This document shows, piece by piece, positions 1-46,512 of a stretch of DNA of 46,512 nt (position 1 is the first letter of the stretch; each line of letters opens with the position of its first letter). The stretch lies in the NCBI RefSeq assembly GCF_000758165.1, contig NZ_JNUP01000063.1, positions 1 to 46,512 on the forward strand, written 5' to 3'. The notes under the pieces were generated by a model. The model was not told where the DNA came from, did no database searches, and saw only the letters and a program-made list of their open reading frames with translations. The translations under genes were made by a program, and so were the position numbers. Source of the DNA: Spirochaeta lutea (lineage in GTDB: Bacteria > Spirochaetota > Spirochaetia > DSM-27196 > Salinispiraceae).

Positions 1-198
1 GGTGATACCCGCACCCGGGCCGAACACATGGGCCTGAGCCGGGAGCGGCTGACAGCAATCATCCGGGAGCTGTGGGGGCGGCGGCCGTTTCGGGGTAAGC
101 TGTCTCTCTGGACGGAGGAATTGAGGACCTGGAATATGAAGTGGCGCAACCCCGGGGTGGACTTCGGGACCTACGTGCCGAAGTACATTTCGGCGTGA
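1..198 (+). CDS. 3' end of an unidentified protein (partial)
   Basis: An open frame runs from the window edge to a TGA at 196-198 and gives 65 residues. The peptide has a helix-turn-helix-like stretch (HMGLSRERLTAIIREL) followed by a Trp- and Arg-rich tail ending in YVPKYISA. Codon use resembles the neighbouring genes. I do not recognise the family. Two copies of the terminal sequence of the dispersed palindromic element lie 37-90 bp downstream, so this could be the tail of a related mobile-element gene, but that is only a guess from position. The start lies outside the window. Confidence 0.4.
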   Translation, partial: GDTRTRAEHMGLSRERLTAIIRELWGRRPFRGKLSLWTEELRTWNMKWRNPGVDFGTYVPKYISA

Positions 199-234
199 TG
201 AGGTGGGTGTGCGCTGGGGGTTTCTGAGGCACAA

Positions 235-287
235 AAAAGTTACAGGCTTTTGCGCACTACATAAAAGTTACAGGCTTTTGAGCGCTA
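235..287. repeat. Two tandem isolated ends of the dispersed palindromic element
   Basis: Two 25-bp units at 235-259 and 263-287 both read AAAAGTTACAGGCTTTTG and end in GCGCACTA or GCGCTA. This matches the right terminus of the full-length elements (GTTACAACCTTTTGCGCACTA) with two central changes (ACAGGC for ACAACC). They repeat with a 28-bp period and lie between the partial gene at the window start and the 3' end of the WYL regulator gene. No full element is attached. Confidence 0.7.
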
Positions 288-297
288 AAGGAGGGCA

Positions 298-1245
298 TCA
301 GAGAGGGACTTTGTACCTGGCCGCGATATCTTCTGCGGCCCGGCGGATCGTGTCGCGTAAATGATTGGGCTTCAACACCTCCACGAACTGTCCGAAGGAC
401 AGGATGTAGGCATAGAGACTGCCGTCCTCGGGCATTCTGGTGGTTACCACCATGCTGCCGTCGGGTTGGATATTCCGGGTTTCCTCAGGATAGTATTCTT
501 CCACCAGGGGAATCATCTCTGGGAGAAACCGTAGATGGAGGTCGACCATGACACCTGTTCCGGACCATAGGGGATTCTCGGCGATGTAGGCCTCCAGGGG
601 CTTTTCCCGGCGCCGGAACTGTTCGGGAAGCACCATCGGATCCTTTATCCGGGATATCCGGAAGAGCCGGAAGTCCTTACGGAGCCGGCAAAATCCGTAG
701 AGGTACCAGGCCCGCCACCGGAAGGCAATGGTCATGGGTTCGATGATCCGCCGGGTAGTCTCCAGTTTGTTACTGGTGTAGCCGAATTCGATGAGGTGCT
801 GGCGGTCCACGGCGTCCTTCACAATGCGAAAAACCTCCCGGGAACGGGGATCTCCCCCGAGCATGGAGAAATCAATGGAGAGTTTTTCCGTGCGCTGGGA
901 TAGGATATCCCCGGTTTGCACGGGCACCAGAGACCGCATCTTCTCCAGAGTGTCGCTAACGGTCTTGTCCGACAGGGTGTCGCTCACCCCCTGCAACGCC
1001 GTGAGAATGTTAAAAAAATCATCCGTGGTAAGCAGCTGGCGGTCCATTTTATACGAGTTCATAATACCGTAACCCCCGGCTGATCCCTGGAGGGCGTAAA
1101 TCGGAATGCCCGCAAGGTCGATGGTCTCCAGGTCACGCTGAATGGTTCTGACAGATACACCGTAGCGTTTGGCCAGGGTATTGGCGCTTACCAGTTCATG
1201 GTTGAGCAGGTACACGATGATGGATAACAGGCGGTCAATCTTCAT
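298..1245 (-). CDS. WYL-domain transcriptional regulator (YafY-like)
   Basis: The protein has 315 residues from the chosen ATG. The N-terminus (MKIDRLLSIIVYLLN) starts an HTH_11-type winged helix, with the recognition region VSVRTIQRDLETI. The central and C-terminal parts fit a WYL ligand-sensing domain (FRWRAWYLYGFCRLRKDFRLFRISRI) and the C-terminal WCX extension. WYL regulators typically bind small ligands or nucleic acids and act as repressors or activators. A longer frame extends upstream, but this start fits the family and overlaps the end of the upstream synthase gene by 11 bp, which suggests translational coupling. It is the last gene of the 9980-298 operon and could regulate it, although the target is not shown by sequence. 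Confidence 0.85.
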   Translation of the reverse strand: MKIDRLLSIIVYLLNHELVSANTLAKRYGVSVRTIQRDLETIDLAGIPIYALQGSAGGYGIMNSYKMDRQLLTTDDFFNILTALQGVSDTLSDKTVSDTLEKMRSLVPVQTGDILSQRTEKLSIDFSMLGGDPRSREVFRIVKDAVDRQHLIEFGYTSNKLETTRRIIEPMTIAFRWRAWYLYGFCRLRKDFRLFRISRIKDPMVLPEQFRRREKPLEAYIAENPLWSGTGVMVDLHLRFLPEMIPLVEEYYPEETRNIQPDGSMVVTTRMPEDGSLYAYILSFGQFVEVLKPNHLRDTIRRAAEDIAARYKVPL

Positions 1246-4138
1246 GGGGTGTTGTTTCTCCCGGGCCATCAGTTTGGGATTGGAATCCCTTACGTGGAGG
1301 CTGTTTCCACCCTTGTTCTTTGAAGATGTAACGGATGAAACTCCAGACACGGTGCATCCCGAACAGTTGTCGGTACCCGAAATTCTCTATAATGGAAGCG
1401 CCGAGTACCCTGCGGAAGTCTCGGCCTCGAAAATAGAGTACATTCTTATCGGCTACCAGTAGACTCATCATGGAGATGAAGGTACCCAGTCCAACGGACA
1501 CCGCGAACAACAAGGCTAGGGTTGGTAGGTTGGCAATACCGAGTAGAACCGCTAAAAATGCAGCCAGATATCCCCCGGTTTCCAGAAAGGGACCAAGAAG
1601 CTCAAAAATAAAGAAGTAGGGCAGGGAAATCAAACCCGGTACGCCCTGGGGCCGGCGGAGGAGCATATCCTTATGGATCATTAATACCTCCATGAGTCCC
1701 CGGTTCCAGCGGTCGCGCTGAATGAGCAGGGAGGGTAGATGTTCCGGCACCTCTGTCCAGCAGTTAGCGGTGTGGACGTATTGCACACGGTGCTTTATTC
1801 CCTTTGAGTACAGGTGTTTGCGCAATCGAACCACTATTTCCATATCTTCTCCGACAGTGTCTAAATGCCGGGGACCAGAGCCGGTCAGGTATCCGCCGAT
1901 TTCTAAGACTGCTTGGCGCTGGAACGCTCCGAAGGCACCGGAAATTATCAGGAGACCGTTTATCCCTGCCCAACCCATCCTGCCGATAATAAAGGCTCGT
2001 AGGTACTCCATGGTTTGGATGAGAGCCAGGGGATTCCTTGGAGGGTGGATTTCCCGAATGGATCCTTTGGAAACCAGACAGCCGTTCACCGGGACAATAT
2101 TGCCTCCAATAGCCAGGGTTATTTCGTCCGTATCTAGGGTGGAACGCATGAGGTGCAACAGGGATTTCGGTTCCAGGAGAGAATCCGAGTCTATGCATAC
2201 CACGTAATCTCCCTGAGCCTGAAGAATGCCTGCATTCAGGGAATCTGCCTTGCCGCCGTTGACCTTGTCCACAACCGTAAGATCCTTGGATACCCTGCTT
2301 TTGTACACCCCCATGATGGGTGCAGTAAGTATGGGAATTGATCCCTGGGAAGACCGATCATCCCTGGGTTCCAGGTCAAATTCCTGCTGGAGTACCCCGA
2401 GTGTTCTGTCCTTTGAACCGTCGTTCACTACAATTACTTCAAAATCTGGGTACTCCAGGTTCAACAAGGATTGTACACTCTGTACAATGGTGGTTTCTTC
2501 ATTGTAACCCGGAGCTATGATGCTTACCTTGGGCAGGACACCGGGCTTGGCAAAGAAACCAGACTCCTGCCAGTGGTGAACCCGGTTCTTTTTTGATGCG
2601 CTAACCATGGAAATCACCAAAAAAACCAAATAGCTACCATTTATGGCGAGACTGTACCCGATAAAGGACCGTTGATAGAACACAAGAAAGGCCTCAATAC
2701 CCCCGGTAATGGCCCCCAGGGAAACCAGTAGGGCGAACAGAGCCGGTAGTAAACTCAGTGTCCCCAGTGCCAGTAGTGAGAGAAGAATTCTGTCGGACCA
2801 ACCCAGCCGCTTACGGGAAAGGACCGGTGGTTCGGGATTCCCTGTGATTCCGAGGCTTTCTTTTGCCTTTGGCCTAAGTAGGCGGCGGCAGTCTTGCGCG
2901 AAATCGGGGTCTTCGATCATAGCTTGGGTAATTACATCCTTTAGGCTGAGAACATCCTCTTGGGAAGACAGGCTGTTTATCAGCCGAATGACTGCACTAC
3001 GGCGTTGTCCAGCGATGAGCACCCGAATCAGAAGCGCCAGGTCGGTTTGCTGGTATCCCTGGATTCGTTGGCGTCCATGGAGGAGGATATAGGAGAGTGA
3101 GGGCTCAAGAATTCGGGCGATTCCTATCGCCCGGCGAAATCCTACGTGGCTGGCGTCCCTTGAGGTTTCGGGGATGGGCGCTATAGCCTGGCGGAGCCGG
3201 ACTATAAGCTCAGTAAGCAGGCTTGGATCTCGACGAATATAAGCGGTAAAGGATCCTGCAAGCAGATCGCTAAGCTCTGGAAAACTCAGCCAGCCTTCCA
3301 GGGTCTGCCAAGAGGGTCTGCCTTGGCTCCTCAGCAGGGCCTTGACCCCGATACGCCGCACCTCGGCAGAAAATAACGCCTGGTTGGGTGTTTCTGAAAA
3401 GATCCAGGGATGAAACTGCCCGCACATGAGTGCCGCATTTCGGTGTACCTCACGCGCCGGGTACAGCAGCAGGGGAATGAGATAACTTCGGGCCTCTTCG
3501 GGGGTACAACAGGGTATTCCCACCACCCCTATCCGTTTTGCCAAGGGGGTGGGGGGGATCTGCTGGCGGCGATACCACCGGTAGGCGGTTTGGGGGCAAC
3601 CTTCTAAGAGTCGGGCCAGCCGGGTCTGCCACCGTTCCGGGGCTTGGGAAAACCGCTGGTGAAGGCGATCAATGTCAATACTCTGCATATCTCCTGAATC
3701 AACCAAAACGCTCGTAATCCGTATAAGTAATGACCACGGTCCTTGAGTTTGTTCTACTACCTGTCGAGCTATCCGGACCCGGTCTTGCCGCGGTAGGAGC
3801 ACTAGGAGGGCAGCGGCTTCCCGTGGTCTTGTGTAGCCTCTGGAGTAAAAGAGTTTTTCTATTCTCTGGGTGAATGTGTCGCCCAGGGTTGAAACAGGCA
3901 GCCTGATGTGGTCTCGTATCCGGCTGAGAAATCGATTCCTCCCTTGTTGTGATGGAGAGTATTTGGGCAGGCTACCCAAGTCACGGTTCGCCATAGCCTG
4001 AGCGATCTGGGAAAGTATCCTACTCTGTCGAAGGTAGAGCCCCCGGGATGTTGATTTCGAGATGATTAGTCCTACAAAACCGGCAACATTTAGTACTATG
4101 AAGGAGGCTGTCAGGATGTATTCCAGGGTACTAAACAT
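1235..4138 (-). CDS. Processive family 2 glycosyltransferase with large helical N-terminal region
   Basis: This 967-residue membrane protein is expected to polymerise a polysaccharide from a nucleotide sugar and move it across the inner membrane. One membrane segment at about 8-27 precedes a soluble, Leu/Arg-rich, HEAT-like helical region (about 60-440), two segments (about 450-512), the GT2 catalytic domain (about 535-815) and C-terminal segments (about 838-895). All processive GT2 signatures are present: DGS 573-575, DSDS 650-653, GED 763-765 and QRDRW 807-811. PgaC/NodC-type enzymes are usually 400-450 residues, so the N-terminal half is the unusual part. GGAGG lies 8 nt before the ATG, inside the previous gene, which it overlaps by 8 bp. 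The polymer cannot be told from sequence. Confidence 0.9.
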   Translation of the reverse strand: MFSTLEYILTASFIVLNVAGFVGLIISKSTSRGLYLRQSRILSQIAQAMANRDLGSLPKYSPSQQGRNRFLSRIRDHIRLPVSTLGDTFTQRIEKLFYSRGYTRPREAAALLVLLPRQDRVRIARQVVEQTQGPWSLLIRITSVLVDSGDMQSIDIDRLHQRFSQAPERWQTRLARLLEGCPQTAYRWYRRQQIPPTPLAKRIGVVGIPCCTPEEARSYLIPLLLYPAREVHRNAALMCGQFHPWIFSETPNQALFSAEVRRIGVKALLRSQGRPSWQTLEGWLSFPELSDLLAGSFTAYIRRDPSLLTELIVRLRQAIAPIPETSRDASHVGFRRAIGIARILEPSLSYILLHGRQRIQGYQQTDLALLIRVLIAGQRRSAVIRLINSLSSQEDVLSLKDVITQAMIEDPDFAQDCRRLLRPKAKESLGITGNPEPPVLSRKRLGWSDRILLSLLALGTLSLLPALFALLVSLGAITGGIEAFLVFYQRSFIGYSLAINGSYLVFLVISMVSASKKNRVHHWQESGFFAKPGVLPKVSIIAPGYNEETTIVQSVQSLLNLEYPDFEVIVVNDGSKDRTLGVLQQEFDLEPRDDRSSQGSIPILTAPIMGVYKSRVSKDLTVVDKVNGGKADSLNAGILQAQGDYVVCIDSDSLLEPKSLLHLMRSTLDTDEITLAIGGNIVPVNGCLVSKGSIREIHPPRNPLALIQTMEYLRAFIIGRMGWAGINGLLIISGAFGAFQRQAVLEIGGYLTGSGPRHLDTVGEDMEIVVRLRKHLYSKGIKHRVQYVHTANCWTEVPEHLPSLLIQRDRWNRGLMEVLMIHKDMLLRRPQGVPGLISLPYFFIFELLGPFLETGGYLAAFLAVLLGIANLPTLALLFAVSVGLGTFISMMSLLVADKNVLYFRGRDFRRVLGASIIENFGYRQLFGMHRVWSFIRYIFKEQGWKQPPRKGFQSQTDGPGETTPHED

Positions 4139-5912
4139 GGCTGACGCCTCCGGTCAGGTGGGTAATCAGGCCTGGCAACTCCTCGAGAATCAACGGCTTT
4201 CGGAGGATGGAAAAGATTCCCCGGCGGTGAAGCTCTACAACCACATTCTCTGAAAGTTCGTGGCTCATAAGAATAACCGGTATTCCTGAAGTCTCCGGGC
4301 GGCTCTCTAGGCTGTCATAGAGGGTTATGATGTCAGTACCCGAATGGTACAGCTCGCTGAGAATTATATCGGGTTTAAAGGTCTCAATTTCAGGAATAAT
4401 GGTTTCGGCCCGGAACTCGGTACGGCACTGAAACCCCCGGTTAGTTAGATAGGTGGTGAGCATTCGTGCTACTAGGGATTCTGATTCCAGGATTAATACC
4501 CGGATGGTAACCTCCGACGCCGCAATATCCGCGGTTTCCAGGTCGCCGGTACTGGTTTTGTCCCCACCCTGGCGGATGGCGGATTCGAGTCTGGCAGCTC
4601 CCAGGGTTCGGAGGCTTTGTACCGGATCTCCAGCCCGATGCTGGACCTGAGATGTCTGGATCACCCCGGCTGAACACGTAACTGGCCTGATGAATGCTCC
4701 GGATTCCCTAACCTCCCGCCGGATGGTATCCGCCAACCCTGCAGCCTCAGCCACACCGCAATGGGGAACAAGTAGTCCGCAAACCGGTCCGGCAAGGCGA
4801 AAGACCATGGCCGTTTCGGGTTTCTCGCTCCGTATAATGTGGGCGAAGGACCGAATAGCAGCATTACCTTCCTCATACCCAAGTTGGGAATTAATAGCTG
4901 TGAGATTATCCAGGTGCAACAATATGACTGTACCCTCCTGGGGATGTTCCTCAACAAAGAGGGGAAGGTACTCATTAAAAAATTCCTCATTATACAGCCC
5001 TGTTGCCTCGTCCCGGATTCCCTCGTCCTGGAGTAGGATGAGATCCTCCTGTAATTCAAAATTCTGTTGCTGGAGGATCTGTAACTCCTGAATTACCCGG
5101 TTGAGGTTTTGGCCCTCTCCCACTGCAACCTCCCTGAGTTTGTCAGGCAGGGTTACAGTTTTGACCGTCAGGGTTTCTCGAATTGTAAGGGGATTCGAAT
5201 GCCAGATGCTCCCATAGCGCGGGCACACCCGGTTGATGGTCTGGGGCTCATAATCCCCGGCAGGGGATAGCTGGCACAGGGTATCCACCCAGGATGGATC
5301 GGAAAACTGCTGGGTGTAGGAAGCCAAGCCCGCCTCCGCCCGGGGAACTTTCTGGTTCCTGAGATCCACATCAAAGGGCAGATCCCTGCCCATAGAACCC
5401 ATTGCAGGACCTGAGAACAGGGTGCCCGTGGTTATATCCACCAGGGCTATCAATCCCTGGGAATAGCTGCGGGACAGGAGTATGTGGATTAATCTTCGAC
5501 CCTCGGGAAGTACTATATTCTGGTTGACCCTGCTCAAGTGTCGATATTCTAAAGCCGGTTCATGGAGTAGTACGGAGGTCCGCCAGTGGCAGTACACCTC
5601 TGGCTTTTCCGAACCTCCTCTCAGACGGATCAGCTCATTCAGCCCGCCGGCCGCCCCGGGATCTTGTCCTGTCAGAGCTACCTGCCATTGCCTGATTTTC
5701 TCTGGAATCTCCAGGTGTTCAAAAAGCCGATCCATAGCCTGGGCGATGTCTGGGATCCCGGGGGTTGGGCCCGGATCTATCACCAGGATGGTGGAGCCGT
5801 CTACTACGGCATAGGTATTCACGGGGAGAAAGTCTTCTCTGCTCCATCTTCCAAGCCAAAACACATCATCGGTTATCATCTGAGGGCCGGTTCCTGGTCT
5901 CGAATTATTCAT
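4131..5912 (-). CDS. Degenerate MBL / GGDEF / receiver three-domain protein
   Basis: 593 residues. Residues 12-240 resemble the metallo-beta-lactamase-like domain of flavodiiron proteins (FLPVNTYAVVDGSTILVIDPGP; GTLFSGPAMGS). The expected HxExDH ligand motif reads GQDPGA (82-87), so no metal site is apparent. A coiled linker (about 260-297) leads to a GGDEF-like domain (298-420) whose signature is AGPVC (374-378) instead of GGDEF, so cyclase activity is unlikely. A receiver-like domain (468-588) has Glu520 at the usual phospho-Asp position and an altered acidic pocket, but keeps Ser550 and Lys572. I infer a non-catalytic scaffold or ligand sensor controlling the adjacent synthase. An AAAGGA site precedes the ATG, and the gene overlaps both neighbours by 8 bp. 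Confidence 0.8.
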   Translation of the reverse strand: MNNSRPGTGPQMITDDVFWLGRWSREDFLPVNTYAVVDGSTILVIDPGPTPGIPDIAQAMDRLFEHLEIPEKIRQWQVALTGQDPGAAGGLNELIRLRGGSEKPEVYCHWRTSVLLHEPALEYRHLSRVNQNIVLPEGRRLIHILLSRSYSQGLIALVDITTGTLFSGPAMGSMGRDLPFDVDLRNQKVPRAEAGLASYTQQFSDPSWVDTLCQLSPAGDYEPQTINRVCPRYGSIWHSNPLTIRETLTVKTVTLPDKLREVAVGEGQNLNRVIQELQILQQQNFELQEDLILLQDEGIRDEATGLYNEEFFNEYLPLFVEEHPQEGTVILLHLDNLTAINSQLGYEEGNAAIRSFAHIIRSEKPETAMVFRLAGPVCGLLVPHCGVAEAAGLADTIRREVRESGAFIRPVTCSAGVIQTSQVQHRAGDPVQSLRTLGAARLESAIRQGGDKTSTGDLETADIAASEVTIRVLILESESLVARMLTTYLTNRGFQCRTEFRAETIIPEIETFKPDIILSELYHSGTDIITLYDSLESRPETSGIPVILMSHELSENVVVELHRRGIFSILRKPLILEELPGLITHLTGGVSHV

Positions 5913-8094
5913 GCAATTCCTTTCCCGTAGGGTATCTACGGTTAACCTGGGTGAGTTGCTTTGTCAGTACCAGGCGTTTTTGGGTTGTACCGGATTCCAA
6001 AACTGCGAAGGAACTCGCAAGCTCCTGGATTATGAAGCGTCCGTACCCCCGTTCGTGGTAATGTTCCAGAGGATTTTCCGGTACATCCTGCCAATCGTAG
6101 CTGTCGCCATGATAATCAATACAAATCCACAGGTTGTAATCGTCCCATGCTAAGATCAGGGGTACCTCCTGGGAATCCGGGGACACCGTTTCGTTGTGGT
6201 CGGCAATATTCGTTAACCCCTCATGAGCGGCTAACACAAGTTCTTGAATCGGTTCCTCCTCATCCGGATGGGCTGCTAAAAAAACGGACGCGATGCCTTG
6301 GCGGATATCTGCCAAAGCTGGGAGGGTTCGATCCCATTGAAGGATGGTTTGATCTCTACCCCGGCACTTCTGATCCAATTGAATACAGATCACCGTCACA
6401 TCATCGGTGAATCTTCCGCCGCTGTGCAATAGGGCTTGGTTAGATAGGCCGTGGATTAATTCACGGGGTGTCGGGGGCTGGTGTGTGACGACATCCATAC
6501 GGCTGTGAAGGTACTCCTGGATTCCTCGGGTATCAAAGGGGACGTCAGCCTCGTCATCAGCTTCGGTCAACCCGTCAGAATAGAATACGAGCAGGTCGCC
6601 CGGATTTAGCGGCAGGCTATGATGCCGGTATTCTTGGCTGCCCGAGAAACCGATGGGCATATTTGATCCCTTAATTTGCCAACAGGTAGCCTTCCGGGAA
6701 TCCCAGTAAATGACGGGGGGGTGACCACAATCTACAAAATCTAGGTGGTGGGGGTCTTGATAGAACCGAGCATAGTTTAGGGTTATGAATTGGTTTATTG
6801 CGATTAAATCTGGGGATATGCGGTCATTCAGGGAGTCAATGATCCGCGTAATTCCCGGTAGCATGGAGCTGACGTTCTCCGGGAGTAGGGTAGTACCGCT
6901 CCCTCCCTCCTGGTCAGTCTGAATGAGACCGAGGATGACCCGGTACACCTGGGACCGTGTTGCAGCTCCTAACAGGGACGCGGCAACACCCTTGCCCATA
7001 ACATCTCCGATCATAAGATCCAAGGTTCCTTTCTGACCGGGGATGGCATCATAAAAGTCTCCGTCCACCTCTTTACTCGGGAGGGTCATACCCGCAAGGG
7101 TCAGGTTGCCGTACGTGATATCTTCAAAACCCGATAGAAGCGCCTTTTGAATCCGGGCGCTCAGAAGAATCTCCATATCCCGGGCCTCAACCAACTCTGT
7201 CTCTCTGGCCTTTTCAGCTGTTATATCCTCTACAATGCCGAGGTAGGTGTGTATGTTACCCTGGGAGTCCCGTCTTGGTAAGGTTCGTATCTGAACCCAA
7301 CCCGATTCCTGGGTACGGACCTGGAGGTTCAGGGATATGTCTGTCCCGGCAGATTCGCTGCAGGTTTTTATAAAATCTTGCCGGTCATCGGGATGGATCC
7401 AACCTACCCAGCTCCAGGGGCTTGGATCGGTTATCTGAGGATGAGTTTTTAGAATTCCGGAGGTATAGGATAGAGGATGGGTAAGATCTCGAGAGAGTAT
7501 TATATAATCCTGGCCGAGCTGAGAACTTACCAGTTCCGCGTCCTCGGCCGACAGGATTAGTCCAAGATCCTTCCAGAATTCCTGTATATAGCCGAGCACC
7601 GTATCCAAGATTACCCCGAATACTGCAGCAACCCCATCCCTATGCCCATAGGAATTTTGCCAGTACCCTAAGATTCCCCCTGTACTACCACCCCGAGTGT
7701 GGTGGAGTAAGATCCACTCCCCATCCTCTTCCGGCACCTGCCATCCCAAGCCGTGAGCGAGTTCCTGAAACATTCCTGGGACGGGTGAATCAGTGGAATT
7801 GCGTTCTTCTTCTGATGGAGAGCAGATGATCACCTCACCGGAAAGAACAATGCGCGAAAGAAAGTGGTCCGTTCCCTGAAATCCTATCAGGGGTCTACCA
7901 TTGCCCGGTAGTACGAGGCCCCACTGGGGATTATTCTCTGGATAGGCATAAAGCCCGAGTTGCACACATTGGAGAGCGTTTCCCATCTCCCGTATGAGCT
8001 GATCCATGATCTGAAGGGTTTCCCGCTCCGCTTGGCGGCCCATGATGCTACTGAGTTTCGAGATATTCTGCCAAATCCTACCCGGTGATACCAT
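5905..8094 (-). CDS. RsbU-type PP2C phosphatase fused to RsbW-like kinase domain, with PAS
   Basis: 729 residues. The order is a GAF-like N-terminal region (about 20-175), PAS (about 190-295, ending GIVEDIT), a SpoIIE/PP2C phosphatase (about 325-575) with metal-binding motifs VDGDFYD (343-349), GDVMGKG (363-369), DGLTEA (507-512) and DDVTV (564-568), and a GHKL ATPase of the RsbW type (about 590-715) with N-box HEGLTNIADH (624-633) and glycine motif GYGRFI (683-688). Known relatives dephosphorylate (PP2C) or phosphorylate (RsbW-like) a STAS-domain partner. That partner is encoded directly upstream and overlaps this gene by 17 bp, so this protein may set its phosphorylation state in both directions. 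No strong ribosome-binding site is seen, consistent with coupled translation. Confidence 0.88.
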   Translation of the reverse strand: MVSPGRIWQNISKLSSIMGRQAERETLQIMDQLIREMGNALQCVQLGLYAYPENNPQWGLVLPGNGRPLIGFQGTDHFLSRIVLSGEVIICSPSEEERNSTDSPVPGMFQELAHGLGWQVPEEDGEWILLHHTRGGSTGGILGYWQNSYGHRDGVAAVFGVILDTVLGYIQEFWKDLGLILSAEDAELVSSQLGQDYIILSRDLTHPLSYTSGILKTHPQITDPSPWSWVGWIHPDDRQDFIKTCSESAGTDISLNLQVRTQESGWVQIRTLPRRDSQGNIHTYLGIVEDITAEKARETELVEARDMEILLSARIQKALLSGFEDITYGNLTLAGMTLPSKEVDGDFYDAIPGQKGTLDLMIGDVMGKGVAASLLGAATRSQVYRVILGLIQTDQEGGSGTTLLPENVSSMLPGITRIIDSLNDRISPDLIAINQFITLNYARFYQDPHHLDFVDCGHPPVIYWDSRKATCWQIKGSNMPIGFSGSQEYRHHSLPLNPGDLLVFYSDGLTEADDEADVPFDTRGIQEYLHSRMDVVTHQPPTPRELIHGLSNQALLHSGGRFTDDVTVICIQLDQKCRGRDQTILQWDRTLPALADIRQGIASVFLAAHPDEEEPIQELVLAAHEGLTNIADHNETVSPDSQEVPLILAWDDYNLWICIDYHGDSYDWQDVPENPLEHYHERGYGRFIIQELASSFAVLESGTTQKRLVLTKQLTQVNRRYPTGKELHE

Positions 8095-8428
8095 CCAGGG
8101 CGCTCCTGCGGTCAGTATAGACCGGTGCCATTTGATTCAGCCGGACGATCTTAAAGAGTGTGGCTACTGCACTGCTTTGTGCGGTTACCGCCATACTTCC
8201 CCCAGACTGCTTAACCTGGCGTATGCCCCCGAGAATTTTTCCCAGACCTGAACTGTCAATGAACTGAACCTTTTCCAGATCCAGAAGAAAGGGTTTTCCG
8301 GGGTAGGTTTTTAATGCCTCGGTTATCCCGGCTGTGAGGGTTTGTTGAAACTGAAGAGCGACCGAGGCGTCGATCTGGGATAGTTGTGGTTCTAAAACTA
8401 CAACACCGTTTTGGATTACAATGTTCAT
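8078..8428 (-). CDS. STAS-domain anti-sigma-factor-antagonist-like protein
   Basis: A 116-residue single STAS domain. The SpoIIAA/RsbV signature FIDSSGLGKIL is intact. By alignment with SpoIIAA the phosphorylatable serine is Ser60, in the DSSG sequence at residues 58-61. Such proteins bind a partner (anti-sigma factor or target enzyme) when unphosphorylated. The chosen ATG lies 4 bp after the GH16 gene stop and removes a 12-residue upstream extension that does not fit the family. The gene overlaps the phosphatase/kinase gene. No sigma factor gene occurs in the window, so the output is probably not a locally encoded sigma factor. The nearby synthase or the degenerate three-domain protein are candidate targets. 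Confidence 0.9.
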   Translation of the reverse strand: MNIVIQNGVVVLEPQLSQIDASVALQFQQTLTAGITEALKTYPGKPFLLDLEKVQFIDSSGLGKILGGIRQVKQSGGSMAVTAQSSAVATLFKIVRLNQMAPVYTDRRSALDGITG

Positions 8429-8432
8429 ACAC

Positions 8433-9221
8433 CTAGTATAGGGGGGTATACCGGATATCTTCAATGATAATCCCTAGGGCCCCGTCATTCTCAGGGGGCT
8501 GACCCTGGAAGAACCAAAGATTGGTGTGCAGATGAGGGGTTGCGGGAACGGGGACAGGATTTCCAGTGATGGTTTTTTTCCAAATCCAGGATTCGCTGTC
8601 CTGAGTTTCTTCAAGATGTACTGAAAAATCCACCTTACCCGGGTGCCATTGAAACTCTAGGACGAAGGTTCCCCACTGGCGTGGAGGTAATGTTGAGATG
8701 GAATTACCTTCCTTGGAGCTTGGCTGGATCGAAACGTGCACCCAGGGAGTTCCTGGGGAGCCAAAGTAGCCCAGTTCAATATCGATTTCTGAATGGTACT
8801 GGGATGGGTTTTGGTCATAGGTAAAAAAGCCGAAAATCAACCGACTATCCAGCCCCGGTTCGTCAATCCGGAGGCGGATCCGATAGGAACCATAGCCCAC
8901 GGGCTCTTGGCTGATTATCTCGGTGGAGAACCATCGGTTCCGGGAGGGGTGTTTTACCGCGGATAGCTGCAACTCATTTCGTTGAGATTGCTGGATACCC
9001 TCTATTTCTTGAGGCATTAACAAGGCCACACCGTCCCCATCCATAAAATAATTGGGTCCTGGACCCTCCTTCCCCTGGGATCGTCGAACCGTCCATTGAG
9101 TACCTGCAAAGCTGATTGTACGTTCCTGGGTATACGCCGGTTCCACGGTACCTCCAAGAAGACCAACAACTGCCAGAACGAAAGTGATAAGTCTAACCTT
9201 CTGGTTCCCCTGTACATCCAT
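8433..9221 (-). CDS. Exported GH16-family glucanase-like protein
   Basis: 262 residues with a signal peptide (about 1-32: KVRLITFVLAVVGLLGG, then VEPAYTQ). The GH16 catalytic sequence HSEIDIELGYFG places the predicted nucleophile Glu145, Asp147 and acid/base Glu149 in the ExDxE arrangement of lichenase-type GH16 enzymes. GH16 members hydrolyse or transglycosylate beta-glucans and related polymers, and some act on polymers produced by their own host. The gene lies between the barrel protein and the STAS gene, with gaps of 3 and 4 bp and a GGGGAG ribosome-binding site. In this operon it probably trims or modifies the exported polysaccharide in the periplasm or at the surface. Substrate specificity is not deducible. 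Confidence 0.82.
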   Translation of the reverse strand: MDVQGNQKVRLITFVLAVVGLLGGTVEPAYTQERTISFAGTQWTVRRSQGKEGPGPNYFMDGDGVALLMPQEIEGIQQSQRNELQLSAVKHPSRNRWFSTEIISQEPVGYGSYRIRLRIDEPGLDSRLIFGFFTYDQNPSQYHSEIDIELGYFGSPGTPWVHVSIQPSSKEGNSISTLPPRQWGTFVLEFQWHPGKVDFSVHLEETQDSESWIWKKTITGNPVPVPATPHLHTNLWFFQGQPPENDGALGIIIEDIRYTPLY

Positions 9222-9224
9222 GGG

Positions 9225-9980
9225 TTATGACTCCCCGGTTAGGCTTATCTGGTGTGTTTGGAAGTGTACTCTGCCCTGGCGATACTCCCGAGTGTACTGG
9301 TACCCCAGGCGCCACCCGTCCCAAGGCTTGATGCCGAAGCCGCCGAATACCGATACCTTGGTTTGAGGACCCTCCGCTCGGGGCAAAATTGATCCGAAAT
9401 TTCCTCCGGCTGTTATATCAAGCCAAGAAACGGGAGCGAGTCGTACCCAACCGGCAACAGTGAGGTCTGTGGGCTCCAAGGCTGAGAATCCGGCGTATCC
9501 GCGTAGGGTCGCATTCAACCAAGATAATCCCGTAAGGGTGGCCCCACCGCTTACCAGGAGGCTTCTGTTGCCTTGGGGAATAAAGTCCCAGCTCCCGGAA
9601 AGGGATGCCATGAGGTAATACGTAGCTTGTTCAAAGAAGAGATCCATGTACAACTGGTTGTGTACAATCCTTTCGGAACTCAAGCCGATTCCCCAACGGG
9701 CGGTAGAATAAAATGGTCCGCCCCACACCCACAGAGCCCCCATTTCCACGGTATGGCGGTACCAATTCCCCCGGTCCGCTCTAGCTAGGGATGTGTAGAG
9801 CTTCAGGCTGTTCACTGGAATGTATACATATGCCAGATTGTCGCTGAATACTATTCCATCGTCCTTGGGCATTAAGTCCTGGGTTATGCCGAACTGTACC
9901 TGCCCGATAACCGGACTGGTTCCCAGAGCTATGCATGCGGTCAGAACCAATACATACATCCGGGATCGATACCTATTCAA
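9225..9980 (-). CDS. Exported beta-barrel-like outer-membrane protein (YaiO-like)
   Basis: 251 residues from a TTG start at 9978-9980. This start has AGGGGG 6 nt upstream and supplies a basic signal-peptide n-region (NRYRSRM) before the hydrophobic core YVLVLTACIALG; an internal ATG at 9957-9959 is possible. After cleavage near VIGQ the sequence is a series of alternating amphipathic, aromatic-rich strands (ALWVWGGPFYSTARWGIGL; VSVFGGFGIKPWDGWRLGYQYTREY) ending in HQISLTGES, as expected for a small outer-membrane barrel. It resembles the YaiO type in style only. As first gene of the polysaccharide operon it could form the outer-membrane exit or anchor. Confidence 0.68.
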   Translation of the reverse strand: MNRYRSRMYVLVLTACIALGTSPVIGQVQFGITQDLMPKDDGIVFSDNLAYVYIPVNSLKLYTSLARADRGNWYRHTVEMGALWVWGGPFYSTARWGIGLSSERIVHNQLYMDLFFEQATYYLMASLSGSWDFIPQGNRSLLVSGGATLTGLSWLNATLRGYAGFSALEPTDLTVAGWVRLAPVSWLDITAGGNFGSILPRAEGPQTKVSVFGGFGIKPWDGWRLGYQYTREYRQGRVHFQTHQISLTGES

Positions 9981-10017
9981 AAGTGACCCCCTGTGTGTTC
10001 TTCTCGTATCCTTGTTC

Positions 10018-10047
10018 AAGTATGGGGCATGACTCTGGGATTCGCAA
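10018..10047 (-). promoter_or_regulatory. Weak candidate promoter of the polysaccharide operon
   Basis: On the minus strand TTGCGA (10042-10047) and ATACTT (10018-10023) are separated by 18 bp, about 38 bp upstream of the TTG start of the barrel gene. The match is only moderate. Readthrough from galTK, which ends at 10064, is an equally good explanation for expression. Confidence 0.25.
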
Positions 10048-10063
10048 CGTCCTGGGTGAAACC

Positions 10064-11566
10064 TCAGACCTCGTCTAATTCCAGGCTGGGCAGATTCCGG
10101 ATGGTCAGGGGGTGCACCGCCCCGGGGCCGATCCCCGCCTCCATTCGGATCTGGAAGTCGGGCCACAGATCTCGGGGCACATAGGCCTGGATGGTACCCC
10201 CGAAACCCCCGCCGTGCACCCGGCTGACCACCCTGTTCTCCCAGGGCGGCTGGCTTGTAAGGAGTAGCGCCAGGGCGTAGTCCTGGTTTTCCCTCTGGTC
10301 TACCACGTTCTGCAGGTACTCGAAGGAGCTATGGCCTGATTCCCGGACCAGGGCCAAAAATGCCTCTATATTCGGTTTCCTAACGTGGGTTGATTCTCCA
10401 AGGCCGGTTTCTTGACCCTCCTTGGATGGGGGGGGCGCCATTGGGAATTCCGGTTCTTCCGCGGCTCCCCTTGGAGTAGCGCTTGTTCCTCCTGAAATAC
10501 CGTCAGCACCCGCTGCGGCGTCCGTGCCTCCGCGAAAAACGGTCCCGGTCCCAGGTCGATTGATCCCCGGGGCATCCCCCGCGAGGCTCTGGAACATCCG
10601 GGTAACCCGCTGGTTCTCCTGGAAAAAATGTCCGGCCCGGCAGAGGGCCCTTCCGGGCAGCCGGGTGCGCAGGTCAGGTAGAGCCGTCCAGAAATCCCGG
10701 GGATCTATCTGCCCCAGTACCTCCCGCCCCAGGGCCTGAGCCACCAGTTTCATCTCCCGGGGAATGGCAGCGTAGTCGGCTGTCCCGGCGCTGTGGTCGC
10801 TTTGGGTGTCAACAATGCAGAGTTGGTACCCCAGGGCGTTAAAATCCACCTCCAGCCCCTGGATGCCCGGATTCTGGGGATCGGCGAAATCCAGCATAGC
10901 CAGGCCTCCCAGGCTGCAGGCAAGCTGGTCCATGAGCCCGCTGGGTTTACCGAAAAACCGGTTTTCGGCGAACCTTCCGCACAGCGCCCGCCCCACGGCT
11001 CCGAGCTTGCCGGCGTTGTAAAGTCTATCGAGGATGGTAGCCAAGAGTACCTCGATGCAGGCTGAGCTGGATAATCCCGATCCGGGCAGGACGCGGCTGT
11101 CCACCGTGGCATAGAATCCCCCCAGATTCAGGTTCTGATTGCTAAACCAGGCAGCAGTACCGCGGATCAGGGCTTCGGTGGTTCCCTCCTCTGCCCTTTG
11201 GGGATCAAGATTCCCCAGATCGAGATGGTATTCCCGGTTCAGGGTGGTGCTCGTCAGGATGCAGCGCAGATCACCCGTGCCCAGGGGGGTAACGGCGGCC
11301 ACGGCGTCCAGGGTTACCGAACCGGCCAGCACCCGGCCGTGGTTGTGGTCGGTATGGTTTCCCCCGATTTCCGTGCGCCCCGGGGTGGAAAAGAGGCGGA
11401 TCTCCCCCGCGGCGCCGAAGCGGTCCCGGTGGCGGGAAACAAGGTCCGCATACCGCCTGCGCTGCCCGGCCGTCTCATCGTCTGGGTAGAGCCGTTGCAG
11501 GCTTTGATCCAGGGTGCCCCGGGTTATGTAGGTTTCCAGGTCCTGGGGGGTTCGGGGAATCGACAT
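10064..11566 (-). CDS. galK: Galactokinase with a low-complexity insertion
   Basis: 500 residues. It phosphorylates galactose to galactose-1-phosphate in the Leloir pathway. GHMP kinase motifs are clear: the galactokinase signature GRTEIGGNHTDHNHG (63-77), the ATP-binding LPGSGLSSSA (160-169) and the C-terminal HGGGFGGT (451-458). Galactokinases are usually 380-430 residues. The excess is a Gly/Ala/Pro/Thr-rich insertion at about 329-397, between the helical region and a normal C-terminal part. It lacks family features and looks like a flexible loop. The gene follows galT by 5 bp and shares its promoter at 12804-12832. Confidence 0.95.
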   Translation of the reverse strand: MSIPRTPQDLETYITRGTLDQSLQRLYPDDETAGQRRRYADLVSRHRDRFGAAGEIRLFSTPGRTEIGGNHTDHNHGRVLAGSVTLDAVAAVTPLGTGDLRCILTSTTLNREYHLDLGNLDPQRAEEGTTEALIRGTAAWFSNQNLNLGGFYATVDSRVLPGSGLSSSACIEVLLATILDRLYNAGKLGAVGRALCGRFAENRFFGKPSGLMDQLACSLGGLAMLDFADPQNPGIQGLEVDFNALGYQLCIVDTQSDHSAGTADYAAIPREMKLVAQALGREVLGQIDPRDFWTALPDLRTRLPGRALCRAGHFFQENQRVTRMFQSLAGDAPGINRPGTGTVFRGGTDAAAGADGISGGTSATPRGAAEEPEFPMAPPPSKEGQETGLGESTHVRKPNIEAFLALVRESGHSSFEYLQNVVDQRENQDYALALLLTSQPPWENRVVSRVHGGGFGGTIQAYVPRDLWPDFQIRMEAGIGPGAVHPLTIRNLPSLELDEV

Positions 11567-11571
11567 GGTGG

Positions 11572-12642
11572 TTATCCTTTCGGGGTGGAATTGTTAGGGT
11601 GATTCGAATGCTCCCGGTAGTGCACCTCCTCCTGGGACCGGAGAATTTCAGCACTCTGCTCCGGGGTTATATCCCGTTGGGGCATCGCCAAAAGCTCATA
11701 CCCCACCATAAACTTTTTCACATCAGCACTGCGCAGCAAGGGCGGCAGGTAGTGCATATGAAATGTCCAATGGTCCATATTCCCCGAGTTTACCGGGGCC
11801 TGATGCAGACCCATGGAGTAGGGGAAGTCGGTTTGAAAGAGGTTGTCATACCGGATACCCAGGCGGCGGATAAGGTCAGCCAGGGCGGTAATCTGGGATT
11901 CGGTACATTCCCGGATGTCCCGGATCTGGGTTTTCGGCAGCACCATGGTTTCGTAGGGCCAGACAGCCCAGTAGGGAACCAGGGCTGCAAACTCATCGTT
12001 CTGGCAGACAATCCGTTCCCCGGTTTCCAGCTCCCGGGCCAGGTAATCCATGAGCAGATTGCTGCCGTGTTCTCCGCGGTAGGCCCGCTGTCTACTGTCC
12101 TCCCTGGCCGGGATGTCCGGCAGGCAATCCTCTGCCCATATCTGGCCGTGGGGATGGGGATTTGAGCATCCCATGGTACTGCCGTGGTTTTCGAAGATTT
12201 GAATGTGGCGGATCCACCGGTGGCCTGCCAGTTCCTCGTATTCATCCCGCCAGAGCCCCACAACCCCTTCAACCTCTCCCTGACTCATCCGCGGCAGGGT
12301 TAGGTCGTGGCGGGGACTAAAGCAGATAACCTTGCAGATTCCCCGTTCTGCCTGGGCCTGAAACAACCCGGCTTGGATATTACCCAGGGGGGTATCGGCC
12401 AGAAGAGCCGAATAGTCGTTTACAAAGCTGTAGGTTTCGGTATACCGGGGATTCTCAGCTCCCCCGGCCCGGGTGTTCCCCGGACATAGGTAACAGCCCG
12501 GGTCGTAGGAGGGGCGGTTCTCCGGGACGGCGGATTCCCTGCTTCCCTGCCAGGGGCGTTTGGTCCGGTGGGGGCTGACCTTCACCCATTCTCCGCTTAG
12601 GGGGTTAAATCGCCGGTGGGGCTGGCTGTAAAGCTTCTCCAT
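11572..12642 (-). CDS. galT: Galactose-1-phosphate uridylyltransferase
   Basis: 356 residues. It exchanges UMP between UDP-glucose and galactose-1-phosphate. The active-site sequence [11 protein letters not shown] with its His-Pro-His nucleophile motif is present, preceded by [13 protein letters not shown], and the N-terminal cysteine pair (CYLCPGN) fits a structural metal site. The start at 12642 ([14 protein letters not shown]) has AAGGAG 5 nt upstream. A longer frame begins 54 bp earlier, inside the palindromic element, and is less likely. galT leads the galT-galK operon. Its 5' leader contains a complete 106-bp palindromic element. Confidence 0.96.
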
Positions 12643-12668
12643 GCAAACTCCTTGTTCATGGGTGATCA

Positions 12669-12774
12669 TAGTGCGCAAACGATTGTAACTTTTCATGCCC
12701 TAGACACCATCCCTGGGCCTGGTTCCCGGGATGAGCCGCTATATCTGGTGTAGGTTACAACCTTTTGCGCACTA
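12669..12774. repeat. Full-length palindromic element, copy A (galT leader)
   Basis: A 106-bp element bounded by TAGTGCGCAAACGATTGTAA at left and its near-exact inverse at right (TTACAACCTTTTGCGCACTA), with an inner inverted pair GACACCA/TGGTGT. The left end is 26 bp upstream of the galT ATG, and the galTK promoter lies on the other side, so the element should be transcribed as part of the galT leader. Unlike three other full copies, its flanks show no direct repeat. It shares orientation with the copies at 18214, 20372 and 46329. Confidence 0.9.
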
Positions 12775-12788
12775 TAAATACGTATGCC

Positions 12789-12806
12789 AATGTACGCGTG
12801 TACATT
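12789..12806. promoter_or_regulatory. LacI-family operator palindrome
   Basis: The 18-bp sequence AATGTACGCGTGTACATT has perfect 7-bp arms (AATGTAC/GTACATT) around GCGT, with the central CG typical of LacI/GalR-family operators. It covers the 5' half of the -10 box and the predicted start point of the minus-strand galTK promoter and lies 89 bp upstream of the chosen LacI gene start. Repression of galTK, and probably autoregulation, by the adjacent regulator is the natural inference. Confidence 0.8.
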
Positions 12807-12832
12807 ATAGGGGCCTTTGGGAAATTCTGCAA
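12804..12832 (-). promoter_or_regulatory. galTK promoter
   Basis: On the minus strand TTGCAG (12827-12832) and a perfect TATAAT (12804-12809) are spaced by 17 bp. Transcription would start near 12797, giving a leader of about 155 nt that includes the whole palindromic element. The -10 box overlaps the LacI-type palindrome. Confidence 0.8.
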
Positions 12833-12894
12833 GCCCGCTGGGACAGCCGGAAAAACCCGGGGACTTTTTTATGCATTTGAGCTACCATAGGCGG

Positions 12895-14019
12895 ATGAAA
12901 CCGGACCGCGATGCCGTGGCCCGGCGGGCCGGGGTCAGTTCTGCCACGGTGAGCCGGGTGTTCAACAATCCAGATTCTGTAAGTCCCGAACGCAGAAGCC
13001 GGGTATTAGCTGCGGCCCGTGCCCTGGGCTACCGGCCGAACAAGTACGCCTCTGCCCTGGCTCGGAGCGGATCCGGGCAGATTCTGTTTTTAGACGGCAA
13101 TAAGCTTGCCGCCCACGACCGTCCCAACGCGGCGTTTTACGCTTCCATGTACCGTCAGAGTCTCCTGGCGGTTCTCGAGGTCCTTCAGGACAGCCCCTAC
13201 CATCTGGTCATAGACGGAGAGTGTTCCGGGGTGCAGGGGGCGGAATATGAGGGCATTATCGTGTACGATGCGGATACCCCGGAGCAAATAGAAGCTCTCT
13301 CCGCTCCGGGATTGCCCTTGGTGTTCGGCCACCACCTTCGGGGACTGCCCGGGGGGCGTGCCTGGGGGTACGGGGTGGACAATGAGGCGGGAGGATTTCT
13401 GGCGGCCCGGAAGCTCTTGGATCTGGGCCATAGGCGGATAGCCTATATCACCGGCGGATTATCGGAGATTAGCAGTCATAGAGACCGGCTCCGGGGCTTT
13501 TATTCTGCCATGGAACAAGCGCCCCCGGATGCCACTCCGGGGTTGTTTCCCGGGAACCCGGGCAATCAGGCCCTACCCGATCCTCGGAAGACCCAATGCA
13601 GCCTTCTTGAAGTAGAGGTGGGACCCCGGGGAGGAAGACAGGCGGCTAGGGATCTCCGATCCCGTATTCAGCGGGGGCAGATAACCGCCCTGGGGGTGGT
13701 TAACGATGTAACCGCTTTCGGACTGGTTCAGGAGTTGCTGACCCTGGGGATCCGGATACCCCGAGATGTATCAGTTATCGCCTTTGATAATCTGCCCATT
13801 TTGGATCTGCTGCCCCTGCGGCTGGCGACCTTGGATCTCTGTCTGGCCGAGGTCTACCGTAAGGCCGGCCAGGGGCTGAGGGACCGAATTCGCCGGACTG
13901 TCCCGGGAGGTTCCGAACCCGATGGCCCCGGGCGGGGCGCCGCAGATTTGATTCGCCCGGTGTACATTCCCGGGGATAGTCTGGCACCTCCGGCATCCGG
14001 GGGTGGGAGAGATGAGTAA
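12895..14019 (+). CDS. LacI/GalR-family transcriptional regulator
   Basis: 374 residues from the chosen ATG. The N-terminal HTH has the family hallmark VARRAGVSSATVSRVFNNP, followed by the hinge VLAAARALGYRPN and a periplasmic-binding-protein-like sensor domain (GRAWGYGVDNEAGGFLAARKLLDLGHRRIAYITG split over two lobes; SVIAFDNLPI near the C-terminus). Two in-frame ATGs upstream (12871, 12817) are possible, but this one places the HTH at the usual distance and none has a strong ribosome-binding site. The sensor carries a Pro/Gly-rich insertion after about residue 205. Context (divergent galTK, operator at 12789) suggests a galactose- or galactoside-responsive repressor. Confidence 0.92.
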   Translation: MKPDRDAVARRAGVSSATVSRVFNNPDSVSPERRSRVLAAARALGYRPNKYASALARSGSGQILFLDGNKLAAHDRPNAAFYASMYRQSLLAVLEVLQDSPYHLVIDGECSGVQGAEYEGIIVYDADTPEQIEALSAPGLPLVFGHHLRGLPGGRAWGYGVDNEAGGFLAARKLLDLGHRRIAYITGGLSEISSHRDRLRGFYSAMEQAPPDATPGLFPGNPGNQALPDPRKTQCSLLEVEVGPRGGRQAARDLRSRIQRGQITALGVVNDVTAFGLVQELLTLGIRIPRDVSVIAFDNLPILDLLPLRLATLDLCLAEVYRKAGQGLRDRIRRTVPGGSEPDGPGRGAADLIRPVYIPGDSLAPPASGGGRDE

Positions 14020-14022
14020 GCG

Positions 14023-15387
14023 ATGAGTGGGCATTCGAATCACCCCAAACAAAAACGGCTGGCCTCCCTCACCCAGGACCCCGTTGGACCTACTCTGTTA
14101 AAAATGGTGGTCCCCCAGATGGTTGGGGTGTTCGGGCTGGTGGTCTACCATTTGGTGGATACCTACTATGTGGGACAGCTGGGGACCCTGGAGCTGGCAG
14201 GGGTGAGTTTTACCTTCCCAGTGGTTATGGTGGCCGGATCTTTGGCCCAGGGGATTGCCCAGGGGGCATCGGCTTGGATCAGCCGGGCTATCGGGGCCCA
14301 GAACGGGGAGCGGGTTAAACAGCTAGCTCTCCACGCCCTGGTCCTGGCCTTTGTGCTCAGTTGTGTGGTGAGTATAGCCGGTATTCTGACTATCGACCCG
14401 CTGTTCCGCCTTCTGGGGGCGGATGATGAAACCCTGCCCTTTGTCCGCCAATACATGACGATCTGGTATTCCGGGGTCGGGTTCATCCTCATGACCATCG
14501 TCGGAAACAATATTATCCGCTCCACTGGAGATACCCGGACTCCGGCTGGGATTATGGTGGCGGCGGCGGTACTGAACGCGGTGCTCGATCCCATCCTTAT
14601 CTTTGGTCTGGGGCCCGTGCCGGCCCTGGGAGTGGCCGGGGCGTCCCTGGCTACTGTCGCAGCCAGGAGCCTGACCCTCCTGGGTGCTCTGTGGATTATC
14701 ATTTCCAGGCTCGGGCTTGTGCAGATCCGGCGGGGGATGTGGTTGGGTATCAAAGGCTCCTGGAAGGATATTCTATCCATCGGTGTGCCGGTGAGTGGAA
14801 CCCGGCTCATTGTTCCCCTGGGGGCGGGGCTAATCACCCGGGTGGTTTCCCAGTTCGGGCCGGCCGCTGTGGCAGGCTACGGGGTTGGTAACCGGATGGA
14901 GGTCTTTGCCCTGGCCTTCGGAAATGCCTTGGCCATTGTTATGGGGCCCTTTATCGGGCAGAACCTGGGGGCGGGGAAGAAACAGCGGATAGGCCAGGGC
15001 TTTTGGACGGCCCGGTGGTTCTGCCTCGGGGTGGGCTTGGTGAGTTTCGGGGTGCTGCTGGCGGTGCCCGAACCCTTGGCCGCCTTCTTTAACGACGATC
15101 CCGGGGTGGTCCGGGCAGCAAGTTTGTATATGCGGCTGGTATCCTGGAGTTACGCCTTCCAGAGCTTCTTCATGGTGACCGCAGCTGGTTTGAACGTTAT
15201 GGGCAAGCCTGTTGCTGCTGCGGCCCTGGGAATTCTCCAGATGTTCGGTCTCATGGTTCCCTTGGGATTGCTTGGCTCCCACCTCTTTGCCCTGCCTGGG
15301 CTCTTCACAGCCATCGGCCTATCCTATTTCCTTACCGGAATCGCCGGCCACTGGCTCATTGCAAGGGTGGTACGGGCTGAGTTCTAA
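14023..15387 (+). CDS. MATE-family multidrug/metabolite exporter
   Basis: 454 residues with about 12 hydrophobic segments in two related halves. The N-terminal MATE pattern is clear (PVGPTLLKMVVPQMVGVFGLVVYHLVDTYYVG in two parts, ELAGVSFTFPV, QGASAWISRAIGA), as is the second-half equivalent (YGVGNRMEVFALAFGNALAIVMGPFIGQNLGAGKKQR). MATE proteins expel cationic compounds using Na+ or H+. The gene begins 3 bp after the LacI regulator and is probably cotranscribed with it, an unusual pairing if the regulator's job is galactose control. Substrate unknown. Confidence 0.93.
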   Translation: MSGHSNHPKQKRLASLTQDPVGPTLLKMVVPQMVGVFGLVVYHLVDTYYVGQLGTLELAGVSFTFPVVMVAGSLAQGIAQGASAWISRAIGAQNGERVKQLALHALVLAFVLSCVVSIAGILTIDPLFRLLGADDETLPFVRQYMTIWYSGVGFILMTIVGNNIIRSTGDTRTPAGIMVAAAVLNAVLDPILIFGLGPVPALGVAGASLATVAARSLTLLGALWIIISRLGLVQIRRGMWLGIKGSWKDILSIGVPVSGTRLIVPLGAGLITRVVSQFGPAAVAGYGVGNRMEVFALAFGNALAIVMGPFIGQNLGAGKKQRIGQGFWTARWFCLGVGLVSFGVLLAVPEPLAAFFNDDPGVVRAASLYMRLVSWSYAFQSFFMVTAAGLNVMGKPVAAAALGILQMFGLMVPLGLLGSHLFALPGLFTAIGLSYFLTGIAGHWLIARVVRAEF

Positions 15388-15402
15388 CCTCAGCGGGGGT
15401 AT

Positions 15403-15418
15403 GGAACCCTCGGGTTCC
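15403..15418. terminator. Short inverted repeat between convergent genes
   Basis: GGAACCC (15403-15409) and GGGTTCC (15412-15418) form a short hairpin between the convergent MATE and lipoprotein genes. No strong T-tract follows on either strand, so termination is only possible. Confidence 0.25.
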
Positions 15419-15422
15419 AATC

Positions 15423-15854
15423 CTACCACATGCTGCCACCCAGCTGTTCCTGAAATTCTGGATCTGACAATGCGTTCAGGAAGGATCCCATCATCTCCCC
15501 TGACTGCTCAATTGCCTTTTGTAGTTCCTCTTGGGAAACTGTGCCATCCATGGATTGGGCCTGACCGAGCTTGAATAACTCGTCAAGCTGGGCAGGGGCA
15601 ATGCCCGTTTCTTGGGAAAGCTCCCTCAGGGTCTGATTCAAATCCCCGGCAGCCCCGGGGTTGGTCGGGGAGCTCTGGGGTACGCCCCGGGAATCGGGCC
15701 AGCCGGCCGCTCCCATGGCCTTCATACCGTCAAAGAATGCCTGGGTATCCAGGATTTTTACGGATTGGGTCGGGGTACCGTCCTGGGAACAGGATACCAA
15801 TAGGATGATCGTCAAGAGGGTGCATAGATGGATGAACCGGGTTTTAGAGATCAT
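15423..15854 (-). CDS. Small putative lipoprotein of unknown function
   Basis: 143 residues. The N-terminus is a lipoprotein signal peptide with lipobox LLVSC (predicted lipidated Cys22). The mature part is hydrophilic and Gln/Glu/Gly-rich, with predicted helices (LNQTLRELSQETGIAPAQLDELFKLG; VSQEELQKAIEQSGEMMGSFLNAL given in parts) and no catalytic motif I recognise. An AAGGAG site lies 5 nt before the ATG, and a good promoter (15891-15919) lies upstream, so the gene is probably monocistronic. The product would be membrane-anchored in the envelope. Confidence 0.8.
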   Translation of the reverse strand: MISKTRFIHLCTLLTIILLVSCSQDGTPTQSVKILDTQAFFDGMKAMGAAGWPDSRGVPQSSPTNPGAAGDLNQTLRELSQETGIAPAQLDELFKLGQAQSMDGTVSQEELQKAIEQSGEMMGSFLNALSDPEFQEQLGGSMW

Positions 15855-15890
15855 GGTTGCTCCTTGTTTATGGGGAAAATGCGTAATCTA

Positions 15891-15919
15891 ATGATAGAAG
15901 GTGAATAGTTCTAATACAA
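15891..15919 (-). promoter_or_regulatory. Promoter of the lipoprotein gene
   Basis: On the minus strand TTGTAT (15914-15919) and TATCAT (15891-15896) are spaced by 17 bp in an AT-rich region, about 37-65 bp upstream of the lipoprotein ATG. Confidence 0.55.
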
Positions 15920-15956
15920 TAGTTTTTTTTTCGGTGCTTGTGTTCAAAATGGTTTA

Positions 15957-16040
15957 TAGTGCGCAAAGGATTGTCGCGTTCTCCCGGGCGGCACTACTCC
16001 TGGGGCTGGACCCCAGGTAGCTTCACTCTATTCGAGGTGA
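15957..16040. repeat. Truncated, diverged copy of the palindromic element
   Basis: It begins with the element's left end (TAGTGCGCAAAGGATTGT) and continues through a recognisable diverged centre (GGCGGCACTACTCCTGGGG, then CTTCACTCTATTCGAGGTG), but the right terminal repeat is missing. It lies between the lipoprotein promoter and the terminator of the lemA cluster. Confidence 0.65.
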
Positions 16041-16051
16041 ATATGGACAAG

Positions 16052-16082
16052 AAAAATCCCCGGAACTCTGGGGGTTCCGGGG
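16052..16082 (-). terminator. Intrinsic terminator of the lemA-TPM operon
   Basis: On the minus strand a stem CCCCGGAAC/GTTCCGGGG with a 7-nt loop (16058-16082) is followed by ATTTTT (16052-16057). It lies 24 bp after the stop of the last TPM gene, in classical Rho-independent form. Confidence 0.85.
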
Positions 16083-16106
16083 AAGATATCCCCAAGGGCT
16101 GAAGAA

Positions 16107-16766
16107 CTATTTGATGATCAGGTCATCAAGCTCATTGGTGTCGTCCGGACGCGGGGGACAGTGCTCTGCGAGTACCGACCCGCAGTACTCCAGAGCCTGG
16201 ATGAGGGCATCGGTGAACCGGCGTTCCTTGATACCCGAGACGATCATCTGGACCGGTTTTTCCCAGGTACCCTGGGGTACCTTGGTATTGATGCCAGAGT
16301 CGGCATAGATTTGAACCCGTTTTTCCATGAGGCTTATGTAGATAATAATGCCGGTGCGGTCTCGGGTATTCCCCAGCCCGTTGGTCATAAATTCGGTTAA
16401 GGTTGCCTTGGCGATGGCATCATTCTTTTCCGACGTCAGTATCCAGGGGCGCCGGAATGCCGGGATGAGCTCAAATAACCCCGTCAGTAGGGCAAAACTG
16501 CCCAGGTACACCAGGGGGAAGGCCCATAGATCCAACAGTCCCAAGCCCCCCCACAGGCGGGTTGGTCCCCAGATCAGGAGAAATACCAGGGAAGCCGCCG
16601 TTGCGAGGATGAACACCCCCCGCCATTTTGCGGCTGCATAGCTGTCGCTCTGTTCCACTACCATGGGAACAATCTCGCCGGAAGTAGTATTCTCCATCCG
16701 GGCAACGCAGTCCCTGATCCGCTGCTGATCCTGTTCTGTAACTATCTTGCTAACCTGAGATGCCAT
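16107..16766 (-). CDS. TPM-domain membrane protein
   Basis: 219 residues. It begins with a soluble TPM segment (TTSGEIVPMVVEQSDSYAAAKWRG), followed by two membrane segments (about 49-66 and 80-98) and a second TPM part (AIAKATLTEFMTNGL; RTGIIIYISLMEKRVQIYADSGI; WEKPVQMIVSGIKERRFTDALIQAL). TPM (YgcG/Psb32-like) proteins occur next to LemA and second TPM proteins in many bacteria, with roles in envelope or membrane-protein maintenance that are poorly defined. The ATG directly abuts the stop codon of the upstream TPM gene, and its AGGAGG site lies within that gene's last codons. Confidence 0.88.
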   Translation of the reverse strand: MASQVSKIVTEQDQQRIRDCVARMENTTSGEIVPMVVEQSDSYAAAKWRGVFILATAASLVFLLIWGPTRLWGGLGLLDLWAFPLVYLGSFALLTGLFELIPAFRRPWILTSEKNDAIAKATLTEFMTNGLGNTRDRTGIIIYISLMEKRVQIYADSGINTKVPQGTWEKPVQMIVSGIKERRFTDALIQALEYCGSVLAEHCPPRPDDTNELDDLIIK

Positions 16767-17594
16767 TTACCAACCTCCTGATGCGCCGCCGCCACCGAAT
16801 CCGCCGCCGCCGCCGCTGAATCCGCCAAATCCGCCGCCTCCGGAACCGAATCCGCCTCCGGAACCAAAGCCGCCGAAGCCGCTGGAGCGGTGTCTGCGGT
16901 TACTTGCCGCCATACCCAGGGCCATCCAGAGCAGACCGCTGTTGCCCCGGTGTCCCCGGTGGCGTGATCCGCCCCGGGCGATTCCGCTGATAATGCTGAA
17001 TACGGCAAAGAGAATAAAAATTCCGAACTCAAAGGGGAGCCCGATGGAGCTGCCCCGGCTTGCCCGAGTTTCCTCCCCGGGTAAGGTTCCGTCCCCGGTA
17101 TACTCACCCTGGACGATTCCTGCCATAGCCTGAACCGCATTAAGGAAGCCCTCATCAAAGTTGCCCGATTTGAACGCCGGAGAAATAATGTTATCGATAA
17201 TCCGGCCTGCCATGAGGTCAGTAAGGCTGCCCTCTAATCCGTATCCTACCTCGATGCGGATCTTTTTATCTGCCTTGCTTACCACGAGGATGGCGCCGTT
17301 GTCCTGGTCGGCCGTTCCGATCTGCCAGGCCTCGGCCACCCGGATTCCGAAACCTTCGATGCTCTCTCCCTCCAGAGAGTTAACCGTGAGTACGGCAATC
17401 TGGGTGGAATCCGAGCGTTCCAGAGCCTCCAAGGCCTTGGTTATCTCCCGTTCCGTTGAAGAGCTGATCATCCCGGCCTGATCCACCACCCTGCCGGTAA
17501 GCTGGGGGATGGGGCCGCCGGTCTGGGCAGACAATCCCAGAACCGGCAATAGCGCCAGGGCGATGACCAGTACTCCTGTACCTAACCGTTTCAT
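16767..17594 (-). CDS. Exported TPM-domain protein with Gly-rich tail (YgcG-like)
   Basis: 275 residues with a signal peptide (1-24, ending GLSAQ), an extracytoplasmic TPM domain (about 30-165: GRVVDQAGMISSSTEREI, TQIAVLTVNSLEGESIE, IRIEVGYGLEGSLTD), a membrane segment at about 185-205 (GLPFEFGIFILFAVFSIISG) and a long Gly/Ser/Phe tail (about 235-275: repeated GGG, FGSGGG, GFGG). This architecture is typical of YgcG family members paired with LemA. It sits between lemA (10-bp gap) and the second TPM gene (no gap). Confidence 0.9.
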   Translation of the reverse strand: MKRLGTGVLVIALALLPVLGLSAQTGGPIPQLTGRVVDQAGMISSSTEREITKALEALERSDSTQIAVLTVNSLEGESIEGFGIRVAEAWQIGTADQDNGAILVVSKADKKIRIEVGYGLEGSLTDLMAGRIIDNIISPAFKSGNFDEGFLNAVQAMAGIVQGEYTGDGTLPGEETRASRGSSIGLPFEFGIFILFAVFSIISGIARGGSRHRGHRGNSGLLWMALGMAASNRRHRSSGFGGFGSGGGFGSGGGGFGGFSGGGGGFGGGGASGGW

Positions 17595-17604
17595 GCCTGC
17601 CTCC

Positions 17605-18189
17605 TTAGAACTGTACCGTGGGTGCTACATCGGATCCCGGTGCGGCCTCGAAATACTCTTTCCGTTCCAATTTGAGTAGGATGGAATTTGTCAGGGAATT
17701 GGGAAAACTCCGGATGGTGGAGTTGAATTTCTGAACCTGCTCATTGTACCGCTGCCGGGCTACGCTAATCCGGTTTTCCGTTCCCTCTAGTTGATTTTGC
17801 AGATCCCGGAAGGATTGATCCGCTTTCAGGTTCGGATAGTTTTCGGTTACCACCATCAACCGCGAGAGCGCTGAGCTCAATTCACCCTGGGCAGCCCGGA
17901 AGTTTTCCATGGCCTGGGGATCGTTAAGGGTTTCGGGAGTCAGTTGAATGGAACCCACCCGGCTCCTGGCATCCGTTACGGCTTGCAGGGTTTCTTGTTC
18001 GTGATCCGCATATCCGCGTACCGTGGCTACCAGATTCGGAATAAGATCCGCCCTTCGTTGAAGCTGGGCTTCCAAATCGCCCCAGGCACGGAATACCTGT
18101 TCCTCCATGGTCTGCATGGTATTGTAGCCGCATCCGGACAGCCCTAATACAACCGCCACCAGAATAAGGCCCCTCACTATTCGTTTCAT
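17605..18189 (-). CDS. lemA: LemA family lipoprotein
   Basis: 194 residues. A lipoprotein signal with lipobox LSGC (Cys20) precedes the LemA coiled helical domain: [69 protein letters not shown]. LemA proteins form long helical hairpins at the envelope and are usually encoded with TPM proteins, as here. AAGGAG precedes the ATG. A complete palindromic element sits 24 bp upstream of the start codon, so the natural promoter is either beyond the element or inside it. Confidence 0.95.
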
Positions 18190-18213
18190 TCTTCACTCCT
18201 TGTATTTCTTATG

Positions 18214-18318
18214 TAGTGCGCAAAAGGTTGTAACTTTTTACCCCGGTGGCACCATCCCTGGGTTGGTTCCCGAACTGCGCCACCATATATGGCGTAGTTT
18301 ACAACCTTTTGCGCACTA
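18214..18318. repeat. Full-length palindromic element, copy B (lemA leader)
   Basis: 105 bp with identical terminal inverted repeats on both sides (TAGTGCGCAAAAGGTTGTA, 19 bp and slightly more) and an inner inverted segment around GGTGGC/GCCACC. The 11 bp before it (18203-18213, TATTTCTTATG) match 9 of 11 with 18321-18331 (TATTTCTTCTC), leaving two bases, CA, between the element end and the right copy. This looks like a decayed target duplication. The left end is 24 bp from the lemA ATG. Confidence 0.93.
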
Positions 18319-18335
18319 CATATTTCTTCTCTGCC

Positions 18336-18358
18336 GGGGATGATTGTAACACATCCCC
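18336..18358. promoter_or_regulatory. Inverted repeat GGGGATG-N9-CATCCCC
   Basis: A perfect 7-bp inverted repeat with a 9-bp spacer between the lemA-side element and the divergent small acidic protein gene. It may be a protein-binding site serving either direction or a short hairpin. No family of regulator is recognisable from the arms. Confidence 0.4.
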
Positions 18359-18384
18359 CTGGATAGAAAATATACACTCGGGGA

Positions 18385-18414
18385 TTACAAATATTCAGTT
18401 CAATGAATTATAGT
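18385..18414 (+). promoter_or_regulatory. Candidate promoter of the acidic exported protein
   Basis: TTACAA (18385-18390) and TATAGT (18409-18414) are spaced by 18 bp, 22 bp before the ATG and upstream of a strong AAAGGAGG ribosome-binding site. Confidence 0.45.
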
Positions 18415-18435
18415 AGGTACCAAAAGGAGGAATGC

Positions 18436-18768
18436 ATGAAAAAACGGTTATTTTCTATGGTGATTTTACTCGTCGTAGTACTTTCTTCTGCCTTTGCCTT
18501 CAAAGGCTATGTAGATATTACCAACGATACGGGATACACCATCTTCTACATCTACGTCAGCCATCACACCTCGGACAGCTGGGAAGAAGATGTATTGGAC
18601 GATGATGTACTCATGGACGGCGATACCTTCCGCCTCATACTCCGGGACTATCCGGATTCCGTCTTTGACATCAAGGTGGAGGATGAGGATGGCGATACCT
18701 ACGTATTCTGGGAGGTCGATATCGCCGAGGAGGATATTACCGTAACCCTGGCCGATCTGGAGATGTAA
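18436..18768 (+). CDS. Small acidic exported protein of unknown function
   Basis: 110 residues. A signal peptide (about 1-22, MKKRLFSMVILLVVV then SSAFAF) precedes a strongly acidic mature part of about 88 residues rich in Asp, Glu, Tyr and Thr. The pattern NDTGYTIFYIYVSHHTSDSWEEDVL followed by LMDGDTFRLIL is shared with a widespread group of small secreted bacterial proteins of unknown role, and I expect a beta-sandwich-like fold. The many Asp/Glu clusters could bind calcium, which is untested. AAAGGAGG 5 nt before the ATG fixes the start. The gene is isolated and convergent with the GPH symporter gene. Confidence 0.82.
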   Translation: MKKRLFSMVILLVVVLSSAFAFKGYVDITNDTGYTIFYIYVSHHTSDSWEEDVLDDDVLMDGDTFRLILRDYPDSVFDIKVEDEDGDTYVFWEVDIAEEDITVTLADLEM

Positions 18769-18784
18769 TCCCCGGTCTTTCTCG

Positions 18785-18882
18785 GGAGGGCGGCCGAACC
18801 GGCATCCACGCCGATGTGGCCGCTCCTCCGATCCCTTTCTTCCGACCGATTCGACGCAGTCCGGGTCGGTAGGGAATTCCCT
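18785..18882. terminator. Hairpin-rich region between convergent genes
   Basis: Three inverted repeats lie in a row: GGAGGGCGGCC/GGCCGCTCCTCC (18785-18829, with inner CGGC/GCCG), CCGACC/GGTCGG (18842-18869) and the palindrome AGGGAATTCCCT (18871-18882). They separate the acidic-protein gene from the symporter gene and probably stop transcription from both sides. T-tracts are weak. Confidence 0.5.
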
Positions 18883-18909
18883 AGTTCTTATCTCCTGCCC
18901 AAGGGGTTC

Positions 18910-20340
18910 TTACACCTCAGCCTGGGCCGGGGCTTCCTGGTTTTTTGCCAATACCGCGTTGATCTTCTTTTCGTCATACCATAGTAACAGCAGCATGCCC
19001 CCAAGACAGAACACCAGGGCAAGGACGGCCAGGAGCCGAACCCCCAGTACGCCGGTGAGGGAACCCTCCGGGGCTCCGATCTTTATAAGGGAGGGAAGAA
19101 GCAGGGCAGCGACGCTCTGACCCATCTTTTGCATGAAGGTCCGGAACCCGAAGAAAACCCCGGCCTTGTACTCCCCGGTTTCTATGGCGAAGGCCTCCGC
19201 CATATCGCTGACCATGGCATTGGGTAAAATACCGAAGGTGGCAATGGATACCGAGGCGAAAATGACCACTAGGAAGCCCTGTACCTGGGCGGGTAGGGGC
19301 CAGAGTCCGAGGAAAAAGGCGAAACCGTAGGTAATGCCGAAGATGATGAAGGCAATGATGAGCAGGTTTTTCTTACCCGCCCGTTTGGCCAGGAGATTTA
19401 CCGGCCCGTAGAAGGCAAAGCTGAGAAGGAACAATACGAGGATCAGGGTGGAGTAAAACTCCTTGGGCAGTTCCAGGAGTACGGTGACAAAGTACACCAT
19501 TCCGGAGTTGATGAAGGTCAGGGCTACCCAGTAGGCAAAATCGCTCAGGGTAAACCGGAGAAAGTTCTCTATCTTGATGACGGACTTGAGGGAGGTCCAG
19601 ATCCCCTGGCTGCTGGGGACGGCGTTGCAGTACCGGCGTTCATCGATGAGTAACACGGGCAGAAGCATGCAAATCAAACTAACCACAGCAAAGAGTATGA
19701 TTACCCCGCGGAAGGCGGCTACCGCCTCGAAGCCGAATCCCTCTAAAACCCCCTGCAAGGCCACAGACTGGCTACCCACCATGAACCCCAGGGCCCAGGT
19801 TACGGAGATCCGGGTAGAGAGCCCCAACCGCTCGTCCGATGTATGGCCAAGCTCGCTGAGCCAGGCGAAGTACGGCGTAACGTACATGGTCATGGATAGG
19901 TAGAACAACACCACCGTGATAAACACCCACAGGGAGTTAGCCCAAACGTTAGCCCCGGCTCCGGTACCGAAGGGGGGCATGAAAATCAGAATGGACAAGA
20001 GGGCGAAGGGCACCGAGGATATGAGCAGGAAAAACCTGCGCCGTCCGATTTTCGCATTGTTCCGGTCTGAGAGAACAGCGATAATCGGATCGGTGACCGC
20101 GTCAAATACCCGTCCGAACCAGAAAATGAGTCCGATGATGGTGAGAACCCCCAGAACGAAGCCTTGGACGATCATAACCGGGAAGACAGCCTGTCCGGCC
20201 TCCTCGGGGGGGAAATAGAAATACACCAGCAGGTTGCCTGCGGCATAGCTTGCCAATGACCAGCCGAACTGGCCGAGGGCGTAGATCCACTTCTTCCATC
20301 CCGGCAGGGTTTCTACCTGGGGCAGCGCTTGACTACTCAT
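18910..20340 (-). CDS. GPH-family (MelB-like) sugar:cation symporter
   Basis: 476 residues with about 12 membrane segments. The family signature in the first half is clear: FDAVTDPIIAVLSDRNNAKIGRRRFFLL (given here as the DAVTDP...GRRRFF pattern at about 80-107), and the second half has the KKNLLIIAFIIFGI loop repeat. GPH transporters import glycosides, pentosides or hexuronides with H+ or Na+. AGGAGA lies 7 nt before the ATG. It follows the GT28-like gene in the same direction, with a palindromic element filling most of the gap, and both are divergent from a TetR regulator. The substrate is not deducible. Confidence 0.9.
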   Translation of the reverse strand: MSSQALPQVETLPGWKKWIYALGQFGWSLASYAAGNLLVYFYFPPEEAGQAVFPVMIVQGFVLGVLTIIGLIFWFGRVFDAVTDPIIAVLSDRNNAKIGRRRFFLLISSVPFALLSILIFMPPFGTGAGANVWANSLWVFITVVLFYLSMTMYVTPYFAWLSELGHTSDERLGLSTRISVTWALGFMVGSQSVALQGVLEGFGFEAVAAFRGVIILFAVVSLICMLLPVLLIDERRYCNAVPSSQGIWTSLKSVIKIENFLRFTLSDFAYWVALTFINSGMVYFVTVLLELPKEFYSTLILVLFLLSFAFYGPVNLLAKRAGKKNLLIIAFIIFGITYGFAFFLGLWPLPAQVQGFLVVIFASVSIATFGILPNAMVSDMAEAFAIETGEYKAGVFFGFRTFMQKMGQSVAALLLPSLIKIGAPEGSLTGVLGVRLLAVLALVFCLGGMLLLLWYDEKKINAVLAKNQEAPAQAEV

Positions 20341-20371
20341 GGTTGGTTCTCCTCTTTTCGTATGAATAATA

Positions 20372-20476
20372 TAGTGTGCAAAAGGTTGTAACTTTGCACC
20401 CCGGCGACACCACCCATGGGTGGAATCATTGATTGCTCCGCTATATTTGGTGTGGTTTACAACCTTTTGCGCACTA
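20372..20476. repeat. Full-length palindromic element, copy C (intercistronic)
   Basis: 105 bp, left end TAGTGTGCAAAAGGTTGTA, right end the inverse with CGC. The flanks 20361-20371 (TATGAATAATA) and 20479-20489 (TATGAACTATG) match at 8 of 11 positions, again with two bases between the right edge and the repeat. The left end is 31 bp from the symporter ATG. The right terminal repeat contains the stop codon and final codons of the upstream gene. Confidence 0.93.
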
Positions 20477-21947
20477 GGTATGAACTATGACTTACTTCTG
20501 CCGGACCGGCCGCGGCTCCGGCACGCGCCAGTGCCGCCTGGACAACCCGGTAGGCTCCATTATAGATCCCCTGGGTATGGGCAGCCAGAATGCTCCGGTT
20601 CATGAGCTCCAGAGCCCTGCCGTCCTCCAGCATCAGCCCCAGGAACTGGGCAGCATCCTGGGGACGCCGGCATTCCGGAGTGCTGTCTCCCAATTCCGCT
20701 CCATGGATGGCTCCCCAAGCCTCGTGCCCCCCGATTCTCCGGATCATGAGCTTGGGAATGGGGTAGAAGGACAGCTCGCTGGGTTTGGTAACCAGGACAT
20801 CGCAGTGGGGCATGAGGCTGTTGGTGAGGTACACCCCGGAATAGATCTCCGGGCTGTAGTATACCCTGTGGATGCCCGATCCTGGGGGCGTTTCGGAAGA
20901 ACGGCCCTCCATCAGCTCGGCGGATATGTTCATGTCTGCCAGTCCTGCCGCTACCTGGTCCCGGACTCCCCGGTGATCCCCCACATTGATATGCAGCTCG
21001 ATCCGCCGCGATCGTACCGCTTCGGCTACCCGGTCGATAAGCTGTAAATAAAAATCCGCCTGGGCTCCGGCCCCGCCCACGGTCATGAGAAGCCGCAGGG
21101 GTTCATGGTTCTTCAGCCGCTCCAGCCGTCGAGCTGTGGAGTCTTCCAGGGTGGAGACCAGTTCATTATCGATATAATGGCCGGTATATAGGACATCATC
21201 CCCCGGCATGGGATGCAGAAGCTGCCCGGGACGGGGGCCCATACCCCGGAGGCTCCGGTACCCCCAATAGGCATGGGGGGTCTGGACGGTGTGCAGGCTG
21301 CCCTGGGCCAGGTGCAGCGCCATAGGCCAGTTATCGGGAACAACATTGACCACCCCGGTCATACCGGCGTGAATCGCTGCCTGGGCGGGCCACACATGGG
21401 TAGCCACCACCGGCACATCCTTGGGCAAACCCTCCCACACCGGTGCATAGAGTCGGGCGGTTTCCTGATCGATGGCATTGTAACTGAGTTTTCGAAACGC
21501 CTTGCTGTTCAAGGGCTCCCAATACAGCCGGTTGAACAGGGCCGAGCGCTGGGAAAGCCTGCTTCCCAAGGAATACAGACTGTTCAGATGGCCGATAACC
21601 TTCCCAGCGGTGGTCTGGGTCTGGGCATGAAGGTCGAACCAGTAGGGCACCAGCCCCTGGGAAGCCGCAGCCGAGGCTATGGCCATAGAAATCCGGAAGT
21701 GACCGTAGCCCATCCGGATGGTTCCGATAATGATAGGATGAGGTTTCAAGGTGATTCGACTGTCTCCGGGTTCTGCAGCAATTCCTGTGCATCCCCATAG
21801 CTCCCCTAAAACCGGCAGGGGAGTGCAGCGTAACCCCAGGGGACCGTCCTGACCGAATTTCCGGGCAAAGCGCCGCCGGGTATTCCGTGCCCGGCGTGTT
21901 ACTCGGTGAGAGACAGGGTTTCCGAAAATATGGGTTGGGTTTTCCAT
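20457..21947 (-). CDS. GT28/MGDG-synthase-like protein with element-derived C-terminus
   Basis: 496 residues. After a basic, probably flexible N-terminus (1-65), the sequence GTIRMGYGHFRISMAIASA resembles the N-terminal glycine loop of GT-B glycosyltransferases of the MurG/MGDG-synthase group. A second region (LRLLMTVGGAGAQADFYLQLI; HCDVLVTKPSELSFYPIPKLMI) resembles their donor-binding domain. Activity and acceptor are unknown. AGGAGG 5 nt upstream supports the ATG. The last six residues and the TAA stop (within TTGTAA) are read from the terminal repeat of the palindromic element at 20372-20476. It is divergent from the TetR gene and probably cotranscribed with the symporter. Confidence 0.7.
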   Translation of the reverse strand: MENPTHIFGNPVSHRVTRRARNTRRRFARKFGQDGPLGLRCTPLPVLGELWGCTGIAAEPGDSRITLKPHPIIIGTIRMGYGHFRISMAIASAAASQGLVPYWFDLHAQTQTTAGKVIGHLNSLYSLGSRLSQRSALFNRLYWEPLNSKAFRKLSYNAIDQETARLYAPVWEGLPKDVPVVATHVWPAQAAIHAGMTGVVNVVPDNWPMALHLAQGSLHTVQTPHAYWGYRSLRGMGPRPGQLLHPMPGDDVLYTGHYIDNELVSTLEDSTARRLERLKNHEPLRLLMTVGGAGAQADFYLQLIDRVAEAVRSRRIELHINVGDHRGVRDQVAAGLADMNISAELMEGRSSETPPGSGIHRVYYSPEIYSGVYLTNSLMPHCDVLVTKPSELSFYPIPKLMIRRIGGHEAWGAIHGAELGDSTPECRRPQDAAQFLGLMLEDGRALELMNRSILAAHTQGIYNGAYRVVQAALARAGAAAGPAEVSHSSYLVRKRL

Positions 21948-21973
21948 GGGATCCTCCTGGCCCGGATGCTCTA

Positions 21974-22002
21974 TTGACGGGTGATATTAATGGAGTTAAT
22001 AT
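21974..22002 (+). promoter_or_regulatory. Promoter of the TetR-family gene
   Basis: TTGACG (21974-21979) and TAATAT (21997-22002) are spaced by 17 bp. The -10 box lies inside the 33-bp palindrome at 21986-22018, as expected for autorepression. Confidence 0.7.
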
Positions 22003-22018
22003 TATTAACGCCATTAAT
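21986..22018. promoter_or_regulatory. 33-bp palindromic operator in the tetR / GT28-like intergenic region
   Basis: Arms ATTAATGGnGTTAAT (21986-22000) and its inverse ATTAACnCCATTAAT (22004-22018) flank a 3-bp centre, with one mismatch at the n position. The site overlaps the plus-strand -10 box and lies 38 bp from the minus-strand gene's ATG, so one site could control both directions. The cognate factor is most likely the adjacent TetR protein. Confidence 0.8.
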
Positions 22019-22091
22019 ACTTTAGGGCCGGTTTGCTGGGTTGTCAAGCTGATTTGATCGGCCCCTGCCCCAGGGCAGAGGAGGAGCCGCT

Positions 22092-22763
22092 ATGGACCAT
22101 TGGAAACGAGGCGCCCCGGGAGAGGCTGGGGCATTCAAATCATCCCATCCACCCAAACCCTCTGCAAAGGAACTGAAACGGCTGCGGGTGCGCCGGCATT
22201 TTCTGGATGCTGCCAAAACCCTTATCCTAACCGACGGCTTGGACCAGCTCAGTACCAAGCGAATCGGGGAGATGGCCGGCTACTCCTACGCGACGATTTA
22301 CAACTACTTCGAAAACTACAATGAGCTTGTCTGTGAAGCGGTGGAGGAATTGGCTCTAGAGTGTGGTGAGTTTGTGACTGAAAGCCTCGCGGACTTCCCC
22401 CAGGCGGGAGTGAAGGACCGGGTACTGGAGCTGGCCCGGCTCATGGTTCTCTGGAATACCGAAAACGTTAACCGCTACTATCCCTTTCTCTCAACCCAGG
22501 TGGATTTTTCGTACTTTTTTGCCCGGGACGGAGAGCATTTTTTTCATCCGGCCTATCGGCTCTTATTGGAGGAGCTATCTCGTCTGGATTTGGAGACTTT
22601 GGAAATGTCCCAGGAGGACCTTGCAACCCTGACGGACATTCTGGCCTATGTGTTTCATTCCAAGCTGCATTTTTTCATCCGCTACGGGGTGCCCCGCACC
22701 CAGGTAGAGCTCCTGGATGAGGTGTGCCGGGAGGTAAGCTTCCTCTTAGGCCGGTTGGGTTAG
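22092..22763 (+). CDS. TetR-family transcriptional regulator
   Basis: 223 residues. After a 25-residue Pro/Lys-rich N-terminal extension, the TetR HTH is canonical: RRHFLDAAKTLILTDGLDQLSTKRIGEMAGYSYATIYNYFENYNEL (about 35-80, with recognition helix YSYATIYNYF). The C-terminal ligand domain is helical and aromatic-rich (VDFSYFFARDGEHFFHPAYRLL). GAGGAG precedes the ATG. The gene is divergent from the GT28-like/symporter genes, with a shared palindrome, making it their likely repressor. Its ligand is unknown, perhaps a sugar or lipid head-group precursor. Confidence 0.92.
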   Translation: MDHWKRGAPGEAGAFKSSHPPKPSAKELKRLRVRRHFLDAAKTLILTDGLDQLSTKRIGEMAGYSYATIYNYFENYNELVCEAVEELALECGEFVTESLADFPQAGVKDRVLELARLMVLWNTENVNRYYPFLSTQVDFSYFFARDGEHFFHPAYRLLLEELSRLDLETLEMSQEDLATLTDILAYVFHSKLHFFIRYGVPRTQVELLDEVCREVSFLLGRLG

Positions 22764-22774
22764 ATGGGGGGTGA

Positions 22775-22839
22775 ACCTTCGTAACCTACGCCGGATATGG
22801 TGGGGCAATCCATGAAACGGTGCAGCCTTTTGCGCTCTA
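22775..22839. repeat. Internally deleted, inverted copy of the palindromic element
   Basis: The right edge GCCTTTTGCGCTCTA matches the element terminus (CCTTTTGCGCACTA), and the inner part GTAACCTACGCCGGATATGG matches the centre of the opposite strand of the lemA-leader copy. About 40 bp of the middle and the exact left terminus are lost. It lies between the convergent tetR and histidine-kinase genes. Confidence 0.6.
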
Positions 22840-22864
22840 CCGAAGCCTTACAAAAAGGGTGATC

Positions 22865-24853
22865 TCAGGCGCGATCGGCCCGGGATTCTCCGGTATTTCT
22901 GCCGCTCCTCGGGAACACCACCGCAGCTGCAAATCCTGGTCCCCCTAGGAGGGTGAAGCTGCCTCCTAATTGGCTCTCAGCCAGGTTCCGGATAATCTGA
23001 AGCCCCATTCCCTCGGGATGGTAGGGTGGATGATCGGGAGTATTCGAGGGGGCCTCTTGGCTATCCGGGGGGTGGGACAGACCCGGTCCGCTGTCCCGGT
23101 AGAAAAGGGTGTAATGGGTGGGTGAGGCCTCGATGGCGATGGATATGGTGCCCCGGCTATGCTGGGGAAATGCGTATTTATAGGAGTTGGTAACCAGTTC
23201 GCTGATGATAAGACCACAGGGTAGAGCCTGGTCCAGGGGGAGGAATATCCCCGTGCTGCGTACCTGAAAACCGATCTGCTCCGGGGTAGCCTGGAATCCC
23301 CGGACGGTTAGGCGGCAGAATTCCTGGATGTAGGTTTGCATATCTACCTGGTTTAGGTTGCCTGAGCGGTAGAGAAGCTGGTGGATCTCCGACATGGCGG
23401 TTATTTTTCCATGGATGTCAGAGACCAGGGCTTGAACCTCCGGCTGGTCCGAGGCTGCAGCTTTGAGGTATAGCATGGAAATGATGGTCTGCATGTTGTT
23501 TTTGGTCCGGTGGTAGAGTTCCCTGAGCAGGACCTCTTTCTCCTGGAGGGCTTGAGTAATGGTTCGCTGGTCCTTCTTCCACTGGGTGATGTCCCGGCTG
23601 ATGACCAGAATTCGTTTGCCCTGGAGGGAATCGCCGGGCACGGCTTGGGGCACCGATTCCAGCCAGATCCAAACACCGTCTTTCCGTCTTGTCCGGTAAT
23701 CGAAGTGGGGAATTCCCGGGTCCGCCCCCTCCTGAATCATCCGGTAATAGTCCCGGATCATAGGCTGGTCTTCCGGATGGATGGTTTCCACGGGGTGTGA
23801 ACCCAGAACCTCCTGGGGATCATAGCCGAGAATCCGCTGGACCGAGGGCGAGACATACACACATCTGCCGTCGTAGTCGGTAATGGAAATGAGGTCGTTT
23901 GCCCGTTCACCGATAATCCGGAATTGTCCCTCGGTGCGTTCCAGCTGCACCTGGGCCCAGATTGCGTTTTCCACATACGTAATTACGACCCGCAGGGCGA
24001 TGATCCAGCCGATGAAAAAGGTTATGAGGGTGAGTTTATAAAAGTCCTGGGCTTGGATAGGGTCCAGAGGCAGAAAAATCCCCTGAAACACAAGCAAAAT
24101 GCCCCATATGCCCAGGGCAATTCCCAGGGTAAACCAGAGGATGAAGGTATTGCGCTTCATTTTGTACTGGGTTTCGATCCCTAATACCTTCCGCAAGGGA
24201 TTCAAACGCAGCATGATGCCGGCGGTGAGTACCTGGACACAGGTGGTCACGGCGTGTTTAACGATGATGTTCAGTACGGTAGTGTCCGGAAGGGGCCTGT
24301 CCCAGACAGATAGCCAGAAGGGCGGATTGAGGGACAACAAGGGATTAAAGAGCAGCCAGAACAGTACCCCCCTCAGGGGAAGATACACGCTAATGAAGAG
24401 GATGATCTGCCGCGGGGGAGAGAAGTGGCGGCCTTGACCGTTAATGGAATGAGTTCCGGTTTGCGGTTCAGCCCCCCCGGCGCCTCCTATGCCGGAGCCG
24501 CGATGGCCTTCGGTCATGAGCAAACCGGCAAATCGGGGGAACACGGCCCGGCGGGAAACTAATCCGAGAAGCGCGTAAAAGGCGAGGGAGTCCAGGCTGG
24601 TAAAAAGGTTTGCATAGCCGTTACCGGGCCAGAGCAGGAAGGGAAACCATGAGCCGCCAGCGATGCCCGAAATCAGTCCCCCGGCTGGTCCGTAGGCGAG
24701 GGCTGAAACGATGGGAAAGAGCTGAGCCCAGACAAATCCGATAGATACATCGCTGACACGGAAGGATAGGGTGAGGGGTGTGCAGACAAGGCTGGCGATA
24801 CCCAGCAACCAGGGAAATATTCGCGGTGCTTTGTTCCATCGGAGCTGTTCCAT
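22865..24853 (-). CDS. Membrane histidine kinase, PAS plus HisKA_2 type
   Basis: 662 residues. About seven to eight hydrophobic segments occupy residues 12-295 (MASE-like sensor region, interrupted by a Gly-rich loop near 115-145). A PAS/PAC domain follows (about 308-424, ending LVISRDITQWKK), then a HisKA_2 phosphoacceptor helix with His448 in LLRELYHRTKNNMQTI and a GHKL ATPase (ELVTNSYKYAFP, DSGPG, EGMGLQII). HisKA_2 kinases usually signal to stand-alone or output-linked receivers, and none is adjacent. The start MEQLRWNK was chosen because the upstream 26 codons run into a tandem repeat. No strong ribosome-binding site is seen. Confidence 0.9.
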   Translation of the reverse strand: MEQLRWNKAPRIFPWLLGIASLVCTPLTLSFRVSDVSIGFVWAQLFPIVSALAYGPAGGLISGIAGGSWFPFLLWPGNGYANLFTSLDSLAFYALLGLVSRRAVFPRFAGLLMTEGHRGSGIGGAGGAEPQTGTHSINGQGRHFSPPRQIILFISVYLPLRGVLFWLLFNPLLSLNPPFWLSVWDRPLPDTTVLNIIVKHAVTTCVQVLTAGIMLRLNPLRKVLGIETQYKMKRNTFILWFTLGIALGIWGILLVFQGIFLPLDPIQAQDFYKLTLITFFIGWIIALRVVITYVENAIWAQVQLERTEGQFRIIGERANDLISITDYDGRCVYVSPSVQRILGYDPQEVLGSHPVETIHPEDQPMIRDYYRMIQEGADPGIPHFDYRTRRKDGVWIWLESVPQAVPGDSLQGKRILVISRDITQWKKDQRTITQALQEKEVLLRELYHRTKNNMQTIISMLYLKAAASDQPEVQALVSDIHGKITAMSEIHQLLYRSGNLNQVDMQTYIQEFCRLTVRGFQATPEQIGFQVRSTGIFLPLDQALPCGLIISELVTNSYKYAFPQHSRGTISIAIEASPTHYTLFYRDSGPGLSHPPDSQEAPSNTPDHPPYHPEGMGLQIIRNLAESQLGGSFTLLGGPGFAAAVVFPRSGRNTGESRADRA

Positions 24854-24900
24854 ATTCCAAGTGTAGCCCCACTGGGGAGCTACGACCAGCTTTTTTCGGG

Positions 24901-24963
24901 TGCACCCCCGGGGTGCTCCCCCGGGATGCACCCCCGGGATGCTCCCCCGGGGCGCTGCCCGGG
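24901..24963. repeat. GC-rich 13-bp tandem repeat
   Basis: Four consecutive 13-bp units of the pattern TGC(A/T)CCCCCGGG(G/A), alternating TGCACC and TGCTCC, are followed by a degenerate unit CGCTGCCCGGG. The array lies between the start of the histidine-kinase gene and the 3' end of the RNase R gene, both on the minus strand. It can be read in the kinase frame as an N-terminal extension, but this is unlikely to be translated. Confidence 0.85.
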
Positions 24964-25017
24964 TGCGCTGCCAAACGGTCCCTACCCCAAGGCCGGGTAT
25001 CAGCCCTGAGTCGGGTA

Positions 25018-27114
25018 TCAGCCGCCGGTCTTCCTCCGGCGCCGAGGGCGTTTCTTCGGGCTCTCGGGGGTTCCGGCAGGGGTGGCTTGGTTCTTCTTCC
25101 CGGTACCCCCCTTGCCGGAGGAGCGCTGTGGTGTGGCGGGTGTTCTGCCCGGTGCCCGGGAGGATTTCCTCCCTTCCCGGCGGGGTACGGCGGAGACCTT
25201 GGAAGGTGTTTGAGCGGGGTCTACCAGCCTGAAATCTGCCTTCTGGTCCTCCACGGAAACCTGAGCGATGGTTACCTGTACTGGATCGCCCAGGCGTAAC
25301 ACCTTCCCGGTGCTTTGGCCGGTAAGCTGATACTGCTCCTTGTCCAATTCGTACCGGTCGTCTTTCATCTCGGATACGTGAACCAGACCGTCGATCAAAA
25401 AGTCCTTGAGCTGCACAAAGATCCCGAAGGATGTTACCCCGGAGATAATACCCTCGTAGCTTTCTCCCACCCGGGAGCTGAGAAATTGCATGGACTTGAT
25501 ACGGGTGTATTCCCTCTCGGCCTCAGTGGCGCGGATTTCCATGGCCGTGGAGTTTTCACAGATCTGCTGGAGCTCGGCTTCGGCCTTTTTATCTGCCCTG
25601 GGTTTTTCAACCAGGGCATACTTCTTCAGGAGGCGGTGGATCACTAGGTCGGGGTAGCGTCGGATCGGCGAGGTAAAGTGGGTGTAGGCATCGAAGGCCA
25701 GACCGAAGTGTCCGGTGTTTTCGGTGCTGTAAACCGCCTTGGTCATGGACCGGAGGGCGACCTTTTCAATGAGATCTTTAAAATCCAGGTTTTCGATAAT
25801 GCCCAGCAGTTTCCGGTAATCCTCGCTTTCCAGCTCGCCGCCCGGAGTCCGGTAGGCAATACCCTGGGCCTTAAGCAGGTCCAGGAAGGCCTTGGCATCC
25901 TCGGGAGTGGGGCGCTGGTGAACCCGGTAAACGAAGGGCGGATTTCCCAGGGCCTGGACGTGCCGGGCGACAGTCCGGTTGGCCACCAGCATACACTCTT
26001 CCACTAACCGGTGGGCATCCAGCCGCTGGCTGGGACGTACCTCCGAGGGAATACCGTTGGCGTCCAGGGTGATTACCGGCACAGTGGCATCGAAGTCGAT
26101 GCTGCCGTCCTCCTCCCGCCGGCGGCGGAGCAGAAGACTGATCATTTGCAGCAGGTGGATGGTCTTTCCCAGGGGATTGTGGGCGCCGTCCAGGATGTCT
26201 TCCACCTCCTGGTAGGTGAACCGCCGTTTGCTCCGGATTATGGTTTCTCTGATGCTGTAGTCCACCACATCGCCCCGGCTGTTGATCGTCATAAGGACGC
26301 TGTAGGCCGGTTTGTCCTCATCGGGCCGGAGGCTGCATAATTCATTCGCCAGGCGCTCGGGCAGCATCGGAATGACGTGATCTACAAAATACACGCTGGT
26401 GGCTCGGCGGCGCGCCTCGGCATCCAGGGGACTGCCCTCGCCCACGTAGTAACTCACGTCAGCAATATGAACCCCCAGCTCGAACATGCCGCTGGGCAGC
26501 TGCCGGAGAGAAATCGCATCATCAAAATCCTTTGCGCTCACCGGGTCGATGGTAAAACATAGTTCTTTTCGCAGATCAAGGCGGTGTTTTTTGAGCTTCC
26601 GGAAATTCGGCTCGGAAATACCCCGGGTGTAGGCCAGTACCTCCGGCGGGAACTCCTTGGGCAGACCCTTGGACCGGGCCACCATCTGTAAATCCACCCC
26701 GGTCTCATCGGGGTATCCGATCACGTCGGTTATCTCTCCGGACCGGCTGACCACTACCACCTGGCCGTTTTTCGCCCTGCCGGGCTTGGTTACCCGAATC
26801 GGCCGGGTAAGGGAATCCTCCTCGGGAAGGACCTCCTGGCGGCCTCCGGCGTTCTTATAAATCCCGACAAACTCGTTTCTGCCTTGGGAGACCACGGAAA
26901 TAATACGGCCGATGGGATTCTTGCTCTTCGGCCGGGCAGTTACCTCGGCCTCCACGGTATCGCCGTCCAGGGCTCCGCCGATATTGTCCAGGGGAATAAA
27001 TACATCCTGCCCGCCCGGGACAAGGAGAAAGCCGAATCCCCGGTTGTGCAGGGACAGGACCCCGCGGATCCTTGTTTTTGCGCCACTCTGGTGGCTCTGT
27101 TTGTTTTCACTCAT
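25018..27114 (-). CDS. rnr: RNase R family 3'-5' exoribonuclease
   Basis: 698 residues. Degrades structured RNA processively from the 3' end. A cold-shock-like OB domain near the N-terminus (GVLSLHNRGFGFLLVPGGQDVFIP) precedes the catalytic RNB domain with the DPVSAKDFDDAIS metal-binding motif (Asp cluster, about 195-207), ADVSYYV, and DAYTHFTSPIRRYPDLVIHR toward its end. An S1 domain (about 562-645: YEGIISGVTSFGIFVQL, DGLVHVSEM) and a very basic Pro/Arg/Lys tail (about 650-698) follow. RNase R of enterics is about 810 residues, so this is a short version lacking part of the N-terminal region. It lies 32 bp downstream of the patatin-like gene, probably cotranscribed. Confidence 0.93.
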   Translation of the reverse strand: MSENKQSHQSGAKTRIRGVLSLHNRGFGFLLVPGGQDVFIPLDNIGGALDGDTVEAEVTARPKSKNPIGRIISVVSQGRNEFVGIYKNAGGRQEVLPEEDSLTRPIRVTKPGRAKNGQVVVVSRSGEITDVIGYPDETGVDLQMVARSKGLPKEFPPEVLAYTRGISEPNFRKLKKHRLDLRKELCFTIDPVSAKDFDDAISLRQLPSGMFELGVHIADVSYYVGEGSPLDAEARRRATSVYFVDHVIPMLPERLANELCSLRPDEDKPAYSVLMTINSRGDVVDYSIRETIIRSKRRFTYQEVEDILDGAHNPLGKTIHLLQMISLLLRRRREEDGSIDFDATVPVITLDANGIPSEVRPSQRLDAHRLVEECMLVANRTVARHVQALGNPPFVYRVHQRPTPEDAKAFLDLLKAQGIAYRTPGGELESEDYRKLLGIIENLDFKDLIEKVALRSMTKAVYSTENTGHFGLAFDAYTHFTSPIRRYPDLVIHRLLKKYALVEKPRADKKAEAELQQICENSTAMEIRATEAEREYTRIKSMQFLSSRVGESYEGIISGVTSFGIFVQLKDFLIDGLVHVSEMKDDRYELDKEQYQLTGQSTGKVLRLGDPVQVTIAQVSVEDQKADFRLVDPAQTPSKVSAVPRREGRKSSRAPGRTPATPQRSSGKGGTGKKNQATPAGTPESPKKRPRRRRKTGG

Positions 27115-27146
27115 GTGTTATCTCGTTTCTTCGTTGTTTCAACCGC

Positions 27147-27971
27147 CTAGGCGGTGTACGCCCGGGGAAGCTTTGCCTTTGTTAGTGCGTCCCGAGCGGC
27201 TGTGTATCCACGGTCTACCATCTCGTCGATGGGACTCAGATCGTGGTAGGTAAATCTCCGCAGATCGGGCTGAATGACCAGATCACTGGCGGCAATGCCT
27301 GCTGCAGAGGTTCCGGCCATGAGCAGCATGGTGCTGCGCAGCATGACCTCCAATACATTTCTGGGGGGTCTGCCGGTGTTCTCTGCCTCCCGGTTCAAAT
27401 CCACCCCAATGACAAAATCTGCTCCCATTTCCACCGTTTGGTCTGCAGGAAGATTATTTAGTACCCCGCCGTCCACCAGCATACGGCCGTTGGATTCCAG
27501 GGGCACGAAAATTCCGGGAATTGAGCAGCTGGCCCGTACCGCCTCGCTGAGACTCCCCGAAGAGAACACCACCTCCTGGCCATTCACCAGATCCACTGCC
27601 ACAGCCCGGAAGGGAATCTTCAGATCTTCTATTTTTTTGTCTCCGGTGAGTTGGTGCACCAGTTCCCGGATTCCTTCTGGTTTTACTAATCCCTTCTGGG
27701 GTAGGGTTAAATCCACCAGTTTCCGCCACTCCAGCTCCTTAGCGATGTGCAGAATCCGTTTCCAGTCCAGACCGGCACAGTAGAGGGCTCCCACCAGGCT
27801 CCCAGCGCTGGTACCCGCCACCACATCCGGAACAATCCCCGCCTCATCCAAGGCCTTGAGCACCCCGATATGGGCAAATCCCCTGGCAGCCCCGCCGCTT
27901 AACGCTAAACCGACCTTGCCCCGAATCGGCAGGCCGGATCGTCTGATGAGGGAAAAGAGTGTTTTATTCAT
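27147..27971 (-). CDS. Patatin-like phospholipase (RssA type)
   Basis: 274 residues. A Ser-Asp dyad acyl hydrolase of the patatin family: oxyanion loop GGAARG (26-31), nucleophile elbow GTSAG (53-57, Ser55) and DGG dyad near residue 167. The single-domain length matches RssA/YchK proteins. No signal peptide or membrane segment is seen, so it is probably cytoplasmic. It is the first gene of a likely two-gene unit with the RNase R gene. The substrate is probably a phospholipid or other acyl ester. Confidence 0.92.
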   Translation of the reverse strand: MNKTLFSLIRRSGLPIRGKVGLALSGGAARGFAHIGVLKALDEAGIVPDVVAGTSAGSLVGALYCAGLDWKRILHIAKELEWRKLVDLTLPQKGLVKPEGIRELVHQLTGDKKIEDLKIPFRAVAVDLVNGQEVVFSSGSLSEAVRASCSIPGIFVPLESNGRMLVDGGVLNNLPADQTVEMGADFVIGVDLNREAENTGRPPRNVLEVMLRSTMLLMAGTSAAGIAASDLVIQPDLRRFTYHDLSPIDEMVDRGYTAARDALTKAKLPRAYTA

Positions 27972-28051
27972 ACCTGGTCCTTGGTCTGGTCTCGGTTCTG
28001 GTTATGCAGGGCCCACCCGGGATCGGAGGAGCCCCGGCGGGTCCTAGGGCA

Positions 28052-28080
28052 TTGTATCATGGAGTAACTGGGGTTACACT
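28052..28080 (+). promoter_or_regulatory. Candidate promoter of the kinase/phosphatase/FHA operon
   Basis: TTGTAT (28052-28057) and TACACT (28075-28080) are spaced by 17 bp. An inverted pair GTAAC/GTTAC (28065-28078) overlaps the -10 side and could be a regulatory site. The first gene starts 25 bp downstream. Confidence 0.5.
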
Positions 28081-28104
28081 ACAGGAAAACCCACGGAGGA
28101 TCAA

Positions 28105-28635
28105 ATGGCAGCATTTTTTGACCAGGTGCCCGAGGCGGTACAGCAGCATTTACGGGGGATTATAAGGACTTCCGGCTTGTCGGCTACCGACGAGTCACTT
28201 GAGCAGCTCGCCCAGGGATGGGTCGAGAAGATGGAGCTTTTTACCGCCCAGACCCTGGATCGCGACATGGAAGAGGTCGATGTTCTGCCCCAGGATGATG
28301 CCCGGGGTGCCCTAGTTCTGACCTATTCGGGATCTCTTATTACCCTGGGTCCTCTGGACGGTCAATCCAGGAGTGCGGAATATACCAGCATCGGTCTTCG
28401 CCGGGATGTACCCGATAAGGCATCCAAGGAGGATTCTCGGCTGGAACAGGATGTCACCATGGATGAACCGGTGGTCTTTACCTCCGGCCCCATCCAGAGG
28501 AGCTCGGCGGTGTATAAAATTGCCGTACCCCGAGGCGATTTGTCTCCCGAGGAGCAGTCATTACTCCTAGGGGATGCAACCCAGATCCTTACCGAAGGGT
28601 TTGTCGAGGTCAATAAGACCATCATTCTGGAGTAA
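28105..28635 (+). CDS. Conserved-looking protein of unknown function, first gene of STPK operon
   Basis: 176 residues, soluble and acidic, with no signal peptide or membrane segment. The N-terminal third is helical (FFDQVPEAVQQHLRGI; LEQLAQGWVEKMELFTAQTL), and the middle is strand-rich (RGALVLTYSGSLITLGPL). I do not recognise the family. GGAGG 5 nt before the ATG fixes the start. It precedes the metallophosphoesterase, Ser/Thr kinase and FHA-vWA genes in the same direction, and its stop codon is in the same frame as the next gene. It could be a kinase substrate or accessory factor. Confidence 0.75.
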   Translation: MAAFFDQVPEAVQQHLRGIIRTSGLSATDESLEQLAQGWVEKMELFTAQTLDRDMEEVDVLPQDDARGALVLTYSGSLITLGPLDGQSRSAEYTSIGLRRDVPDKASKEDSRLEQDVTMDEPVVFTSGPIQRSSAVYKIAVPRGDLSPEEQSLLLGDATQILTEGFVEVNKTIILE

Positions 28636-28764
28636 CCCATCAATCCTTCCCTCGATCCCCTACCGAATTGGAACCCGCCTCCCCCCTGGCCTGAGATTCT
28701 GAATCGTGTTCAGAGCCTTACCGACGGGAAGCAGCTTCCCGAGGAGGGAGCGTATCTGGCGCTC

Positions 28765-29706
28765 TTGCAGCAGGCCGAGGCTCTGCTCTACCACGAGGCT
28801 GAAGACTACCGGCCCCGGGATTCCCGGGGAGAGTCCGGGGGTCTGGTGGAGTTGGACCGGGAGCTTCCGACCCTGATTGTTCCGGATATTCACGGCCGTT
28901 ACGGTTTGGTGTTGGCCCTGTTGGGTCTGGAACTGGACGGCAGGGGGCCGGTCTTGGAGCAGATTCATGCGGGGCAATTGCAGCTGGTATGCCTGGGTGA
29001 TTATGTCCATGCCGAGGGACGGGCTTCCCGGCGGTGGCAGCTGGCCTTGGATGAGTTTATAGGGGGATTCAAACGCCATGCTAACATGGATGCCGAGATG
29101 CGGGAGAACCTGGTGACCGTAGCAGTCCTGCTCACCCTGAAAATCGCCTTTCCCCGGAGCGTTCACCTACTCAAGGGAAACCATGAGAACATCCTGAATG
29201 AGAACGGCAGGGGAAACCTGCCCTTCGGAAAATACGCCTATGAGGGCGCCATGGTGCTGGAATGGATGCAGCAGTTCTATGCTCCGGAGGTTCTGGCATC
29301 CTTCGCCAGGGTGGAGCACGGATATCCCCTTCTGGCCCGGGGCAGGGGGTTCCTTATCAGCCATGCCGAACCCAGGGAGTTCTTTTCGCCCCGGGAGGTA
29401 ATCGATTACCGGGATAACCACTCCCTGATTTTAGGTCTGACCTGGACCGACAACGGGAGGGCCCGGGAGGACAGTGTTTCCCGGATGCTGGAGGAGTATC
29501 TGCCCAGTGATGAGCTGCCGGGTTGGTATTTCGGGGGCCACCGTCCTGTAGCCGAGGATTTCGCCCTCCGGGCCGGGGGACGCTTTGTTCAATTTCATAA
29601 CCCCGGCCGCCGGCAGATTATCCGGGTACATGCCGGGGGTGTTTTTGATGCCCACAAGGATATAATCACCCTAGATAACCAGAACGAAGAAACCGCAGAA
29701 GGATAG
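28765..29706 (+). CDS. PPP-like metallophosphoesterase (probable protein phosphatase)
   Basis: 313 residues from the first standard in-frame start, TTG at 28765. Calcineurin-like motifs are in order: VPDIHGRY (39-46), LGDYVHAEG (77-85), GNHEN (about 138), SHAEP and GGHRP. They match PPP phosphatases, except that the usual GDxVDRG has become GDYVHAEG, losing the Asp-Arg pair. The open frame continues upstream with coding-like composition (PEILNRVQSLTDG, LPEEGAYLALLQQ) to the previous gene's TAA at 28633, but has no ATG, GTG or TTG there. A rare start such as ATT or CTG is possible. The gene ends 3 bp before the kinase gene, so it may remove phosphates placed by that kinase. Confidence 0.82.
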   Translation: MQQAEALLYHEAEDYRPRDSRGESGGLVELDRELPTLIVPDIHGRYGLVLALLGLELDGRGPVLEQIHAGQLQLVCLGDYVHAEGRASRRWQLALDEFIGGFKRHANMDAEMRENLVTVAVLLTLKIAFPRSVHLLKGNHENILNENGRGNLPFGKYAYEGAMVLEWMQQFYAPEVLASFARVEHGYPLLARGRGFLISHAEPREFFSPREVIDYRDNHSLILGLTWTDNGRAREDSVSRMLEEYLPSDELPGWYFGGHRPVAEDFALRAGGRFVQFHNPGRRQIIRVHAGGVFDAHKDIITLDNQNEETAEG

Positions 29707-29709
29707 GAT

Positions 29710-31638
29710 ATGGCTCAGATTCCCGAATCGATAGGCAAATACAAGGTACAATCCCTGATCGCCCGGGGCGGCATGGGGGAGGTGTTTAAGGCGGAGCATC
29801 CTACCCTGGGACGGCCGGTGGTCATCAAGCGCCTGACCATGCGGGGGAATCCCGGGGTCGTGGAACGCTTCCGCCGGGAAGCCCAGATTATGATCGACTT
29901 TAAAAGCGAGTACATCGTGGATGTCTTCGATCATTTCCGGGAGGGAAGCTGGTACCACATCGTGCAGGAGTACATCGACGGTATTTCCCTGGACGCCCTG
30001 ATTGAGCGGGAACGCTACCTGCCCGAGCACATTGCCCTGCCCATTTTTCTGGCGGCCTGCCGGGCCCTGGACTACGCCCATGCCCGGGGGGTGGTGCACC
30101 GGGATATTAAGCCGGGAAATATTCTCATTTCCCGCTCCGGCCAGGTGAAGCTGGTGGATTTTGGCATTGCCTCGGTCCGGGGAGGGGAGGGCGAGGCGGC
30201 CCTGACCCAGGACGGCATGACCCTGGGTACTCCTTCCTACATGGCCCCGGAACAGTTCCACAGCTCCCGGACGGTGGATGCCCGGGCGGATATCTACAGC
30301 CTCGGGGTGCTGCTGTACGAGGCGGTTACCGGTAAAAAGCCCTTTCCCGGCAGCTTCACCCCCGAAACCCTGCAGCTCATCCAGCGGGGCCGGTACAGGG
30401 CCCCTGCCCGGGTAAACCCCCGGGTCAGCCCCTTCGTAAACCGCCTGATCAAAAAAGCCATGCATGCCCGGAAAAACCGGCGGTTCTCCACCCTCCGGGG
30501 CATGATGAACCGGGTAGAGCAGTACCTGGGCACCCGGGAATCCCATAAGCGGCCCCAGGAGTACGCCCCCCTCATTGCATCCTATCTGGCGGATGAGAAT
30601 CCGCCGCCTCCCCGGCGGCCGGCGAGCATCACAAAGCTGGTTACGGTTTCTCTTTTGGTGGTGGGAGTTCTCGGTTTGGTATCCATGCTGTTCTACCGGG
30701 GGTACCACCGGGGGCTGTTGTTTCCCTCCCGGTACGGCGGGGTATCCATGGTCATCCAGGTGCCCCGGCAGTACGAGCTGCCAGGGTCCCTGCCCGGAAC
30801 CATTCAGGGGCAACTCATCCCCCTTGGCCTGAATGAATTGGGATCCTACCAGCCGGAAACTGCCGGGGATCCCGGGGTCGGAACCCCGCCGGAAGCTTCG
30901 GCTGCCGGTCCAGACTCCGGAGCGGGGGCTGAGGACCTCCAGGAAGGCCGGGCTCGGGCGATCCCCGTCCATCTCGGCGGGCGGCCCGGGGCGGACGGCG
31001 GTTTGGAGTTCGTTTCCGCCCTCAGCTTTGTGCCCGCCGGGGATTACACCCTCCAGGTGGGGGTGGGCGAGGGGCTGGTGGTCCGCTCCCTAAGGATTCT
31101 GCCCCGGCGGGAGGCCGGCTGGAATCAGCGGGTCCGGTTCCAACTGCCCGAGCCTGAACCCGCCGTCTTGGAGATCGTTCCCCGGGTCAGGGACGGCCGG
31201 ACGGGGATAATCCTGAGCCGGGACGCCAGGATAACCCTCCTGAAGGGGGGGATGAGTGGGGAGGATCTGGAGTTGCTCATACAAATGGCGGGGTACTTTA
31301 GTTCCCGGGTAGAGCTCTCCACCCTGGTAGGCCAGCGAAGGGTCATCATTGATGCATCCCTGGAACCCCGGCCGGGTACGGTGCGGGTTTCATGGCCCGG
31401 GGCCGGGAACGGCCGGCGCCAGCTGGTGTTAAACGGCAGCAGCCGGTACCTGGAGGGTGGACGGGATCCGGAGTTCCGCAGAATCCCCGCCTTGGAAGCC
31501 GGGGGTGAACTAACCCTGGTCCTTGCCCCGGGGACCTACACCCTGGGGTACCAGGAGGACGGGGGGTTTTGGGAGCAGGTGTTTACCCTGGAACCAACCC
31601 AGAGAATTGATGTGGTGTTAGCTGCCGGCCGGAACTAG
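29710..31638 (+). CDS. Membrane Ser/Thr protein kinase (Hanks type)
   Basis: 642 residues. The kinase domain (about 10-275) is complete: Gly loop ARGGMGEV (18-25), VAIK-type Lys40 (VVIK), catalytic HRDIKPGN (130-137), DFG (150-152) and APE (179-181). One membrane segment (about 309-328) leads to a C-terminal extracytoplasmic region of about 310 residues with PEGA-like or beta-rich repeats (YTLQVGVGEGLVVRSLRIL; GTYTLGYQEDGGFWEQVFTL) and no PASTA repeats. AAGGA precedes the ATG. Neighbours are a phosphatase-like gene (3-bp gap) and a two-FHA protein that could bind its phosphothreonine products. Confidence 0.95.
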   Translation: MAQIPESIGKYKVQSLIARGGMGEVFKAEHPTLGRPVVIKRLTMRGNPGVVERFRREAQIMIDFKSEYIVDVFDHFREGSWYHIVQEYIDGISLDALIERERYLPEHIALPIFLAACRALDYAHARGVVHRDIKPGNILISRSGQVKLVDFGIASVRGGEGEAALTQDGMTLGTPSYMAPEQFHSSRTVDARADIYSLGVLLYEAVTGKKPFPGSFTPETLQLIQRGRYRAPARVNPRVSPFVNRLIKKAMHARKNRRFSTLRGMMNRVEQYLGTRESHKRPQEYAPLIASYLADENPPPPRRPASITKLVTVSLLVVGVLGLVSMLFYRGYHRGLLFPSRYGGVSMVIQVPRQYELPGSLPGTIQGQLIPLGLNELGSYQPETAGDPGVGTPPEASAAGPDSGAGAEDLQEGRARAIPVHLGGRPGADGGLEFVSALSFVPAGDYTLQVGVGEGLVVRSLRILPRREAGWNQRVRFQLPEPEPAVLEIVPRVRDGRTGIILSRDARITLLKGGMSGEDLELLIQMAGYFSSRVELSTLVGQRRVIIDASLEPRPGTVRVSWPGAGNGRRQLVLNGSSRYLEGGRDPEFRRIPALEAGGELTLVLAPGTYTLGYQEDGGFWEQVFTLEPTQRIDVVLAAGRN

Positions 31639-31683
31639 GTACTAGTCCGAGGATTGACGGCGGAATATGGGAGGATGAACGGT

Positions 31684-34128
31684 ATGTCATTGGTAAAACG
31701 GCGATTGATGATCCTGGCCCTGGGGATCTTGGCGGGGACGGCGGCTTGGCCGCTCATGGAGTTTCTCCTGGGGGTTCAGGAGCGCTTTCCCGGGTATCTG
31801 CTCTTCAGTCTGGTGAGCGGCGCCGCCCTGGGGCTCACCTACGGAACCTTTTTCGGCACCGCCGATGGTATAATTGCCGGGCGCTGGTTCCGGATCGCCC
31901 AGGGAGCCGGGGCCGGTGCGGTCCTCGGACTGGTGGGAGGCGCCCTAGGGTTTCTCTCAGCCCAGGGGCTGTTTATGGTTCTGGGTGAATTAATCTTCAC
32001 CGGCAGTTCCCAGATCCGGGGCTGGGCCCTGACCCTTTCCCGGGCTTTGGGCTGGAGTATTTTGGGGCTCTTCGTGGGAGCCGTGGAGGGGGTCCGTGCC
32101 AGGAGTCTGAGGAAGTCCGGAATCGGTATGCTGGGCGGGTTCACCGGCGGACTCTTCGGGGGGGTGGTATTGGAGGCCCTGAGTATCTTGCTTCCCGGAG
32201 CTGCCCTGGGAACCCTGGTGGGCTTGACGGTGTTCGGGGGATGTATCGGTCTGTCCTACGGGCTTGTGGAGCGTAGTTTATCCTACGGGGCCCTGCGGGT
32301 GCTGAACGGTCCCTTTAAGGGGAAGGAATTTATCCTGAATCAACGCTTGATCCGTATCGGCAGCGATGCACGCTGCGATGTGTTATTAGAGGGGTACCGG
32401 GATGTGGAGGCTGTGCATGCCCTCATCCATCTACGCCGGGGTGAGCTGTATCTGGAGCCGGCGGAAGCCGGGGGCACTGTGGTGGTTAACGATGATCTGA
32501 CGGATCAGCGGCTATTGAAGTTCGATGATGTACTGAAGATCGGAAGAGCCAAGCTGTTTTTTAAACAGGTCCTGGTTATCCTGGCGGTGATTCTGCCCTT
32601 GGGCATTGGAATCCCCCTGAACCTTCATGCCCAGGAAGTTACCATCGGCCAAGTGGACACCTCCCGGCTTTTGACCCGCCAGGAGGTGGGGCTGTTTTTG
32701 AGTATCCGGGATGACCAGGGGTTTCCGGTAAACCGGCTGAGCACCCAGGATCTGCGGGTGTACGAGTCCGGGGATGGTGAGAACTTCATTCCCGTACCCC
32801 TGACGGGGTTTAACACCTATTCATCCGGGGAACAGGGAATTGATTTTTACCTTTTGGTGGATAATTCGGGGAGCATGTACGAAACCATCGACGGAGAGAC
32901 CACCCAGGATCCGGCTGCCATGCGGATGGCTCAGGTCCGCAGCGCTCTGATCCGGTTTTTGGATAACCTCGCGTTGCCCAGGGACCGGGCGGGTATCTAC
33001 ACCTTTAATACCTACATCGATACCCTGACTCCTCCGACGGATGACCCCGGGCTTCTTCGCCGGGCCTTGGGGGAGATCCAGCGGCCGGCCAGGGCGGATG
33101 GATACACGGAATTGTATGCGGCGATAAGCCGTCTTTCCGGTGCCCTGGAGAGCGGTCCCCGACGGAAGGTGATTATTGTGCTCTCCGACGGGGAGAATCT
33201 TCCCTACCGGTACGGTGAGGGGCAGCCCCATCCCCTCTTCGGCGACCGAATTTTTACCATGGATGACGGGGTGCAGGAGCTTCAACGCGCCGGGGTTTCC
33301 CTCTTCGCCGTGGGATACGGCCCTGTGTGGGAACAGAGTCTGGTTCCCCTGACTGCTCAGGCTGGGGGTGAGGTCTACAACGCCTCGGATTCCGCCGAGC
33401 TTGCCGGGGTGTACCGGGATATCCGGGAGCAGGTGCTGCGGGAATACTCCTTGAGCTACCGGGCGGCCATGATTCCTTCCCCCAGGCGTACTATCCGGGT
33501 TGAGTACCTGCCCGGGAGCGGGGCGCCCGGTGGTGCGGAGACAGGCTCCGGGTCTGCTGCGGCGGACGGAGCGGCCGGGCAGGGAACCGGCAGCGGTGCC
33601 GTGGCCGGGGGCGCGGATGCGGCCCGGAACGCGGATGCGGCCTGGGCCCAGCGGGAGTACTTCTCCGGGACTCTTCTGGGAATTCCCGGGGGCCTAAGTC
33701 CCTGGGTGGGGCTCGGGGCGGTGCTGGTCAGCTTGGCGGTGTGGCTGGTATTGACCCGGCTGCGGTTTTTAAACCGCTGGAAGTCTCCAAACCTTGAAAT
33801 CTTGGGGAAGGGTAGTACGAGGATGTTCGCCCTGGGACCCGAGGAAACCATTATCGGCTCCAGTGATGCCGACGATGTAACCCTGGTCGGTTCACCGAAC
33901 ACCAAACCCCATCACGCTACAGTAGTCTACGATCCGGGTAAGCACCAATACACCGTGGTCAGTGAGGACGGCATCCGGGTGAACAATAAGAAAACCAGCC
34001 GGCGACCCCTGGAATCCGGGGATGTCATCGATCTGGGGGGTACCCTGGTTGTTTTTGACGAACCGGAGCACCCGGGACCTGAGGGCGACGACGCCTCGAA
34101 ACAGACGCCCCGGAAACCCGCCACCTAG
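31684..34128 (+). CDS. Multi-pass protein with FHA - vWA - FHA architecture
   Basis: 814 residues. Gly-rich hydrophobic segments at about 8-195 are followed by a cytoplasm-type FHA domain (about 205-295; FILNQRLIRIGSDARCDVLL), a membrane segment (296-312) ending in a signal-like LNLHAQ, a vWA domain (about 385-590) with MIDAS motif DNSGSM (393-398) and DGEN, a Gly/Ala-rich linker, a membrane segment (about 662-685), and a C-terminal FHA-like domain (ALGPEETIIGSSDADDVTL; HHATVVYD). The start at 31684 has GGGAGG 9 nt upstream; two earlier in-frame starts (31675, 31654) are weaker. It is probably an effector or scaffold recognising phosphothreonine made by the adjacent kinase. Confidence 0.9.
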   Translation: MSLVKRRLMILALGILAGTAAWPLMEFLLGVQERFPGYLLFSLVSGAALGLTYGTFFGTADGIIAGRWFRIAQGAGAGAVLGLVGGALGFLSAQGLFMVLGELIFTGSSQIRGWALTLSRALGWSILGLFVGAVEGVRARSLRKSGIGMLGGFTGGLFGGVVLEALSILLPGAALGTLVGLTVFGGCIGLSYGLVERSLSYGALRVLNGPFKGKEFILNQRLIRIGSDARCDVLLEGYRDVEAVHALIHLRRGELYLEPAEAGGTVVVNDDLTDQRLLKFDDVLKIGRAKLFFKQVLVILAVILPLGIGIPLNLHAQEVTIGQVDTSRLLTRQEVGLFLSIRDDQGFPVNRLSTQDLRVYESGDGENFIPVPLTGFNTYSSGEQGIDFYLLVDNSGSMYETIDGETTQDPAAMRMAQVRSALIRFLDNLALPRDRAGIYTFNTYIDTLTPPTDDPGLLRRALGEIQRPARADGYTELYAAISRLSGALESGPRRKVIIVLSDGENLPYRYGEGQPHPLFGDRIFTMDDGVQELQRAGVSLFAVGYGPVWEQSLVPLTAQAGGEVYNASDSAELAGVYRDIREQVLREYSLSYRAAMIPSPRRTIRVEYLPGSGAPGGAETGSGSAAADGAAGQGTGSGAVAGGADAARNADAAWAQREYFSGTLLGIPGGLSPWVGLGAVLVSLAVWLVLTRLRFLNRWKSPNLEILGKGSTRMFALGPEETIIGSSDADDVTLVGSPNTKPHHATVVYDPGKHQYTVVSEDGIRVNNKKTSRRPLESGDVIDLGGTLVVFDEPEHPGPEGDDASKQTPRKPAT

Positions 34129-34183
34129 GAAACGAGCAACCATCCGAGCCGTCTGACACCCTTCCGGGGGATGGCTGGGCGGG

Positions 34184-35095
34184 TTATCCCCGGCTCTGGG
34201 AAGGCCAGTTGCGCAGAACCCTTAGGGCGGTCTGGCGAAGTGCCCGGGCCGCGGGGCTCAGGGAATCCAGGGCACGGTACAGAAGAAAGAGGGTACGGGA
34301 AGGGCTGTTCGGTCCGGAAATAGACCGATATGCCAGGCCGGTATCCCGGCGAATCATCCGGGGAACCAAGCCGATCCCCAGCCCGGCGGCAACCAGACCC
34401 TGGATTGTCTCGATTTCCCCGCTCTCCAGCACTACCCGGGGCTGAACGCCCGCACCCTCTAGGCTCTCCCGGATAATCTTTTGGAATCCGTGACTCTGTT
34501 TCATCATGATGAAGGAATCGTCTTTAAGTTCCTCCAGGGAAACCCCGGGGCCGGCAAGTCCGGGCCCGGCAAGATGGTGCCCCAGGGGCAGGGCAAGAAT
34601 AACCGGCTCGGTAAAGAGGGTGTCCGCCTCAAGGCCCGGCCCCAGTCCCGCCTCATCGGTAATAGCCATCTCCACCTCGAAGTTCCGAAGCGCCCCCGCA
34701 AGGCCAGGAGAGCTTGCCTCGGTCAGTTCTACCTCCAGCCCCGGATGGGTATTGGTAAAGGATTGGAGCAGGGGCGGGAGCAGATATGTGCCTGTTGCCG
34801 GTAGGCAGCCCAGATGGATTCCGCCACGCCGCAGACCCTCCAGCTCCTCCATTTCCAATTGAACCCGCTCAAGCTGGTGGATGATTTCACCTGCCCTGGT
34901 GTGAAGCAGTCTTCCCCGGGCGGTCAGCCGGGCACCCTGGCGTCCGCGTTCGAACAGGACCCCGCCGAGCTCATCCTCCAGCTTGGCAATCTGGGCCGAT
35001 AAGGAGGGTTGGCTTACATTTGCCCGTTCGGCACCCCTGGTGAAGGAGCCGGTTTGTACCACCGCTAAAAAGTACCTGAGTTGATGTATTTCCAT
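34184..35095 (-). CDS. LysR-family transcriptional regulator
   Basis: 303 residues. N-terminal HTH is canonical (MEIHQLRYFLAVVQTGSFTR; ANVSQPSLSAQIAKLEDELG), followed by a two-lobe effector domain (GGIHLGCLPATGTYLLPPLL; GLVAAGLGIGLVPRMIRR), closest in style to the OxyR/CynR branch. No obvious redox cysteines are seen. The ATG has AGGA 7 nt upstream. It is divergent from leuC, and the 103-bp intergenic region holds a T-N11-A palindrome, so it is the likely activator of the leuCD unit, perhaps responding to a pathway intermediate. Confidence 0.93.
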   Translation of the reverse strand: MEIHQLRYFLAVVQTGSFTRGAERANVSQPSLSAQIAKLEDELGGVLFERGRQGARLTARGRLLHTRAGEIIHQLERVQLEMEELEGLRRGGIHLGCLPATGTYLLPPLLQSFTNTHPGLEVELTEASSPGLAGALRNFEVEMAITDEAGLGPGLEADTLFTEPVILALPLGHHLAGPGLAGPGVSLEELKDDSFIMMKQSHGFQKIIRESLEGAGVQPRVVLESGEIETIQGLVAAGLGIGLVPRMIRRDTGLAYRSISGPNSPSRTLFLLYRALDSLSPAARALRQTALRVLRNWPSQSRG

Positions 35096-35105
35096 AGGCA
35101 AATCC

Positions 35106-35120
35106 TATATATAATATAGA
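35106..35120. promoter_or_regulatory. LysR-type T-N11-A operator candidate
   Basis: CTATATATAATATAG is a perfect 6-bp inverted repeat around ATA, and T35107 to A35119 has the exact T-N11-A spacing of LysR-family sites. It lies 11 bp upstream of the lysR ATG and 78 bp upstream of leuC. Confidence 0.55.
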
Positions 35121-35138
35121 AACAATATCTTTTACAAA
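35109..35138 (-). promoter_or_regulatory. Candidate promoter of the LysR gene
   Basis: On the minus strand TTGTAA (35133-35138) and TATATA (35109-35114, 18-bp spacer; TTATAT with 17) lie across the T-N11-A palindrome, which fits LysR autorepression. The very AT-rich region makes chance matches easy. Confidence 0.35.
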
Positions 35139-35198
35139 TATAACCCGGGGGAGTACACTCTGTCCAACCATCAGCCAATGAATTGCAGGAGGTACGCA

Positions 35199-36623
35199 AT
35201 GGCAACAGGAACATTGTACAACAAGGTATGGAATGCCCATGCCGTAACAACATTGCCCACTGGGCAGACTCAGCTCTTTATCGGGCTGCACATGATTCAT
35301 GAGGTAACCAGTCCCCAAGCATTTGATATGCTCAGAGAACGGGGCCTGAAGGTAGCCTACCCCCAGCGGACCTTTGCGACCATGGACCATATCGTGCCTA
35401 CCCTCAGCCAGTCCCGGCCCTTCGGAGATTCCCAGGCGGAACTGATGATGCAGGCCATTGAAAAAAATACCAAGGAATTCGGAGTACCCTTCTTCAACTT
35501 TGAAACCGGCAAGCAAGGCGTAGTTCACATCATCGGACCCGAGCTCGGGCTCACCCAGCCGGGCATGACCATTGCCTGCGGAGATTCCCATACCTCGACC
35601 CATGGAGCCTTCGGAACCCTTGCCTTCGGCATCGGAACCAGCCAGGTGCGGGACGTCTTAGCAACCCAATGCCTGGCTATGGATCCCCTCAAGGTGCGGC
35701 GGATCGAGATAAACGGCCAGCTCCGGCCCGGGGTTACCCCTAAGGATGTGGCCCTGTTTATTATCAACCGTCTTGGGGTTAAGGGCGGCATCGGGTTTGC
35801 CTACGAATACGCCGGAGAGGTTTTCGACTCCATGACCATGGAAGGCCGGATGACGGTTTGTAATATGTCCATTGAGGGCGGCGCCAGGGCCGGGTATGTG
35901 AATCCCGACCAAACCACCTTCGATTACCTGAAGGGCAGGGAGTACAGCCCCAAGGGCGCGGAATGGGATGCAGCAGTGGAAACCTGGAAGGGTTTTGCCA
36001 GCGATTCAGATGCCCAATACGACGAGGTGGTGGTTTTCGACGCCCAGGATATAGAACCCATGGTAACCTGGGGCATCACCCCGGGGCAGAGTGTGGGAAT
36101 CAGCCAGGCCCTGCCCGATCCGGCAGCCATGCCCCAAGGAGGCGAGCGCACCAGTACCGAGCTGGCCTACCAGCATATGAAGCTCAAGCCCGGGCAGAAG
36201 ACCACCGATATCGCCATTGATGTGGCTTTCATCGGGAGCTGTACCAACGGCCGGATTGAGGACTTGCGGGCGGCGGCAGAGGTCGTAAAGGGCCGGAAGG
36301 TCGCCGAGGGTGTTCATGCCTTTGTAGTCCCGGGGTCCATGCAGGTCCGTAAGCAGGCTATGGAAGAAGGTCTGCATCGGGTGTTTCAGGAGGCGGGATT
36401 CGAATGGCGGGCGGCAGGATGTTCCATGTGTCTGGCCATGAACCCCGATCAGCTCAAGGGCGATCAGATCAGCGCAAGCTCCAGTAACCGGAACTTTATC
36501 GGACGCCAGGGCAGCCCCTCGGGACGGACCCTGCTCATGTCCCCGGCCATGGTGGCAGCGGCAGCAGTTACCGGAAAGGTAACGGATGTCAGGGATCTGG
36601 ATCCCGTCCAGGGCGTAGCCTGA
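35199..36623 (+). CDS. leuC: 3-isopropylmalate dehydratase large subunit
   Basis: 474 residues. With LeuD it isomerises 2- to 3-isopropylmalate in leucine synthesis. Aconitase-family 4Fe-4S ligands are present: Cys348 in GSCTNG and Cys408/Cys411 in GCSMC. Substrate-site motifs [14 protein letters not shown] (127-140) and [11 protein letters not shown] are also conserved. GGAGG 6 nt before the ATG fixes the start. leuD follows after 32 bp. leuA and leuB are not in the window. Confidence 0.97.
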
Positions 36624-36655
36624 TCGCGGAAGATACAAAACACAAGGAGTAACAC

Positions 36656-37258
36656 ATGTCCAAGGTAACAGAAATAACCGGCCGCGCGGTGCCGGTGGTG
36701 GGCGATGATATAGATACGGACCGGATTATTCCGGCGCGGTTTCTCAAGGAAATAACCTTCAGCAGGATGGGGGAGTATCCCTTCTACGATGAACGCTTTA
36801 CCCCGGAGGGGCAGAAGAAGGATCACCCCTTCAACCAGGAACAGTACCAGGGTGCCTCCATCCTGATAAGCAATGTCAACTTCGGCTGCGGTAGCTCCCG
36901 GGAGCACGCCCCCCAATCCCTGGTTCGCTGGGGCATCAAGGCGGTGGTTGCCGAGAGCTTCGCGGAGATTTTTGCCGGGAACTGCATCATGCTTGGGACC
37001 CCGGCGGTTACTGCTTCCCCCGAGGATGTGGCGGCCTTGCAGAAAAAAGTGCAGGATGACCCGGGCATTGAAATCACTCTGGACCTAAAAACCCTGGAAA
37101 TCCGGGGGGCGGACATGATCGTAAAGGTCAGTATGCCCGAGAGCCGGCGGCAGGCCCTCCTGGAGGGTACCTGGGACAGCACCTCCTTGCTCATGTCCAA
37201 CGCTGACCGGGTAAAGAAAATTGCTGCGAAACTTCCGTACATGAATTGGGCTTCTTGA
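36656..37258 (+). CDS. leuD: 3-isopropylmalate dehydratase small subunit
   Basis: 200 residues, the usual length. The swivelling-domain motif DDIDTDRIIPARFL (17-30) and the conserved NFGCGSSREHAP loop are intact. It forms the heterodimer with LeuC. AAGGAG lies before the ATG. The cyclic-nucleotide-binding-domain gene begins 15 bp after the stop, so leuD is probably cotranscribed with it. Confidence 0.97.
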   Translation: MSKVTEITGRAVPVVGDDIDTDRIIPARFLKEITFSRMGEYPFYDERFTPEGQKKDHPFNQEQYQGASILISNVNFGCGSSREHAPQSLVRWGIKAVVAESFAEIFAGNCIMLGTPAVTASPEDVAALQKKVQDDPGIEITLDLKTLEIRGADMIVKVSMPESRRQALLEGTWDSTSLLMSNADRVKKIAAKLPYMNWAS

Positions 37259-37273
37259 TATATACTGGAAGTT

Positions 37274-37852
37274 ATGAATGTTATATCCAAAGATATTGAT
37301 ACCATAATTCCAACTCTGGAAAACTCTCGGCTTGGGGCCCACCTGAGCCGGGAGGAGTTGGAGATGCTGACGGGGTTCTGCGAGCTGCGCCACTACGAGC
37401 CCGGCGAGACGGTGATCGTGGAGGGCTCCATGGGCCATGAGATGTTCATCGTGGTGGATCAGACCGTAGTGGTGGAGATCAGTGCTGCCAGTACGGGAAA
37501 AAACGCCTATGTGGACACCCTCTGCGAGGGAGAGATCATTGGAGAGACCGCCCTGTTCGTGAATGCTAAACGCACTGCCCATGTGAAGGCCCCCGACGGC
37601 GCCAAACTTCTGGTGCTTTCCCGGCCGGGCTTTTTTTCGTTGCTCAAGGAGCGGGGAAAGCTGGGCATCAAGTTCCTGTTCATGATTATCTACGGACTAA
37701 TCGGACGGTTGCGGGCTGCCAATGAAGAACTGGCTTTCGAGCGCCGCTCGGACAGCAGTCAGGGCGACATTGACGACCTCATTGCCGGAATGGTTCCGGA
37801 TGATGCCCTGCGGGCTCTGGAAAACCTGAAAGGGAATGGTGACGGCTGTTGA
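37274..37852 (+). CDS. Stand-alone cyclic-nucleotide-binding-domain protein
   Basis: 192 residues. A CAP_ED/cNMP domain (about 15-145) has the phosphate-binding-cassette pattern GEIIGETALFVNAKRTAHV, including Glu and Arg positions needed for cyclic nucleotide binding. There is no C-terminal winged helix as in CRP/FNR; instead a hydrophobic helix (LGIKFLFMIIYGLIGRLRAA) and a short acidic tail follow. It may bind cAMP or cGMP or act as a protein-binding module. It follows leuD by 15 bp and overlaps the next gene by 17 bp. Confidence 0.85.
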   Translation: MNVISKDIDTIIPTLENSRLGAHLSREELEMLTGFCELRHYEPGETVIVEGSMGHEMFIVVDQTVVVEISAASTGKNAYVDTLCEGEIIGETALFVNAKRTAHVKAPDGAKLLVLSRPGFFSLLKERGKLGIKFLFMIIYGLIGRLRAANEELAFERRSDSSQGDIDDLIAGMVPDDALRALENLKGNGDGC

Positions 37853-38969
37853 TAGACAGCTGCCACACTTGCCCCTAAACTATCTGCATATGCAAGCGGA
37901 ATCTTCCCAAAACCCTGGGGATCCTGGTCAAAAACCCTCAGGCAGTAGAAAAGACCGACCGTCCATCTGGATAAAAACCGACCACACCAAGGGCCACGAC
38001 CAGGTGCGCGATCCCATGGAGTCCCGCGTCCGGGATCAAACCCCTTTTGTTGATAGCAAAAAGCGGCCGTGGACCATCACCGTCCTTGGTGCAGGTGTGG
38101 TGGGCAGCCTGATTACAGCGGTGCTGCTGAACTCGGGATGCGATGTGATCCTGGTCGCCCGGCCGGACCGTAAGGCGGAGCTGGATCAGTGGGGTCTCAT
38201 TGTCCACCATATGGATGCCGAGGCGCCCACCCGGTGGAAACCCGAGGTGCGTGATACCCTGGTCGGATCGCCTGTCACCGATTGGCTGATAGTAGCTCTG
38301 CCTAACCAGCAGCTGGATGGGATAATTCCCGACTTGGTTCGGACCCGGTATCCGAATATCCTTATTTTTGGAAATAATGGAGGGGGATTTGAACGCTTCC
38401 GTCAGGCCATGGGCCGGCGGGTTGCCTTCGGATATCCCGGTTGTGCAGGATACAAGAAGGGAGCGGTCATATATTTCCGATTTTATCGAGGATGGGCCTG
38501 CACGCTCTTAACCACCACCCTTGGGGAGATGGGAGGGCGTCTCACCAACCGGTTGATTTTTCTGACCAGCCAAATTCGCCAGGGAGGTTGGTACGCCATC
38601 ATGCATAGCGAGATGGAGTCGTGGCAAATCAGCCACACCAGCGTCATGCGTCCCATCGTGCTGGCTCTTGACCGCTGCGGCGGTTCCTTGGAAACCCTGA
38701 GCACATCCTCTAATGAACTAAAACGGGTGGTTAAGGAGATTCGTAGGAATTTTTTCCAGCAGCTACGGGCGCGGTTTATTATAGCACCCGTCAAGATGAC
38801 TGCCTTCTTTCTTCCCATGGGGATAATCACGCGTCTATTGTCCTGGTATTTTTCCACCCCCCTGGGGCAGGAATCGGTGGGGGGGTACCTGATCCGAAAT
38901 CGAGCCGAGCTGGAGTTTGTATTTGCCGAATACAGTAGAATAACAAGACAAAAACAAAAAACGTCTTAA
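37836..38969 (+). CDS. Ketopantoate-reductase-like (ApbA/PanE) dehydrogenase
   Basis: 377 residues. The Rossmann dinucleotide loop VLGAGVVGSL (83-92) is followed by the ApbA/PanE N-domain pattern (GCDVILVARP; WLIVALPNQQLDGIIP) and a C-terminal helical domain. PanE reduces 2-dehydropantoate with NADPH; many homologues act on other 2-oxo acids, and the active-site Lys/Asn/Glu set cannot be confirmed by eye. The first 75 residues are polar and non-conserved in appearance, so the true start may be an ATG at 38016. The upstream start overlaps the cNMP gene by 17 bp and has AAAGGG just before it. Confidence 0.75.
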   Translation: MVTAVDRQLPHLPLNYLHMQAESSQNPGDPGQKPSGSRKDRPSIWIKTDHTKGHDQVRDPMESRVRDQTPFVDSKKRPWTITVLGAGVVGSLITAVLLNSGCDVILVARPDRKAELDQWGLIVHHMDAEAPTRWKPEVRDTLVGSPVTDWLIVALPNQQLDGIIPDLVRTRYPNILIFGNNGGGFERFRQAMGRRVAFGYPGCAGYKKGAVIYFRFYRGWACTLLTTTLGEMGGRLTNRLIFLTSQIRQGGWYAIMHSEMESWQISHTSVMRPIVLALDRCGGSLETLSTSSNELKRVVKEIRRNFFQQLRARFIIAPVKMTAFFLPMGIITRLLSWYFSTPLGQESVGGYLIRNRAELEFVFAEYSRITRQKQKTS

Positions 38970-39026
38970 AAATAGTAGACAAAGTGTAAAAACATTTGAT
39001 ACTCTTTGAAAATAAGGAGTATTCGT

Positions 39027-39782
39027 ATGTCCAACACAGCTGCAGGTATAAACGCTGCCTCTTCCCAAGAGGTTCTCCAGGGATACCGCTACAACAGTGA
39101 GACCGGGAACTACCAATGTCTATTTTGTCAGGCGGGGTTTACTGCCGGGCTTGTGTATCCCTTGGAAGATGGGGCTTTTGCCCAGGCGGTGTACGCCATG
39201 AACCGCCACATCCAAAAGCAACACGGATCGGCTCTGGAGGCGTTGTTATCCCTTGACCCGGCCATATCCGGTTTGAGTGAGGTTCAGCGCCAGGTCTATG
39301 GTTTGCTTGCCCAGGGTAGGAGCGATCAGGAGGTGGCGAAAATAACCGGTAAGGCCGCCTCAACCATTCGGAACCACCGGTTTTCCCTCCGAGAGCGGGG
39401 TAGGGAAGCAAAAATCCTCGCTGCAGTGGCCCAACTCCTGCTTCCCCGGGATAAGGAGAGCTTTGTTCAGTATCCCGACACCCTCAAGGTCCGGGACGAT
39501 AGAACTATAATTACCACGGCAGAGCATGACCAGTTGATTGCTAAATATTTCGGAGGGAAGGACGGAAGCAAGCTGCTGAAGTTTCCAAAGAAGGAGAAGC
39601 ACAAGGTGGTAATCCTTGATGCCTTACAGCGGCGCTTCGAGCAAGGAGTAGATTACAAGGAATCTGAGGTGGATGATATCCTCCAAGAGGCCTTCGATGA
39701 CTATGTGACCCTCCGCCGATACCTCATCGAGTACGGTTTTCTGAACCGGGACCCCGGTGGCAAGCGGTACTGGCGGCCATAA
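39027..39782 (+). CDS. Zinc-finger-like / HTH / DUF2087 regulator
   Basis: 251 residues. The N-terminal part has a C2H2-like set, Cys-x2-Cys in YQCLFCQAGF followed later by HIQKQHG. A LuxR-type HTH follows (LSEVQRQVYGLLAQGRSDQEVAKITG; ASTIRNHRFSLRERG). The C-terminal domain fits DUF2087 (LLKFPKKEKHKVVILDALQRRF, YKESEVDDILQEAFDDY, LRRYLIEYGFLNRD, KRYW), seen in transcription regulators of Gram-positives and spirochaetes. AAGGAG 7 nt before the ATG fixes the start. It is monocistronic and convergent, 20 bp from the receiver-PP2C gene. Target genes are unknown. Confidence 0.88.
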   Translation: MSNTAAGINAASSQEVLQGYRYNSETGNYQCLFCQAGFTAGLVYPLEDGAFAQAVYAMNRHIQKQHGSALEALLSLDPAISGLSEVQRQVYGLLAQGRSDQEVAKITGKAASTIRNHRFSLRERGREAKILAAVAQLLLPRDKESFVQYPDTLKVRDDRTIITTAEHDQLIAKYFGGKDGSKLLKFPKKEKHKVVILDALQRRFEQGVDYKESEVDDILQEAFDDYVTLRRYLIEYGFLNRDPGGKRYWRP

Positions 39783-39802
39783 CCCCCGGGTAAAAACAGA
39801 CC

Positions 39803-40999
39803 CTAGGAGGTTACCGCTACAGGAAGAACCTCCAGGGCGATGAGGGTGGAATCATCCTTAAAGTCCGGACTGCCCAAACTCATAAGAAATCCCTTGGCGA
39901 GGGCCTTGGCTGAAAGGGGACCGGCGGAGTTACGCAATAGGGTTGTCATCATCTGTTCCCTGCTCAGGCGTTTCTGTTGGCTCTCGTCCTCAATTAACCC
40001 GTCGGTCAGGAGGACAACCCGGTCGCCGGTCAGCAGGGGATAGTCAATATCTCGGTAGCGGCTGGACAGCATAATTCCCGGTGCAGGATCCTTACTGACC
40101 AGAGGAATGGCCGAATCGTCCCGGAGGACAAACACTGGAGGCTGCCCGGCGCTGCATACCGTAAGGGTATTGGTGCCGGGATCGATGACCATGGCTGTAA
40201 AGGCTACCAGGATGTCCCGGTTATCTCCCATGAGGGAACAGACTCCGCGGTTTAGGTGACTAACCAGGGCTGCGGGGCTGGGGGCATCCTCGGCGGGTTG
40301 GCCTGAATGATCCAGGAGGAAGCCCTGGTACAGGGTCTTTACCATCGCTCCCACCAAGGCAGGCTTTATGCCGTGACCCGATACATCGCCCAGAAGGATG
40401 AGCATACGGCCGTTGTCCAGGGGAACGATCTCATAGAGGTCGCCGCCAACCTGGTATTGATCCACCGGACGGTACCAGATATCGAAGCGGTACCGGCTGT
40501 CTTCGGGAATCTGTGCGGAGAATAGCTGCTGCTGGAACTGGGCGGCGTCCAGGAGCTGCTGTTTGAGCTGGGTTTCCATCCTGCGGTGTTCCCGCCGGAA
40601 CCGGTACATATCCCAGGCCTTGATGATCTCCGCCTGGAGTTGATCCGATGTCCATGGTTTGAAAATGAGTCCATGGATGGATGCAGACACTGCTTTTTGC
40701 AGATCTGGAAGGTCGGCATACGCGGTTAAGAGGATGGTAAGAATCTCAGGAAAATCACGGTGAACCCTCTCCAAGAGGTCGCTACCCCGCATGCGGGGCA
40801 TACGTAAATCACTGATAAGCAGGAATACCCGGTAGGATTCAGCCTCAAGGAAGTCCAGGCAGTTCAGGGAGTCGTCAAAGCCCAGGACGGCAAAGCCGAG
40901 ATGGTCTAAAGATAGACGAATCTCCCGCTCCAGGGCTCGGAGCACCTGGATATCATCATCCACTAATACCAGAAGTGGCTTGGATTGGCTCTGTACCAT
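39803..40999 (-). CDS. Receiver domain - PP2C phosphatase (RsbU-like response regulator)
   Basis: 398 residues. An intact receiver domain (about 8-125: VLVDDD pocket, Asp64 in ISDLRMP, LTAY, and KP at about 113) is joined by a coiled linker to a SpoIIE/PP2C domain (about 160-393: VGGDLYEIVPL, LGDVSGHG, TDGLIEDE, DDSTLIAL). Phosphorylation is expected to gate phosphatase activity on a STAS-type partner. The ATG at 40999 has GGAGG 6 nt upstream. It is divergent from a histidine kinase gene with only 32 bp between start codons, so the two are a likely cognate pair. Confidence 0.93.
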   Translation of the reverse strand: MVQSQSKPLLVLVDDDIQVLRALEREIRLSLDHLGFAVLGFDDSLNCLDFLEAESYRVFLLISDLRMPRMRGSDLLERVHRDFPEILTILLTAYADLPDLQKAVSASIHGLIFKPWTSDQLQAEIIKAWDMYRFRREHRRMETQLKQQLLDAAQFQQQLFSAQIPEDSRYRFDIWYRPVDQYQVGGDLYEIVPLDNGRMLILLGDVSGHGIKPALVGAMVKTLYQGFLLDHSGQPAEDAPSPAALVSHLNRGVCSLMGDNRDILVAFTAMVIDPGTNTLTVCSAGQPPVFVLRDDSAIPLVSKDPAPGIMLSSRYRDIDYPLLTGDRVVLLTDGLIEDESQQKRLSREQMMTTLLRNSAGPLSAKALAKGFLMSLGSPDFKDDSTLIALEVLPVAVTS

Positions 41000-41014
41000 T
41001 AAAGTCCTCCGCAC

Positions 41015-41020
41015 TATAAT
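41015..41020 (+). promoter_or_regulatory. -10 box for a possibly leaderless histidine-kinase mRNA
   Basis: A perfect TATAAT ends 11 bp before the ATG at 41032. The -35 match at 40992-40997 (TGTACC) is poor. No ribosome-binding site precedes the ATG, so transcription probably starts at or within a few bases of the start codon. Confidence 0.5.
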
Positions 41021-41031
41021 TTTTACCTAAG

Positions 41032-42786
41032 ATGGAGTATATAACATTTCTAATCTTAGCGCCATTCTCAGCTTTAATATTGCTACTGACCTTCGGTGTG
41101 GTTTTTCCTTACCGGAAGGAAGCCGTAGGCGAGGCTTTGCTCTGGTTTCTCGGGATCGTGCTCTTCCAGTTGGTGTCCAATATAACCGAGCTCGTGCTGC
41201 CGAGCCCTGAGGGAACCCTGCTGTTTGCCAAGCTTCAGCATCTCTCCCAGCTCAGCATGCCTATTGCCTGGCTCATTTTCGCCGCCACCTATTCAGGATA
41301 CGAGGCTGTGGTGCTGAGGAAGCGGAACCTGGTATTCCTGGTGTTACCCCTGGCAGGGGTCATCGGGGCATTTACCAACGAGCTGCACCACTGGTTCTGG
41401 GCGACGGTGGATTTTCCTCAGATTGCCGGGTTTACAACCATGAAACCTACCTACGGTCCCCTTTTTTGGGTAACCGGGGTCTACTCCTACATCCTCATGC
41501 TCGGGGGCAGCGGCATTGTACTCTGGACGTTTTTTCGGGGACCCGGGCTCTACCGGAAACAGAGTATTTTGGTGGTTCTGGGTGTGGTGGTGCCCCTGAT
41601 ATTTAACCTGCTCTACGTCTTTCGGGTGCTTGATTTTCTCAGGAAGGATTTTACCTCCGTCAGCTTCGCTGCAGCGGGTATTTTCTTTTACATGGGCATC
41701 TATTGGCACCGGTTATTCAATATTATGCCTGTTGCCCGGGGACGGGTTCTCCAGGCCCTCAATGAGGGAGTGCTTGTGTTTGACCGGGATTGGCGTTTGG
41801 TGGATTTTAATGCTGCTGCAGAGAATTTAGTCGGTATTTCCGCCGGGAGCCTGGGCCGAAGTATTTCCGAGCTGGGGTTGAATGAACTGCTCCAAAACTC
41901 TGCTGCAGATCCATCGGATCAGCAGGTGGGCGAGGCCTTTCTCCGTGTCCGGGGGACCACCATCACTCCCAGTTCCGGAGGGGATTTGGGGTTCATTATT
42001 ACCGTTGAGGATGTAACCCAGCAGCATAGTCTCCAGAGCCAGCTAGAGCAGGTAAGGGTTTCCATGTTCCACCAGGATAAACTGGCAAGTATCGGTCAGC
42101 TCGCAGCGGGGATTGCCCACGAGATCAACAACCCTCTGGGCAGTCTTGCCAGCGGGCTGCGGAGTCTTGAGATCCTTATCAATCGATCCCGGGCACATCT
42201 AGACAGTACTGCAGCTGGGGACATTCAGGAAATACTCCATGAAAGTGAAGAAAGTCTCGATCGAATTCAGGGTACTATCAGCAGTATGCTCAATTTTGCG
42301 CGAAAAACGTCGGCGCCGGTGGAGTTCTTTTCCCCGATGGCGTGTATTCATCAGACCCTTCAACTCCTTGGGACAGAACTGAACCAGGGGGTACGGGTAG
42401 ATCTTCAATTGGGCAGTATCCCGGATATTCAGGGCGCTGCCTCCCGGTTAAATCAAATCATCCTTAACCTTATTCTCAATGCCCTGTATGCCCTCCGAGA
42501 AGGTAGGGTACAGGAACCCCAGATTTTTATCCGCAGCTACGCGGACGACCTGTTTGGATACATTGAGTTTGAGAACAATGGCCCACCGGTTCCTGAGGAG
42601 TTGTCGGATCAGATTTTTGAGCCCTTTGTGACCACCAAGCCGGAGGGGGAGGGCACCGGATTGGGATTATCGGTAGCCCGGGAGCTTGCAGGATCCTTTC
42701 CCGGGGGTGAACTTCGCCTATCCTCCTGCCAACCAGTGGTATTTCGTCTGCGGTTTTCCCTGGGAAGAGGTAATAATCAGTCATGA
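41032..42786 (+). CDS. 7TM-PAS histidine kinase
   Basis: 584 residues. Seven hydrophobic segments (about 3-225) fit the 7TM histidine-kinase sensor region. A PAS-like domain (about 236-330; VLVFDRDWRLVDFNAAAENLVG) follows, then HisKA with His363 in AAGIAHEINNPL, and an ATPase domain with N-box NLILNALYAL, EPFVTTK and GTGLGLSVA. It probably phosphorylates the divergent receiver-PP2C protein. The start codon lacks a ribosome-binding site (see -10 box). Its last four bases overlap the glycerate kinase start (ATGA). Confidence 0.95.
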   Translation: MEYITFLILAPFSALILLLTFGVVFPYRKEAVGEALLWFLGIVLFQLVSNITELVLPSPEGTLLFAKLQHLSQLSMPIAWLIFAATYSGYEAVVLRKRNLVFLVLPLAGVIGAFTNELHHWFWATVDFPQIAGFTTMKPTYGPLFWVTGVYSYILMLGGSGIVLWTFFRGPGLYRKQSILVVLGVVVPLIFNLLYVFRVLDFLRKDFTSVSFAAAGIFFYMGIYWHRLFNIMPVARGRVLQALNEGVLVFDRDWRLVDFNAAAENLVGISAGSLGRSISELGLNELLQNSAADPSDQQVGEAFLRVRGTTITPSSGGDLGFIITVEDVTQQHSLQSQLEQVRVSMFHQDKLASIGQLAAGIAHEINNPLGSLASGLRSLEILINRSRAHLDSTAAGDIQEILHESEESLDRIQGTISSMLNFARKTSAPVEFFSPMACIHQTLQLLGTELNQGVRVDLQLGSIPDIQGAASRLNQIILNLILNALYALREGRVQEPQIFIRSYADDLFGYIEFENNGPPVPEELSDQIFEPFVTTKPEGEGTGLGLSVARELAGSFPGGELRLSSCQPVVFRLRFSLGRGNNQS

Positions 42787-43943
42787 CCATACTTATTGCA
42801 CCGGACTCATTCAAACACGCCCTCTCCGCCGCCGAGGTTTCCGAAGCCCTCGCCCGGGGCCTGAACCGGGAAGCAGAGGCGGCAGGAGTACAGTTTTCTA
42901 TTCAGGGGTTTCCCATGGCGGACGGGGGAGAGGGAACCAGCGGAATCCTGGCCCGGGGAATGAATGCCCGGGCAGTGGAGGTTCAGGTTCTGGATCCCCT
43001 GGAGCGGCCCATTTTGGCTTCCTACTATGTGAGCCCCGACAACCGGACTGCTATTATGGAGATGGCAGCATCCAGCGGAATCGAGCTGCTTTCTCCCGGG
43101 GAATATAACCCCATGAAAGCCACCACCTTCGGAACCGGGCAGATGATTCTCCATGCCCTGGAGCGGGGTGTGCAGCGGATCATCATCGGGATCGGAGGCA
43201 GTGCCACCGTAGACGGCGGTATCGGCATGGCGGCGGCCCTGGGCTACCGGTTTCTCGATGCCCGGGGTACTCCATTGCAGCCCTACGCAGCGAACCTCTC
43301 CCGGATTGCCCGGATTGAAGAGCCCGGAAACGCGTCTGCCCTCAGGGGGCTGAGGGTGGATATAGCCTCGGATGTACAGAGTCCGCTTTTAGGCCCCCGG
43401 GGCGCCGCCCCGGTCTTCGGTCCCCAGAAGGGTGCGGATCCGGAGATGGTGGAACGCTTGGAGGAGGGGTTGGGAACACTGTTTCAAGTATGGAAGAACC
43501 AGGGCATGGTGGCGTCGGAGCTGCCGGGGGACGGCGCTGCGGGAGGTCTTGGCGCGGGGCTTCGGGCCTTTGTAGGGGCGCGGAGTTCCTCCGGGGCCGA
43601 GCTGGTCGGAGGCCTTTCAGGGTTTGAGCGGGCCCTGGCCGGGGCACAGGCGGTGATTACCGGGGAGGGTAGGACGGACGCCCAGACGGCTTCTGGTAAG
43701 GTCTGCGCCTATGTCGCCCGTCAGGCACGAAGCCGGGGCATACCGGTGTTTCTTGTTTCCGGAAGCATAGAAGGCAGCCAGGACAGTCTGCTTGAGGAAT
43801 TCGATCTTGCCATGAGTATCAGCCCCGGTGCGGTGAGTTTAGACCAGGCCTTGGCGGAAACCGGCAGGAACCTTGAGTACTACGGGCGGCTTTTGGGCCG
43901 GATCATCTTGGGGCTTCCCCATTACCGGGGGGGAGAATCCTAG
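42783..43943 (+). CDS. Glycerate kinase (GarK/GlxK type)
   Basis: 386 residues, the usual length for type I glycerate kinases. Conserved stretches: APDSFKHALSA (6-16), PMADGGEGT, GTGQMI, IGIGGSATVDGGIGMAAALG, SDVQSPLLGPRGA, FGPQKGA and VITGEGRTDAQT. It phosphorylates glycerate to 2- or 3-phosphoglycerate. Its ATG overlaps the histidine kinase stop as ATGA, an unusual coupling of a metabolic enzyme to a sensor kinase. The gene ends 28 bp before a decayed palindromic element. Confidence 0.95.
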   Translation: MTILIAPDSFKHALSAAEVSEALARGLNREAEAAGVQFSIQGFPMADGGEGTSGILARGMNARAVEVQVLDPLERPILASYYVSPDNRTAIMEMAASSGIELLSPGEYNPMKATTFGTGQMILHALERGVQRIIIGIGGSATVDGGIGMAAALGYRFLDARGTPLQPYAANLSRIARIEEPGNASALRGLRVDIASDVQSPLLGPRGAAPVFGPQKGADPEMVERLEEGLGTLFQVWKNQGMVASELPGDGAAGGLGAGLRAFVGARSSSGAELVGGLSGFERALAGAQAVITGEGRTDAQTASGKVCAYVARQARSRGIPVFLVSGSIEGSQDSLLEEFDLAMSISPGAVSLDQALAETGRNLEYYGRLLGRIILGLPHYRGGES

Positions 43944-43970
43944 GAGCGCCGGTGATATCTGATTTTTATG

Positions 43971-44071
43971 TGGAAGGATTGTAACGGTACCCCATCCGCG
44001 ACCTTGCCCCTGGGGCCGGCGTACATTGAGCCCCGCCATATGGGGTGTATGGTATAAGCTATTCCGCACTA
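43971..44071. repeat. Decayed near-full-length palindromic element
   Basis: About 101 bp. The left edge lacks TAGTGCGC but keeps GGATTGTAAC. The centre carries CCCCTGGGG and GCCCCGCCATATGGGGTGT, and the right edge is TTCCGCACTA. It fills the space between the convergent glycerate kinase and alkyltransferase-like genes, and its right end stops 1 bp before the latter's stop codon. Confidence 0.65.
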
Positions 44072-44072
44072 C

Positions 44073-44429
44073 CTATCGGTTTTGTATCCCCTGTGACCGG
44101 ATCTGTACCTCTTCCATGTCGGCCCGAAATCGAACCAGGTCTACCTTCCCCTCAGCCACCTCCACTCCCTCGGATCGGAGTTCAGCTTCTTGTTCCTCAT
44201 ACCCGCCCCCCCGGGGCAGGCGGATGGCGCCATCTTTCCCGATGACCCTATGCCAGGGGAGATTATACCGGGTGCTCATGGTGGATAGAATCCTGACCAC
44301 CTGGCGGGCTGCCCGGGGGCTTCCGGATAATGCAGCAACATCGCCGTAACTCAAAACCCGTCCCCGGGGTATGGACCGGAGGACGGCAAGAACCTGAGCG
44401 GTGAAGGGTGAATGGTCGCCGGTGGTCAT
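44073..44429 (-). CDS. Alkyltransferase-like protein (ATL), Cys replaced by Trp
   Basis: 118 residues. The fold is that of the C-terminal domain of O6-alkylguanine-DNA alkyltransferases: helix-turn-helix PRGRVLSYGDVAALSGSPRAARQVVRIL with Arg finger position, then PWHRVIGKDG. In active enzymes the sequence is PCHRV, and the nucleophilic Cys is Trp here, as in Atl proteins that bind alkylated bases and recruit nucleotide excision repair. Two in-frame earlier starts (44444, 44459) are possible. None has a strong ribosome-binding site. Confidence 0.9.
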   Translation of the reverse strand: MTTGDHSPFTAQVLAVLRSIPRGRVLSYGDVAALSGSPRAARQVVRILSTMSTRYNLPWHRVIGKDGAIRLPRGGGYEEQEAELRSEGVEVAEGKVDLVRFRADMEEVQIRSQGIQNR

Positions 44430-44480
44430 CTCTGAAGTATACGCCATTTGCCGGGGCAAACATAGCCGGGTGGAAAGTTC

Positions 44481-44510
44481 TTGCCAAAAACCAGGGAGAG
44501 GCCGTAGACT
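44481..44510 (+). promoter_or_regulatory. Weak candidate promoter of the GH20 gene
   Basis: TTGCCA (44481-44486) and TAGACT (44505-44510) are spaced by 18 bp, about 100 bp upstream of the GH20 start. The match is moderate. Confidence 0.3.
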
Positions 44511-44610
44511 GTAGTGGCAAGGATGGTGGGAAAACCCAACAAACTAAAAATAGTATCCCCCCAGGGAGCGAAACCATCAGATAAGACAGGTAATGAGAGA
44601 GGACGATTAT

Positions 44611-46308
44611 ATGAAGAGCACCACCGAGGCGACTCTGCCTTTTTTACCCAAGCCGAAGACGGTATCCCAGACCAGTCTCGATCTTGCCCCCGAGATAATT
44701 CTCCTAGGAGAACAACCCGATTCTGAGGGGTTGACTGCCCTGGCTGAGGGCTTTCAGGTACAGGACTACCTTACTCCCCTTCGGCATCTTCCCTTGGATT
44801 CCCAAGAGGCCAAGGACCTGCTGAGGCTCGTTCCAGCAGGACCAGTCGCCGGGGGAGGAGGGGCGGAAGACTGTCGGTTGCTGCTCCAGCCGGGAACCGG
44901 GGATCAAGGTCCCAGGGTTCGGGCTGTTCTGCATCCCGGCAGCACCGGCGCTCTGAACCGGGGATTTGCCCTCATTGTACAGGCTGCGCTGTTTCTGAAG
45001 CACAAGATCTGGACGGTAGGGAACCAAGCCGGGTCCCCGGGACTCATGATTCAGGATGCTCCACGGTTTGAGCTCAGGGGATTGCATCTGGATGTTTCCC
45101 GGCACTTTTTCTCCCGGGAGGTGGTACTGGAGCTCCTGTATCACATGGCCCTGGTGGGGCTCAACCGGTTCCACTGGCACCTGACGGACGATCAGGGCTG
45201 GCGCGTACCCGTTGAGGGTTTTCCTGAGTTGACCGTTGCCGGGGCATCCCGGGGGCTTGCCTACGATCAGGCAAATCCCATAAGCCCCGCCGGAGAGGAC
45301 GATCCTTCCCGGGCCTATACCCGGGAGGATATCCAGGCGGTGTTACACCGCAGCAGGGATCTGGGAATTACCGTGGTACCGGAAATTGATCTGCCCGGCC
45401 ATATTCAGGCGGCGGCAGCGGTGGTACCCGGATTGGCCTGCGGCCATCTGGAAGGGAAAACACCCCAGGGGCCCTGGCAGGATGTGGGTATCAATCCCTG
45501 GGCCATCTGTCCCACCGGTGAACGGAGCTACCAATTCATCGAGAAGGTGATGGACAGCGTTTCGAAGACCTTCGGAAGCACCCGGATCCATCTTGGCGGA
45601 GACGAATGTCTGGGGCTGAACTGGCAGAACTGCCCTGATTGCCGAGGGTGGGTAGAGTCCCAGGGCATTCAGCCCCCGAACCGGGAGATTCTGGATATCC
45701 ATCAATGGGAACAGCATCCCGCCCGGCGGGCGCTATACGGTGAGTTCGTACGGCGAATCATCGACCTAGCCGAACAGAAGGGCTTTGACCTGGAACTCTG
45801 GGACGATGTCCTGGAGGTAATTCCGAAGAACCATGGGGCCAAGCAGCCCGCCGGGGGGCAACCCGAGGCCGGTCAACCGAAGGTGCCGACCCTGTTCTGC
45901 TGGCATGCCGATGCGGTGGACCGGGCCCGGGGCCGGGGGTACCCCCTGGTTTCCTGCCCGGAGACCCTGATTTATTTTGACCATCCCCAGTCTCCGGCCC
46001 CCGAGGAACCCGGGCCCAAACACTTCGACCCGAACGTGAGTACCCTGGGGGACATCCTGGCATGGCAGCCCCCCAAGGATGTTGTTGGCCTGCAGGGATG
46101 TATCTGGACGGAGGTCATGGTAACCAGAGAGCGCCTGGAGTATATGCTGTTTCCCCGGCTCTGGGGCTTAGCCCAGCAGGCATGGAACCCCGGGGCTTCC
46201 GATGAATCGTCGAGGGGCGGGGAAAAACGGCCCCAATGGACTGAAGCCTGGGCCGATCTTTACGATGCCCTGGGGGTTCGGGGAAACTGGGATCGGGAGA
46301 AGTGGTAA
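44611..46308 (+). CDS. GH20 beta-N-acetylhexosaminidase
   Basis: 565 residues. Removes terminal beta-linked GlcNAc or GalNAc through substrate-assisted catalysis. The N-terminal GH20b-like domain (about 10-150) leads into the catalytic barrel: RGLHLDVSRHFFS, NRFHWHLTDDQGWRVP (185-200), PEIDLPGH and the catalytic pair Asp331-Glu332 in HLGGDE. C-terminal TEVMVTRERLEYMLFPRL matches the family. No signal peptide is seen, so it probably acts on imported oligosaccharides in the cytoplasm. The start at 44611 has AGAGAGGA 7 nt upstream; an ATG at 44593 is an alternative. Monocistronic, with a full palindromic element downstream. Confidence 0.93.
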   Translation: MKSTTEATLPFLPKPKTVSQTSLDLAPEIILLGEQPDSEGLTALAEGFQVQDYLTPLRHLPLDSQEAKDLLRLVPAGPVAGGGGAEDCRLLLQPGTGDQGPRVRAVLHPGSTGALNRGFALIVQAALFLKHKIWTVGNQAGSPGLMIQDAPRFELRGLHLDVSRHFFSREVVLELLYHMALVGLNRFHWHLTDDQGWRVPVEGFPELTVAGASRGLAYDQANPISPAGEDDPSRAYTREDIQAVLHRSRDLGITVVPEIDLPGHIQAAAAVVPGLACGHLEGKTPQGPWQDVGINPWAICPTGERSYQFIEKVMDSVSKTFGSTRIHLGGDECLGLNWQNCPDCRGWVESQGIQPPNREILDIHQWEQHPARRALYGEFVRRIIDLAEQKGFDLELWDDVLEVIPKNHGAKQPAGGQPEAGQPKVPTLFCWHADAVDRARGRGYPLVSCPETLIYFDHPQSPAPEEPGPKHFDPNVSTLGDILAWQPPKDVVGLQGCIWTEVMVTRERLEYMLFPRLWGLAQQAWNPGASDESSRGGEKRPQWTEAWADLYDALGVRGNWDREKW

Positions 46309-46328
46309 GGGCTTCTCTAATAATCTGG

Positions 46329-46433
46329 TAGTGCGCAAAAGGTTGTACCATTGCACCCCGGCGACACCACCCATGAGTAGAAATATTGGTTGTTCCGCTA
46401 TGGCTGGTGTCTTTTACAATCTTTTGCGCACTA
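46329..46433. repeat. Full-length palindromic element, copy D, with 11-bp direct repeats
   Basis: 105 bp with left end TAGTGCGCAAAAGGTTGTA and right end the inverse with one change, plus the inner pair GACACCA/TGGTGTC. An exact 11-bp direct repeat TAATAATCTGG occurs at 46318-46328 (abutting the left end) and 46436-46446 (two bases, CA, after the right end). This is the cleanest target-duplication candidate in the window. It lies 20 bp after the GH20 stop. Confidence 0.95.
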
Positions 46434-46454
46434 CATAATAATCTGGATATTTTA

Positions 46455-46469
46455 TTGGCATGTTGCCAA
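46455..46469. promoter_or_regulatory. Inverted repeat TTGGCATGTTGCCAA upstream of the edge gene
   Basis: A perfect 6-bp inverted repeat around TGT, 22 bp before a possible start codon at 46492. It could be an operator. The left arm TTGGCA could also serve as a -35 box, but no convincing -10 at standard spacing is seen. Confidence 0.4.
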
Positions 46470-46491
46470 ATAGATAGACTACACTGGGAAT

Positions 46492-46512
46492 ATGGACTAC
46501 CAATCGAACCAG
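46492..46512 (+). CDS. Possible 5' end of a gene cut by the window edge
   Basis: ATG at 46492 opens seven codons (MDYQSNQ) to the edge. The upstream AT-rich region with an inverted repeat looks like a promoter area, but the ribosome-binding site is weak (GGGAA). Too short to identify. Confidence 0.25.

Follow-up and report, generated by a model that had tools for sequence, protein, structure and literature searches.

A seven-gene operon in Spirochaeta lutea (GCF_000758165.1) combines a processive GT2 synthase, an exported hydrolase and a predicted export barrel with a STAS protein, a PP2C/RsbW-like fusion and a protein with MBL, GGDEF-like and receiver-like domains, here termed MGR, and homologues of its synthase occur in several phyla. 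Among synthase-type biofilm polysaccharides, the best-studied ones depend on c-di-GMP for activation. The family described here retains that control architecture, a GGDEF protein beside the synthase, yet the catalytic motif is lost from every MGR found, and one spirochaete clade gained a STAS/PP2C module once and then retained it. We propose that MGR gates the synthase and that the STAS/PP2C switch was added in this clade, a scheme to which we give an even chance of being correct. All positions refer to the window, the 46,512-nt stretch of DNA that was analyzed (contig NZ_JNUP01000063.1, positions 1-46,512).

Composition of the operon and its polymer

An earlier note, made from the sequence alone, had claimed seven packed minus-strand genes and a polysaccharide operon run by partner switching. 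Open reading frames, junctions read from the sequence and Pfam assignments bear out the first claim: all seven genes lie on the minus strand in the proposed order, and neighboring genes either overlap or are separated by no more than 4 nt. The first gene (9225-9980; TTG start) encodes a 251-aa predicted outer-membrane beta-barrel with a signal peptide and is followed after 3 nt by an exported, lichenase-like GH16 (8433-9221) and after a further 4 nt by a STAS protein (8078-8428; ATG at 8428, earliest open reading frame start at 8464). The STAS gene overlaps that of a protein with a PAS-like region, a SpoIIE-type PP2C domain and an RsbW/SpoIIAB-like HATPase (5905-8094), which shares 8 nt with the MGR gene (4131-5912); MGR in turn shares 8 nt with the synthase gene (1235-4138), whose stop is overlapped over 11 nt by a WYL/HTH transcriptional regulator gene (298-1245; ATG at 1245). 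A scan for sigma-70-type promoters returned 7 sites (chance expectation 8.6), among them one chance-level site directly before the STAS gene, and thus lends no support to a promoter inside the operon; an independent promoter between the signaling genes and the synthase was a finding that the earlier note had named as contradicting it. The genes galT-galK (10064-12696, minus strand; Pfam) lie 83 nt upstream of the barrel gene and are putative members that could supply precursors.

One gene probably does not belong to the system. The WYL domain is clear (Pfam E 2e-18), but no WYL homologue was present in any other fetched synthase locus, which argues against the regulator as a system component, contrary to its earlier inclusion; it is probably a local addition confined to the window.

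The synthase (967 aa) begins with an N-terminal TM segment. Its GT2 domain (residues 536-830; Pfam E 3e-22) carries all motifs of a processive enzyme (VVNDGS, DSDS, GEDM and QRDRW, corresponding to D, D, D, QxxRW) and is accompanied by a TM channel. In an AF2 model (pLDDT 86.9, pTM 0.88), the part from residue 487 onward aligns with hyaluronan synthases (Z about 25) and BcsA (Z 20-24), and chitin synthases are also matched. No PilZ domain was found on the protein with Pfam. Residues of about 64-430 (2849-3949, minus strand) form an all-alpha superhelix in the model and match, by profile comparison (Prob 97.8, E 1.3e-12), a separate spirochaete HEAT protein that adjoins short GT2s in other spirochaetes and itself scores 8e-21 with Pfam HEAT_2. 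The synthase therefore bears a HEAT-like cytosolic arm. In loci L012-L016, a short GT2 (about 440-570 aa) follows the gene for a free-standing HEAT arm; no MGR was found there, and these loci represent a split form of the synthase.

The exported GH16 glucanase of the earlier note holds, as a lichenase-like protein. Taken alone, the protein reached 19.6 bits in Pfam, under the 22-bit cut-off; a profile built with its linked homologues returned, from the PDB, 11 matches that were all lichenase-type beta-glucanases (best E 6e-7), and the catalytic EIDIE motif is intact. The barrel candidate matched no Pfam family. It was, however, found (E 3e-8 to 3e-9) by a profile of barrels from beside homologous synthases that had been built with the window protein left out. 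This family occurs beside synthases in STAS/PP2C loci and in other spirochaete loci, and many relatives have the aromatic C-terminus typical of outer-membrane barrels, several ending in DWRF or DYKF, a BAM-type signal. The C-terminal residue of the window protein is not Phe, and its AF2 model (pLDDT 41) was too poor for a structure search, so support for the fold is indirect: the linkage of the family to synthases stands, and the barrel itself is a prediction.

The barrel family and GH16 are linked to the synthase in many loci, and many related loci also encode CE4 deacetylases. The S. lutea genome has two CE4 matches; one of its CE4 proteins (C64) was considered as an orthologue of these polysaccharide deacetylases and rejected. 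Among NCBIfam synthase models, PgaC (GlcNAc polymer) scored best, with 126 bits against a cut-off of 422. Given this best match and the CE4 genes of relatives, both a glucan and a GlcNAc polymer are possible products. Sequence and model evidence for the GT2, HEAT arm, GH16 and barrel family supports the operon as a synthase-dependent exopolysaccharide system that makes, exports and trims a beta-linked polymer of the cell surface.

In L024, L034, L061 and about 30 further loci (cluster c2), the synthase adjoins a protein of about 700-1180 aa with an N-terminal TM segment and strongly conserved motifs, GAYHIYPNYPDFMNN and GIIFEWMDEWAKKTWTTEP among them. This roughly 1,000-aa protein had no Pfam or PDB profile match, nor any match in the S. 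lutea genome in a search run without a positive control; it looks like an undescribed glycosidase-type enzyme.

The STAS/PP2C module in one spirochaete clade

A scan of genome contigs and searches of genomes at the phylum, class and order levels yielded 121 distinct homologous synthase loci from Spirochaetota, Bacillota, Mycoplasmatota, Fibrobacterota and Chloroflexota. STAS and/or PP2C/RsbW-like genes stood beside the synthase in 16 of these, all from Spirochaetota and spanning at least seven families (codes f1, f6, f13, f63, f64, f73 and f75); one of them (L022/L144) had STAS only. In the other 105, some of them short, neither gene was found alongside. Partner switching is thus excluded as a general property of these synthases. 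Synthases unlinked to STAS/PP2C, which the earlier note had accepted as counting against it, are the rule outside the clade; inside it the linkage holds, and its partner-switch reading survives for this clade.

The 16 loci formed one synthase clade in a 121-row tree (SH-aLRT 95) and in a 50-row tree (bootstrap 100, SH-aLRT 99), and in 200/200 bootstrap trees of the latter the presence of STAS/PP2C required a single change. Gene order (STAS-PP2C-MGR-GT2) is kept across the clade. Over 14 loci, distances among PP2C proteins and among MGR proteins tracked those of the synthase (Spearman 0.89 and 0.86, respectively; Mantel p 0.0005), indicating that the set travels as a unit. Since STAS/PP2C was co-inherited with the synthase through one clade, the association is more than a chance feature of a single genome, and these data support a coupled module.

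Such a module could act on the synthase post-translationally, as we infer, or the STAS/PP2C pair could control a sigma or anti-sigma factor from another part of the genome that turns the operon on, the proximity of the pair to the synthase reflecting autoregulation. The latter, which we consider rather unlikely but the most serious competitor, fits classical RsbV/RsbW logic, and a remote sigma target is possible because the genome encodes 12 sigma-70 region-2 proteins, 7 STAS proteins and 9 SpoIIE-type phosphatase matches. Against it, no sigma factor gene was found in the operon (among nine proteins scanned with Pfam, the RsbW-like domain was the sole sigma/anti-sigma match), and the STAS/PP2C pair lies directly upstream of MGR-GT2 across the whole clade and diverges with it.

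The window STAS protein (Pfam E 3e-12, also recognized by NCBIfam) has an intact DSSGLG phospho-site, and DS[ST]G is present in 12 of 14 loci; NSAGLG (NSAG) replaces it in L040 (1219-1563) and L145 (2380-2811), where a STAS protein without the usual phosphorylatable residue adjoins an intact PP2C. In the fusion protein, the SpoIIE domain (E 5e-35) keeps its metal-binding Asp residues, the motifs GDF, GDVMGKG, SDG/TDG and DDV being retained in all copies that hold the region. In the HATPase_c_2 domain of the same protein (E 3e-8), the N-box Glu and Asn are retained, but the G1-box Asp (reference RsbW 6m36) is replaced by Tyr or Phe in 15 of 15 copies, by Tyr in the window. The fold thus remains RsbW-like, and ATP-dependent kinase activity is doubtful. 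As a consequence, STAS phosphorylation is uncertain, and, together with the two STAS proteins lacking the phospho-residue, the loss suggests that an RsbW/RsbV-style cycle may not run. The earlier proposal that STAS phosphorylation controls synthesis is weakened by the G1-box loss; control by STAS dephosphorylation or by phosphorylation-independent binding is just as plausible.

The same losses could be read as decay of genes that accreted without function, the pair hitch-hiking on a mobile EPS cassette. A transfer is suggested by the trees: grouping the window synthase with its own order was rejected (AU p 0.013, for an alternative named after the first tree had been seen), and three other genomes of the window's own family, one of them 57% complete, yielded no synthase match. 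Transfer of the locus into the S. lutea lineage is the simplest reading of these data; the long branch of the window synthase makes its precise position within the clade uncertain. We nevertheless consider functionless accretion improbable, since selection is implied by the retention of PP2C metal-site residues and of most STAS sites throughout a deep clade whose synthases are about 40% identical.

The MGR adaptor and a proposed mechanism

Across phyla, an MGR-type protein, in some cases partial, adjoins the synthase on the same strand in 105 of the 121 loci. What the earlier note had recognized as an inactive cyclase-like protein, one regulator among several, is therefore the general partner of the synthase. 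Pfam detects an ODP-type MBL domain (E 6e-8), a GGDEF domain (2e-14) and a receiver (7e-8) in the window protein, with a helical segment, predicted from sequence and comparable to the SiaD stalk, before the GGDEF part. Degeneracy of the last two domains is upheld, and the "MBL" of the earlier note is corrected to an ODP domain. In the window, the pseudo-GGDEF domain (4650-5015, minus strand) reads RLAGPVC at the catalytic motif and lacks an RxxD I-site, the pseudo-receiver (4173-4499) has Glu at the phosphoacceptor position (ILSELYHSGTD), and the ODP domain (5193-5822) reads GDGYPY where HDDHDH is expected, keeping one of six di-iron ligands.

The first two losses are family-wide. None of the 105 MGR proteins contains GG[DE]EF, no RxxD I-site was seen in the aligned sequences, and the receiver Asp is usually lost, with Glu as acceptor in 91 of 105. 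Complete absence of the catalytic motif points to control through direct protein contact. These counts and the PilZ-free synthase make it very unlikely that MGR still makes or binds c-di-GMP to activate a BcsA-like synthase, with STAS/PP2C acting as in BgrSTUWV-BgrR, even though Pfam recognizes the GGDEF fold, the closest described partner-switch/beta-glucan case uses c-di-GMP (according to a reference cited in PMC8457831) and Sinorhizobium meliloti BgsA, which has no PilZ domain, binds c-di-GMP (PMC10374906).

The ODP domains of intact MGR relatives align with the oxygen-binding di-iron protein 6qrq (3e-34) and share its HxDxD, H, D, H ligands. Like ODP (6qrq, 6qnm), many MGR homologues keep the full ligand set, and the family connects matrix synthesis in anaerobes with a domain that binds oxygen. 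They differ from these proteins in the fusion to pseudo-GGDEF and pseudo-receiver domains, and the window MGR and most others of the STAS/PP2C clade have also lost ligands. Using the longest version of each locus, at least five of six ligands were kept in 38 of 81 MGRs without PP2C and the site was intact in 2 of 15 with it (Fisher p 0.02, with no correction for shared ancestry). Mycoplasmatota and Rectinema-type loci that carry no module have lost ligands too, and a strict exchange of the iron site for STAS/PP2C was therefore rejected in favor of a trend. From the missing cyclase motif, the mostly Glu-bearing receiver and the window's single iron ligand, MGR is best read as an adaptor assembled from signaling domains and not as an enzyme. 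In several Acholeplasmataceae-type loci (L038, L039, L045, L059, L081 and L093), a PAS-GGDEF-type protein of about 300 aa follows the synthase, besides or instead of the pseudo-GGDEF partner, with RYGGEEI in L045 and L081.

In the scheme that we favor, MGR would dock on the HEAT arm and gate the synthase directly, taking the place of c-di-GMP and PilZ. The STAS and PP2C/RsbW-like proteins would have joined this system in the one spirochaete clade that includes S. lutea. There, the PP2C would be triggered through its N-terminal PAS-like region and dephosphorylate STAS, and unphosphorylated STAS would bind MGR and switch synthesis on. Binding to MGR is suggested by analogy, because SiaC acts on the SiaD stalk, HsbA on HsbD and BgrV on BgrR; either the pseudo-cyclase adaptor or the HEAT arm could be the target, most likely gating polymer synthesis in both cases. 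When MGR residues of clade members were compared with those of other loci, no clear STAS-binding signature emerged, and the idea of a STAS-specific signature in MGR was dropped. Since the window ODP domain has lost its iron site, the main input in S. lutea probably comes through the phosphatase branch. A wider generalization, which we put forward tentatively and think less likely to be right than wrong, is that across phyla a dead GGDEF/receiver protein with an ODP domain gates synthesis through contact with the HEAT arm in place of c-di-GMP, and that one clade largely swapped the oxygen input for phosphatase/STAS.

Relation to known systems

No description of this gene set was found in the open-licence literature searched, in keeping with the earlier note, which knew of no system with the exact set. 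Within the same literature, a cyclase-dead ODP-GGDEF-receiver protein that is conserved as the partner of a HEAT-armed synthase appears to be undescribed, as does the clade-specific pairing of an MGR-synthase with a STAS/PP2C module. Partner-switch control of polysaccharides as such is already known from SypA/SypE (PMC4517449) and, as cited in PMC8457831, from BgrSTUWV, and STAS-type proteins that act on GGDEF proteins have precedents (PMC8457831, PMC5085249).

The S. meliloti BgrSTUWV-BgrR system, which controls a mixed-linkage beta-glucan (Baena et al., cited in PMC8457831), resembles the S. lutea operon in its partner switch, a STAS protein acting on a GGDEF protein and a GT2 beta-glucan synthase. 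The lichenase-like GH16 would fit such a polymer. BgrR is an active cyclase, whereas S. lutea MGR has no catalytic motif, adjoins the synthase and carries ODP and receiver domains fused to its GGDEF part. SypA and SypE of Vibrio fischeri are likewise a STAS protein and a kinase/phosphatase encoded within a polysaccharide locus, but the syp locus has 18 genes and SypE belongs to the response regulators; how the STAS protein acts there had not been worked out either (PMC4517449). The S. lutea operon provides a compact setting for the question of STAS protein targets in polysaccharide loci. In the Pseudomonas aeruginosa operon SiaABCD, a PP2C and a kinase-like protein occur together with the STAS-like SiaC and the GGDEF protein SiaD, to whose helical stalk SiaC binds (PMC8457831, PMC7647112). 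SiaD is an active cyclase, and the Sia kinase and phosphatase are separate proteins, unlike the PP2C/HATPase fusion of S. lutea. To our knowledge, the SiaABCD operon contains no synthase and the syp locus no MGR-type adaptor. With the BcsA/BcsB cellulose and PgaABCD PNAG systems, the operon shares a processive membrane GT2, an export partner and hydrolase genes, and it departs from them in the HEAT arm in place of PilZ, the MGR adaptor and the low PgaC score given above.

Elsewhere in the window, a receiver-PP2C (SpoIIE) protein adjoins a 7TM histidine kinase on the opposite strand (39803-42786), forming a second phosphatase signaling pair. A metallophosphoesterase, a Ser/Thr kinase and an FHA/VWA protein are encoded in tandem at 28765-34128, and a DUF6937-DUF6938 protein adjoins an MFS sugar-type transporter at 20457-21947.
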